A DNA stretch of 64,000 bases from Daphnia pulex (Eukaryota; Arthropoda; Branchiopoda; Diplostraca; Daphniidae): positions 5,385,001-5,449,000 of the forward strand of contig NC_060026.1 in the NCBI RefSeq assembly GCF_021134715.1, written 5' to 3'. The translations under genes were made by a program, and so were the position numbers. The notes below the pieces were generated by a model, which was not told where the DNA came from, ran no database searches, and was given only the letters and a program-made list of their open reading frames with translations. Each line of letters opens with the position of its first letter. Positions within the stretch are counted from its first letter, which is position 1. Below, in pieces: positions 1 through 64,000 of this stretch.

Positions 1-504
1 GAGATTCTTGAGGTGTGGACCCAACCAATAAACGGCTGCAGCTCTCTCAATAGCCTCGGGATGGATTAAGGATTTAAAGATTTGACGGGTGAAAAGGGAT
101 TGGAAGAATTGAAAAAGTAAGGTGACTCCAAGTCCACCTTGGAGTCGGGGGCGGATCAAAACATTTAGGGGTGGGTGCTCTCTTCGTTGTGCCCAAAGAA
201 ATTTGTTGCATTTCTGTTGGAGGAGAAGGGCTTGGGTTTTGTTGCAAGGGAGTACATGAGCTATATGAACAAGTTGGGATAAGACATGTTGTTTGATGAA
301 TAGGACGCGACCATAAAAAGTGAAATGACGGTGTGTGTTTGTGATAAGAATATTTTGTATGATGTTGAACTGTCTTTGCCAATTGTCTCTTACTGTTGTT
401 TTTATTTCAGAAGAAAAAGTAATTCCAAGAATTTTCAAGTTGTCTACTTGAGTTATTCAATTATGTGGCCAAGTACGTTTAGGATGAATTTGATTAAAAT
501 TGCT

Positions 505-576
505 TCTACGTGGGATCGCACTCCTAACCTCAGGAATCCCAGCCGACGCCGCTACCGTCTGCGCTACTACGGCTTG
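505..576 (-). repeat. tRNA-like module in LINE ORF2, copy 1
   Basis: On the minus strand this has an A-box-like TAGCGCAGACGG and a B-box-like TGCGATCCC. It reads in frame as VAQ, then (S/A)IP 17 codons later. Flanks AAATCAA and TTAATCAA may be a degenerate target-site duplication. It interrupts the segment between the GLGTW and RTWP motifs of ORF2. Stems pair poorly, so it is not a functional tRNA. Confidence 0.6.
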
Positions 577-1499
577 TGGACATTGATTTAAGGTCCAAGT
601 GCCTAGACCAAGTAATTTTGTCTTCCCCTTGTTAATACGTGCATTTGTCCAGGCACAAAATTCTAGAATAATCTCGCATGCACGACGTACATCTTTCATT
701 GATGAGACAAAAACTACTAGATCATCTACATATGCACGAACTTTGATGCGTTTTCCGTAGTGTTCAATTCCGTCAATACCCCTAGACAAGCAAACTAAAA
801 GCGGTTCAATATAGAGGGCAAACAGATGGACTGACAGAGGGCACCCCTGTCGCACGGATTGTGCATTGTCCACAGTACCGACTATGTCATTACCGTTCAA
901 TGGGCATAGTTCAGTTATACTGTACAGCGTTTTCAACCAATCAACAAAGAGGGGGGGATAGCCCATGGCTGTCATTACTTCCCACAGAACGTCTCGATTG
1001 ACAAGGTCATATGCTTTCTCTAAATCGTACGCGAGAATGGCGGCCGGTTTGAGAGAAGATACCTCTTTTGATTTACGACCTGTATTATCAATGACATCTC
1101 GGATTAAACACAAGCTGTCAAAGATATAGCGGCCGGGTACACCACCTTTTTGATGTGAGTCTAGAGAGTTTTGAAGAGATTTTCTCAGACGAAAAGCCAA
1201 TACTGACGCGATTAACTTATAATCGGTATTTAACAAAGAGATTGGTCGGTAATCGGTGATTTTACTCGGTGATGGGATTTTTGGGACTAATCTTATAGCT
1301 GCCCTTCCCTGCGACGGCTGGAGTTTTCTTTTTTCGAGGACGCAATTCATCATTTCCAGAAAATGAACACCAATAACATCCCAAAATTTTATATAAAACT
1401 CAAAAGGAATGCCATCTGTACCCGGGGCCTTGTTCTTTTTAGTTGCCTTAAGGGCGATGTTAATTTCATCTACTGTGAACGGATCTACAAGAAAGTGGC

Positions 1500-1573
1500 C
1501 ACTCTCCGGGATCGAACCTAGTACTCCTCGATTCAACGCTTGAGCGTTTAACGACTGAGCTACCACTGATACA
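1500..1573 (-). repeat. tRNA-like module in LINE ORF2, copy 2
   Basis: A-box TAGCTCAGTCGTTAA and a perfect B-box GGTTCGATCCC on the minus strand, with a short anticodon-like hairpin (AACGC...GCGTT) between them. It sits just upstream of the RT domain (before FTVDEINIALKA). It is read in the same frame as copies 1 and 3, with the same 51-nt spacing from the VAQ codons to the IP codons. Confidence 0.65.
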
Positions 1574-2891
1574 CCCGAATCGTTTTTAGTGGGTTTTGTA
1601 CGGGTAAGTGCACCTCTAATCCCTTCTAGAAATTTTCCAGCTAATTGGGTATTGGGGGAGGGCTGGTTCTGAAAAATTCTACTAAAGTGTTCAATTATTT
1701 CTTGATTAATCTGCTCAGGTTGGGTAATTTTACAGTTATCATTAGTTTTGAGCTGAGTGATCAGAGACTTCTGGAAATTGCTCGTTGACTTGTTCATATG
1801 AAAGGTAGATGGCTCTTCTTCGGCTATACTTTGAACGCGTGAACGTATTGCAAATCCCCTCAATGCTTCTCGCTCCCAGGCTAGAAACTCACGTTTCAAC
1901 TCCATGTAACGCGCATGATTGAAATTTACATTGTTCACGGTTTCTTTTAGTTGATGTTGGAGTAATTTCCTTTTGACTCTCTGATCACAGATTCTCTTTT
2001 TACAATAGTTAATTGATAATCGCCTGAGGCTAGGTTTGAAAATAATCTCCCACCAATGGTCTACGTTTTCAATACGGGATGGGTGTTGGGACATTTCTTC
2101 AATAAAGACATGCACCAAGTTTATATATTCTTCTTCCTCAAGAATTGATGAGTTAAGTTTCCATAAATTTCTTGACTTATTTCTCACTACACTAGGAGGG
2201 GTGGTGCTGTTTATATACCTTACGATTGGTCTGTGATCCCCGAGTGGTAAGTCGTGCAAATGGATATCAGAAAATTTTACGTGATGGTGGCAATAAATTC
2301 GGTCCAATCTAGCCTGGCTAGCCGCACAATTGTACGTCCAACAAGGTTCATTTTTCCGAATTTCTCTCCAGACATCTGTTAATGAAAGGGCTTTTACTAA
2401 ATCTCGGAGGGGTTCTAGTAATGCTAGTCTAATTTTAGGTGGTGTTGTGTTGCTACTTTTACGGTCATCGATCTCGTCAACGGCATTAAAATCTCCCAAT
2501 ATAATTGCTGGTGTCTTATACTGGGCAACATAAGCCGGAATAGTTTGCCGGAGGAAAGAATCTCTATAACTTTTATTTTGGTCACCAGATGGGGCGTAAA
2601 TACACACGAAAGCAAGACAATTTACTTCCATGGCTATCAGCCTCCCCTCCGGTTCAAACAAAATGTTTTTGGTGCTCAGCCCGTGTCGTACTAGGATGGC
2701 TGTCCCATGTTGTCTAGGACCGAGATTTGTGTGCATCTGGTAATGTTTAGTAAATACGGTGCTAGAGTGAAATACTACTTCTTGCAAACATATAATATCA
2801 AGTTTATGATGTAAAAAGAAATTGAGTATTATTTGAAGTTTGTCAGGTGACGATATTCGGTTGATATTATATGTCGCGATGTTAGTCATGA

Positions 2892-4388
2892 TTAATATTT
2901 AAATTTGGGTTTAGAGGGTTGGGTCTTGTTATCGTGGGCTTTTTTCCTTCTAACGGCCTCCATTGCTTTGAGAGTTTTATCTTCTATGGGGGTTGATGGA
3001 GTGCCGAGGGGGACGCCCAAGGACTCCTGAGTCTCACTCACATGACTAGCCTCTTGGCTATCAAGTGGGCGTTGTCCTGGCTGAATACTCCCACCAGAAA
3101 AGGAAATGTCTTCATCAGGATTTGAAATCGAAACCACCTCGGTTGCATCCATCTCTTCAACCTCCTCGTTATCCATCTGATCTATCGTGGATGGAATAGA
3201 TGGTACTCCAGGTGCGTTTGGAGCGGGTGGAACATCGTTCCCCCCAGAAAGGGCAGGAAAAGAATTAATGTCCACACCCGGTATCGAAACTGGAACCTCT
3301 CGAGTCGGAGACCCGAGTTCAACCAACTGAGCTACACCAGATACAATTTCCTCAGCTACCTCGCCCGAGACAGAGGAAGAGGCAGTACGACTCCTCTTTT
3401 TTGATTGTTTTTGGTGGTCACGGAATTCTCTCGTATGTTTAATTTTCTTTTTCTTAACCGATTTGGACGCAACAGACGAACCTACACAGTTAGTGTCTTC
3501 AGCGTCAGAATCGGTGTCAGAAGAAGATTCAGTTCCATCGGGTTTCGAAATTGGATCTTCTGGAGCTCCATCAAGAACGACCACAGTCGACGTCGTTGGC
3601 CTCTGGGCTAACTCAGGGAATGAATCAGCGTCAACAGTTGGAGCAATTGGCATTTGCCCGCCACCAATCGGTTCTGTCTCCTGGGGCTTCCTAGCAGTTT
3701 TCCTAACTGGCCCACGATTTGTTAGTACACTACTATAGCTACGTGTTCCAATGGGGCCTTTTGAAATGGTGCTGGGAGTGGTTAAACTACGGGGTTGCTT
3801 GGGGCAATTAGCTAAAACATGGGTGGGAGAATCACACATGCGGCATGTCTGCATTTGCCCTGCATAAGACACCATTATTGGTTCCTTGTAGCTTCCAAAG
3901 GTGATATAAGACGGGATGCTCTTGTGGATTTCCATATCCACATTGACAACTCCAGTCTTTATCCCGTTCCACCTTGGAAGCGACCTATCCTGGTACGTGT
4001 CCCAAAAAATCCGAGAAATCACTCCATACTCACGCAATCTCTTGTTGAGCAGGCTAAGGTCATCATCGAATTTGAAATGTTGAATTCTAACGCGTACAAG
4101 GTTAACTGACCTATCTCTAACTCTAATTCGGACCTCTTTGCCACTAATAACAACAGACTCTTTAGCACTAAATTTATCCAAGAATTCAATGTGGTCTTTG
4201 ACGGTCTTGAACCCAATCCGGAAAACACAAAAAGCTCGTCCTGGTAGGCGACAAACTGCATCAAAGATGCAATCAGATTCGTTACTACCCTGCTCGAAAC
4301 ACTCGTAGAATTCATGCCTGGTCACTTCAGTATTACCAAAGGAGATTTCGGCAGTACGTGGCCAGACGTCTGGGGATTCCGTTCCCAT
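2892..4388 (-). CDS. LINE ORF1: RNA-binding gag-like protein with CCHC knuckle
   Basis: The frame is open from 4532, but I prefer the ATG at 4388, because the preceding 48 residues are a low-complexity F/L/C-rich string typical of translated 5' UTR. The product from 4388 is about 498 aa. An RRM-like region comes first (VNVDMEIHKSIPSYITFG), then one zinc knuckle C-R-M-C-x5-H-x4-C. A long acidic and serine-rich tail follows, with a basic patch (SVKKKKIKH). A tRNA-like segment is embedded in frame at about 3271-3342. ORF2 begins only 2 bp after the ORF1 stop, fitting a bicistronic LINE transcript. ORF1 proteins of this group coat the element RNA. No disabling stop is visible. Confidence 0.75.
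   Translation of the reverse strand: MGTESPDVWPRTAEISFGNTEVTRHEFYECFEQGSNESDCIFDAVCRLPGRAFCVFRIGFKTVKDHIEFLDKFSAKESVVISGKEVRIRVRDRSVNLVRVRIQHFKFDDDLSLLNKRLREYGVISRIFWDTYQDRSLPRWNGIKTGVVNVDMEIHKSIPSYITFGSYKEPIMVSYAGQMQTCRMCDSPTHVLANCPKQPRSLTTPSTISKGPIGTRSYSSVLTNRGPVRKTARKPQETEPIGGGQMPIAPTVDADSFPELAQRPTTSTVVVLDGAPEDPISKPDGTESSSDTDSDAEDTNCVGSSVASKSVKKKKIKHTREFRDHQKQSKKRSRTASSSVSGEVAEEIVSGVAQLVELGSPTREVPVSIPGVDINSFPALSGGNDVPPAPNAPGVPSIPSTIDQMDNEEVEEMDATEVVSISNPDEDISFSGGSIQPGQRPLDSQEASHVSETQESLGVPLGTPSTPIEDKTLKAMEAVRRKKAHDNKTQPSKPKFKY
3271..3342 (-). repeat. tRNA-like module in LINE ORF1, copy 3
   Basis: A-box TAGCTCAGTTGGTTGA and a B-box-like GTTTCGATACC on the minus strand. It translates in frame to VAQLVE...VSIPG, the kind of peptide often produced by tRNA-derived SINEs in animal databases. 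Flanks GGAAATTGTATCT and GGACATTAATTCT agree at 9 of 13 positions, compatible with an old target-site duplication. Confidence 0.65.
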
Positions 4389-4630
4389 TTTACCCACAAT
4401 AAAGGGGCAAGGAGACGGAAAAAGAAACAATACAAAAAAAATGGAACAAAAAGAAAAATGGCGCTTAACAAACAATAAGAGAAACACGAAAGACAAGCAA
4501 CAATACAATAAAGAGAACAAAAAAAAGAACAAATAGTTTTTTTACTCACAGCAAGATGTCACACTTGGGAGATCAGTTAGACACGTCTAGTCACAGCCGA
4601 ACGCGCTAGCCAATTCAGGCGCTAGCCAAA

Positions 4631-4670
4631 GCGTGACAGGCGGGGATACTCACCACTATACTACCGAGGA
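4631..4670 (-). pseudogene. 5' half of tRNA-Asp cut at the anticodon stem by the LINE
   Basis: Identical to the 5' part of the intact tRNA-Asp downstream, from the first base of the acceptor stem (4670) through the anticodon GTC and the 3' side of the anticodon stem (4631). The sequence then changes abruptly into the LINE 5' end. The upstream flank (4671 to about 4946) is also shared with the intact copy. Confidence 0.85.
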
Positions 4671-5103
4671 TCCGATGTATGGTTCAAGTCATGAAATCTG
4701 TTCCCTATATTTCAGAGGTTTTTTAGCAATTTCAACAATACACCAAATATCAAGCAACTGTCTGGTACACTAGCACCAACTTGGACACTCACTGAGCAAC
4801 AACCAGACAGTTTAGTCCATTGTAGCTAAGCGATTGTAAAATTATATGTGACTTCCGAAGTTTCGTTAAACACGAGTCTTATTGTTTTTTAGTTTTGTTT
4901 CAACAACGAACAAAGCAACAAGATTTAACTTACTTATTATTGCAGCAATTCACTCTAATCACCATTAAATGGATGAGAGAAACGACTTCAGCTTACTGTG
5001 ACAAAAATATTAGACAAAATCGTTCACTCTAGGTTTCTGAAGTCATTATGCAACAAAGCTGTTGTTTAACGTATCAATCAGGTTGATTAAATTAAAATAT
5101 TGC

Positions 5104-5175
5104 CTCCCCGGCGGGGAATTGAACCCCGGTCTCCCGCGTGACAGGCGGGGATACTCACCACTATACTACCGAGGA
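5104..5175 (-). tRNA. tRNA-Asp (anticodon GTC)
   Basis: A 72-nt cloverleaf on the minus strand. The acceptor stem TCCTCGG pairs with CCGGGGA plus discriminator G, with one G-T pair. The D-arm is GTAGTATAGTGGTGAGTAT and the anticodon loop CTGTCAC carries GTC. The T-arm GGGGTTCAATTCCCC holds a good B-box. No intron and no encoded CCA, as expected in a eukaryote. It looks functional. Confidence 0.95.
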
Positions 5176-5453
5176 TCCAATGATTGGTTCAAGTCATGAA
5201 ATGTGTTCCCTATATTTCAGAGGTTTTTTAGCAATTTCAACAATACACCAAATATCAAGCAACTGTCTGGTACACTAGCACCAACTTGGACACTCACTGA
5301 GCAACAACCAGACAGTTTAGTCCATTGTAGCTAAGCGATTGTAAAATTATATGTGACTTCCGAAGTTTCGTTAAACACGAGTCTTATTGTTTTTTAGTTT
5401 TGTTTCAACAACGAACAAAGCAACAAGATTTAACTGACTTATTATTGCAGCAA

Positions 5454-7449
5454 TAGGGTCGTTGCATGAAATTTCGATTTGTTTTAAACATACTTCACGA
5501 GAATAAGTTTTTCACGCTGATTCTCATGGTATTTTTTAAATATTTTTAAAATGAACCTAACTTTGTGTATTTCTAGTTCAAAGTTCAAATAAGCGCCTCC
5601 CATTTCAAAACTGGGTCTCAGCCATTTTTGATGGGCGGTGCTTAATTTGTGATGAATTTGTAGACGACGCTCACCAAAATCACCCTTTTCGTATTTCCCA
5701 CCCCAACCACCACCTACTCCCAAAAAATTGACCTTCCATCACTTCCCCAAATGACCCCTTCCCTAAATCCAAAGCGCAAAACGATAAACGCGGTTTAATC
5801 GCTAGCACTCACGATCCTTTGAACGGATCGGGTTTTTTTATATATTGTCTCTTTCAATAAATTTAACCATGCCCACCCACCACAGACAGGATCCTAGGGA
5901 CAAAATGCAAAAAACCCGCAATTTGTCCGAAAAACCGACGAAAACCCAGTCCTAATAAAAAAAACCAGGATCCTGTTGGAAGCCAAGAGGGAAAAATATG
6001 GCCTTCCCGATGGGGAATTTAACCCTGTTCTTGGGTGGGATCTTCCCCACCTTTGTTGCAAACACAACCCCAAAGCATCAGCAATATGGGGGTTCTTTCC
6101 TTTGAGCAGTCAAGGAAGGGAAGAATAGAGTGGGGAAGGAAGGTTTGGGCCACTCTTTTTTCACTCTCCTTTATCTTTCCATTCGTATATCGGTTTTCGT
6201 ATTCCATTCTTCCCCTTGCTTAAGGAAAAAAACAGAAGCTAATGCTTTGGGGTTTTGGCTGCACAAAAGTGGAAAAGTGACCATCCAAGATGGCAATTTA
6301 AATAATCCTCTAATTCTAATAATCTAATTCTAATAATCTTTTAATTTTTATTTCCCCTCGATAGTTATTTTTTTTATTTATTATTATTTTTTTATAAACG
6401 TCCCTACTGTGTTTACAAAAAAATATCGCCATTTCCTGCCCCTAGGGAAGAATGGAAAGATGAGACGTAGGAAGAAATTAAGAGGGGACAAAGGGGTGGC
6501 GCGGGGTTCTCTTTTCTCGGGGCAGGATATAGTCATTGAAAAAAAAATGCTTTTTACTTAAAAATTAATAATAAATTAACTGCAATAATTATCGTGGTGA
6601 AATTTAAATTAAAAGATTACCTGATAACGAAGGAATTTTGTAATCCAATTGGTAACGGAATAAACGAAAATTTCAATAGAAAAAATTGAAACTAAAACTA
6701 AAACGGCTATGGCTATTGCCCTGTCGTACCGGCATGGCAATAGATTTCACGAATCCGAACACCGTCAAGTGACAAATCAGTTACGAATCAGAATCCGGAT
6801 TCTTCACTTGACGTACCCACGGGCTATCTCGTCACGGACCACAGCCCTAGCTCCCTGCTCGCCATATGAGTTGTGCTACCAGTATTCTATAGCTATGTTC
6901 ATGGCCACAGCAAGGACAAAGAATAGAGAGGTGACAACTGACATCTGACAACAAAATATAGGGGAGACTGGAGTATACCGGGACACCGGGTCAAAAGGGA
7001 CAGTAGGGGGAAAAATAGTAGGTATTAATAAAATTTAAAAAAAAAATTGTATGTTATTTCAATACGTATATTCTACTTTGGCATGAAATTTGGTTGAGTT
7101 TTGTCAATAACTGTATGAGTTATTGACAAAACTAAAAAAACGGTTTTTTTAAGTTATTTTTGTCTCCGCCATTTTATGTTTATAGAACCAAATAAACGCT
7201 AATGGCATGTAAATTTAATATGGAAATGAAGATAAATCATTTCTTGATCGTCAGGAACAAAAATTAGAATTTTAGATCAATTAGTTTAGACAGTATTAAT
7301 TTTAAAAAAAAAGGTGTCTAAACCGGGAAATCGGGACAGCTGTTTTTGACTATTTTGGGACAGTTACGGGCCAATCAGCGTACAGCATTTTAAAGAGGCT
7401 TGATTTCCTGACCTGGCAACGCAGGATATCCTATTGCTCCATTGTAACG
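5454..7449. other. Non-coding stretch, AT-rich, no gene recognised
   Basis: No ORF with recognisable content. Contains the tRNA-Asp relic near 6001, several homopolymer runs, and at 6957-6971 a TATAGGGGAGACTGG motif resembling the end of a small inverted-repeat element also seen near 59.1 kb. GGGACA motifs recur between 6980 and 7370. Part of 7300-7449 may be LTR sequence of the minus-strand gypsy remnant split by the MITE, but I cannot show it. Confidence 0.5.
5995..6045 (-). pseudogene. Degenerate tRNA-Asp 3' half
   Basis: On the minus strand, AGGGTTAAATTCCCCATCGG followed by GAAGGCCATATTTT aligns with the T-arm, acceptor 3' strand and trailer of the intact tRNA-Asp (GGGGTTCAATTCCCCGCCGG, then GGAGGCAATATTTT). 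The anticodon arm is not recognisable. Probably a decayed copy of the same unit. Confidence 0.5.
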
Positions 7450-8032
7450 TACAGTATGGTCCAAAAAAATCCGAACAACCTAAAAGCCACCTATCAGTCA
7501 TGCGGGAACTATGTTAGGCTTTTTGGTCCTAATTTTGGGGGCTAAGAACAAAGCGAAAGGTGGGAAGAAGAAAAAAGGAGTAATAGGCTCATTTAGCCAC
7601 CGGTCATGCCTTCCCCCCCCCCCAAAAAAAATCATGAATGAAACCAGACGGGCTGTCTGGAATTTCCTTTGCGGGTAAAAACGAATAACCGCATTGCAAT
7701 AGCCTTAGGCCTTAGGCCCTAGGCTCACCGTCAATATTTCGACAAGTGACAAGAAAAGGAAAAAGCTGGCCCAATCCTGCACCATGAAGCGGGAAAAATT
7801 CAAAGTTATCGTAATGTTGCTTTGAATCACGTTTCATGCAAGTCAATTTTGATCGAATGTCGTGACGTCAACGAAATCATTTCATTGGCGATTATTAACC
7901 GTTTCCTATTATTTTCCTATCATTTTATTAAAGAAGTAATGAAAAACGACAATTTGATTGTCAATTAAACAAGATAGGGTAGTTGGCTTTCAAAATAAAA
8001 TCGGTGTTCGGATTTTTTTGGACCATACTGTA
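7450..8032. mobile_element. Non-autonomous Tc1/mariner-type MITE with 26-bp terminal inverted repeats
   Basis: Perfect inverted ends, CAGTATGGTCCAAAAAAATC... at 7452 and its complement ending at 8030, each next to a TA dinucleotide (7450-7451 and 8031-8032). Symmetry over 28 bp is exact when the TA is included. The element is about 579 bp and has no coding capacity. A TA target and CAGT-type ends fit the Tc1/mariner superfamily; the family is inferred from these features only. Confidence 0.85.
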
Positions 8033-8390
8033 CAATCGTGTATTATGCTAACAACTGCACTAGCGCGAGAGCGATACAAGTGTAGCTACATGGTTATATA
8101 GGTGTTGGGCGTCGGCGGATGCTGACGCCACACTTCCGGTTGGCCTACATACTAATGGGATCGTATAGCAGTGGCAACGGCCAACGCGTGATCAATGATC
8201 AACGCAAAATCCCCCCTTCTAGACGCAGACGTCCCGACTGCCACTACACGTCTGGTCAAGACAAAAATACTACATAGAAAGGCAAGCATACAAAAACAAG
8301 ACTAATAAGCAAAATGAATAGCAAGAGAGAGAAAAACAAAAAAAATAAAACGGAATAACAAAAATGTCGATGAAAAGTAGACCGCTAGAC
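8033..8390 (-). other. Possible 3' end of minus-strand gypsy remnant (polypurine tract and partial LTR)
   Basis: Reading the minus strand, the env ORF ends at 8391. A purine tract AGAAGGGGGGA follows at about 8212-8222, and then a segment with a TATA-like CCTATATAACC near 8095-8105. This is the order expected for polypurine tract and U3. No matching 5' LTR copy was found near 12.2 kb, so the LTR call stays tentative. Confidence 0.35.
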
Positions 8391-9417
8391 CTACACGCCG
8401 ACTCTCCCGGGCCGATCTCCAACAGCTGACTCCAGGTTGCTCAACGCCGACATGCAAGTCTGTTCATGGACTGTCATACTGCCGTCTAAGTTCGTCAGAC
8501 GCTCCAACGTATTTCCCCGGCGGCCTCTCCTGTCTTCTGCTTCAGCCCGTAGGATATCCTCCAAGGCCAGTAAACGAATGCATAGTCCAGTCATCTCTGC
8601 AATGCTCCCACCGCCACGGCGCCATAGAATCCATATTGTCACGCCACACGCAGCAAACGCCACCAGCAGTCCTCCCCACAGCTCGTATGGATATTGCCGC
8701 AGGCCCTGCGCTCCGTCTCGCCTTTCCTTGTCTCCTTCTTCAAGATCCCTGGCAGTCTTACCAAAATCATTAGTACTAGTTTAGCCGCTGGCTATGCGTT
8801 TCAAGGACGTCTCCAATGACGTCTGGAGCGATAAGTTGACCAAACGCCCGTCCGCGTCCGTGTTTAGGTCACCCGAGTCCTGCGCCACTGCCCAGTTCAC
8901 CCCTCGCAGCCGAGGCATAAAGATGCTGGCGTTCCGAGTAGACACTGTAGAAAATTTTTGGCTGGATTGTAAAATCCATTCGTCTGTCTGGATCGAACAT
9001 CCTCGAGGAATTTCCACAATGCCGACTGAAGGCAGTTCCACTTTCGAATGATCCCGCATGTCCACTTGCTGAGGGCAGGCCATCACGAGTGATTGTGGTT
9101 TGCTCGTAGACACCGCCCACTGGCGTTGTCCCAAGTAAATGGCCTCCGAGCCTCTCCATTCAACTACAATTTGGTCACACTCATTTCTTTTTCTTTTCAG
9201 AATCTTGTAAGAATAGCGCCATTGCGCAGGTCTTCTTAAAGTTCTTGCGGTAGATGGTTTTACTAGGTGGACAAACAGAGCCCGAACGACCTTGACAGAC
9301 CCGGACGTCGGACTCCGTTAACTCCATAAAAGTCTGACGGTTCATTCCAACGGCCAGAAATCCGGGTATTGGCGCGTAGCGTAACCCAATATTCCCGGCC
9401 GTGCTGAATACAGGCAA
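8391..9417 (-). pseudogene. Env-like glycoprotein, C-terminal part (frameshifts and stop)
   Basis: Continues the env ORF that starts at 10700. Segment 9181-9417 (frame shifted by one) has a cysteine-bearing ectodomain piece. From about 9170 the original frame resumes after an A-rich run, suggesting small indels at both borders. A TAA at 8781-8783 breaks that frame, but it then continues to 8391 with a membrane segment (YELWGGLLVAFAACGVTIWI) followed by arginines and a cytoplasmic tail of about 80 residues. This is the expected env C-terminus: ectodomain, one transmembrane helix, tail. Not functional as it stands. Confidence 0.65.
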
Positions 9418-10700
9418 ACAAAAATTTCATACAACTCTAAAGATTGTGTAACTTCAATAATAGGCAGGTGGATAAATAGTCGCAGTCCGTTTTTTGTTGC
9501 GGCCGAAACGACTTGCGCCTCCCGATATGCCCTCCACAGATCACCGGTCTGCAGGGCTGGCGTAAGGTCCCAACCGGTCGTCAGTCTCGACCGAATGTCC
9601 TTGAGCACTATCCGCAGCTGACTAGGTGGAAATAATTCAGGCGGTAGCTTACCAGTTGCCAGTAGTGCTAGACCAATGCTGACATCCTCCAACGTCATCC
9701 TCACCCAGTCCATAGTCTGTTGGGCAGTCCAAAATGCGTCGTCTATTCTCGCCGCCAAGAGCATCTGTCGTTCCAGGGAGGACACAGTTTCAACGATGTT
9801 CACCTTCCACCTGTTGAATTCTTTCTCCAGGGACATGTGGGCTTTGTTCGATTGTTGCATGACAAGGACGTGTTCACCTAGCTCCTGCCAGGTCTCGTTT
9901 ACGAGAGTTGCTTGTTGCGCCACGGCGTGGATGATTCCTGTCGTCTCTCGTACCAGGGCTTGTAGCTGTCCGTTCAGTCCTTCCAAATCGCGTCCGGTGG
10001 CCACTCCAAATAGCCACTGTAGCACTGTTCCTCCAGCATCAACCAGGCCTCGTTTGCTCTGTTTATCCGGTCCAACCAGTGCCTCTCGTAGCGTCCGATA
10101 GCGTCCGCTAACGATTTCCAGAAGTTCCAGTCCTTCCATCGCTCGGTCTTTCACCCTGGTGCGTAGATGCTCGCTGTTTGCCTCCGTTACACTCTTGTCC
10201 TCCTTCGCCATTACTGTAAACCAGTGTCGCAGTTCGGTGATCGCGGTTTCGATGGACCCGAGAGAGACATCGGTCACCACCACCCACTCTGAGTCACTGA
10301 AAAAAATTTCCCCTTGGAACTTAAACACAACTCCATCCTTCACGAACGACCCGAGTTGCATTCCCTGGCTCGGCTGTACCCCCATGAGGGATCCGAGTAG
10401 GCCCAGCAACAGAAGAAGAGCCCCAACTGTTGATGCTTTACCCGAGGGTCCGACCCGGTCCGGGGCCCCTCGCGTCCGTGTAGATCCCAGCAGTGTGGCC
10501 CCCTCCATCTCTAGGTGACTACTTGCTCCAACCTCCTCCTGTTGTACTTGGTCAGCTGAGGTCTCCACTGCACGTTCATCAGGTCGCCCAGTCTCCACTT
10601 GTGTAGCCGCTCCGACGTGCTCGCTACTCTTTTCATGGGCCTTGGGCACAGTCGATCCCGTCGCTCCTGTCATCTCGTTCTTCGATACATTTTCGGTCAC
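9342..10700 (-). pseudogene. Env-like fusion glycoprotein, N-terminal part
   Basis: A 452-codon ORF whose ATG lies 3 bp after the stop of the gag-PR-INc ORF. A hydrophobic signal-like segment (VGALLLLLGLLGSLMGV) lies about 90 residues in, so either the true start is internal or translation follows splicing. Near the middle a basic KQSKR motif is followed by GLVDAGGTVLQWLFG, which resembles the furin-type site and fusion peptide of insect errantivirus and baculovirus F-type envelope proteins. Long amphipathic segments follow. The frame is lost at about 9342 and the remainder lies in other frames downstream. Family assignment rests on layout and the cleavage/fusion-peptide motif, not on overall similarity. 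Confidence 0.65.
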
Positions 10701-10703
10701 CGT

Positions 10704-12131
10704 TCATTCTCCCTTCTTTACAAATCTCTTGATCCTTACGACGTGTGTAAGCTCCATCTGCTTACTCCTTGGCTTCTTCATTTCGGGGTTGAGCGCCGAT
10801 GCGCGACGAATCACGACATAGGGCCTTAACCAGCGATGTAGCCGTTTTTCTGACTGCCCAACCTTTCGAAAAGGTCTGTGCCCGAGTACCTCTTCTCCAG
10901 GGTTGAATCCCACGGCCGCCATGTGCTTCGCGTAGAGCTCCTTTTGTCGTTCTTGTACCTGCTCCAAACTCGTTCTTACCTCCTCTCTTGCCGTCTCTAC
11001 ATTTTGTGCCCCTGTAAGTGGCCCATTAGATCCGATTGAAGTTCTTGCCCCTATTGGCCTTTCGCCGATGAATATTTCTGGCAGTGCGCCAATCTTCAGT
11101 CTAGTTCCTAGTTTTTCCAATAGATCCTTCCCTAACAGCAGGTCTATATCTCCGTCCAGCACAAGTGCCTCTCCCTCCACTCTGATCTCTCCGTTCGAAA
11201 TCACCAATTGGGCCGCTCCTCCCGGACAGATTTCCTTCCCTTCCACTGAAACTAAGTCATTCGCACGCCACGGTCTCACTGTTAGCTTAAGTTCTTCCAC
11301 TAGCTTTGGGGAACACACGGATACCTCTGCCCCCGTGTCGATCACGGACGGGATACGCCTTCCTCCACACAAGACATCTTGGACCACCAATCGTTTAAAG
11401 TCAATTTTCAGTACCGGCCATACCTTCTCCTCGGTGTTCCTGTCCTCCATCCCGATCAGACCAATCAGTTGCTGACCAACACCACTCTGTCGCTGCTGGG
11501 GCGGGGGTCCGGGTTCTTGCCCTCCAGGGCAGAACCGCTGTATGTGCCCGGCTCCGCCGCAGCCATAGCACACGAACTGTCCATCCGGGGTCCGTCCGAA
11601 GTCCATCTGCTGCTGCCGATTGGACCTCGGGCAATCCCTTATGATGTGACCTTCCGTATCGCACTTGCCGCACACCGGCCTCCCGTCCGGAGTCCATCTC
11701 AGATTGACGGGTCGTCTACCTTGTTTCAGCCAGGGCGGTCCTTGTTGGGCGTCGCCGGTCTTCCACCCCTGCTGAGGTGGGTTTTCCGGTGTGTTTGCTG
11801 CTACCGCCCCAAGCATACATTCCATCCTCCGCTCCAGTCGGTCCATCCGCTCGTCCTTTGCCGGTGGTATTGTTTCTCCCAGCACACCTAGAGCCCACTC
11901 CTCACTCCGCGAAGTGAGCTCCTCGAGCCTTTTTACTTCCTCCAGGAATCCGTCGCAGGTTGTAGGTTTAAGGCTCCAGTGTTTCTCGATGACACTCGGC
12001 TTTAGTCCTCTCCAGGGGCATTTCAGCTTTTCGGCCTCCGCCATCCGTGGATTCACTCTCCGACAGAGGTCCAGTACATCGTAGTAGTACTCCCTTGTTG
12101 TTTCTTCTGCTCCCTGCTTCCGAGCCCTCAA
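10704..12131 (-). pseudogene. Gag-protease fused in frame to integrase C-terminus
   Basis: The open frame has no ATG at its upstream end; 12131 is a TTG and the frame extends upstream to a TGA near 12.22 kb, so the gag N-terminus is missing. Residues 1-140 are capsid-like (EYYYDVLDLCRRVNPRM). Two CCHC knuckles follow at about 154-167 and 188-201, each preceded by a T-P-D-G repeat, suggesting local duplication. The aspartic protease motif VIDTGAEVSVCS lies at about 263-274. Residues 380-475 match the integrase C-terminal region of gypsy elements (LYAKHMAAVGFNPGEEVLG, then W-L-R-P-Y). RT, RNase H and the DDE core are gone; the joint is near residues 365-380 and keeps the frame. Confidence 0.75.
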
Positions 12132-12249
12132 GTAACCTGAGCCCCGGTCAAATCCGGGGAACTTTGGTCTAGCGTAAAGTCGGACTCTTTTGCTATTCGC
12201 TTTTCTGTAGCTTAATCATCTGCCCGTAATAGATTTTATCGTGGGAAAT

Positions 12250-12400
12250 CTGCCCAGTACCTTACTTTAATATTTCGTCATCACGGCGATGCTATAGACA
12301 TCTGGTGGTGATGCTGGTTGTTGCGTCATCACGGCGACGACATCTGGTGGTGATTTGTTTGGGCATGTTTGGGCATGTTCCATTTTGGGGGAGGAGCCTG
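12250..12400. other. Junction between two LTR elements with a 2x direct repeat
   Basis: Non-coding. The string CGTCATCACGGCGA...GACATCTGGTGGTGAT occurs twice (about 12278 and 12326). At 12383-12433 a TTTTGGGG(G)AGGAGC / GCTCCTCCCCAAAA inverted repeat flanks the presumed LTR start. It is unclear to which element this stretch belongs. Confidence 0.4.
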
Positions 12401-12937
12401 TGTTGACACATTATGCGTGACATGAATAAGCTCCTCCCCAAAAGCTTGTTCTTTTACTATATATGGATTTTACAGACGAATTATTTTACTGTAATGCGCA
12501 GCCCAGCGCCGACCAAGAGTGCATACCGTTTAATATGTATCGTCTGTAACCCCGCCCCCTTCTCGCTGTCCCCTTTTTGACAGCCACGATCATGTTGTCC
12601 CCTTTTGACAGCCGATCATGTTGTCCCCGCATAAATGACTTCTTCCAATACAGGATCGTTTTGTCCCGCGATTGGAACTACGTTAATTATCGATACCCAC
12701 AACCCCTCCCAAATAGCCGCGCGGGAATCCGTATATAAACTCCCGTCGCAGCCCCTAGAGTTAGACTAGTCACCTCACTGCTAATGCAACAGTTGTAAGT
12801 TAAACTCTCCCTCTGTCTCTCTTTCTCTCAGTTTGTATTCTGTGCAAGTGTTAAACAATAAACTTAGTTCGGCCTAATAATCCGAGTTATTCTTCGAAGT
12901 AAGCGCGCCTTTTCAAGCCCGTGAAAAGCGCCTTACA
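12401..12937 (+). repeat. 5' LTR of plus-strand Ty3/gypsy element
   Basis: Starts TGTTGACACA and ends TTACA just before a TGG-type primer binding site, so it has TG...CA ends. It holds a TATA box (TATATAAA, 12732), a plausible start near 12762, a polyadenylation signal AATAAA (12857) and about 75 bp of U5. U3 carries short tandem repeats of TGTCCCCTTTT(T)GACAGCC (12567-12640). The left boundary is inferred, because no 3' LTR is present for comparison. Confidence 0.6.
12732..12739 (+). promoter_or_regulatory. TATA box in LTR U3
   Basis: TATATAAA, about 30 bp upstream of GAGTTAGAC, the likely start of the R region. AATAAA follows about 95 bp later, giving a short R. Expected position for an LTR promoter. 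Confidence 0.6.
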
Positions 12938-12939
12938 TT

Positions 12940-12953
12940 TGGTGAACGTGCCA
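12940..12953 (+). other. Primer binding site (PBS)-like sequence
   Basis: TGGTGAACGTGCC a few bases after the LTR end. The leading TGG complements a tRNA CCA end. I do not recognise the tRNA from this short match. Confidence 0.5.
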
Positions 12954-13130
12954 ACTCGAACTACATAAATGTAAGTAATGCACAAAATACCAAAATTTTT
13001 CCGTAAGGCTAAGACACAAGAAGGCGACTCTGTAGTTTCCCCAACTAAACAAATATTGTCCCCGGAAGAATTAGAAAAACTAAAAAATAAAATTAAAACA
13101 GAAATATCAACAGCAGAAATCAGAATCCAA

Positions 13131-14074
13131 TACAGTGGGTACCGAAAGTATCCGTACGGCTGAGAGGATCAGTAGGGAAAACGCGTTTTTCAAAACGCTC
13201 CCAAAAATAGAATTCTCGGTGGAATTCAATAAAATTTTTTTCAAAGGTTAACATTAAGGCGGGGTATCATGTGATTTTTTTTTGGAATTTTTCAACAACG
13301 CGATAGGTGGTTTTTATCGCGTTGCGTAAGTATCCGTACGGCCGAGAGGCCCAGTAGGGAATGGGCTTACTTTGGAGGCCTGTTATTCAGTAACTACGTA
13401 ATATTATAGGGTGGGAAATTTCTTAAAAAAAAGAGCTGCATTAGCTCTATCTGTGGTCATAAGATCACATTTTTTAAGTTTCATTTATAGTAATGAAATC
13501 AAAAATGAAAACACGAATTATAAGTTTTCCGTTTTCTTCCCCTCGATTCCCCATCACCAGTGTTGCCATATCCCAAAATCTCTTTCTTCCCTTGGACGGA
13601 AGAGGGAGAAAGAGAAAGGGTAAATATTTTTTGATATGGCAACACTGGTGATGGGGAATCGAGGGGAAGAAAACGGAAAACTTATAATTCGTGTTTTCAT
13701 TTTTGATTTCATTACTATAAATGAAACTTAAAAAATGTGATCTTATGACCACAGATAGAGCTAATGCAGCTCTTTTTTTTAAGAAATTTCCCACCCTATA
13801 ATATTACGTAGTTACTGAATAACAGGCCTCCAAAGTAAGCCCATTCCCTACTGGGCCTCTCGGCCGTACGGATACTTACGCAACGCGATAAAAACCACCT
13901 ATCGCGTTGTTGAAAAATTCCAAAAAAAAATCACATGATACCCCGCCTTAATGTTAACCTTTGAAAAAAATTTTATTGAATTCCACCGAGAATTCTATTT
14001 TTGGGAGCGTTTTGAAAAACGCGTTTTCCCTACTGATCCTCTCAGCCGTACGGATACTTTCGGTACCCACTGTA
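13131..14074. mobile_element. Foldback element: 940-bp palindrome with 440-bp arms, TA-flanked
   Basis: Arms 13133-13572 and 13633-14072 are inverted copies that match in every stretch I compared, with no length difference; the 60-bp spacer holds a partial CTCTTTCTTCCC / GGGAGAAAGAG complement. Ends are CAGTGGGTACC...GGTACCCACTG next to TA on both sides. Each arm holds two copies of AAGTATCCGTACGGC-GAGAGG-CAGTAGGGA (13146 and 13328), like subterminal transposase sites, and a CAACGCGATA/TATCGCGTTG hairpin. No transposase is encoded. The TA duplication suggests cut-and-paste insertion into gag. Confidence 0.9.
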
Positions 14075-14655
14075 TATACTAAACAAAACCACCCGACCAA
14101 ATGAAAGAGACCCAAAAGAGATAGAAAATCTAGAGAACGACATAAAGAATCTGAGAGCTAAATACGCAGAACTGATAGACCCAACGGTTACCATATATAA
14201 AACAAAGAAACGAGCAGTCGAAGAAACAGACCAAGCAACATCACAAGGCCCTGACAAGCCTAATCAAACTAACGCCGCCACGGCGAAACCACGTACCTTA
14301 CTCGATTCAAACGACGAGACTGAAGAAGGAGCAACAGCCCTAACAACTCGAGTAGAGGAAAGGAAAACAGAGTGCGCAAAGTGTCACACCCCCATCGTAC
14401 TATCGATAACAACTGACAAAGAACAGTGTAGGCAGTGCAACACACACAGAGACACAGGAGACGCGGAAGAACAAAAACCAAAAACAAACCAACCCCTGAA
14501 GGAAGAGCGGCCAAAAGAAAATATAGCAAGAGTCGAAAATAAAGAAGAAGAAGTTCAGCCACAACCCCCCAGGCAAGTGCACCTGCCGCCCATGCAACAT
14601 CAAGCACAACAACAGCAACAGGTAGCCAGATACAGAGCACAAGCCGGAAATATTT

Positions 14656-14657
<2 letters not shown>

Positions 14658-14690
<33 letters not shown>
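14658..14690 (+). repeat. (GAC)11 trinucleotide repeat coding poly-Asp in gag
   Basis: Eleven perfect GAC units in frame, giving eleven aspartates. Likely variable in length between copies. Confidence 0.9.
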
Positions 14691-14692
<2 letters not shown>

Positions 14693-15703
14693 AATGGCCC
14701 TAACAAACGCAGCCGTAAACGCTTGGCAAGCAGCAGTAGAAAGACAAGCTGAAATTCTCGAAACCGGACTAGTATTTATAAATGCGCAAAGCGTAAAGAA
14801 GGAGATACCAACATTCACCGGAGAAATCGAAGGAAAAATGGCGATCGAAGAATGGTTCAAACTAGCCGAACGTATGGCGACGCACGCAGCATGGACGGAC
14901 GAGCAAAAGCTACGTTTTTTCCAAGAAAGAATGAGCAAATCAGCTGCGAACTTCAACGATTCCCTAACAGCAGCCGACAAAGCTACTTATGCATTATGGA
15001 AACAAGCAATACTAGACGGCCTAGCTGACAATACAACGAAAGCAAGAAAGAAAGAACAACTGAAGACCCTCAAACAAGAAGAAAAAGAACGAGTCAGAGA
15101 TTTTAAAACCAGAATAGACGACACCTACAGAATTGCATACGGCGTTACCGCAGCAACAAGTAATCATAATGACGTGGTAGCACTTCGTGATGAAACAAAG
15201 AAAGACGTTTTGCTAACCGGCCTCAAAACACAAATAGCAGACCTCGTCTGGAATAGGCCCGATATACACGATGCAACATACGTAGAAACTGTAGAACTAG
15301 CCGAAGAATGCGAAAAAGTTGTAGAAATCAAGAAAATAGCAAAGAATAAAGATTTGTCTTCTGCCGTTACAGTAATGTCAGAAGAAGCCGAAAAAACCAA
15401 AGAAGAAATAAGCAACCTAAAAGGGCTGATCCAAAAACTGATGACAACACCGATTTCTCAACCAGCCGTTCAACTAGAAGAGAAAACTATAAACGCACTA
15501 AATAGATTGGCAATCTCAAACACAGACGGCAAATGGCCCAGCCAAAACCGTGAAAGAAGAACAGTACGTTTCGCAAGTGAATCACCCAACAGAAGCCGAA
15601 GTCAGACGCCCGAAAATAGACGGAGGTACAACACGCCAACTCCGTACAGAGGAAACCACGAAGGATCAAATTGGGGAGATCAAAAGCAATACGAATCTAG
15701 AAG

Positions 15704-18700
15704 ATGTTACGTATGCGACAAGAAAGGCCACCTGGCAAGACAGTGCTGGAGGGCAAAACAAGGCCCATTCGCACAACAAAATGCACGCCAAAACGGACAA
15801 CAAACATACCGACAAAATCAACCTGGCATGAGAACAAATCAGCCAAGGAACAGAAATTTCAACAATTTCCGAAATGGAACTGGGCGGAACGGCACCAACT
15901 AAAAAAGCTAAGAAGAAAACAGCCAAATAGCCTTAGTTATAGACTTTTTCATGTAGAAATCAGCATAGATAATGTAGTAACCCAAGCTTTAGTAGACACT
16001 GGCGCATCAGTGAGCGCAATTTCAGAATATTTCTTTTCAAGATTAGCCAAGGATATAAAGAAGAATAAAATTGAATCGGAGGACGAAAAACTCCATAGTA
16101 TTTGTGGAAAAAGCATGACCATAGCAGGAATATATGACCTACCGATAAAGCTAGACGCGAATAAGGATGAGATTTATCAACAGTTTTATGTTATACCAAA
16201 TCTAACAGAAACCTGCGTGTTAGGAATGGATTTTATAACACGAAACGCTGTCACGTATGATGGAAAAACAAGAAAGTTAACTTACACAATTAACAACAAA
16301 ACGTTTACAATAGACGATGAAGTAAAAAGATTAACACATTATAAAATAACATTAGCCGGAGTGAAAGTTGCAGTAAAAGAACCGACAGCAGCAACAATTA
16401 ATATAGAAGACCCAAACTTAGAAATCCATAGGGATAAGATAATGAAGCTAATAGATAAATATAAAGATATGACAGAAGAAAATTTATACGAACTGGGAAA
16501 AGCAGAAGGAAGTAAGCATTCAATCCCAACAACAGGACAAATCGTTTACCAAAGACCTAGACGACAAGCAAGAGCTTTACAAGGTATTATTCAAAAAGAA
16601 GTAAAGGAAATGCTTGACTGCGGGATTATAAGCCCGAGTACAAGCCCATACAACACACCGATCCACCTAGCCAAAAAGAAAGGAGGAGGATACCGTTTTT
16701 GTATGGATTTTCGTCATTTAAATTCAACAACAACTAAAGACAAATTCCCTCTTCCAAGAATCGATGAAACAATCGACTACCTTTACGGATCAAAATTTTT
16801 CTCGACACTCGACCTGATCAGCGGGTATTGGCAAATTGAGATAGACGAAAAGGATAGGCCGAAAACCGCTTTCTCGACGGAAGACGGACACTATGAATAT
16901 AATAGAATGCCCTTTGGTCTGACGAATGCCCTTTCTACATTCCAGCGTTTGATGAATCAAATTTTACTACCAGTAATTAAAAAATTCGCACTAGTTTACT
17001 TGGACGACGTTATCATATACTCCACTTCTATAGACCAGCATATAAAACACATAGATATTGTCTTAGATTTACTAAAGAAAGCAGGACTAAAAATTAAATT
17101 GTCAAAATGTACGTTCTTGCAAACGTCAGTTAAATACCTGGGACATATAATCTCAGAAAAAGGAATCTCTCCCGATCCCATGAATATAAAAGCAATCGAA
17201 AATTACCCAACTCCCAAAACAGTTAGCCAATTAAAAAGTTTTCTGGGTCTAGCCGGATATTATAGGAAATTTATTAAAAATTTTGCTGATAGAGCCCATG
17301 CACTAACAATTTTGACAAAGAAAAATAACCCATGGAAATGGAAAGAAGAAGAAGAAGAAGCTTTCCAATTTTTAAAGAAGTGTCTGATCCATCCACCAAT
17401 CCTACGCTATCCGAACTTTTCGCGAGAGTTTCTTATTCATACAGATGCGTCTGGATATGGTGTAGGATCAGTTTTAAGCCAAAAACATATAGAAGATGGC
17501 GAAGAAAAAGAAGTCGTCATCGCTTACGCTTCCCGACATCTAAATGATGTTGAGAAAAACTGGAGTACCATTGAGAAAGAAGCGTACGCAATAGTGCATG
17601 CGGTGAAACAATTTTACCCGTACCTATACGGAAGGAAATTTCAAGTATTAAGTGATCACAAACCATTGAGAGAATTATTAAGGAAGAAAGATACTTCAGC
17701 AAAACTAGCTAGATGGGCTTTATGCCTGCAAGATTATGATATTGATATCGAATATCGATCTGGAAAAACAAACCAAAATGCAGACTGCCTCAGTAGAATT
17801 CCAGAACCAGATAGCAATAAAGAGGCGCAACCTGAGCAAACGCCAGTGATAAATGCGCTGACAACCATAAACTTCGCAGAGGAACAAGAAAAAGATAAAT
17901 ACTGCAGGCGCGCGCGCGAAAAATATAAGAAGATGTTGAAAATAAGAGAAGAATTAATTAATGAATCAGAAACAGAAGATGATAGTATGTCGATTAGGGA
18001 TAATGCAATCGACGACAGCCCCCAAGACAGTGATCAAGGATATCTTACAGATGAAGACAACGTATACAACGATGAAGAAGAAGTAGTTGAGCTAGAAAAT
18101 GGCCTACTAGGTACATCTGCAGGAAGAATCCTGGTCCCGGAATCCTTAAAAGAGAAAATTTTTAAAAGATTCCATGACAGTCCATACGCAGGACACCTGG
18201 GAATAAAGAAGACGACAGCAAGGATTCAACGAAGATTTAAATGGCACAAAATGGGAAAAGATATCAAAGAATATGTTAAAGGATGCGAAATTTGCGCTAA
18301 ACGGAAAGCAGTAGGAGCAAATAAGGCACCACTAAACCCGATTCCTCCCCCAAAAGATGTATGGCAGACAATGGCCATGGACATCATGGGACCGTTAGTA
18401 GAATCAGGAAGAGAAAGAAACCAATATATTCTAGTAATGGGAGAATATCTGACACGGTACATTATCACAGCACCGATGCCAGATCAAACAGCAGAGACAG
18501 TAGCAAGAACGTTTGTAAATAATGTAGTATTAATTCATGGAGTACCAGAAACGGTATTAACCGACCAAGGTACGAATTTCCAATCAGAGCTTATGAATAT
18601 TATGTATAAACAATATGGAATCACTCGACTAAAAACAACCGCTTATAGACCCCAATGCGATGGGATGGTTGAGAGAGTGAACAGAACATTAGCGGATATA

Positions 18701-19378
18701 ATAGCCAGTTACGTATCGAAGGAGCCAACCACATGGTCCGATTTTTTACCATCAGCGACATTTGCATATAACACAGCAGTCCACTCAAGTACAGGATACA
18801 CCCCCTTCTATCTCATGTATGGCAGAGAAGCAACCGAGCCCCAAGATATGATTAAACCAGTCCGAAACCGGAACATGACTGATGTAAATATGATCTTCTC
18901 ACAAATGTGGTACGATGCACTCGATATCACTAAAGAAAAGCTAGAGGAAGCTAAGGAAAAGCAAAAAGCCTACTACGACAGAAATACGAAGAGAATAGAA
19001 TTTAAAATAGGAGACAAAATCCTATTAAAAGAAATGGCCAATACGCCAGGAAAATTCAACATGAGATGGGAAGGCCCCTACACTGTGAAAGAAAGAAAAG
19101 GGAATGTTAACTATAAAATATACGCAGACAACGGGAAAAAGATGATGATAGTACATGCGGATAGGATGAAACATTTTCACAAAAGAAAGTCACCGGAAGA
19201 AACGGCAGAAGAGATAACACAAAACAAATCGATAGCAGAAAAGCCAGAAGAAGTAAAACAAGACGAAAAGAAAAGAAAAACAAGTGAAAATCCCATTAAA
19301 GAGCCTAACCTGTCAGAGGAGCCCAGATACTCTTTAAGAAAAACAATCCGCATGCCAGATCGTTTCAGACCAAACTAA
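15704..19378 (+). CDS. pol: Pol polyprotein: protease, reverse transcriptase, RNase H, integrase
   Basis: An uninterrupted frame of 1224 codons, -1 relative to gag; the first 60-70 residues overlap gag, so the listed start is the frame limit, not a true start. Protease: LVDTGASVSAIS (about 97-108). RT: FCMDFRHLNS, DLISGYWQIEI, MPFGLTNA and the catalytic YLDD (432-435). RNase H: HTDASGYGVG (about 579). Integrase: zinc region H-x3-H-like with CEICAKRK (about 861), then catalytic D (AMDIMGP), D (TDQGTNF) and E (DGMVERVN). A GPY motif comes near the end (WEGPYTV), then a charged tail. All catalytic residues I can see are intact, so this copy looks young. The order fixes it as Ty3/gypsy. Confidence 0.95.
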   Translation: MLRMRQERPPGKTVLEGKTRPIRTTKCTPKRTTNIPTKSTWHENKSAKEQKFQQFPKWNWAERHQLKKLRRKQPNSLSYRLFHVEISIDNVVTQALVDTGASVSAISEYFFSRLAKDIKKNKIESEDEKLHSICGKSMTIAGIYDLPIKLDANKDEIYQQFYVIPNLTETCVLGMDFITRNAVTYDGKTRKLTYTINNKTFTIDDEVKRLTHYKITLAGVKVAVKEPTAATINIEDPNLEIHRDKIMKLIDKYKDMTEENLYELGKAEGSKHSIPTTGQIVYQRPRRQARALQGIIQKEVKEMLDCGIISPSTSPYNTPIHLAKKKGGGYRFCMDFRHLNSTTTKDKFPLPRIDETIDYLYGSKFFSTLDLISGYWQIEIDEKDRPKTAFSTEDGHYEYNRMPFGLTNALSTFQRLMNQILLPVIKKFALVYLDDVIIYSTSIDQHIKHIDIVLDLLKKAGLKIKLSKCTFLQTSVKYLGHIISEKGISPDPMNIKAIENYPTPKTVSQLKSFLGLAGYYRKFIKNFADRAHALTILTKKNNPWKWKEEEEEAFQFLKKCLIHPPILRYPNFSREFLIHTDASGYGVGSVLSQKHIEDGEEKEVVIAYASRHLNDVEKNWSTIEKEAYAIVHAVKQFYPYLYGRKFQVLSDHKPLRELLRKKDTSAKLARWALCLQDYDIDIEYRSGKTNQNADCLSRIPEPDSNKEAQPEQTPVINALTTINFAEEQEKDKYCRRAREKYKKMLKIREELINESETEDDSMSIRDNAIDDSPQDSDQGYLTDEDNVYNDEEEVVELENGLLGTSAGRILVPESLKEKIFKRFHDSPYAGHLGIKKTTARIQRRFKWHKMGKDIKEYVKGCEICAKRKAVGANKAPLNPIPPPKDVWQTMAMDIMGPLVESGRERNQYILVMGEYLTRYIITAPMPDQTAETVARTFVNNVVLIHGVPETVLTDQGTNFQSELMNIMYKQYGITRLKTTAYRPQCDGMVERVNRTLADIIASYVSKEPTTWSDFLPSATFAYNTAVHSSTGYTPFYLMYGREATEPQDMIKPVRNRNMTDVNMIFSQMWYDALDITKEKLEEAKEKQKAYYDRNTKRIEFKIGDKILLKEMANTPGKFNMRWEGPYTVKERKGNVNYKIYADNGKKMMIVHADRMKHFHKRKSPEETAEEITQNKSIAEKPEEVKQDEKKRKTSENPIKEPNLSEEPRYSLRKTIRMPDRFRPN

Positions 19379-19389
19379 TCAAGAAATCA

Positions 19390-19398
19390 TTACAGATG
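19390..19398 (+). promoter_or_regulatory. Splice acceptor-like site at env start codon
   Basis: CATTACAG immediately precedes the env ATG (19396). With the donor-like GTAAGT in the leader (about 12971) this fits a spliced subgenomic env mRNA. Pairing inferred. Confidence 0.5.
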
Positions 19399-21435
19399 GC
19401 AAAATTCATTTCAATCATCATCCTGATCATCATCATCGTCTACATCATCCCATCTTCGTCTTTAAATATCACAGTATGCGACTGCAAGAAACCAAAATTC
19501 ATTGGAATAATGGACACCGAAAAACCTGAATATTGTCGAAATAAGAAGAAAGACGACCCAATCCTAGCAGATTATCAATTCTTCGTAAAAGAAGAGCCAC
19601 ACATGACATGGGAAGGGTACGTCTGTAAAGCATGGCTAAAGAGAAAAACGGTCGACGGATTCTTTTTCGGAGATTTTGATACTGTATTTTCCTCAAAAAT
19701 ACAGCATCTCTCCGAAAATGAGTGTTGGCGAATGAAACAAACTAAACGATGCGGAGAAAATGAAATGATTGGAGACGAAAATCAATTTTCATTCACGTCA
19801 AGCCCAAACGGAGAAGGCGTTTGGATGCAAAAAGTATCTTTCACATCCAATAATTGTATGATACAAAAGATATCATTGAAAAAAGATTGTGCAACTTGCC
19901 CAACTACATCTCCATTCGGAATTTTAAATGAAAAACCTAGAGAAACTTTTGTGTACCATCAGGACTCAGTCATTGTATGGATACAACCAAAAAGAAATCT
20001 AGAAGAAGAATGTAAGATTAAAATAAAAAGAAAAAGCACAGGCACGATCACAAAAATAGACGACAACACTTATAAATTAGTAGATGCCCCAGGACAATTA
20101 GACTACATTTATACGGCGGAAACGCAAAACATCTGCGACTTCACCCTCCACAAACTAAAAAACGTTGATGGTGCATATCTCCAAGTACAAAACAAGAATT
20201 GGTCCCACATTTATAACGTAGAAACAAAATATTGCTTGAACCCTCAAATTAGAACACCATCAAAGTGCAGTAACTTGACCGGAGGAGAATTTAAAATTGT
20301 AGATAACAAATTAAATATAGTACCCAAAGACAAATCAGATAAAAAGATATGCATCGCAATGTCACCATTCTTTCATCACATGGATGAATGTAGTAATTTG
20401 TACTCACTGAAATGGGACCCAGACTCATTAGAAATCACTGGAAACACAAGATGCCTACAAATGAACGATAATTCGAGTGTATTTATGAACATTTGTTCCG
20501 GAGAAAATCACCAGAAATGGATATTCGGAATACCGGAAATAAATATAACAGAAAATGTGGACACAAAAGAATCCCTTCTGCTGCAACACCACCAATACGT
20601 AGAAGACCAATCAGTGACAAATGAGAATATTATCGAAAACGAATTAAAACGCATCTACTGCAGTAACCTACAGATGGCACGTCAAGCGACATCTCTCATA
20701 TCAGAATCAAGTGGATTACTAGCAGCAAGAGCTAATAACCTACCGGTGTGCCATAGATTGAAACCTATGGGTGAAGCGTTTATCGTACAAAAGTGCAGTG
20801 CAATAAATATCACGATAGGAGCAAAACAAACGGCCTGTGGATATGAACCATTTTACGATAATCAAACAATCGGAAAAGACGGATTCTCATTACACCCATT
20901 TTCCGAATGCTTTTGGGAAGATGGAATCGTAAACTTTAATGGAAAAACATTTATGTGGAAGAAAGAATTAAATGACTGGGCATATGTGCACCCAAATATC
21001 CACCAATCAACCCTCCGACTAACAGCAAAGTTCACCGAATTAAACGATAATGAAGCAAATTATCAGCTAAATCATCACGAATTTTACCAGAAACAAGAAT
21101 ACGAAAGAATTAACTCAATTAACGATTTAATCACTCAAATTCAAGTTACAGATGCCAGTCCATCTGTAACGATGAAAGAAGAGGCAGAATCTAAATTCGG
21201 GAAATTTGAGTTATGGCACCGTATCCGAAAAGGACTGATAGCAGTCATTTCGATACTGTTCTTTATTATTCTCTGCATGCTAACAATAATTGTTTTCATA
21301 AAAGTTCGGACCCTAAGATCAAAACAACGTTTCGAACGGTACGCAGAGCAACTGCAGGAAAACAGAAAACTGTTACGTGCCGAAAGCCTGGAGCAGAACC
21401 GAGCAGAGACCAACAACGACGAAAGTCTTGTTTAA
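19396..21435 (+). CDS. env: Env glycoprotein, possibly class III-like, with ricin-B-like repeats
   Basis: 679 aa. An N-terminal hydrophobic signal of about 20 residues (ISIIILIIIIVYIIP), then a cysteine-rich ectodomain opening with C-D-C-K-K-P-K and several N-x-S/T sites. One membrane helix at about 613-637 (LIAVISILFFIILCMLTIIVF) and a charged tail of about 40 residues. The early cysteine pattern (YVCKAW, then ENECWRM and KRCGENEM) recalls glycoproteins of negative-strand viruses such as chuviruses, which arthropod LTR elements are known to have captured; this is a pattern-level guess. Residues about 316-388 contain two C-x7-W repeats (CSNLYSLKW and CSGENHQKW), the second a good QxW motif of ricin-type beta-trefoil lectins. 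No furin site is obvious. The frame is intact. Confidence 0.75.
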   Translation: MAKFISIIILIIIIVYIIPSSSLNITVCDCKKPKFIGIMDTEKPEYCRNKKKDDPILADYQFFVKEEPHMTWEGYVCKAWLKRKTVDGFFFGDFDTVFSSKIQHLSENECWRMKQTKRCGENEMIGDENQFSFTSSPNGEGVWMQKVSFTSNNCMIQKISLKKDCATCPTTSPFGILNEKPRETFVYHQDSVIVWIQPKRNLEEECKIKIKRKSTGTITKIDDNTYKLVDAPGQLDYIYTAETQNICDFTLHKLKNVDGAYLQVQNKNWSHIYNVETKYCLNPQIRTPSKCSNLTGGEFKIVDNKLNIVPKDKSDKKICIAMSPFFHHMDECSNLYSLKWDPDSLEITGNTRCLQMNDNSSVFMNICSGENHQKWIFGIPEINITENVDTKESLLLQHHQYVEDQSVTNENIIENELKRIYCSNLQMARQATSLISESSGLLAARANNLPVCHRLKPMGEAFIVQKCSAINITIGAKQTACGYEPFYDNQTIGKDGFSLHPFSECFWEDGIVNFNGKTFMWKKELNDWAYVHPNIHQSTLRLTAKFTELNDNEANYQLNHHEFYQKQEYERINSINDLITQIQVTDASPSVTMKEEAESKFGKFELWHRIRKGLIAVISILFFIILCMLTIIVFIKVRTLRSKQRFERYAEQLQENRKLLRAESLEQNRAETNNDESLV

Positions 21436-21639
21436 AAAAAAAGAAGATATAGCCAAACGGACACGCAAAAACCAAAATTTTACAGACCCCCAGCGCACCG
21501 GCCTTTCCCCCCCATAACCAAAAATTTTTTAACCTTTAACCCCCCGCGGACCACCAAAAAAAAAGGGGGCTACCACCCAAGCAATTAAGATCTCTATATA
21601 AGAATACGAAGAGTTAACGGAGAATTATCAGTCTCCATC
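21436..21639 (+). promoter_or_regulatory. Env-ankyrin spacer: polypurine-like tract, TATA box, Inr/acceptor
   Basis: Holds an A9G5 tract (21556-21569) that looks like an LTR-element polypurine tract but is not followed by an LTR. Next comes TATATAAG (21595-21602, a perfect TATAWAAR match) and TCAGT (21628-21632), an arthropod initiator 35 bp downstream. The same TTATCAG could serve as a splice acceptor. The ankyrin ATG follows at 21640. Confidence 0.5.
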
Positions 21640-23232
21640 ATGCAAGCAAGCTCGTCACTCGGCAAAAATATGGAAGTGCTCCTCCAAAACAAAGTAAAAA
21701 ACCCAACAGAAGAAATAGACAAACTAGTAGAACAAGTATTATCTAACAAGCAAGCTCCGGTGAGAATCAAAAGAATCAATATGACATATAGTCGAATCGC
21801 AAGTACAGCAAGCTGGTTTGGAACGAGAGGGAAATCTGTCAACCTCCTCGTTCAACGCGTAAAAGTCGAGAAAAACGTCAATATTGTCAACCGTCGAAAC
21901 GAGACACCATTGATAATTGCAAGCCAATTGGGAGCCTACGGCTTCGCAAGTTTAATACTTACCCAAAAGCCGTTAATTAACACACAAGACGAAAAAGGCT
22001 ACACAGCACTCCATTACGCCATCGAAGCAAACGCGCTTAAACTAGTGCAGGAATTATTAAAAAACAATGCAGACGTGAACGCACAGACAAAAGAAGGAAA
22101 CACGCCAATGCATAATGCAGTACAATTAAACAACCTAGAAATTGGAAGGGCAATAAGGAAAAGTCGATATTTCAATCAGACGATATTAAACAATGAAGGA
22201 GACAGTGCACTTATATCAGCAGTCAAACAAAGTAAAATAAAAATGTTGACTGTCCTACTGAAATCACCAGACGACTACAATAAACAAGACAAAGAAGGGA
22301 AAACACCATTGCATTATGCATGCATAAGTGCTAGCCCTTGCATTCTACACAGACTTCAAGACAAAAGCCTAGGATCCATCAAAGATATTTATGGCGACAT
22401 ACCATTGACAATCGCCATAAAATACAACAACGAAAGAGCGGTAGACATGCTGTGGCACAGCGTTCATTTCAATACATCAGCAAAAGATCTTCAACTAAAT
22501 ACGCTACTCCACATGGCCTGCCGCCACGAAAATGTACCACTTCTAGAAATGATTTTCTCGTGCACAAAAGACTTCGACGAAAGAAATATGTATAACGAGA
22601 CACCTCTTCACATCGCAAGCTCTGTCAACAACCTTACGGCAATTAAAATGCTAAAGGAAAAATACGTGGACAGAAACGCCCTCGATGTGAGAGGACAAAC
22701 GCCGCTGATAATAACGGCAAGTTTTAATTACACGGAAGCATCAAAGGAACTGTTCAACGACACAAACACGGCAGTCGAACATATTTTTTTAAATGATGAC
22801 ATCCATTCAACTGAGGTGATCATCGTGAATGGCGAGACTGTCAACATAAAAACGTGTATTCTTCTGGACGCCGCTGACGAAAAGGGAAACACGGCATTGC
22901 ATTATTGTTCCCTTTTTGGAAATAAAGAGCTGGCCAGTTTCCTCATCCACAAAGGCGCAAGAATAACAGTACTAAACTACGAACAAGACTCCCCAGTGAC
23001 CATTCTAGCTAAACTACCATCTGGATACGATTGCCCCATATATACAGAGGTATATGCACCCCAGCAGGAAATGCCGTGGAATGCAGCAGAATTGGACACT
23101 CAACAATTATTCCCAGATGAAGGACAAAGTGACCTAGAAACTGACCTAATGTTTATTGCGCCTGAAAAGATTAGTATTTTGGTTCATAGAGGGCACCAAC
23201 AAAAGCCGACCAGCCCTGCAATTGGCTGTTAA
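21640..23232 (+). CDS. Ankyrin-repeat protein encoded downstream of env
   Basis: 530 aa, single uninterrupted frame. A roughly 80-residue N-terminal region without clear repeats is followed by about nine to ten ankyrin repeats between residues 85 and 450. Diagnostic TPLH/TALH cores include ETPLIIASQLG, YTALHYAIEAN, NTPMHNAVQLN, KTPLHYACIS, NTLLHMACRH, ETPLHIASSVN, QTPLIITASFN and NTALHYCSLFG. A C-terminal tail of about 75 residues has no known domain. No signal or membrane segment, so a cytoplasmic or nuclear protein that binds other proteins is expected. The A-rich codon use matches gag, pol and env, and the ORF has no introns, supporting membership in the element. A host gene fragment captured by recombination is the alternative. 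Viral ankyrin proteins often act as I-kappa-B mimics or ubiquitin-ligase adaptors; no F-box or PRANC motif is visible here. Confidence 0.85.
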   Translation: MQASSSLGKNMEVLLQNKVKNPTEEIDKLVEQVLSNKQAPVRIKRINMTYSRIASTASWFGTRGKSVNLLVQRVKVEKNVNIVNRRNETPLIIASQLGAYGFASLILTQKPLINTQDEKGYTALHYAIEANALKLVQELLKNNADVNAQTKEGNTPMHNAVQLNNLEIGRAIRKSRYFNQTILNNEGDSALISAVKQSKIKMLTVLLKSPDDYNKQDKEGKTPLHYACISASPCILHRLQDKSLGSIKDIYGDIPLTIAIKYNNERAVDMLWHSVHFNTSAKDLQLNTLLHMACRHENVPLLEMIFSCTKDFDERNMYNETPLHIASSVNNLTAIKMLKEKYVDRNALDVRGQTPLIITASFNYTEASKELFNDTNTAVEHIFLNDDIHSTEVIIVNGETVNIKTCILLDAADEKGNTALHYCSLFGNKELASFLIHKGARITVLNYEQDSPVTILAKLPSGYDCPIYTEVYAPQQEMPWNAAELDTQQLFPDEGQSDLETDLMFIAPEKISILVHRGHQQKPTSPAIGC

Positions 23233-24303
23233 GAATTTTGACTTTTGCTCTAAGCTCCACCTCCTGTCCGGAAACTGGCTTCATTCGAGATAGCCGATTC
23301 CAACCATAAGTTCCCCCAACATACTAATACACCATGGTTGAAGTTTGAAGTTGAGAGTCTGCACTTCACGGACTCAGCACTCAGCAGACGACAAAATATT
23401 TTTTGAGAAACATGTAGAGTTTCCAATTTCGTCTGCTACAGCCTCGACGTAGCAGACGTCCCGATTTTTTGGATATTTGTGTTTTTCTGGTTTGTTTTCA
23501 ACAGTAGTCTTGGATTTATCTCGTTTGCGAGCGAATCTGGACTCTGCAGAATATCTTTTTTTCTATAATTATCAACTTCTTTTTCTATCTTTTTCTCGTT
23601 TGTTCCTTCGATCCACTGTCTGTGAATAATATTCCCCCCCCTTCCAGCTGATCTGTCAGTGGCCTGACTGATCAGTTTTTCTTTTCTTCTCTCTCTCTAT
23701 CACACCTTTCTGCTGCCTTCTTATTAGCATATATCAGTTGGCTTAATTGTGTTTTTTGTTTCTCTCCCTATTAGTAGACTCTCTTGTGCTCGTTCATCAG
23801 TTATAAAGGAAAATAGTGTTATAACCCTGTTTCAATCGTAAGTTGCGAAGTTCTATTTTCAAATTTTTTATAAACAGGAAGTGTGTGGTGAAATTCCACC
23901 CCGTCCGGTCTGGTTCTAAGCATAACTGGAAAAGGCTTGGTCAACTAGTTTATTGTTCTAAAGAGCTAAGATCTCCGGTGATCTTGCTCCTCCTCCCTGA
24001 GCGAGTGGCAAGGCCAGCTTCTCAGTCCGTTCTCGTGTCGTGGGCTTCTGAGGAAGCGCCGGAAACCTTCTGGTGGAGACCTTGGGGGGATTGAGTACTG
24101 GTCACTCTGCTCACGCTTGGGTTGAGGGGTAAGTGAACTGGGGATAGTTTTAATCTCTTCGACGCTGTACTCGTCTTGCCTGTCCTTCCCAGTCGTAGAG
24201 GATCGTCCATCTCTTTCTTTCTTTCTTTCTCGCTACTTGATTCCCTTTTTATAAGGACCCGGATCTTAACTGCTAATCACTAACCTTCTCCACTTCCCTC
24301 AGA
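23233..24303. other. Junction region, probable 5' UTR of the next LINE
   Basis: Non-coding and T/C-rich, with several GTCTGCT/AGCAGAC motifs in both orientations (23388-23460). Sequence similar to the 12401-12937 LTR is not seen. The boundary between the LTR element and the following LINE cannot be fixed by eye. Confidence 0.4.
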
Positions 24304-25759
24304 TTGATGGGAGATGATGATGATCCAGGCGGAGATGCCTCCGTCTGGGGTCCTACTTTCCTAGCACTCAATAACACCACCCCGTCTCAAAGTCAATCTA
24401 CCTCCTGCAAATCTTGCACTCTTCCGTTTGTCCTGATAGATTCTAGATACAAATATTGCGTGGATTGTAAAGCCACAATGTTGTCCAGACCGAAAGCGTC
24501 CGCGACAAAGAGAGATAGCTCTGCAGCTCTGTTTTTAAGATACTAATTTGCCCAAACAGCAAAAAGATGATAAAGATGATAACTTCCCCTTCCAATTTGA
24601 CAAAGCTTTCGGAATGGACGTCGATTTATTCCTTGATCTAACCTCAGCAGAGCAAACGCTCAAATTGAAATCCTTTTTTGCCAAATTAGAAGAAGAAGCA
24701 GTCTGTGTCAAATCAGAAAAGACTTTAATGACAAGGAAAATCGTGAAGCTTGAAAAAGTAATCGAAAATAGAGCCACTCTCCAAAGCGAATTAAACCTAG
24801 CCAAAAAAGATCTTTTAACTGCCAAACTATCTCTAGCTGACAAAGACATCCGGCTTTTTGAGCTGCAATCGTCTGTCAAATCAGCTATGACTCCGTCTTT
24901 GATCCCACCCCATTCAGCTTCAAACCCTCCAACTAGCAATCCCTCGGCTCCGAAAGATACCCGCCTGTATGCGGAGGTACCTAAAAAACCAGTTTTGATC
25001 GCTCATATAGGAGGTAGCAACCGTCTGCCGATGAACGAAATTTCAAACGACAAAATCGACAATTTATTTGATCTTGATGGTGACGGTCCTGTTGTCCAAA
25101 ACATAAAGAAAATCGATGGACGAGTAATTTTGTCTTTTTTAGACGTGGCCTCTCGCGACAAAGCCCAAGATCTCTTCAATAATAACTCAGCCCAAAACGT
25201 GTTTCGTTCTGTATCGGTCCCTCAAAAACAGTATCCTGCTCTGGTCAGGTTTCGAGAACTACAGGGAATCTCTCATCTAAAAAGCACTGAAAACAAGGCT
25301 GCTCGAGTTGCGCAAGAGAACGCTCTTAAACGTAGGCTTGTTGAACAAAATCCTGGCCTAAGGGGTCATTTAGAGTCAGTGCGAGTCCACCAACGCCCAA
25401 ACAGCAACTCTTTCCTTGTCAGAATTGCTTTCACCTCCAAGCCCTTCTGTGAGCATCTGATAAAAAGTGGTAGAATCCTCCTGGATGGCGTTACTCATGC
25501 GGTTGTCGAGTCTGACCCAAGAAAAGAGGTGCGGCACTGCTCAAAGTGCCAAAATTATGGACATATCCATCATTTTTGTAATTCCGCTATCTTAGTTTGT
25601 GGGAAATGCTCGCAGAACCATGCGACTCATACCTGTACATCATTCCCCAAAGACTTCAAATGTGCAAATTGTCAGCAAAACCATCAAGTTGGCTCAAACG
25701 CGTGTCCTGCTCTGGCCAAGGCCGTAGCTCAATGCCTCGCCTACATTTCCACCAAGTGA
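24304..25759 (+). pseudogene. LINE ORF1: gag-like protein with zinc ribbon and CCHC knuckles
   Basis: An ATG at 24304 opens a short frame with a CxxC...CxxC ribbon (CKSC, CVDC) that stops at 24546. The main frame starts at about 24548, one base out of register, and runs 403 codons to 25759, so one frameshift is likely near 24540. The main part has a coiled-coil region (about residues 40-110), an RRM-like centre and three C-terminal knuckles (CSKCQNYGHIHHFC, CGKCSQNHATHTC, CANCQQNH...C), the arrangement of I/Jockey/R1-group ORF1 proteins. These bind element RNA. ORF2 begins 2 bp after the stop. Confidence 0.75.
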
Positions 25760-25761
25760 AC

Positions 25762-28700
25762 ATGTCAGTCGCCCATCACAACATCAGCAAAGCGTCTGCC
25801 CCACTCAAGTGTTTTCAGATCAATCTGAGGCACGCTGCGCTGCGCTTAATCTCTCGCAATTGATACTGGATCTTGACATTGATGTGATTTTAATTCAAGA
25901 GCCGTATGCAGCTATGTCCCCCCTGTCTTCTTCGTTTGAGTCTAAATTCGTTCCTCTTGGCTACTCTTCTTTCCAGTCTTCCGAGCATGCTTTCGGCGCC
26001 CTGATTATTGCCAAAAGTTCTCTTAACGTTTCGCTCTGCAATTTTGGTCTATCAAATAATTGTTGTGGCATCAAGCTGTCGAACGATCTTTTCTTTTTTT
26101 CTATTTTCTGCAGACCGTCTCTGGTATCGATTCCTTTACACCTCGAGTCAATTTTTAATTCTATTCCGCCGGCCGTAAAAAACACGCCTTTTTCGGCATT
26201 GATTGCAACGCCAAAAGTCAGGACTGGAACAGCGTTCGCTCTGACCACATCGGCGTTGACCTAGAGCTCTGTTTCCTAAATAACGCTCTCTCTGTTTCAA
26301 ATGTGAATCTTAACCTACTTTCACACAAGACGTCCAACACGTCCTCTGTTGACGTCACTCTGGCTGGGGACTCCGTCTCCCTCAATTGTTGACAATACCC
26401 GGCCTATCCGTCTCTTTCGGACCACCCTTTTATCTCTTTCCGTGTGCCCTTTGGTTGTCGTGTTGCCCCGCCTGCACGCACTGAGGTCCGTCTTCCGTCT
26501 CCTCCCAACTGCAACATGCCTCTTTTTCTCTCAAACCTTGAAGCCTCCCTCGGTACCATGGTCATCCCCAGTACTATACAGACGTTTACTTCTCCTCATG
26601 ATATCGAAGCATTCATTGCAAATTTGACTGACTATCAAGTCGGCTGCTCTGAAAAGTAAACTCCCATTTCATCCCTCCCGAGCCCCTGCTAGGATGCCCT
26701 GGTGGTCCGATAATATGTGGTCTCTGCGTAAAAAGCTGAGAGACGCCTACAAACTTAGTCGTGAGTCTCCCTCTCAAGGGCATAGAGACGCGTACAGTCA
26801 CCTCAAAGCCGAGTATCAAAGGACCCTCAGAGCAGGAAAAAAAGAAAGCTGGAAATCCTTCTGCTCCAATAACCTAAACGGAGATAGTTTTGGAGAGTTA
26901 AAAAAGTTGACGTTATCCACCCCAGTTAACAACCATCCTTCAGAACTACTAATTGATGAGGTTTCCATTACTGACCCAAAAGACATCCTTTCTGCCTTCA
27001 GCTCGCATTTCTTCCCGACTAACCCTCCAGATGAATCATTTCACAAATCCGCTCTGCTCTCCTCAACTACCTTCTGCGAAGCACCTCTCTCCTCTACGGA
27101 ATATTTCGTCCTCCCTTCCGAAGTTAAGCAGGCCTTCGATAGTGTGCGTCTCTCTAAGTCCGCTGGCTCGGATGGAATCTCGTCCATCTGGCTAAACCAT
27201 TCCTTCGATTTAATCAAATCCCATTTAGCGGCCCTCTTCTCGGTTTGCTTCAACCTCGGCTACTTTCCTAAATGCTGGAAAACCGCCTCTATCGTCATTC
27301 TTAAAAAAGACAATAAACCGAACTACCTTCACCCAAACTGTTTCAGACCAATCGGTATAATCAACAGCCTCTCTAAACTGTTTGAGAAAATCATTCTTGC
27401 TAAACTTAAGGCTTTGGCTGATACGCACTCTTGGTTTAGCCCCAGTCAGCATGGTTTCAGGGCAGGTCTATCCACAGAAACGGCCTCCCTCTCTCTTATT
27501 AAGTTAATCGAAGGCAACAAAAAAAAGATGGTCACTTGTTGTGCTTTTTTTAGACATTAAGTCAGCTTTTGACGCGGCCTGGCACCCAGCCATTCTGAAC
27601 AGCCTAATTAAAAAAGGCTGCCCCCAGTTCTTAGTAAAAATTCTGGGTGACTTCCTCAGCTCTCGCTCAAGCATTTTGAAAAACGTTTCGGCCTCCTTCA
27701 CTGCCAACACTAAGCTCGGTTGTCCACAAGGCAGTGTCCTCTCGCCGTTTCTTTGAAACATTCTTATAGAGGAACTGCTAAGCCTTAGTTTCCCTTTTCT
27801 CTTCTTTATTTCGGCGTATGCCGATGACATTGTTCTCTGTGCTATGGACAAAGACTTTGATACTGCTCTTGCCAACCTTCAAGCAATGAGCGATTCCGCT
27901 GTAGCATGGGGTCGTTCGGTCAAACTAACTTTCAACGGCTTAAAATTCGTCTTCATGGTCTTCTCCTCTAAACGAACCCTGCCGTCATTGCCCTTGAAGG
28001 TTGACAACATATGTGTTGCTCGTTCCCACTCATGCCTGTACCTTGGTCTAACCATCGATGACAAACTCAGCTGGAACACCCACATATCTAACAAATGCGC
28101 TGCGGTAAAAAAAAACTTTTGTTCCTCATTCCTAAATGCTGTCGGCTGTCTTGGGGCCTCTCGCGCAATGCAATTTCTCTTCTATATAAAACAACCGTGA
28201 TTCCCACTATACTTTACAACTGCTCTGTTTGGGCTTCGGCCATCCGCAGGAAGCGTGTAATTGCAGCCCTGAAATCCGCCCAACGCCCTTTTGCGCTGAC
28301 CATTGGCCGACTGTTCAAATCCACGTCTACTGACGCGGCCCTCATTCTCGCCAACATCCTCCCTCTGCACCTCAAAATCATCGAAATGGTTCTAAAGAGA
28401 TCCATCTCTACCCTAGCTGCTCTTCTGCCACCCTCGTCGTTACAAGTTGCTGGCGGTATCTCTGCCAAAATTCTGGCGTCTGAAGCTCCAGCAGGCATAC
28501 CCCTTGGTCTGCACAGGAAAAGAGTGATGCGGTCAGAAATGCTTTCCCTTTGGAACGCAGCCTGGCAAAATGCAAACACGGGTGCCCAGACCCGCTTGTT
28601 CTTTCCCTCAGTGGAATCCGCCTTGATTTTGTCCTCTTCTAAATTACCTTTCTTTCTCTGCAGCTTTCTCTCGGGCCACTGCGGTCTAAACAATTTTCTT

Positions 28701-28931
28701 TTTAAAATCAAAAGGTCCCCGTCACCGCTCTGTCCCTGCCTGTCAGGGGAAGTGGAAAACGCAGCGCACATTTTATTTGTCTGTGTAAGCCACGTCGCAC
28801 ACCGAGTACGCCTTATTTCTTCTGCGGCTGAGCTAAAGCTTTCTTGGCCAGTCCCACTAGACGCCTTCTCCCAATCGAAAACTCTATGGTCTGCGTTTGT
28901 CAAATTCCTATGTTCCATCAAAAGACTATAA
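25762..28931 (+). pseudogene. LINE ORF2: endonuclease, RT and C-terminal zinc region, multiple frameshifts
   Basis: Starts at the ATG at 25762. Pieces of one protein lie in different frames: CFQINLRH (to 25840), then LDLDIDVILIQEPY (endonuclease, 25860s), then RT pieces at 26694-27560 (KSAGSDGISSIW, NCFRPIGI, SQHGFR), 27541-27756 (FLDIKSAFDAAWHPAI, GCPQGSVLSPF) and 27780-28200 (AYADDIVLC, within 27808-27840), and the C-terminal part 28095-28931 with C-P-C-x5-E-x3-H-x4-C. A TGA follows SPFL at about 27754. At least five indels or stops, so it is non-functional. Confidence 0.8.
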
Positions 28932-28941
28932 CCGCCATTAC

Positions 28942-29459
28942 CTTTCCCATCTATTTATATTTTATTCTGTTCTCTTAGTTGCGTTTTGGCCGCTCCTTTT
29001 GTTTCGCATGAGTCCCTCGTGCCCTAATTTCTGGCGTATTCGACCCTGATGTCATCCTCTGGCTCTAGCGGGCGCCTTAACCGGACCGTGGCCGTAAGAG
29101 TCGTCCGTTGCTTCGCGGTGCTGGTGACATCCAAATCAGCATCTCGTCGCTCCGGACCATCTGGGGGGTCGACAGCGGCAGTCTTTTTACTCAGTCTTTC
29201 CCATCTATTTATATTTTATTCTGTTCTCTTAGTTGCATTTTGGCCGCTCCTTTTGTTTCGCATGAGTCCCTCGTGCCCTAATTTCTGGCGTATTCGACCC
29301 TGCTGTCATCCTCTGGCTCTAGCGGGCGCCTTAACCGGACCGTGGCCGTAAGAGTCGTCCGTTGCTTCGCGGTGCTGGTGACATCCAAATCAGCATCTTG
29401 TCGCTCCGGACCATCTGGGGGGTCGACAGCGGCAGTCTTTTTAGTCTTTTCCTCAGTCT
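28942..29459 (+). repeat. Two-copy 254-bp tandem repeat in LINE 3' UTR
   Basis: A unit beginning CTTTCCCATCTATTTATATT starts at 28942 and again at 29196, nearly identical. Unit 2 has a slightly longer end. It is GC-richer than the flanks and non-coding. Confidence 0.9.
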
Positions 29460-29671
29460 GACAGCCGGAATGCTCTCCCCTGCCTAATAATATCGCGTGC
29501 TGCTCCGCTCCACTCTTTCCAGAATTCCAGTTCTCCTTTCGAACTTCTGCCTAATTTTTCTTCTCGGTTCCCTCTCTCTTCTTCCATCCTCCTCTTTTTC
29601 CTTATTTTATCCCTACTTCATAATAATTTGACTTTTGTATTTAACCATGCCTATGACAATAAATTGGTAAC

Positions 29672-29688
29672 ATTCGCCTTCGGCGAAT
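29672..29688 (+). other. Perfect 7-bp hairpin at LINE 3' boundary
   Basis: ATTCGCC-TTC-GGCGAAT, just after AATAAATTGGTAAC. Possibly the 3' recognition hairpin of the LINE or the edge of its target site. Confidence 0.4.
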
Positions 29689-29690
29689 AC

Positions 29691-29839
29691 ACACCTCATT
29701 TTTAAAAAATGTACAGTTTGGCAATGCTGCGTGAAGTGCAATAGCAACTTTGACAGTTTGAGTACTTCACGTGTGAAGTGCAATAGGCGCGACCCGACCC
29801 GGATATATGAGCATAATATTTATTATTCAGCTTTCAGAA
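29691..29839 (+). promoter_or_regulatory. Upstream region of PYCR with repeated GTGAAGTGCAATAG
   Basis: GTGAAGTGCAATAG occurs twice (about 29730 and 29773), and a CACGTG-like half palindrome (TTCACGTGTGAA) lies between. The short distance to the LINE end leaves little room for another promoter. Function not shown. Confidence 0.3.
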
Positions 29840-31750
29840 ATGATAAAAGAGAAATCTCTTCGAATCGGTTTCATAGGTTGTGGAAAGATGGCTCAAGCTT
29901 TAGCTAAAGGATTTATTGCATCTGGTAAGAAAGTCTTATTCGACCTGTTTTTGTGTTTTGTATGTAGGTATTTTTCTTTATGCTTTCTATCGAGTACAAA
30001 ATTTACAAATGTATTTGACAATTAAATTTAACGCGATGTTTATTATTTTAAACAAGGAATCACTAGATCAGAAAATATTATTGGAAGTTCTCCTCGAATA
30101 GATTCCACATTCATAGAGGAATTTGCTGTAAGTTTTGTATTTCATACTTAGGTTCATTTTAATAATTGTTTTGGTATTCAAATTGGATACTTCATTTTGG
30201 TAAACTATCAGGCCATTGGATGCTCTACCACACATGAAAATGCCCAGGTAATGAACAATGGTCAGTTATATGTATAATACTTATAATTCTACATTTTGTA
30301 TCAAGTTTAAAAATTTTTTTATGTATCGAAACAGGTGGTTGAGCAGGCTGAAGTGGTTATTGTTGCTACAAAACCTCCATTGGTCCCAAAGGTTCTCACA
30401 GAAATCAATCCGGTATAGGAATATCACTTTGTTAACTTTTGCCTGTATAATACTTACTCAGAAGACAGAAGATGTACCTTAAACCAATATAAAACATGAC
30501 TTTTACCTTTAACAGGTGGTTAATAGTAACAACCTCATTATATCCATTGCTATGGGCATTCCTCTAATCAATCTAGAACAGGTAATCTAATAAATTCTTA
30601 AGTATTTGTTATCTTGATTTCTTTATATGTTATGTGGGTACAACACAAAGAACTTTTTTCTATCCATGATTACATATTGTAAGTGTTTTGAGTTGGTGGG
30701 CATTAAAAATTTTTTCCTTGGGTGATTTCTTTAAAGACTAAGATGATTTTTACGATCTGGTTGTTATTGTACTTAAGATAATAACCTTGACGCAAGATGG
30801 TCTGTAGATGCTACCAAGAAAAACTAGGGTCATTCGGATAATGCCAAATACGCCGGTATGTTTTTTTAGAATTTATATATATTATTTAATTATGTGTACA
30901 GTATAATCAGAAAAACGTATAGGTTTTGGTTCGTTCTGGGGCAAGCGTGTTTAGCTGTGGAACAGCTACGAGAAGTGGTGACGCTACATTGACCAAGAAA
31001 TTATTCACAGCCGTAGGTCTCTGTGAAGAAGTTCCGGAAGTGTAAGTTGAGTTTTTCAAAACTATTTGAAACAAGCTATTTCTAAACTTGTATTTAATCG
31101 TTTACGGTTATTTTTCATTTTTACCTTCTTTTTTTTTTCTTTATAGGTTAATTGATGCTTGTACTGGCCTATCTGGTTCAGGTCCAGCCTATGTACGTAA
31201 AACTTGGTGGAATTTTAAATGATAATTCTGTTATGCATTTAAAATTACACAATACGATCTTAGAAAAATTTCGGTTTATTTTTTACTTATCGGTAATATA
31301 TTAGTAATTCCTTATTATTTGAAATTTCTTTATACCCTCTAGATGTACATAGCTATGGAAGCTTTGGCTGACGGTGGTAATTAAAAATGAAATGCTTGTT
31401 CTAAATTCTAAGGGTAACAAATAAAAAAATTTATTTATTCAGGAGTTAAAATGGGAATTCCAAGAGAACTAGCCTACAAACTGTCCGCTCAAACTCTGGT
31501 TGGTGCGGCCAAAATGGTCCTTGAAACTGGTCGTCATCCCGGGGCATTGAAAGATGACGTGTGTAGTCCTGCTGGTAAATCACGTTTGTTTTAAACATTT
31601 AATTAAACATCTAGATCTAACTTATACGAGTCACCAGGCTCCACTATTCAGGCTGTTTATTTTCTTGAAAAATCTGGATTTCGTTCAAGTTTGATGGAAG
31701 CAGTTGAAGCGGCAACGCTGAAATCAAAACAAACGGGAAGAAAGGAATAA
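29840..31750 (+). CDS. PYCR: Pyrroline-5-carboxylate reductase
   Basis: Eleven exons: 29840-29924, 30057-30127, 30212-30247, 30335-30412, 30516-30581, 30808-30855, 30923-31041, 31147-31192, 31343-31376, 31443-31574, 31638-31750. All introns are GT-AG and phases close, giving 275 aa, normal for the family. The N-terminus [18 protein letters not shown] is the Rossmann NAD(P)H-binding fold; [15 protein letters not shown] and GLSGSGPAY follow. The C-terminal signature spans ALADGGVKMG and [17 protein letters not shown], the dimerisation and substrate-binding helix. It reduces pyrroline-5-carboxylate to proline, the last step of proline synthesis, in mitochondria or cytosol. The ATG at 29840 is chosen over an upstream in-frame ATG at 29807 because conserved sequence starts here. 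AATAAA follows at about 31779. It converges with the TMCC gene, 456 bp away. Confidence 0.95.
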
Positions 31751-32205
31751 GTAAATCATATCTGGTTGTTGATATTGAATAAAATTTGCAACCCTAAAAA
31801 ATTGGGGAAGATATTTTCTTACAATCATCAAAGTAAGCCAAAAATGTATTGATTTCACAACAATTTTGGCGAGTAACAAATATGCAAAACTTCGACGAAT
31901 ACAGGTTAAATATATGTGAGTTCATTAGGACACATTTCAATTGTTTCTAAGAAAGTTGGTACGCCAACTAAAATTTGCAGTAGGAATTGACGAGACAATA
32001 ATATTAGTCCGGTCTTGTAACAGGAAGTACAAATTGCAAAAAAATTCATGTTCCACTTCCATTACATTACATCCATCACAGTGACGAGTATTTATCTCCG
32101 TTAAAGCGGAAATGGTAAAATGGAACCCATCAATCCGGTTACACCTTGCGCAACCCCCCCCCCCCCATCATCATCACTTCCATTTAAAACACAATTTAGA
32201 ATTGT

Positions 32206-35200
32206 CTATGATCTCAAAGCGGCCTTGCAATGTTGAATTAAATGTGAACCTAAGTCCTCCAGATCCGGCCATTGCTTGAGTATAAAAGCAAACAGCAACG
32301 CCAATACGCAAGTGGTTAATACACGTAGCCTGAGAATAAATTAGCGTTCGTAAGAGGTCCCAGGTGAAAGATTTAAAATATTTGATTTATCTTTTTTTAT
32401 TTTACCTTGTCTTAAGAAAAGGTGCGATTATGTTTGCTGATGTTGAAACAACGACTAGCACTAATTGAAGCAAAGTTAAGGCCATATTTATGAGTTTGAC
32501 AAGAACAGCTCGAGCATTGGAGTTCTCAATTCCTTCCAAACTGACATGCTGTTGATGTTGGGCTTGATGTTCCACTTTCGATATCTGAACGAAAACAAAA
32601 ATTAAGTGAAAATTTCAGGGGAACATCAACTCTTTCTTTTTCCTACTCGAGTATGACAGCTGTCCAACAAATCATTTATATCTCTTAGCCTTTCTTCCGA
32701 TTGATACTGTACTTTTTCCTCCATATCGGCAATGTTTTGTTTGAGATTCTCAACCTTTGATAATGACAATGTTATTGCAAGTCGTGAAAAGTTGTGCAAT
32801 ATTTTGCAATCGTGATATTTTACCTCATTTTGATGCAGTTCCGTTAAATCATTAATCTGTTCTTCTAAACGTTCAACTCGAAAGCGCTCTTCTTGTAAGG
32901 CAGCACTAACAATTGATACTTCTTGTTGAAGGTGCAACTAAATCATAGTAAACATAAGAAATCATCACTAATCATAGATGGCGATTAAATTTTCACTTTT
33001 ACCTTTACTTGTTCCATTTCCTCGCGCAATCGATCAACTTCTTCCCTTCTCTCCTGAAGCTCTTGGAAAAAAGACTCTAATCCCATGCTCAGCCCCAAAC
33101 TTGTCCCCACTACATTGTGTCTGGGGGACATATGCAAGCCACCAGCCATGCTTTCACTGGTTACTGAGCTGCCACATTCTGATCCTTCTTCGGATGTGTA
33201 CTTACCACCACCTGATCCCTGGCTAGTTGCTGGAACAATAGCGGATTGACCAACGGTCTACACGTTGAAAATATATATATATATGTATATAGGTTATTTG
33301 CAAGTTACATGACTAACGTTACCTGTGATGTGGCCCCATGACCGGGAAGAGAATTGGAATTTCCAGCACTCATATTATTAACTGCGGCGGATGAAATAAC
33401 AAAAGGATCATCAGGCGCACTAGAACCCGGGGTGTTTTCTACCGCACGTATTTGATTTATGTTGTCAGCACTGCCAAATTTGTTTCGGATTAAGTGAGCG
33501 AATTCTCTGGGTTTTGACATAACAGTTCTATGTCGAGACGAAAATAAATATTGTCGTATTATTTGATGGTTATACTAGAAACTCTCTGTTAAAATAATAT
33601 TTTTCAAATAACAAAGACATCAACCTACTTTATTCCTATGCCTACACCTCGAAGAACTTGCTTGGGTGCCCGATGACCATGATTTCGAGGAATTCCTTGA
33701 GCTTCAAGGGCTTTGAGACGTCTTTGATAAGTATCCAGTTTACGCTGCAGCACTTGCATTTGCTGAGCAGATTTTGTGTTCTTCTTTTCAAAAACTGCTT
33801 TCAAACGAATTTGTTGTTGTTTGTCAGCCTGAGAGGCCAGACGTAAATACTCATTGACGTTCTCGTCACGAGCCGTTTGCTCATCTCGTATTAATTCTCG
33901 CGTTTTATTGACCTTCATCTATTTAAAAATTACGGCAACAAATATTTTATTTTTGTGCTTTTTATAATCCTAATGCAAACCAGATATTAAGATAAGAACT
34001 TACATGAATTTGTTCCATTTCTAACCGAACTTTTTGGTATTCCGGAGTACCAGGAGGATAAGATAAACTTCCAGTTGTACCATCCAATTCATCTAACAAA
34101 GCGTTTCCTCCTTCGGCGCCGGTTGAGAAATATGAAACATCCTAGTCGAAACGTTAAAGTTAATAGGAAATAAATCTTATTTTCTTGCAAGCTCAGTGTT
34201 TGCAAGTGCAACTTCATTGCCAAAGTGCTGTATCTAAATAATGTAATTGTTTTTTTAAATTGTTTACCGGATCATCGTCAATAGATTGATCTTCGACGGT
34301 TTTGGAAATAATCGAGGAGGCTGGTAATATCGAGGAATCAAGCAACCCCGTTGGAGCGGAAGTAGTGGATTGAAGGTTGCTATGATTACGTTCATCGGCC
34401 ACGGAAAGTAATGACTGAGTTGACGGAGTGGCAGCTAAAGCGAGATTGCTATTAATACTAAGGTGAGTATTGCTACTAGTTCCATGGAGCGAGCTGAGCA
34501 GAGTTCCAGTAGTAGGGCCAGTTATTCCAGCGCCAGCGCCAGCCCCACCCTTTTCACCTCGTTCTCCGTGTTTCTTTGATGGTACAGGAGATTTTCTTCT
34601 TCCACCTTTCAAATTGGTGGCGGTCTCGAGTGTCTTCCTCCTTTGAAATAATTTATTATTTTCAAGAAGCTTTAAATAATAATAATAAAAATTCGAAATT
34701 GATTGTAAGCTGGCTAAATCTAAATAAAACTAGTTATTACGACCTCAATCACCTCATACAAGATGTGCTTTGGCCTATCCATTTAAATCACGATTAAACA
34801 TAACGCACGGTTGTTTGTTAGTATAAGCTGAAACATAATTTGTACTGTTACTACTACTACACAGTACTTAAGTTTTACAAAGTTGCCAACAAACCAAAAT
34901 CTATAGAACTGTCAAATTATTATTATTTTTTAATGAAATGGAATATGTATGGCATGTTTAAATTATAGCTGTTATAAATTATTTAAAAAAAAACTGGGAA
35001 AATATACCAGACAATCACATCCAACTTATTAATGTATTGATATTAATATTATGATGGTTAATTAAGTAATGAAAACTGAAACTTTATTTACCCATTAGAT
35101 CCATTGGGACCCTGAGAATTTATGTTAGATGCTGCATTAGATGTTATGGCTGCTGGAGGACGTGATGGTGAAGGACCACGGCTTGATGCAGTGCAAGAAC

Positions 35201-35249
35201 TTTCCATGGCTGGGGTTCCCTTTCCATGAATTTCTTGAAATTTATCCAT
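32206..35249 (-). CDS. TMCC: Transmembrane and coiled-coil domain protein (TMCC family)
   Basis: Ten minus-strand exons: 35249-35092, 34640-34268, 34141-34004, 33918-33629, 33527-33323, 33257-33003, 32937-32824, 32754-32647, 32584-32406, 32329-32206. All phases close, giving 647 aa, usual for TMCC1/2. A Ser/Pro/Gly-rich N-terminal third is followed by the conserved TMCC core ([39 protein letters not shown]) and [20 protein letters not shown] long coiled coil comes next ([19 protein letters not shown]...), and two hydrophobic helices at the C-terminus ([19 protein letters not shown] and [15 protein letters not shown]). Family members sit in the ER membrane and affect ER-endosome contacts; the fly homologue is Dementin. 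It shares its upstream region with mRpS28. The start is the only ATG in the first exon frame that leads into the protein. Confidence 0.92.
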
Positions 35250-36051
35250 TTAACTTATCTGTTTTAAGGGAAAACAAAATATTTTAAAGAAAACAAAGTT
35301 TAAAAATAAGGTATTAATTTAGTCAAAACCACCAAGTTGGACTATTTCGGTTTTATATCCATTTAAAGTTTGGTTACCACTCAACAAACAATAGCAGTAC
35401 TTAAAAAGTACCAAAAGTCTAAGTTACATCTGGCTTGACAGAAGTGATGCAAAGTTTTTAAATAACATGATTTATGATTGTGGAATTATTACTAATATTG
35501 AAAAGACTCAGTTTTAAAAATAATTCTCGTGTGAAGTGAAATCACACGAAAATATAAATGGATAGCACTGTAGTATCACTATTTACGGTTTTCGGGGCTA
35601 CCTATGTGTTCAGCCTATTCAAGGTTGACGATCCAAGTGTCTGACAAGAAATGAATGGCCACAACAGTTTCTATGTCCAAGATTCAACTAAACCATGACT
35701 TATCCTAGCAACTTGTCAATATTTCGGTAAGTTCGATTCGATCAAAACTTTTAACTATATAACAATATACGATAACCTCAGAAGCCGTAACAGAGGCAAT
35801 GAGTGCAAGATTACAATAACAGATGACTAAACCGACGACATGGCCCTCTGGTGTATAAAAATCTTGATAAAAGTTTGTCTGCTCTGCTTTTCTCTTCGGT
35901 TATAACTTACAAACAAGAGTTGGCTTAAGTCGATTCCAAATAAGTAGGATTTATTTCATAACACTTGTGGTATTAATGTGAATTTTAGGAATTTTAGGTT
36001 TCTAAAAGCTCGTATAATTATTATTTCCTCTAGTATTCGTTTTTTAAAGAA
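35250..36051. promoter_or_regulatory. Bidirectional promoter region, TMCC / mRpS28
   Basis: About 800 bp between divergent start codons. No TATA box at a usual distance from either gene. Both 5' UTRs may include unseen introns. Nothing else recognised. Confidence 0.4.
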
Positions 36052-36775
36052 ATGGATAAAATTGTCCGGCGAACGCTTCTGTCTGCTGGTCGACCTTCAA
36101 TGAATTGTTTTCGCAATTTTGCTGATGTTGTTCCTCAAAGCAATAATTTAGTCAACACGGATCGTTCCGATTTAAATGAACAGGAGATGTCCCACAAAGA
36201 GTCCAACAATAAGTCCTTGTCAGGATTTGGAAAAGCCTTCACAAAGTTTTCAAAGTTAACAAATAAATCCTCATTAGATGAACCTGATGTGTTCGCTACA
36301 TTATTAAGACACTCTAAACTCATTCAGGTAACTTATACAGTGGTGCAGTGTTCAAATGACTATCATTTAATTTTGTTTTATTTGAATCCTGTCACAAGTT
36401 TTCTAATTCATTTCAAATCTGTAATCCCAGTTAGGAGATCCTCAAGGGAAAATTGTTGAAGGTAAAATATTCCAAGTAGTTGGTAATGATCTGTATATAG
36501 ACTTTGGGGGGAAATTCCACTGTGTTTGTTCAAAACCAAATACAAATGAAAGGTATGCTGTGACATTATGTTGTGTTACTACCTACTAATAATTTAAATG
36601 CTTATTAATTTTCCTTATTCCTAGCGAATATGTTAGGGGTTCTAGAGTTCGACTGCGTCTTCAAGAATTAGAACTATCCACGAAGTTCTTAGGAGCAAGT
36701 CAAGAGCTAACTCTCCGTGAAGCAGACGCTCTTTTACTAGGGCTTGCGCGTACTTCTGGTCGGAAGGCAATATGA
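36052..36775 (+). CDS. mRpS28: Mitochondrial ribosomal protein S28 (small subunit)
   Basis: Three exons, 36052-36327, 36431-36552 and 36625-36775, with closed phases, giving 182 aa. A basic N-terminus ([15 protein letters not shown]) fits a mitochondrial targeting peptide. Conserved family sequence: [67 protein letters not shown] and a terminal [15 protein letters not shown]. It is a component of the mitoribosome 28S subunit. Close to NSUN6 (405 bp between stop codons, convergent). Confidence 0.95.
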
Positions 36776-37179
36776 AGAATTAAATTATTAATTTGTTCGG
36801 CTATGTAGTAGTCCTGAAAATAAAAACAAGTTTGCTTTTTTCACTGGATTATATAATGTTTTTGTTACAATCACATATCACCGAATGCCGGATTTCGAGT
36901 TTTGAGACTAATATCATCCCTTTTCCTTTCTGTTTTCTGAATTCACGATAAAGAAGACTTACTCAACATCTTAAAATAAGAAATATATAGAACCTTTACT
37001 GTGCTTTATAGCGTAGCCTGCTACCGGAAGGTACTTCCTTTGGATAGGAAAAAGGTTCAGATTAAAATAGTGACGATAAATTATAATAACCGTTACATAA
37101 GATATAGTACGCTTGTTGGCTCTTTATATTTTGTGAGTGATTGCTTATAAATAGAAAGACTCAAAATGCAAACACATTT

Positions 37180-39519
37180 TTAACTGAGGATCTTTTCTAA
37201 ACAGCAAATGAAAAAACCAATTGTATCCGAGTTTTCATCCATCGACACACTTTCATTGGGTGAACCAAATCGCTGCATTGCTATGCAGTCTTCTTCCGTT
37301 AGCCGACCAATTCTGTATCCTGGCTTTCCGATTTGAATGTTGAAATTCGTTACACGGAGAGATGGAAATAATCCTAGTGCCCAGTCAATGATCTCTTCAT
37401 TTTCAGCTATGTTATAGGTGCACGTACTGTAAACCATGCGACCTCCCGGTCTCAATAACTGAGCAGCCTTTAAAACAATCGGGAAAAATTGTTAAAGGAT
37501 TAGATAATGTGGATACTGGATTGTTCGAATTCTCACCGTAAGAAAAAGCTTTTTCTGCAATCTTTAAAAAAATATATAAAAGACAACTAAGGAAAAAAAT
37601 GCAACAGCAAATATATGAATAACCTTGCAAACGACTGCACCTCTTTCAGTCGTATAGGATTATATAATTGTGGTCGTTGTCCTAGGGCACTGCATGGCGC
37701 ATCAAGTAATATGCGATCAAAGGAATTAGGGAGAAATGGTGGTGAAGTCTGGAGTGAAGCAGCAGCAGTAGTTTCATATTCTTGTAAGTGTTCAGGCTTT
37801 TCCATTATGCAAGCTGTTGTTGAGTCTTGGACGAAGGCTGTGATATTGGTCAACCCAAGCTTCGCTGAATTTTCTTGAATTTGTTTGATTTTTGATGCTG
37901 ATTTGTCCAGAGCTATTACTGAACCCTTGCATTTCAATCCACAATTTTGAGTTATATTATAAAACAATTCCATTTCAATTCTAATAATTAAGAAGGGGGC
38001 CTCCAAACCTTATTTTCCATTAAACTTCCAATATGTGTCGTCTTGCCTCCAGGAGCAGCACATAAATCTACATTTTTTATATTAAATGAAATAAAAAACA
38101 GCAGATTCATTAAATCGTAGTAAAGAGCACGATATATTCTGAAATACCCAAGACCAAGTGATGAGGTTGTGGATTAAGCGCATGGCCACACAGTACAGAT
38201 GGTAAATTTTGAAGAAATCCTTTCTGGAATCCGATTGTTTTATTATCAAGCAAAATGTCGCCAATACTTGGACAATAAAAAAGCGGTTCAATCATATTAA
38301 TAGCTAGACCCCTACAAACAACAACAAAAAACACGTCAAGACTTGGTATTTATTAATAGACTATAATAATAATTGCTATAATATACTTCGGTACTCCAAC
38401 TGAGAACAGATCTTGTCTATTTTGAAGCAATAGGCCATTACCTACAAAATATTTTTTTCCTTCATATTCTTTATTCCATCCTCTTTTACACTGACCTAAT
38501 AGATCACCAAAAACCGAAACTTTGTCCCCTATTACAACTCCTTTTGTGGAGAAGTTGCACCATATATTATTTATATTACAATAATTAATATATAAAAAAA
38601 AAACTTCTTTCAAGTATAACAATTACCATTTGGAATAGCTGTTATCCCTGGAGAATATGCATTAGCACCTCTATAATTGTACACAATAAACAAAATTATT
38701 TATACATGTGACAAATCATCAAAATTATTTTATAAGAAGAGTTCAGAAACCTTAGAATTGCTATTGCACACCCCAAACCAACCATAACATGTGGGTAAAT
38801 AGGTTCTACCTTTTCAATGGCATGATTGGATTTAACAACTAGTATGTCATGTACTTTAGGGTGAAATTGAACTACTGGGGGAGAAATCATCTTTATGGAA
38901 TATTGCTAAATAAGTTAGATACAATAATAAAAATGATTATATCAGCAAATGATGTATCAAACATAAAATTAATTTTTACCATTGAAAGTGCCTCTTCAAT
39001 TTCATCTCTAAGAATTTCTTTGCTTGTAGTTACAGTGTTTACTCGAATGATTGTGAAGTGTGGAGGAGTCTTTAAATGTTTCACTAACATTTCTTTTGAA
39101 ATGGGTCCTTCATGTTCATTCTTCAATTCAGACATACACAATATAAATTCCATGCAAATTAACAGATTTATAAAAATTCCAGAAAATCAAAAATGTTCAT
39201 TATTAACTAATTGGATTTCGAGAATGATAAACAATACTAAAATATGATTAATAATTCATGTAACATGAATACCCATTTACTCATCTTCTGTTTGGGCTAA
39301 ATGTATTTATACACCTACACATTTTTTTAACACACCCGGGAGATATAATATTATACGTGAATCTCAAGGGAGAAATCCTTGTTGCTTATGAACCCCTAGG
39401 ATGTCCGACCTTCAGGCCCTAATGTTTGGCAGAACTATTTAAAAAATAAAAACAATATCTGCTATAATTACCATTGCCTGCCAAATCATATCTACAACTT
39501 CATCATCGGCAAAAGGCAT
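37180..39519 (-). CDS. NSUN6: NSUN6-type tRNA cytosine-C5 methyltransferase
   Basis: Ten exons: 39519-39472, 39120-38980, 38905-38751, 38670-38627, 38540-38387, 38311-38148, 38067-38009, 37925-37624, 37561-37537, 37467-37180. Phases close to 459 aa, near the 469 aa of human NSUN6. An N-terminal segment is followed by a PUA domain (PHVMVGLGCAIAILRGANAY, then GVVIGDKVSVFGDL) and a Rossmann methyltransferase: AAPGGKTTHI (SAM binding), SVIALDKS, DRILLDAPCSALGQRP with the release cysteine, and VYSTCTYNIAENEE with the catalytic cysteine. NSUN6 methylates C72 of certain tRNAs (Cys, Thr) and some mRNAs. Exon 9 is only 25 bp. The first intron (39471-39121) is the longest. Divergent from the nucleoside transporter gene. 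Confidence 0.95.
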
Positions 39520-39981
39520 TTCACAATTTTCAGTGTCGCCTACTCGCCTTCAACTAGCTAGAGTGATCGAGTGATAAACCCAATACCGATACCGATAGCC
39601 CAACGTGACATAAAATGCAGAAAAGCAAAATTGCAGACGACCTCAACAACCGAGTTGTTGGTTGTTGCTGTCATGTTTCATCGACTCGCGGAGCATGTTT
39701 GCCTAAGGCGGCGTTCAACAACCATAATCAAGTTCACTTGAACGCAAAAAGATGGCGTACTTTATTTATTAAAACAGATTTTTCCCCAATGTCAGTATGT
39801 TTTGATTCTGACAGTGTCGGTCAATTACTATAAGGAAAAGGAAGTTTTTCTTTTGACACAGTCTAGTTATTTTAAGAATCGATGTCATATTTAATAAATT
39901 ATTGTTCCATGTACAATCTCAACTTTTAGACAATCTTATCTTTCTGTTTGCAAAGAGATTTCTGGAGTTAAATTTGTTGCC
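39520..39981. promoter_or_regulatory. Bidirectional promoter region, NSUN6 / ENT
   Basis: 462 bp between divergent start codons. It contains CGATACCGATACCGATAG (about 39582-39599), a DRE-like run of CGATA motifs often seen in arthropod housekeeping promoters. Function inferred. Confidence 0.4.
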
Positions 39982-42253
39982 ATGCCTCAAATAAGTAGCC
40001 AGTTAAATGGCACCCCAGATCAGCAGGGCGATTTTCTAATTGATACAAATTTTATTGAAAATACAGCAAATAATGAAGGAAACAGTGTGATCTCATCAGT
40101 TGATTATGGCAAAGACAATGAAAATGATCTTCTCATCAACGATTTCCAACCCAAAGACAGGTACTTCAGAAAGTTATTTATTCAAGAAACTTTGTTAGAA
40201 CATTAATCCCCAATATTTAACCTGAAACAGATACTTTGCTGTTTACATTTTGTTCTATTTACTTGGAATGGCAACTTTGTTGCCTTGGAACTTCTTTATT
40301 ACTGCAAATGGGGTATGAATGTTGATTTAAATTATATTGTTAACTGTCCTTCAAGTATTAATATCGATTCAACTTAATTCAAAGTACTGGATGTACAAAC
40401 TTAGAGATTTAAACACAACCTCTTCTGGAAATGCTTCCCATCTCTCTCCTTTGCAACTTGGGTTTACATCCTACTTGTGTGTTACTTCACTGGTCCCTAG
40501 TACAGTGGTTCTAGTCCTAAATGCTTTCATTGGGCATAAGTATTGAAATTTCCATTCACAATATTTATAAGTTGTAGGACAGGAATTTTTTATGTGTATT
40601 AATTGTATTTTCACAGATTTTCTTTCAAGATCCGAATTGCTGGTGGTCTGTTTGGTGTTGTTTTGCTGTTTACTTTTACAACAGCACTTGTTGAATTGGA
40701 TACAGATGCATGTAAGTAAATAAAACATGCTCTATTAATTCCTCTTATGAATTTTTAAATATAAAATCTCTTATATGTTTATAGCAAGTTAAGTATTCAT
40801 TTCTTACAGGGCAGATGTCATTCTACTTTGTAACTTTAGTAAGTGCTTTCTTCATAAATGGTATGTTGTATACTACAAATACAAAAATATTTCATCATTT
40901 AACTATTAAACACTGAAATTCAATATTTGCAGTTGTCAGTTCCATATTCCAAGGTGGAGTGTGTGGCCTTGCTGGAAAGTTCCCTAGTGGTTACGTCAAC
41001 GCAGTTATAAGCGGTCAAGCTCTAGGTGATAGACAACATATGTCCATTTTTTTTTTTTTTTTTTTCAAAAAAGTTGATATTCAAAAAATACATTTATTCA
41101 AGGTGGTATATTTGCCGCACTCGCCAATATAATATCTATCGCCCTTGGAGCATCGCCGACTCAGAGTGCCTTCATATACTTTTTGGCAGCTGACGTGACT
41201 CTCGTTTTATCGTTCTGTTTGTACATGGTCCTGTCATCGACAGTGAGCTAATATTATTATTGTACCGAAGTTAGCGTAAATGTCATTATGCTTTTTTCCC
41301 CCTTTTAGGATTTCTTTTTATTTTACTCGAGTTCTGAAAGAGTGCCCTCTATTCAAAATGATTTCGCAAAAGAATGTGATCTCATGGAAGAGCAAGAAGA
41401 CGAAGTACTAATCGTTGACACAAAAATCTCTTACCGCAGAATTATTATACAGGCAAGTCAAATTTTATTTCGATTTATTCAAAATTTTATTAACGACACA
41501 ATTTTTTTTTAATTATTATTATTTTGTTTTTTATTTTTTAGATTTGGCCATATCTCTTCTCTATCACGCTAGTTTACGTTGTTACTTTGTCACTTTTTCC
41601 TGCCGTTAGCGTGTTGATACGGTCCGCTAGTAGTGGCCACGGTTATCTTTGGAATGGTAGTTCCAAATCAAAGATTTAAAACTTATTGTTATATTAATAA
41701 CCGCGCTTTTTATATGGAATATTAGATGTTTATTTTACGCCCGTTGCCTGTTTCCTCCTCATGAGTGTTGGTGATTACGTCGGTCGTACATCAGCTGGGA
41801 TTATACCAACGGTCTGCATTTTATCAAATCTCAATGCGATATAATTTTCACGCCCATACGTTTTTCCAACCTAGCCGGCCAACATCCGGATGTGGACGTG
41901 TGTGCTGTCTGTGTTGCGATTAGGATTCATTTCACTGATGATCATGTGCAACGCTCAACCGCGTCTTCATCTGCCTGTCTTGATTTCGAACGATGCTGGA
42001 TTCGTTTTTGTGATGGCCCTTTTTGCCTTCTCTAACGGATACCTCAGTGTCATTCCATTTGCGCAGGCACCCAAGTATGTCCTTTCTAAAAAGACACTAT
42101 CAAGTGTTGTTGTTTGATTCTACATTTCAATTCAAAATCAGGTGTGTGATGAGAGAAGAACAAGAAACTGCTTCCTCTTTGATGGCAGCTGGTCTTGGCA
42201 TCGGTTTGGCGGTCGGCGGTGCTCTCAGTAGCGTTATTGTTCGGATTTTGTGA
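39982..42253 (+). CDS. ENT: Equilibrative nucleoside transporter (SLC29 family)
   Basis: Twelve exons: 39982-40160, 40231-40312, 40385-40539, 40617-40711, 40810-40860, 40933-41025, 41103-41242, 41309-41452, 41542-41656, 41726-41811, 41875-42074, 42142-42253. Phases close to 483 aa. The first 60 residues are a hydrophilic cytoplasmic N-terminus; TM1 carries the family signature GMATLLPWNFFITA. Other marks: FQGGVCGLAGKFPSGYVNAVISGQA, WPYLFSITLVYVVTLSLFPAV, DYVGR and RLGFISLMIMCN. Eleven helices are expected. It moves nucleosides down their gradient across the plasma membrane. The intron after exon 8 uses a GC donor (ACAG|GCAAGT). The last exon has a glycine-rich helix ending in VIVRIL. Confidence 0.95.
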
Positions 42254-45200
42254 TTTTGGCGTGTGTTTTTGTAGTTTTGAGCCCTCGGTAGTTATATGGC
42301 GGTTGGTGGACACCACGACCAGTTCTTTGAACATAGCCTGTGGCAAAGCACGGGCATAGCCGTACCCTCCTCTGTCTAATTATGACATTATGGTCTTTCT
42401 TTTCTCTCGTATATACTCTCTCATTCCTTTGTACTGAACTCTGTTCGCCTTTATTTTTTCAGTATAATAGCTCGCCTCTAGTCCTCTGCTGGCCTCCATT
42501 TTCTTTTTTTTTTACCTACTCTCTCTCTTCCCCCCTCTCAAATTTCTTGAGACAGAGGAGGGGGGGGGGGGATAGTGCCGGGCAGGTAAAAAGGTAAAAC
42601 AGAACAAGGGTTCAATTAAGCCTCTGGCAAAATGAAGTATTTATCTGAAAAGAGAGAGATCAAGGAGACAAAGACTTGGCTCTATAGATGGGTATCAATT
42701 AATAGAAATACGATGAATAAATTCTGCCGCGAATGGCAAACTGCGCACATCAAATCTTTTTTTCTTTTACATCAATCTGCAACTCTGCAAGTGGATCAAT
42801 GCAGGTCTGCATTATGTGAGACGAGAAGCTGTGGCGTTTGTAAAAAAAAAAACAGGACTAACAAATAAAAACAAAGAATGCTTCCAGCAGTCAATATGGT
42901 AATCACGAATCTGCTTGTTCCCCCCGTATAGGCGTATCTCATCAGCTCGAATATAGTATTTCAGTCAGGCCAATTCATCTTATAGGCAACTTGAATTTTT
43001 CTCATAAGATCTGTTCATAACCCGTAAGATTAATTTAGAAAGTTCAATTAGTATAAGAAATAAATCTCGGTTAAAAAAGATCAATAGAGCGACTGCGCGT
43101 CACGCCAAGGTTTAAACTATTTTGTATTTTCGACTGACTAAAATTCGTAAGAACTTCATACAGTAAACGCGTCGCAGAAGGGCATTCGATCAATACCAGA
43201 ACGCATAGCATCTTTGTGGATGGAATCGCTTCATGGGCAGCAGCAGCAGCCAGGGAGCCAGCACAGATCGATTATCATTTCCAGCAAAGTATAAAGATGG
43301 ATATGATGGCGGTTGCCTATCGGACGGATAACCTGCTAGATGAATTTATTTCAAGTTAAGATTCTACGGGAAATAGAGAGAAATCGACATTCGACAGGTA
43401 GAAAATGAAGACATCACATCACATGGATTGCATTGCATTGATTGCTACTTAAAAAACCAACTATAAAGAATGACCCTATGTATCGATGTTTTCTCTAAGT
43501 ATCGATCATTTAAAGAATGGGAGGCAAATGGGGGGGAACTGCTGGAAGAAGACTGCTGGGCTAACAAACCTGCTGAGCGCGTCTCTGCTCTCGAGGGCAA
43601 AGGAGCGCATGCCGATCTCTTCATTCTTTCGTGGATATCCAGACAGTGGTGACGTGTGCAAGGCGATGAACGTCGAGGTGTTTTAACAGACGAGGTGTCA
43701 GAAAAATCCAATTCCTTCTCGAATAAAAGTCTCCTGCTTCTCTTGACTCAGTTACGGATTCATTTCTCGGTGAAAAACAAATACTTGGTTCATTTCTGAC
43801 TGATCTCTGCTCTCGACTTTTGTGAAAAGACAATAAGAAACTTGTCTCGAGTTCATCACAAACATTTCCGAGGGAAAATCTGAGGCGCAAAGGTGGTAAG
43901 TAACAACCTGCTGTTCAGTCTACATTAGTCAATGACGAAACAACAAAACAAGAATAAAAATGTGCCGCGTAGCTACTCAAATTCTTTCTGGCCTCGCATT
44001 CCGTCGTGATTTTTCGAATTGACGGTAATTGCTTTCGTATGAGATTTCCAACTCTTTAAATACTAAAGTACGAAAGCGACAACAAATCAACTTAAAATTG
44101 GATTTATAATTTTTTTTTTTTCAATTCATATCTTATACTGTTTTCTTTAAATCAACATTATCGCCAGTTCTTTTATTTTCAATTTGCACATCGAAATTTC
44201 ATTCATTTTCGCTTCGTATTTTGGGGTCCTAATATTTGAAAAAAGAAATAGCTAAATGGATGAAGGCTTCGCCGATTAGAGTGAATGCAAATTCGATTAT
44301 ATGAGCAGGGTTCACCTTCAATGAAAGGGTCGTTCGACATTGATGTCTTGATAAACCTTTGCAGCCATTTGGTTTCCAGCAGTTAAAAAAGAGTTGGGCT
44401 GCAGTTAACAAAAGCAGGTGGGATGGCGAGTATTAGAGGGAAAGTTTCACCGTGGGTGGTAGTTGCTGGTCTCGAGCATGCAGTCTGCTGCCGCCTTCTA
44501 CACTATCTCTCGATGATGTATGTATTCTGTCGATGAAGTTTTAAACCGAAAAGATAAAGACATTGCTCAGGTTAGACATTTCTTTTTTTCTTTTCTTTTC
44601 ATTTTTCATTTTTCATTGGGCAGCAGGTATTAAGAATTAGAGGGACTCGTAGGACAAGGCCGGGGGATTTCTTACAAGTGACAGAATGTTGACCATTCAT
44701 CAGCGAGTGATGTTTCTCTTTGATGTCAAAGAATTCTACCTGGGAGATATAAGAAATGAGGAAAAGGATGCCGCCGCCAACTCAAGGGGTTTGTCGTAGA
44801 TGATGGGCTTCACAAGGTTCACAAAGTTCCGTATTGTACATCTCAATTTGGTCCTGTTGTATGGGAGCGCTGAGCCTATGAATACCTCGCTTTACTTTAA
44901 GCATGTTAAAACGTCGGATTAAACGTCCGGCAAAAGGTTCTATAAACTCTGGCCGGATAACGGAAAATATGCTGCTGATCCGATCACAGCAGCAACGTAT
45001 GGTTCTTTATCTACCAATGCTCAATTAGACAAATTCTCTGTGTACTATAGCATAGACTTGGAAACCTTTGCTGAAAGTGTTGTCCAAATTAGATAGCTAT
45101 ATCAAAGGAAACGACCGCTTATTCCGGCATCTTTATTCTCAAACACATGGCGCTGCGCTGCGCTCTTCCTCGAAACGAAAAGTATTTCTTTTTTCCATGG

Positions 45201-47449
45201 TCCTTCCCTTATTTGATTTCTTCTCATCCGTAGAGTGGAGGAAATATCATTCTTTATAGTATATTGCATTTTTCGGTGTCATTTAATAAGCCTTCTTTAT
45301 GCTGATACCACCCTGAAATTTCCGTTACTTTAGACAGCAGCAGCCTCGCGTCGCGACTATATATACGCTTCAGTTATTATAATAAAATTCCCCGGAGCTA
45401 TGGTTGCTATAGCTTCCAATAAAGCCTTTCATATGCTTGAGCGAATAGCGAACGGGGTTTGGGAAAGTGACAGAACGATTTTCTATAAATCAATACTTTC
45501 AGCGCGTTTGTATAGCGAAACACAGTCGGTTACTGTCGGTTAGCGTATATAGGCACAGAAATGATACTGCCAGATTCCTTTGCTCCGCTTTACCTCATAT
45601 ATCCAGCGCGAGGCTCTGTCGACGATCGATAGCCGAGATGCGCCAACGTCCCTTGCAGAATGTTGTAGCCTGCAGGTCATGTCAAGGAGAGATGCATCCG
45701 AGTTTTGGGGCTCAATAAACAGAAAGGGGCTGCATCACGACGTCCTTCATTTCCATTAAAATTGGTCAAGACTCAAGACCAAGATTCGTGATCAACGACA
45801 ATTTCGTTCCGTGCGAGTCTCGATAAACCGTGGCCAGCAGAGTTGCCGACGAGCGTTGCATGCCCGGGAAAGGTTTACATTAAAGAGAAAAGAAAAGAAA
45901 GAACTACCAGGCAAGATGGCGCGGCAGGGTTGTTGGTTTGTTGTACAGCAATCGACCACCCAGGTGGAATTATGAAGCGCTTTGGGTTGGTCTACAGGAA
46001 CACGATAGGGCGGAAGTCCAACCGACTGTATACGTACGTATGTATATATTTGTTCTTGCCATTACAGCAGGAGAGATTCCTGAAAATATATATAAGACGT
46101 GGAACAGGAAAAGAGTTGACCACGGAGATGGTCATACAGAATACTAGGGGAAATGGTGAAAGCCACAAGACTCGATTCTCTGAGACTCAGTTTCCGAGTG
46201 TCATAAATATGTCAAATTCCGGTTGATTCACATCTTCATTTTCGTATAGGCATAATTACGGTAACTATAGTGTTCCGGCGATATCGGATACCAGTTCTAA
46301 TTAGCTACCAAGTAATACCCCACCGACCAAATAATAGCCTTAACTAAATAAAAATATAAAAACTAAAGGTGTAAATCTAGAGTGGGCTACAAACGGCGGC
46401 TCTCTGGTGGCTCTTCTCAACATAATAATTTACCATTTCCTACCTCGATGACCAACACCTTTCGTGCACATATTCAACTACTTTAAGATACAAAAAATTT
46501 CATTTGATTACACATCACGGGCGTTGCGAAAATAAAAGTAAAGACAAAATTGTCTCTTTAAAAGAGTCTAAGCTAGAACTTGAAGATCGTTTATTATTAC
46601 ACCAAAAACCACTAGGGCAGAGTGTCATGACCTCATCGTGAGCCGCATAACAATTTGAATTGAAATATGAATCCCCCTCCCTCGAGTACTAAAGTAAATG
46701 CAGCATGACGCTTTATCTCGGAATACGAAAAGGCGGTAATTTTGAAAAAAAAGAACACGATTCAAATTGATAACACCTATTTTTAGCGTTTCCAAAAAAT
46801 GCATGCTAGAGCAAAAAGGAAAAAGAAAAATGTATTTTTCGAGTTTTTTTTTTTTTACTTTTGGTTTTCCGAGCAGCAAACGGCGCGCATTTAAGTTCAA
46901 ATTATGTTATCCTCTTCCTTGTTTTATTGTTTCTCCGTCGAAGGTTCAAGGCAAAAGGCGATGGGCACACACACAAGGGTGCATGGCAGTTGCCTGGCTG
47001 TTCTCTTGACTGCTGCGCAGGTGTTTAAGCCATTAAAAAGAATACAAAAAACGAAACGAAACGAAACGAAAAAGAAAAAAAAAGCCACTAGCGACCCTCG
47101 TATTCACCGACGTCTGTACTACAGGTCATCATAAAAATGATGATCGCTTCGCGTGTCAGACCACTTCCTTTATACCTTCCCATTTTTTCCCTCCCCCCCC
47201 CCCTTTTGGCTTGTTCCATTTTTTTTAATCTACCCTGTAGGAAATCAAATGTTTTCATGTTTCTTTTCGATTTAAGTTGATAGGACTCTGTATATCCACA
47301 GGCGATTTATAGGATTTCAGAGATTAGTATATACTGGATAGCTCAAACTTATAGTCACATTCGGCTGGATTAGACTCGGATCACGATGTGTATTCGTTAG
47401 GTCATCACGTTTATATTCTTTTTCATTGTTTTAATTCCAGATTTCGCTG
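42254..47449. other. Long non-coding stretch, possible 5' UTR exon of the downstream gene
   Basis: No coding region recognised. Contains G and T homopolymer runs (42560, 44108, 46845) and a strong donor (GGTG|GTAAGT, about 43894) that could end a non-coding first exon of the membrane-protein gene at 47450, whose coding exon is preceded by a good acceptor (TTAATTCCAG). The link is inferred. An ACGAAACGAAACGAAACGA pentamer repeat lies at about 47049. Confidence 0.4.
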
Positions 47450-48825
47450 ATGGAAACGATGGATTCCTTGGGCTGCGATTGGCTCCTCAACGATCTGGGA
47501 CCTCCTCCCGATGCCATTCTGCGGATCCCTCCTCCTCCGCTTCCGCATTTCATTGATCGGAATTATCTTCACGAAATGGCTGTGGCTGCAGCCGGGATCT
47601 CTGATTTCGACAAGGGCAACAACGATACGGTGCCATGTCACTGGTGTCATTGGGCCAGAAGGCTTGACTTGGTCGGATCGATTAGCGTCACATCAGGCAC
47701 TGGTATGTTTATTTCAAGTGCCCTATTACACTAGCCTAAAAACAGCCGACATGGAAAATAAACATGAATTTTATTCAAACATCATTTTTCGCAAACAGAA
47801 ATGGCCCTTGAAGATACTTGGTTTTTTGTTATTCTGGCATCCTGTTTGATGCTCACGCTAGGAGCGTTGCTCTCTGGTTTGATCTACTTGAGATTAAATG
47901 GGTAAGATAACTTTTTTGTTTTTGTATGAAAATTTCAGAGCTGGATGATTTTCATGATAAACTTTCAACGTGAATTTACAGGAAAACGCTGAAAGGAGCC
48001 TGGGATTTCGGAAGCTTCCTGACGGAAAACGGCTCCATTTTGATAGGCAACAACGACACGGGCATCTCACCAACAATCGGCGGAGAAAGGCACCACAATG
48101 GCAGCGTAATGATGCCGGTAAGAACAGTTGCCAGTCATCAAAGCGAAGGCAGCATCATAAAAGCCGATTGCCAGGCCGTCTGCTCCTCTGGCGATATGGG
48201 CGAGCATTTCCTTGGTGGTGGTAATTGCAGCCGGGCGGGCTCGGCGGTGCCTGCTGCTGCTCAGCGACACGTCACAACACCTTCGTCCTTTCCACCTTTG
48301 ACGCGTGCTCTGTGGGCTGGAGTCAAAACTTGCGCCGAGGGCAATCATTACACTATAACACACGCCCAACCTTTCGACCAGAAGCAACAACGTTCATCAT
48401 CGCTCTCCCCGATGGTTATTCATGATCTGGAGCAGCCGGATGAAGACTCGGCTGGATACACAACCCTTCACCTTGGCGCCACGACATCCGCCCTCATCTC
48501 CAACGCCGAAAACCAAATGTATTACTGTTGCACAGATTTGATGATGATCCCCCAGCCGATGAATTCCGGCCCAGTGCACCACCAACCAGTCACATCGCTA
48601 GACGATTCCACCGATCAGACGTGCGAAGGCAATCAGAATCCGCCGCTCTATGTTAATATGTCTCCCTTGCATCCGCTATCCAGCCCAAAGATGAGTTACC
48701 CCCTCATCAACCCCATCTATCCATCGCCCTGTCGATCGCAGCCAACCGTTCCGCACGCCAACAATTCACCGACGGAAGAAACGATCGTCAGAAATTGCTC
48801 GACGAGACAACACTCGCAGGCGTGA
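47450..48825 (+). CDS. Single-pass membrane protein of unknown function
   Basis: Three exons, 47450-47702, 47799-47901 and 47982-48825, with closed phases, giving 399 aa. The N-terminal 84 residues have no signal peptide, but a P-rich stretch (LGPPPDAILRIPPPPLPHF) and a CHWCHW motif. Exon 2 encodes one membrane helix (WFFVILASCLMLTLGALLSGLIYL). The remaining 280 residues are a polar, S/P/H-rich region with no recognised domain, including several PxxY-like and SPxxP stretches near the end. Without a signal peptide the helix may act as a signal anchor (N-out or N-in unknown). The ATG at 47450 lies just after a splice acceptor, so upstream exons, coding or not, are likely; a second ATG is three codons later. 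I do not recognise the family. Confidence 0.7.
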
Positions 48826-51800
48826 AAGGGTTTCTACGTAAAAATAATATGTCCCCGTGTAATAACTCTTGCAGTCTTGCGTATTTTTGTGTGACTTGTG
48901 TGCCCTCATATCATCGTTTGGTTTTTGTACATATTTGTATTGCAGAGGAAACTTATATATACTGTTGGTATATACAGTATCTTTCAATAACGATAATTAA
49001 TTACGTGTATTATATAAAAATATTTATTGGTCGACACAGTCGAATCATATGTCTGTCGTGAAGCACGCATAAACATTTCCACTTGAACGGTAATTATACT
49101 GAAATGCACATTTTGAACCTGAGTAGACGACGACGACGTAGCTTATGTGTTCCTGTTTACTCATAGGATCGGCACGTACTGCATCATAGCCACGTGCTGT
49201 TACGTGTTCAAGAAAACTTTGATGTTTCCATGTTGTCTTGAACTTGATTTCTCCCATAATTGGATTGTATTTCGTTACAACTCTTTCGAGTATTATGAAA
49301 TGATCTATAATACGCTTCAAGTAGCAACCTGAAATTCGTGAATATATCAATCGGAAAGATATATTGAACTCCGTTATCTTATTTATATTCAATTGATTTG
49401 ACTAATACTAAGATTAATTTAAAATTGGGATTAGCAGTTCTCTTCTCGCGATTACGATTACGAGGTTGGGCTAAGTTGATTTCGGTCATTACTTGTTAGT
49501 GTTGAGTCTTTGTCTCCTTTATGGTCATAGTTTTTGTAAATTTCATGTTAACATTATCAATTTCACGTAGTTATGCAAGTCAGTGAAAGGAACTCGAGGC
49601 CATTAATCTGATGTAAGAGAAGAAAAAGTACGGTGCCCAGCGCCAGCAGATGGCAGCATAATCGTGCTCGGGGCCAGGATTTGTTGTTTTAGCCCGGCGA
49701 TCTGGCGATCTTTGCTTTTTATTGAACTGCGGATCCTTCGTGGGAAAATATTGCTCTAAGGAAACTGTTGAAACTTTTCTGTAAGATCTCTACTCTCTAT
49801 AATATACTTGAACTCATGCCGCCGCCGTCGGTCGTCTGTTGTATTACACATTACACATTTCATTTGTTGACTGATTACCTCATTTTGTCTATCAATGTCA
49901 TGCACGGTCATGCACCTATCTTGCATGGCTCATATTTTCAAGGTTTTGTTAAATTGCTTTTTCAACATCTGTGCAAGTACTGAAGTTGACAGGAGTTCTT
50001 AATTTATTGAAATATTGTTGACAGGATAGATGGTTACGCCAACACTGGCTTAGGAATGTCGCAGTGGAGTGTTCACCCGGCTGACCATGTGGCCGAATGG
50101 TCGATCGTGGGCGTTCGCCCGGGGTTCTGCAACCAACAAGATGAGGGAGGCCATCAAGACGTGCAGTGTTCTCATCGTCCAAAAAGTATTTCGTTCAGGA
50201 AGAATTATAGAGGACAGCACAGTCAGCACTGGACTCTTCCAATCCTCTTATTACGTCCGGTTCTATCACGAATACATCAGACCCGGGAGCCCTCTTGAAT
50301 TTGCCCAGACGTTGACGGTTATTGACGGGTTGAGGCTTAATGACGAGTTGCTAGACCGGGGACTCACCCTTAGAAGGAAAGATCCTAAGCTGGTGACGCT
50401 CCAGCCTTCGCCTAAACGTTGGCTGCCTAGAAGTGACTCTGCCGCCGGAATTCCGGAATTGGAGGGAGCGGAACCATACGGAACCATACCCATTGGGATG
50501 GACGCCGACTGTTTTTTTGTTTTTGTTTCTTTACTATTTTTCTGATTGCCTCGTCATTCGTTCAATCTGTGGTACCTAGGTTCTTGGCATACACCCGATT
50601 TTGATTTAATTGGCATTCCGCCCGATCTCGATTTCATCCTCCCGTTCTTCTCTAGTTGGCAGCAGTATTGCTTTCCCACATTCAAATGATCTCGTGTCAA
50701 GATTCCCAACCCCCCTTTCACAAACAGATGAACAGGTAGATCGAGGTAGATTCCAAGATAAATCAATTTCCGAGAAAACGGACAGGACTGGCAAGCCGAA
50801 AGGGACGGCACCGTAGCAGATCAAAAAGCGTCAAGAGGAGATAAGGTCTGAGGCTGACACAGAAGGAGGACATAATTAGACTATTAGATGTAACATTTTT
50901 GAATGGAATGTAAGCAACTTGTCTCGAATAAAAAGCGCTCAACTCTCAAGCGACGTTCAGCGTCAACTTTTAAAAAAGTCAGCTGGTAGCAAAATCAGGG
51001 AGGAGTATAGAGGAGAAACAAAGCAGTCCGTGAAACAAGTCAGCAATCCCGCGCCAGAGTTATAGATGTTTGGTAGAACCACTGCCTGTTAAATTTTCCT
51101 CTCGGAAATTTTTCCCAAAGTTGCAGCCAATATCGCGAATCGAAAGTGGGAAAATGGGCTTAAGCATCGATTTAGACCTTATTGTCAGCGCCAACAGCGG
51201 CCATCTACTGAAACTTTGTTCATTTTGGTACTGGAAAAAAACAATGTGTTTCACAACACACCCGCTGTGGCTCTGCAACTAAGGTCTGGCCAGAACACTT
51301 CCAGGGGGAAAAGGCAATGGAAGGCCTTTCCGTATAAGTGGTTAGACCATACATTCTATAGCTCTGCCCGCGCTGTAATCCATAGCTGTCCGGGGAGTGG
51401 AAGCCGCCCGCCAGTTGGCAGCACGATGAGGTAGAGAGTAGAGACTAGAGAGAAAGTGTTTAGCCGTTTCCCCATACTTGCGTGCTTGCGTACTGGAACA
51501 GCTGATTACCCCAGATGAATTATTTTTTAAAACCTCTTCTATCAATAAATAATCACAATAAATTTAAAATTTATTTATGTAAACCATACACTCTAACGGA
51601 GTCCCCGACTCACTTTGATAAAAAATCAATTCGATAAAAAAAACTGTCTACACGTCACAACGTTGCAGTAGCATTGGAAAAAGCCATGAAATCAATGAAA
51701 TTATGAAAATTGAAAAAAACAGTTGGAAATTTGGAATCCCGCAGTCCAACGTCGCGAAGCTTAAGTATACAGCTCCAACTTAATACCGACTGTTAGCATT

Positions 51801-52111
51801 TGCAGCATTTGTACACCAAGTTTGAAGTTTCAATAAGATTTGATCTCTAGTATTTACTTTTACATGCTTTTAAACTCTTACAATATCGCAAAGCAGAGAA
51901 AACATATTTCCAACCACTGTCGTGCAGAACTTTCCTAGCCCAACAGCATATGTCATTTGATTTCTGATTAGCTGTGGTCAAACGTAAGAATGTCAAAGTT
52001 AAGACTATCTGCAGAATCTTCGAGATTCTACCGCCAAATTAAAGCCAAGTAAAATCTTTCATTATTCAACAGTATACATCTTCATCTTTTTTATTGTGTG
52101 TCTATTTATAG
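48826..52111. other. Mostly non-coding stretch
   Basis: No confirmed gene. Contains a segment (about 49911-49998) similar to the 3' flank of the AT-hook gene (56442-56525) and an ORF of unknown nature at 50069-50545. AT-rich elsewhere. 5' exons of the AT-hook gene must lie here or further upstream but were not identified. Confidence 0.4.
50069..50545 (+). CDS. ORF of unknown function, possibly a mobile-element fragment
   Basis: 158 codons from a GTG, next ATG 7 codons in. GC-richer than its flanks, with a plausible amino-acid mix (YYVRFYHEYIRPGSPLEFAQ, LTVIDGLRLNDELLDRGLTL) up to about codon 140, then a F/V-rich end that is probably not coding. No intron signals or known motif. It could be a fragment of a transposon protein or chance. 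Confidence 0.25.
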   Translation: MFTRLTMWPNGRSWAFARGSATNKMREAIKTCSVLIVQKVFRSGRIIEDSTVSTGLFQSSYYVRFYHEYIRPGSPLEFAQTLTVIDGLRLNDELLDRGLTLRRKDPKLVTLQPSPKRWLPRSDSAAGIPELEGAEPYGTIPIGMDADCFFVFVSLLFF

Positions 52112-55100
52112 GAAATATTTGCATTCAGCTGTGAGTGCACATGACTCATCTGCCTCAGATCAAGAAAGCAATGTCTCTGGAGATAGTGAACCCAAAGATG
52201 ATTTCGATGGATTCAGTCCTCAAGTGCCTCGTACAAGTAAAATACAAACACATTCCTTTATTATTTTATAATGTTTAAATACAGATTTGGTCAAGATTGT
52301 TAATGCAAACTGTTCCTTAGATACCCAATCCAAAATACAGAGTATGTCAATCAGTGCCCAAGAAAATGCAGCAGAATTGAACAATCCAGGTATTAATCAT
52401 TGTGATCACACTAGTCTTTCTGTTTCAATGTAATAATTGTTTTGTTGAATTTTATTTTTAGAAGACGGGAAGCTCCAACCAAAACATTCTTTCACAAGAA
52501 AACCTGCTACTAGACGTAGTAAATTTAATCCACAATTGTTTTCAAGTTTTTTTTTATTGACAAATTTATGTTGTTATTAGCAGCAGCAGCTGAAAAGAAG
52601 AATCAAGAGCCCGCATCCTTGTCGAAAATAACTGACAAAAAAACGAAACCACCGGCTACAAAAAGAGGAAAGAAAGAAGCTGGAAATCCAACTGATAATG
52701 CAGCTGAACCAGCCGCGAAACGGCCTAGAGTTGCTTCTAAAAGGAAAGCTATCTTAACGGAAAAAGCAGCTACAGCCTCCACTGAAGATGCAGACGACGG
52801 TATTTTGAACAATTCACTGAAACCTTCCTAAACCATTATACAAATTTGAATTTTTAGACCCAACATTACATGAAAACAAGGGTCGTGGTCGTGGTCGTCC
52901 ACGGAAAGCTATCTTAACGAAAGAAGCAGCTACAGCCTCCACCGAAGATGCAGACGACGGTATTTTGAACAATTCACTGAAACCTTCTTAAACCATTATA
53001 CAAATTTGAATTTTTAGACCCAACATTACATGAAAAGAAGGGTCGTGGTCGTCCACGCGGTCGCCCAGAGAGAGATGTTTCAGCTGAATTTGTGCCTGAA
53101 ACAAGTTCAAGTTCCCCTTCAAAGTCCTTAGGCAAATATTTTTGAAATATTAAATTTCGTTTTGCATAATTATGTTTATTTTGTAATGATAGACGACCAG
53201 AGTAGAATGGAAGCGAAAACGCCTGAAGCTGTAAATGACGAAGCGCACGAAATGATCTTGAAAACCGCAAAAAAACCCAAAGGTTATCTATCTAAAACTA
53301 AATTTTCGCGAATAAAAGGTTTCATGTTAATTTGTATGTGTAGAAAGGATCTACCATTTCAAATTTTTCATCTGCCATAAAAAAGTCTAATTCACTGAAA
53401 CCTTCTAAACCTTTATACAAATTTGAATTGTTAGACTCAACATTACGTGAAAACAAGGGTCGTGGTCGTCCACGCGGTCGCCCAGAGAGAGATGTTTCAG
53501 CTGAATTTGTGCCTGAAACAAGTTCAAGTTCCCCTTCAAAGTCCTTAGGCAAATATTTTTGAAATATTAAATTTCGTTTTGCATAATTATGTTTATTTTG
53601 TAATGATAGACGACCAGAGTAGAATGGAAGCGAAAACGCCTGAAGCTGTAAATGACGAAGCGCACGAAATGATCTTGAAAACCGCAAAAAAACCCAAAGG
53701 TTATCTATCTAAAACTAAATTTTCGCGAATAAAAGGTTTCATGTTAATTTGTATGTGTAGAAAGGATCTACCATTTCAAATTTTTCATCTGCCATAAAAA
53801 AGTCTAATTCACTGAAACCTTCTAAACCTTTATACAAATTTGAATTGTTAGACTCAACATTACGTGAAAACAAGGGTCGTGGTCGTCCACGCGGTCGCCC
53901 AGAGAGAGATGTTTCAGCTGAATTTGTGCCTGAAACAAGTTCAAGTTCCCCTTCAAAGTCCTTAGGCAAATATTTTTGAAATATTAAATTTCGTTTTGCA
54001 TAATTATGTTTATTTTGTAATGATAGACGACCAGAGTAGAATGGAAGCGAAAACGCCTGAAGCTGTAAATGACGAAGCGCACGAAATGATCTTGAAAACC
54101 GCAAAAAAACCCAAAGGTTATCTATCTAAAACTAAATTTTCGCGAATAAAAGGTTTCATGTTAATTTGTATGTGTAGAAAGGATCTACCATTTCAAATTT
54201 TTCATCTGCCATAAAAAAGTCTAATTCACTGAAACCTTCTAAACCTTTATACAAATTTGAATTGTTAGACTCAACATTACGTGAAAACAAGGGTCGTGGT
54301 GGTCGTGGACGCGGTCTCCCAGAGAGAGATGTTTCACCTGAATGGGTACCTGGAACACGTTCAAGATCTCCTACAAAGTCCTTAGGCAAATATTTTTGAA
54401 ATTTGAAATTTCGTTTTGCATAATTATGTTTATTATGTAATTATAGACGAACATATCTGCATGTTTCCAAATTCGAACAGATTCTCGAAATTGAATTATT
54501 ATTCCTTTTTGTAGATATCAGTCAGAAACAGAATCTGCGTGGTAACAAGGTTTCTAGCATTGTGGATGAAGTAGAAACGGATATATCAGCAGGAGGATCG
54601 AAAAGTAAACCTCCAAAGTCTGCGGGCAAGTTAATTAAGAAATTGGCTTAATTAAAAAAGTCTAATTCACTGAAACTTTTTTAAATTTTTAGACCCAACA
54701 TTACGTGTTGACAACGAACAGGGTCGTGGTCGAGGTCGCGGTCGTGGTCGTCCAGAGAGAGATCTTTCAGCTGAATGTATACCTGGAACAAGTTCAAGTT
54801 CCCCTACAAAGTCCTTAGGCAAATATTTTTGAAATATGAAATTTCGTTTTGCATAATTATGTTTATTTTGTAATTATAGACGACCAGAGTAGAGTTCAAG
54901 TTAAAACACCTGAAGCGCATGCGATGGTCTTGAAAACCGCAGAAAAACCCAAAGGTTGTTTTAAACTAAATTTTCGCGAATGCACGGTTTCATGTTAATT
55001 TGTATTTGTAGAAAGGAACTACCATTTCTTGAGCAGCTCAGAGTCTGAAATAGAAGACGAAGAGGACGACGAAGATGATTTATTTCTTCTCAGTCGATAT

Positions 55101-56196
55101 TCCTTCCAAAAAACGAAAAGTCCAAAAAATGCAGTTCCTTTGCCCAGTTTTAAAACACCAAACACAGTCACTGACAAAGTTTCAGAATTGGGCTCACCCA
55201 AAACTTCGAAATTCCGTCTCTTACCTGAACCGACACCACTGCTCCGGACCACTCCCAGACGAACTACTTTGACCATGGAATTATCACTGAATAGAGTTGA
55301 ACCGTCTTTGAGCGATCCAGAAGATGTTGCAGATACAGAACTGTACAAGACATCGCAACAGGAAAATCAACTTGAGCCTTCCACTTCTCAGGCCAACGGT
55401 AATGATAACTGGATTTTAAACAATTTGCCTTGCAGTGCACACTCTTTTGCTTTTTTATTTAAAAAAACTGTTTTGTGTTTAGGAAAATCAATTGAGGAAA
55501 CTCCCGTGTCAAAGAGAAGAAGTATATCTGATTCTTCAAAGAAACCATCGCCAACTAAGCGACTCCAATCCCCTTTAAAATCCTCGCAACAACCGAACGA
55601 TCCCGAAAACGACATCGTTGGGAATGGTATTTTATTGATAGGGAGTTGAGTCAAAATTTTGATTGTTTCTCAAAGTATTTTGGAACTCTAGATTCTAGAC
55701 TTATTGCAAGAAAGATTGAAGCACTACAGGAAACTATGCTCCGAATTGAGAATTCAATGAACCGCCAAGTCCCATTAAATTCCGCCATTGATCCGTCTAC
55801 ACTTCCAGTGCCTAACCGCAATCTTCTACCGACTCAATTCAATCTGTATTTGGCCTCACCCAGCGATCCTGTACGAGCACAGGGTCTGTCCAACACTGAA
55901 TACAGCATATCGTTGGTTTATGTACAGCCAACAATTGTTCATCCTCTGAAAATTAATAACCCGATGATGGTAAATTTAACTGGTGTAACTGATTTTTAAA
56001 TCCTTATGTAAACATTTTTTGTTGTGCAGGTCGTGCGCCTCAAAGGAAGCGTCGAATTTAGAAGCGATCCACATGCTCCAAGTCACATTTTACTCAACTC
56101 TTCAACGAGACTTGTTGACCTCGAAGCGGGTCGTACTCTTCATGTGGTCAACACAGGGGAAGAGGTCGCCTCATTTGCACTTCTCGAAATTTTTTA
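52112..56196 (+). CDS. AT-hook protein with tandemly amplified exons (5' end not found)
   Basis: Exons seen include 52112-52236, 52321-52389, 52462-52518, 52581-52799, 52858-52960, 53018-53131, 53193-53282, then repeated pairs starting at 53435, 53852 and 54269, and unique 3' exons around 54511-54626, 54693-54819, 54880-54953 and 55012-55400, ending with 55480-55970 and 56030-56196. Nearly all junctions are phase 1, so exons can be added or lost without a frame change. Repeated exons encode AT-hook motifs (GRGRPRGRPERD, GRGRGRPRK) followed by a Ser-rich piece. Later exons have an acidic stretch (SESEIEDEEDDEDD) and a C-terminal region of about 180 aa ending in a beta-rich segment (VVRLKGSVEF, GRTLHVVNTGEE) that could be a cupin-type fold. 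A chromatin protein is likely; a CENP-C-like role is possible, but no CENP-C motif is seen. Confidence 0.6.
52740..53017 (+). repeat. Partial duplication of an AT-hook exon, about 160-bp unit
   Basis: AAAGCTATCTTAACG...GATGCAGACGACGG and the following intron (GTATTTTGAACAATTCACTG...TTTTTAG) occur at about 52745-52857 and again at 52906-53017. This makes two consecutive exons share an identical KAILT-x-x-AATASTEDADDG ending. Confidence 0.85.
53018..54468 (+). repeat. Tandem array of 417-bp exon-intron units
   Basis: Marker GGTCGTCCACGCGGTCGCCC starts at 53047, 53464 and 53881 (spacing 417 and 417); a diverged fourth copy lies at 54301 (420). Copies 1-3 are almost identical through exons and introns, so the amplification is recent. 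Copy 4 and the units at 54.7-54.95 kb are older relatives. Confidence 0.95.
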
Positions 56197-59100
56197 ATAT
56201 TGGATTGGATTATTTAGTGATTCTATCGCAAAACGACCCTGCCACCCATCCCCACCTTCAACCCACCCAACCCCACTCCACCCACCTCCCACTCAGGACG
56301 GAGTTGGTTGATCAGACGGCCAAGAGTACGACCTCTGTACAGTGTAAGTGTAAGTGTTTCTTCTTCATGACCCTCCAATAGGTCTAAATCGATCGGATTT
56401 TTGTTTATGTCTGTAAGATAACGTTAATTAATTAATGGCATGCAACCTATCCTACATGAATCAAATTTTCAAGGTTTTCTATTGCTTCTTCAACATTTGT
56501 GCAAGTACTGTAGTTTTCAGGCCAGTAGAATAGTTTTCATCTAGTTAAAAAGTAAATTCCAAGAGACCAGATTTTCAGTCTAAAATCATAATGTGTAAAA
56601 CATCGTTTGGTAATTTTTCCTTCGTTCCGTCAAAGTTGCAAATTCCAAGGCCAGAGGAATCGCTTTCTTGTATCACACTGTCAAACGAAATAAATATTTG
56701 ATTAAAAAGTTCGTCACATCAATGGGCACGACGATTTGTGCTGAGGCGTAGTGACTGAATTTTTATCTTGCATCTTTTTATCACTATTGAAACTAAATCC
56801 GTTGCATTATTCTCCTTTTTTTGTTGTGAATGTGACCATTTTGGCTTTGTGTCTGCATGCACTTAAATACTTTTATGGTGTAGCTGACTGATGCCATAAT
56901 TGTAATGTGATCTATATACGGGACAATCCACTACGAGGATTATTACAGTCAAATTGTGCTGGTAGGAAATTGGGGGGATACCATAACAAGGTAAAAGGAA
57001 AGGATGTACCCAACGAAGTCAAATCTGGAAAACTCTTTTTACTGTTACGAACGACGAAAAATAATAAATTTTTCGGTTAATACCTAATACTGTCGTTAAA
57101 AAAAAATTAGGCGACTATTCTTTAGATAGCATGTGTTCAAATATAATTACGAGGAATGTGTTGGTTGACTTCAACCAAACGTTGTGTTGAATTCAACCAG
57201 GATCAGCCTTTTTTTTTGTCAAATAGCAATGCTTCCTATCTCAAATTACATCGGATATTCCACTCTAAAATTCTTTACCACCCTTCACGCATTATTTGTT
57301 TTAACTGTGCGATATTTGACTGACGTTATCGCTCAAGACCCACTACACCAACAAAAATAATAGAAGAGTGTAAGAAGACATCGGTGACATATCAGGGACT
57401 TCCACATTTCGCAATTTTCTCGTCACTGTAGGAATGAACACAAAGGCGTTTTTTTTCTGGCTTCAAATTTGTTTTCTAAGTTTTCGCGCCTATCCGAAAA
57501 AATCCGGAACGAGGAATTAAATCCCGGGGAAGAGAATCGCCTTGGGCAGAATTGCAAGGTGAATCGATTGCCGCAAAAGTCCGAAATAAAATTCCTTGGG
57601 CGCACATGACCGGGAAATGTTAAAATGCCCTAAAGGTAGGAAATCCCAATCCCCAACTATTTCACGTCGATTATATTCAAGCTTTTCGCGATTCAAGGAA
57701 AGGTACAAAAAATCAAACTGACAGTATAATAAGCTACTCCTTTCCTCTACCAGACTGAAAAATAAATTATTACGCGCAGTACATTAGGAATTAGGAATGT
57801 TCGATTTTTGTGAAGGGCCCATTCTTTGGAATTTTCAAGCCCATTTTCCTTTTCATTAACTGCAATATAGCTTGAGTTGTTTCGTGTAACGCTACTGAAT
57901 GTGAATATATATATTGTTTCGGTGAATAATTTACTTTAGTTTTTCGGAGCAAGGCAAGGATTGAGGTTATCCGGTGCAACTGTACTGTATATACTGGAGG
58001 GTTTAATGAATCGCAGTGGCCTTGCTGTTTTGATTCTTGGATAAAAGTACGAAATATCGATTTAAAAATAGTAACGAGTGTTATTTTTCATGGCCGACTG
58101 TAACTCTTTGCCTTATTGCTTACCAGCTCGCTATCAGTTATTCAGAAATGCATTATTGAACATGTTTTGGTCTTGTTATTATCGACTGCCAAATAATTAT
58201 TCGACATGTTTAATGACGTATCGTTCAGCCACGTTGATTATACAACTGAACTCGAACGATAACAGGGAAGTTTTGCGAGTTCGGTATTGCTTACGGCTGG
58301 ATTGGTGATGATCACTTATACTCTCAATCAGACCGAAACCCGACAATTTCGCAACTCAATCCGAAGTGAATCGTAAAAAAAAAATATATAAAAGAATGAT
58401 TCATCTCCTCGAGTCAATATCAGCGTTCAATCTTCCCGGGCTATTCTGAAATCTGAATGAAATTTCTGTGGAATGACACGAATACTGTGGATACTTTCTG
58501 TGGAACTTTCACCATTAACAGCTGTTAGCCTCAGGAATAATGCGCGACAAAGAAAACTGAGGAAGGAATAAAGCTCGGGGAATCGCTAATGTATATTTCG
58601 TACTTTGCTGTACCGGTATACTTTGGTAGGGGAGAATGGAATTGGTCGAGACATCTCTTGTTTCCCCCCTCCCTTAAATGTTTGAAGTGAGTTAGGATTT
58701 CAAAACATTTGGTACTCGTAACTGTATTATTTATTCGTCCCCATCTTCTCAATGTTTTTAAATTATTATTTTGAGCATAATTTGTTATTCCGCCATGGAT
58801 TTCCAAAGTGTTCCTAAATTTATGGACGGAGCCAAAATGGTTGTTGTTTTGGGAGAGAGGTAAGGGTTATAGGGTGGGACGTGAAAAGTGGGACAGGGAA
58901 TTTTTTTTTTCAAATGCCGAAATTTTCTTTTAGACTATTGCACTAAACTATTGCACGGAATTTTAAATATTTTGACCATTGTACGTATATTCTATGTTGT
59001 TTATCAAGATTGGGATTTTTCACAAAAAACATTCCGCTATTTGATGTCCCCCTGTCCCAATTTCCCCACCGTTCCATTCAACTAATCCCACTCTCCCCTA

Positions 59101-60249
59101 TATTTTTTCGTTTTTTGAGTGAAGCACAGGGACTGGGGTATCATTCGGTGCAGTTGCACTGAATATTGAATCGCTGTCAATGAATCTAGCACATCTGCTT
59201 CACTGGTTAAGGTGTGAACAATCAAATTTGCAGGAAATTAGTGTGAAAATCAGGAAATTATGATATTTTATATGTCCGTCTGTGGTCCGTGGAAAGTTTA
59301 TCAGTTCATCACAAATATGACACATCATCAAAAGAAATGAAAATTGATTTCGTTAAGGTAATAGAAAACCAGCCAGGTAATTACTATTTATCAAATGAAG
59401 TAAACGAAAAGTAGGCCTACGGTATTAACTTGGATTCGCTTGGATTAGTTAATCGAATTTGGTTATGCCATGTAGATTGCGTAGTCAATTATAATATTAA
59501 TAAATGTTGTTTCGAATCAGTCAAATTGATTATGAAACTTTGATGACGGGATATTATTATTAATTCCGTAGTGCTAATAAGCTGTCTTTGTAATGCTGAT
59601 GAGCACGTGTTACTGTTTACGATGACAATATTGAGAAACGACTTCGGGTGCAGCTGCCCTTGGTTCGCCTTGAAGCCAGTGCACATGCACCGATCGGGAC
59701 TCCCGCTTCTGGGGAAACATGCGGTAAAACACAGTCTACTACTAGCTGCAGACACAAAATGCATAGGTGGAAAACTAGAAAGCCAATCTTTTAACAAAAG
59801 ACCCGATCAAACAGAAAGCGAAAACTTTGACGATTCAATTTTGCCATCAGGTTTTTTTAAAATAATGGTAATAATGACATCATCAATTTTTCAGTGATCG
59901 TCAGTCTATCACGTAACTCAACAAATACGATGATGACGAATCGAGAAAACCTCTCAACGACCCGACCTCAAACAGAATACCGTAGAATGTCTAATGTTGC
60001 GCAATCGCCACCAGCTATAAAGTGAATGTAGCCTTTGATTGATATATCCGTTATTATCAGCAATGGTATAATTGATTAATATGTCCGTTGGTAAAATTTA
60101 TTCCATTTAGGTATAGGTCATTTTTTATACCAGTGTGTGAAAGTAAAAAGAGAAGAAAAAAGAAAAAGGAACAAAAAAAAGTCAGTGAAAGGGAATAATG
60201 GCCAGAGAGCTGCTAGAACTCTAGGGACATTGAGTGCGCGTGTACCGGG
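56197..60249. other. Non-coding stretch, no gene recognised
   Basis: AT-rich. Contains the repeat shared with 49.9 kb (56442-56525) and a small inverted-repeat element at 58868-59102. An ORF at 59571-59897 (108 aa) shows no motif and is probably chance. Confidence 0.45.
58868..59102. mobile_element. Small degenerate inverted-repeat element (MITE-like)
   Basis: The left end TATAGGGTGGGA...GTGGGACAGGG and the right end, read in reverse complement, TATAGGGGAGAGTGGGA...TTGGGACAGGG match with gaps over about 50 bp. Length about 235 bp, non-coding. A similar end, TATAGGGGAGACTGG, occurs at 6957. Confidence 0.45.
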
Positions 60250-61391
60250 GTGAATCGACGTCACAAAGAACTCCCAGTTTCGCTCCTCCCTCGCCATGGA
60301 TACTTTTGTCGAAACCCCCTCTGCTCAGCCCGAAAGTTTGTTGGTTGTATTCGTGAGGCGACCAGCACGGACGGATGTGTACGACGAGTTTTCTTCAACC
60401 TATTCCAGCCAGCCAGCAGCCTTCAAATTCAGTCTTATTTCTGTCGTGGTTTTGGGGTTTTTCACTTGTGAAAACAAAGAATTTACTCGCTATGCTACCT
60501 CTCTGAAGTCCCTAGCTGTCCTTAATTATTTTAAGGTTGACTTCCTGTTGTAGAATTTCGCCCTTGCTCCCTACAATCCATCATCTTTACTGCTGCAGAG
60601 ACATTGACAAACATCAAACGACGGTAAGAACGTTTCCCCTATTTCCAATGCGTCACTAGAAATAGAAAATGACATTCGTTCTCTGACTTCTCTCCTTAGT
60701 TTAGAAAGTTTTAATTTTTATATACCTGTAATTTGTCTCATCATTTTTATTTTGTACCAACACAAACGGACTCTAGAAAATCAATATTTAGAAAGTTTCA
60801 TAAGAAAATAATATAGCGCGTTGCTGGCGCTGTGACAAAAAGACACATTTGCTGTGTCATAAGATTCGTGTCGAACTCTAAAGCTTCAAATCAGCGATTC
60901 ATTACAAAGATTAATTTTCTCAATTTCCATCTTAGAAATTGCAAAAAATAAAAAGGCCAAGACAAAAAATCAAGGAGTGTAGGGGTAAGAGAGTGGGGCA
61001 TAGAAAGTCCGTGAAATAGTTGCGGTCAACATCTTTGCAAGAAAGAAAGTTTTTTCGCTCTAATGAGAAAAAGGGGATTAATCTTTTTAATATTAGATAA
61101 ATTTGTCAAAAAACAGGCTGTTAGAAGTATACAGAGAAGTTTTCTGCTTCAATCGATTTGACGATTTCTACATGAATTAAGTGAAAGCATACTATTAAAA
61201 AAATCTAATTAATTTAATTAATTCCTGTGTGTGGAAAGCGTATCCTTGATCATTTTTTTCTTCTGTTGTTGTCGTTCGCTTTTTATACACAGCTGCGAAG
61301 CGGAAGTTTTGTCCACTACCAGCTGGTGAAAGCTTGGAGGAAAGTCAAAGAAACTGTGTAACCTTGTTTCACACAAATTCACTGGATAAGA
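60250..61391 (+). other. Probable 5' UTR exons and first intron of the ABCG gene
   Basis: A donor-like ACG|GTAAGAA at 60623/60624 and an acceptor ATACACAG at 61292 would define a non-coding exon ending at 60623 and a 5'-UTR part of the start exon from 61293. Short ORFs here have no similarity to known proteins. Inferred from splice motifs only. Confidence 0.4.
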
Positions 61392-63947
<2,556 letters not shown>

Positions 63948-64000
63948 GTAAGTCACGAAATTCTAAGTTCAAAAAGTGCAGTTAGTTATGAAATAATTTT

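What the first reader, a model, noticed from the sequence alone, without database searches (positions are those of the whole stretch)
21640..23232. Ankyrin-repeat gene carried by an env-bearing Ty3/gypsy element
Seen: after gag, pol and env, in the same orientation and similar A-rich codon style, lies an intact 530-aa intronless ORF with about nine to ten ankyrin repeats. Known: standard Ty3/gypsy and errantiviruses have no such gene, while large DNA viruses and polydnaviruses use ankyrin proteins against host NF-kB or as ubiquitin-ligase adaptors. Inference: this lineage has acquired an accessory gene, perhaps for immune interference, making it more virus-like. This is my top candidate for an undescribed system.
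Basis: partly seen in the sequence, partly recalled or inferred. Interest (0 to 1): 0.9.

Follow-up and report, generated by a model that had tools for sequence, protein, structure and literature searches.

The report
Ankyrin gene in crustacean retrovirus-like elements
Retrovirus-like mobile elements in what appears to be the water flea Daphnia pulex carry an extra gene for an ankyrin-repeat protein, kept intact by natural selection, which suggests that these elements have accessory genes for handling host proteins, as complex retroviruses do.

Summary
Window 21640-23232 is an open 530-codon frame with ankyrin repeats (about 11 helix pairs in the model), directly after gag-pol-env of a Ty3/gypsy element. 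The window copy is truncated: homology to sister copies stops at 23154, so the last residues are flanking DNA and the 3' LTR is missing. The gene still belongs to the element: a sister copy has identical 426-bp LTRs, a 4-bp duplication and the order gag-pol-env-ank-orfX-LTR; in a second lineage 6 of 6 insertions with paired LTRs have ank between env and the 3' LTR; a third lineage has it too. dN/dS is 0.18, like gag. A TATA-Inr pair at one spacing precedes ank in 7 of 15 intervals scanned, in two lineages: possibly an internal promoter. PPxY motifs sit in ank or a neighbouring ORF in some lineages, in none of four gag frames. The env model resembles class III fusion glycoproteins, at low confidence. 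Accessory-gene acquisition is well supported; immune interference is untested. Best guess: a protein-binding adaptor, perhaps recruiting a NEDD4-type ligase. Ten searches of an open-access library found no description of this in Daphnia; planarian Burro (ankyrin inside a polyprotein) is the nearest precedent.

The parts
12490..12937 (+). 5' LTR of the window element (E1)
   Evidence: 74% match to all 426 positions of the E2 LTR
12938..13129 (+). leader, nearly identical to E2's, with a splice-donor-like GTAAGT at about 12971
   Evidence: alignment; the donor is a consensus match read by eye, not tested
13130..14075 (.). 946-bp fold-back (450-nt perfect inverted arms) between leader and gag, with TA beside CAGTGGG ends
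   Evidence: the LTR-to-gag distance in E2 is about 940 bp shorter
14577..15902 (+). gag (zinc knuckle, E 0.003, below Pfam's cut-off)
   Evidence: 91% aa identity to E2, dN/dS 0.18
15704..19378 (+). pol (protease, RT, RNase H, integrase)
19396..21435 (+). env, 679 aa; hydrophobic stretches at residues 1-30 and 608-642; model resembles class III fusion glycoproteins
   Evidence: 93% aa identity to E2, dN/dS 0.10
21595..21633 (+). TATATAA (21595) and TCAGTC (21628), 35 nt from first T to the A: putative internal promoter for ank
   Evidence: same spacing in E1, E2, E3, relaxed form in A4; chance about 0.001 for this one interval
21640..23154 (+). ank, element-derived part (505 codons)
   Evidence: dN/dS 0.184 against E2

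Best explanation
The ORF is the ankyrin accessory gene (ank) of a family of env-bearing Ty3/gypsy elements; the copy in the window lost its 3' end. SHOWN: ank is carried between env and the 3' LTR through independent insertions, is under purifying selection about as strong as gag, and occurs in three lineages of these elements. INFERRED: in some clades (E1-E2-E3-A4; L046-L047-L058) it is made from a short mRNA started at a TATA-Inr pair between env and ank; other lineages may use splicing. INFERRED: the product is an intracellular repeat scaffold (Pfam found no enzyme, F-box or PRANC domain) that binds one or a few host proteins. Together with the PPxY motif that lies in its own tail (E6, E7) or in the next small ORF (E2; L048), it most likely recruits a NEDD4-type ubiquitin ligase, either to remove a host restriction or signalling factor or to help enveloped particles leave the cell. 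My probabilities: bona fide element gene 0.96; internal promoter in those clades 0.65 (raised from 0.6 after one search found the pair in L047 and L058 too); protein-binding adaptor against host factors 0.5; late-budding helper 0.25.
For: E2: identical 426-bp LTRs, CACT on both sides, purine-rich tract before the 3' LTR, order env-ank-orfX-LTR. Second lineage: 6 of 6 insertions with a 283-bp LTR at each end have ank downstream of env. Third lineage: L046, L047, L049, L050, L058. Pfam Ank_2 over its cut-off in E6, E7, L047, L048, L049. dN/dS (E1-E2): ank 0.184, gag 0.181, env 0.102; L046-L047 ank 0.195; neutrality rejected, Fisher p 7e-28 (E1-E2 ank) and 8e-7 (L046-L047). TATA-Inr pair at the same 35-nt spacing in E1, E2, E3, L046, L047, L058 and in relaxed form in A4. 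PPxY in E2 orfX, E6 ank, E7 ank, L048 second ORF; none in 4 of 4 gag frames or E1 pol. Database relatives, probably metagenomic, at 96, 79, 80, 85, 80 and 89% identity (P0002-P0007).
Against: No RNA or protein evidence was available. The TATA-Inr pair is absent in 8 of 15 intervals scanned (A5, E6, E7, E10, L044, L048, L049, L050), or in 9 if A4's relaxed form is not counted; the pattern was chosen after seeing E1. PPxY is absent from E1's ank, the four L044 ORFs and the ank of L046, L048 and L049, so the NEDD4 idea does not cover all lineages. E2's own ank has a 37-nt deletion with a frameshift near residue 451 although its LTRs are identical. Of 20 stretches downstream of env that I chose by env hits alone, 11 have no ank match, so ank is not general to env-bearing elements here. 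The tree does not join lineage A's ank to B and C.
Confidence: 0.6

Rival explanations
1. Ank (with its PPxY partner ORF) is an assembly or budding factor: the repeats bind Gag or the Env tail and the PPxY brings NEDD4/ESCRT, replacing a late domain that gag lacks.
For: No PPxY or PTAP in 4 of 4 gag frames; PPxY in accessory ORFs of lineage A and L048; PSAP in 9 of 14 env-tail pieces of other lineages, but no PSAP, PTAP or PPxY in E1 or E2 env or in 27 of 27 database env relatives, as if the late motif had moved between proteins.
Against: Ank without PPxY exists in E1, L044, L046, L048, L049; lineages B and C have both PSAP env tails and ank; short motifs arise by chance, and no expectation was computed for them.
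Confidence: 0.25
2. Ank is a regulatory protein of the element (transcription or RNA export), as tas of foamy viruses (recalled).
For: Position after env and a candidate internal promoter resemble foamy viruses in layout (recalled).
Against: Pfam shows only ankyrin repeats over cut-off, no DNA- or RNA-binding domain.
Confidence: 0.12
3. Ank is a host gene that happens to lie beside a truncated element (chance neighbour).
For: The window copy alone cannot exclude it: no 3' LTR, and the ORF end is flank-derived.
Against: LTR-flanked copies with ank inside: E2 and 6 of 6 in lineage B; the first hit not tied to an element copy has E 3.1e-16, behind 12 rows that are.
Confidence: 0.02

Closest known systems
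Errantiviruses of insects (gypsy, ZAM; features recalled) and other env-bearing Ty3/gypsy elements
   Same: LTRs, overlapping gag and pol frames, env downstream, TG..CA ends, 4-bp duplication
   Different: one to several further genes after env; env has no Pfam hit at E 0.01 and its model resembles class III glycoproteins, not baculovirus F
Bdelloid rotifer LTR elements with captured ORF3 (GDSL lipase, DEDDy exonuclease, paramyxovirus-like env)
   Same: LTR elements that take up extra ORFs after pol (PMC5408684; passages seen)
   Different: 'ankyrin' has 0 occurrences there; in those passages the extra ORF stands where env would be, here it is added to env
Burro giant gypsy-like elements of planarians
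   Same: gypsy-like element with ankyrin repeats, env homology and accessory ORFs (PMC6431247; passages seen)
   Different: the ankyrin repeats are one of many motifs in a 4,873-aa polyprotein (with BIR, BCL2, TRAF-C); here a separate gene after env
Foamy viruses (internal promoter, accessory genes after env; recalled)
   Same: accessory genes after env and a candidate internal promoter
   Different: gene content unrelated; the promoter here is only a sequence prediction
Poxvirus, giant-virus and polydnavirus ankyrin proteins
   Same: ankyrin fold; Foldseek lists mimivirus-like and poxvirus ankyrins
   Different: 14-22% identity in the 50 rows shown, no F-box or PRANC hit; by sequence the repeats resemble generic ankyrins and DARPins

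Membership tests
Ty3/gypsy LTR retrotransposon (Metaviridae) | PR-RT-RH-IN pol after gag | tested here: met
Ty3/gypsy LTR retrotransposon (Metaviridae) | two LTRs with TG..CA ends, target duplication and purine tract | tested here: met
   E2: all of these; lineage B: paired LTRs, TG..CA and purine tract, duplication not checked; in the window only the 5' LTR remains
Errantivirus | env gene downstream of pol | tested here: met
   679-aa ORF with hydrophobic stretches at both ends and glycoprotein-like model
Errantivirus | baculovirus F-type env | tested here: inconclusive
   no Pfam hit; the top 50 rows of the PDB search are herpesvirus gB, but the model is weak (pLDDT 70.6, pTM 0.37, TM about 0.2)
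Errantivirus | RT phylogeny inside the errantivirus clade | not tested
   RT pieces could not be fetched
Poxvirus-type ANK-PRANC proteins | C-terminal PRANC/F-box | tested here: not met
   no such family for six ank proteins
Vankyrin / I-kappa-B mimic | binds Rel/NF-kappa-B and blocks it | not testable with these tools
   needs a binding assay
NEDD4 adaptor (PPxY protein) | PPxY motif | tested here: inconclusive
   present in E6 and E7 ank and in E2 and L048 neighbouring ORFs, absent in others

The most novel reading that the evidence does not exclude
A crustacean group of complex endogenous retroviruses in which a captured ankyrin gene, in some clades with its own internal promoter, and a companion PPxY ORF form an accessory module that redirects host NEDD4-type ubiquitination against antiviral or anti-transposon factors. 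This would be an arthropod counterpart of lentiviral and foamy-virus accessory genes, kept over deep divergence (RT 55-62% and env about 30-45% identity between lineages).
Probability: 0.25. Interest if true: 0.87.

Novelty: new variant of a known kind. Interest (0 to 1): 0.7.

Why it matters
Accessory genes are a hallmark of complex vertebrate retroviruses; env-bearing gypsy elements of arthropods are usually described with gag, pol and env alone (recalled). Here an ankyrin gene is shown inside LTR-flanked copies, some with identical LTRs, and under selection, so what it targets can be sought directly (pull-down, RNA mapping) in a model animal. It would also test whether invertebrate endogenous retroviruses evolved counter-defences of their own.

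Tried and rejected
Ank inside U3 (like MMTV sag, recalled): I first took the A9G5 run at about 21558-21572 for a polypurine tract. Rejected: in E2 the purine tract and the 3' LTR lie about 0.9 kb after ank, and the run is shorter or altered in E2, E3 and A4.

Host gene beside an element: rejected by LTR-flanked copies.

Single origin of ank across lineages: not resolved. A, B and C are each one clade (100/99, 100/100, 100/99), B+C only 81/49, and A is not joined to them (24 rows, 307 of 585 columns kept; the 12 background rows were database ankyrins that I picked, so host paralogues of this genome are not in the tree).

LTRs of E6 and E7, and of the lineage C copy on C4: not found in the flanks that I held. 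Lineage C is therefore tied to the elements by position after env only.

Viral contigs: no relatives of two ank proteins. PADLOC: two ankyrin-type models, not specific.

Literature, 10 searches of the open PMC library: no listed title or abstract start describes ankyrin genes after env in Daphnia gypsy elements. Rho et al. 2010 on D. pulex LTR elements (PMC2996953, passages seen) has 0 occurrences of 'ankyrin' and of 'envelope'. Two insect ERV papers have 0 hits for ankyrin (term counts only). Most subscription papers, Repbase and supplementary files were not searched.

Full report
WHAT WAS CHECKED. The window lies at C10:5385001-5449000 of a 133.2-Mb, 13-contig genome. Database matches named Daphnia pulex (DAPPUDRAFT_120542, 96% over 61% of a lineage C ank; DAPPUDRAFT_117510, 39% over 45% of env) and a COX1 with in-frame TGA on C13, hence mitochondrial, make D. 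pulex or a close relative the likely host; that its assembly has this size and 12 chromosomes is recalled.

THE WINDOW COPY (E1). A 5' LTR lies at 12490-12937, then a leader nearly identical to that of E2, a 946-bp fold-back that E2 lacks by distance, gag, pol, env and ank. Homology to E2 and E3 stops at 23154 in the last codons of ank. The E2 post-ank region and LTR match nothing in the window but the 5' LTR. E1 is therefore a truncated provirus and its ORF ends in flanking DNA. Database proteins at 96% and 79% identity end where E3's frame does.

IS ANK A GENE OF THE ELEMENT? E2 on C3 (minus strand) has LTRs at 4049077-4048652 and 4038467-4038042, identical over 426 bases, with TGTAATG...TTACA ends, CACT on both sides and a purine-rich tract before the 3' LTR; between them lie gag, env, ank (4040891-4039405) and a further ORF (orfX, 188 codons from its first ATG) that is also open in E3. 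E2's ank has a 37-nt deletion that shifts the frame near residue 451. In lineage B the query LTR (283 bp) is found at both ends of 6 insertions, three on C8 and one each on C5, C2 and C9, each with env and then ank before the 3' LTR: 6 of 6. Other places have the LTR unpaired. The pair on C8:766529-780680 is 100% identical over 283 bp; the other percentages are against that LTR, not within pairs. Four of the six have an ank that aligns over at least 396 residues without a stop; two are broken. One search lists further lineage B ank copies whose LTRs I did not test. Lineage C has ank after env in L046, L047, L049, L050 (frame broken) and L058 (broken). In the first search the top 12 rows, 9 loci, all lie in element copies.

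HOW WIDESPREAD. By tblastn with eight element anks, 20 of the 36 loci L025-L060 have an ank match and 16 have none. L025-L038 were chosen round known ank copies or as their 5' flanks. The fairer set is the 20 stretches chosen only by env hits and lying downstream of env (L039-L055, L057-L059): 9 have an ank match (L044-L050, L057, L058; in L057 the arrangement is mixed) and 11 have none (L039-L043, L051-L055, L059). L041-L043 follow broken lineage A env pieces. So ank is a feature of lineages A, B and C, not of all env-bearing elements. RT identity to E1 is 61-62% (E6, E7), 57-58% (B), 55-58% (C) and 54-55% (the L039/L040 group, no ank); an RT tree was not possible.

SELECTION. Nei-Gojobori dN/dS between E1 and E2: ank 0.184 (446 codons), env 0.102, gag 0.181; L046-L047 ank 0.195. 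The other 6 of the 10 pairs were saturated at synonymous sites and gave no ratio. Neutrality is rejected for ank (Fisher on rounded counts, p 7e-28; 8e-7 for L046-L047).

EXPRESSION. The interval from env stop to ank ATG in E1, E2 and E3 has TATATAA and TCAGTC at the same 35-nt spacing (first T to the A), 10 nt before the ATG; A4 has TATATAA with TCAGAC. That segment is identical in 35 of 51 columns over four copies, against 93 of 184 in the rest. A same-composition Markov sequence has such a pair in 0.1% of 20,000 trials; this is for one interval and a pattern chosen after seeing it. L046, L047 and L058 have TATAAAG and TCAGTT at the same spacing. A5, E6, E7, E10, L044, L048, L049 and L050 have none, and the LTRs of E1, E2 and lineage B have TATATAAA but no pair. 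Within each clade the copies are kin, so the counts are not independent. TCAGTY as arthropod initiator is recalled.

PRODUCT AND NEIGHBOURS. The model of the 530-aa ORF (mean pLDDT 75, 13 sequences) is an ankyrin solenoid with disordered ends. PDB and viral searches give generic ankyrins. PPxY occurs in E2 orfX, E6 ank, E7 ank and L048's second ORF (two); not in E1 gag, env or ank, the L044 ORFs, the ank of L046, L048 and L049, or the L039 ORF. Gag frames of E1, E2, E6 and E7 lack PPxY and PTAP; E1 has one YP-type match near the start of its stop-to-stop frame, upstream of the listed gag start. PSAP is present in 9 of 14 env-tail pieces of other lineages; L051 has PTAP far from its end; L048, L052, L053 and L058 have neither; E1, E2, L014 and L016 have neither, the last two pieces perhaps lacking their ends. 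The env model (mean pLDDT 70.6, pTM 0.37) hits herpesvirus gB in the PDB (E about 6e-11) and rhabdo-, chu- and xinmo-like glycoproteins among viral models (E down to 2e-16), but with TM-scores of about 0.15-0.3 and large rmsd, so a class III fold is likely, not firm.

ORIGIN. Each lineage's ank is one clade; a common origin of A with B and C is neither shown nor excluded. No close host gene was found: the first hit not tied to an element has E 3.1e-16 at 30% identity.

CONCLUSION. The accessory gene is real and selected. What it does is inferred: an intracellular adaptor, best guess with ubiquitin-ligase recruitment. Precedents exist for extra ORFs in LTR elements and for ankyrin repeats inside a gypsy-like polyprotein, so this is a new variant of a known kind.

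Noticed in passing
window 13130-14075: 946-bp fold-back with 450-nt perfect arms and internal 37-nt repeats, with TA beside its ends, inserted in the provirus leader: a Tc1/mariner-like MITE or other fold-back element.
   Followed up: partly
L026 (complement) 1964-2572; L027 (complement) 2086-2697: Second accessory ORF (188 codons, PPSY, proline-rich) between ank and the 3' LTR in E2 and E3; weak similarity (E 4e-4 to 0.04, with filters off) to post-env ORFs of other lineages. Its DNA also follows ank in A4 and A5.
   Followed up: partly
L044 (complement) 2302-2895, 3071-3487, 3388-3744: Lineage B has up to three more small ORFs after ank, in a 14-kb element.
   Followed up: no
env tails of L044, L045, L046, L047, L049, L050, L054, L057, L059: PSAP motif in the env tail of several gypsy lineages, ank-bearing or not.
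   Followed up: partly
G000 C8:671135-781299: A 30-bp piece next to a lineage B element recurs, often at 1,156-bp steps: probably a satellite array into which the element inserted.
   Followed up: no
window 9345-12131 (-): GC-rich pair of long ORFs; 10707-12131 has zinc knuckle and aspartyl protease domains, the other no Pfam hit: probably another LTR element's gag-protease.
   Followed up: no
window 460-2889 (-); 26694-28931 (+); tandem 251-bp repeat 28942-29446: Non-LTR retrotransposon pieces (endonuclease and RT; weak RVT and zf-RVT) and a two-copy repeat; the second lies downstream of the truncated element.
   Followed up: no
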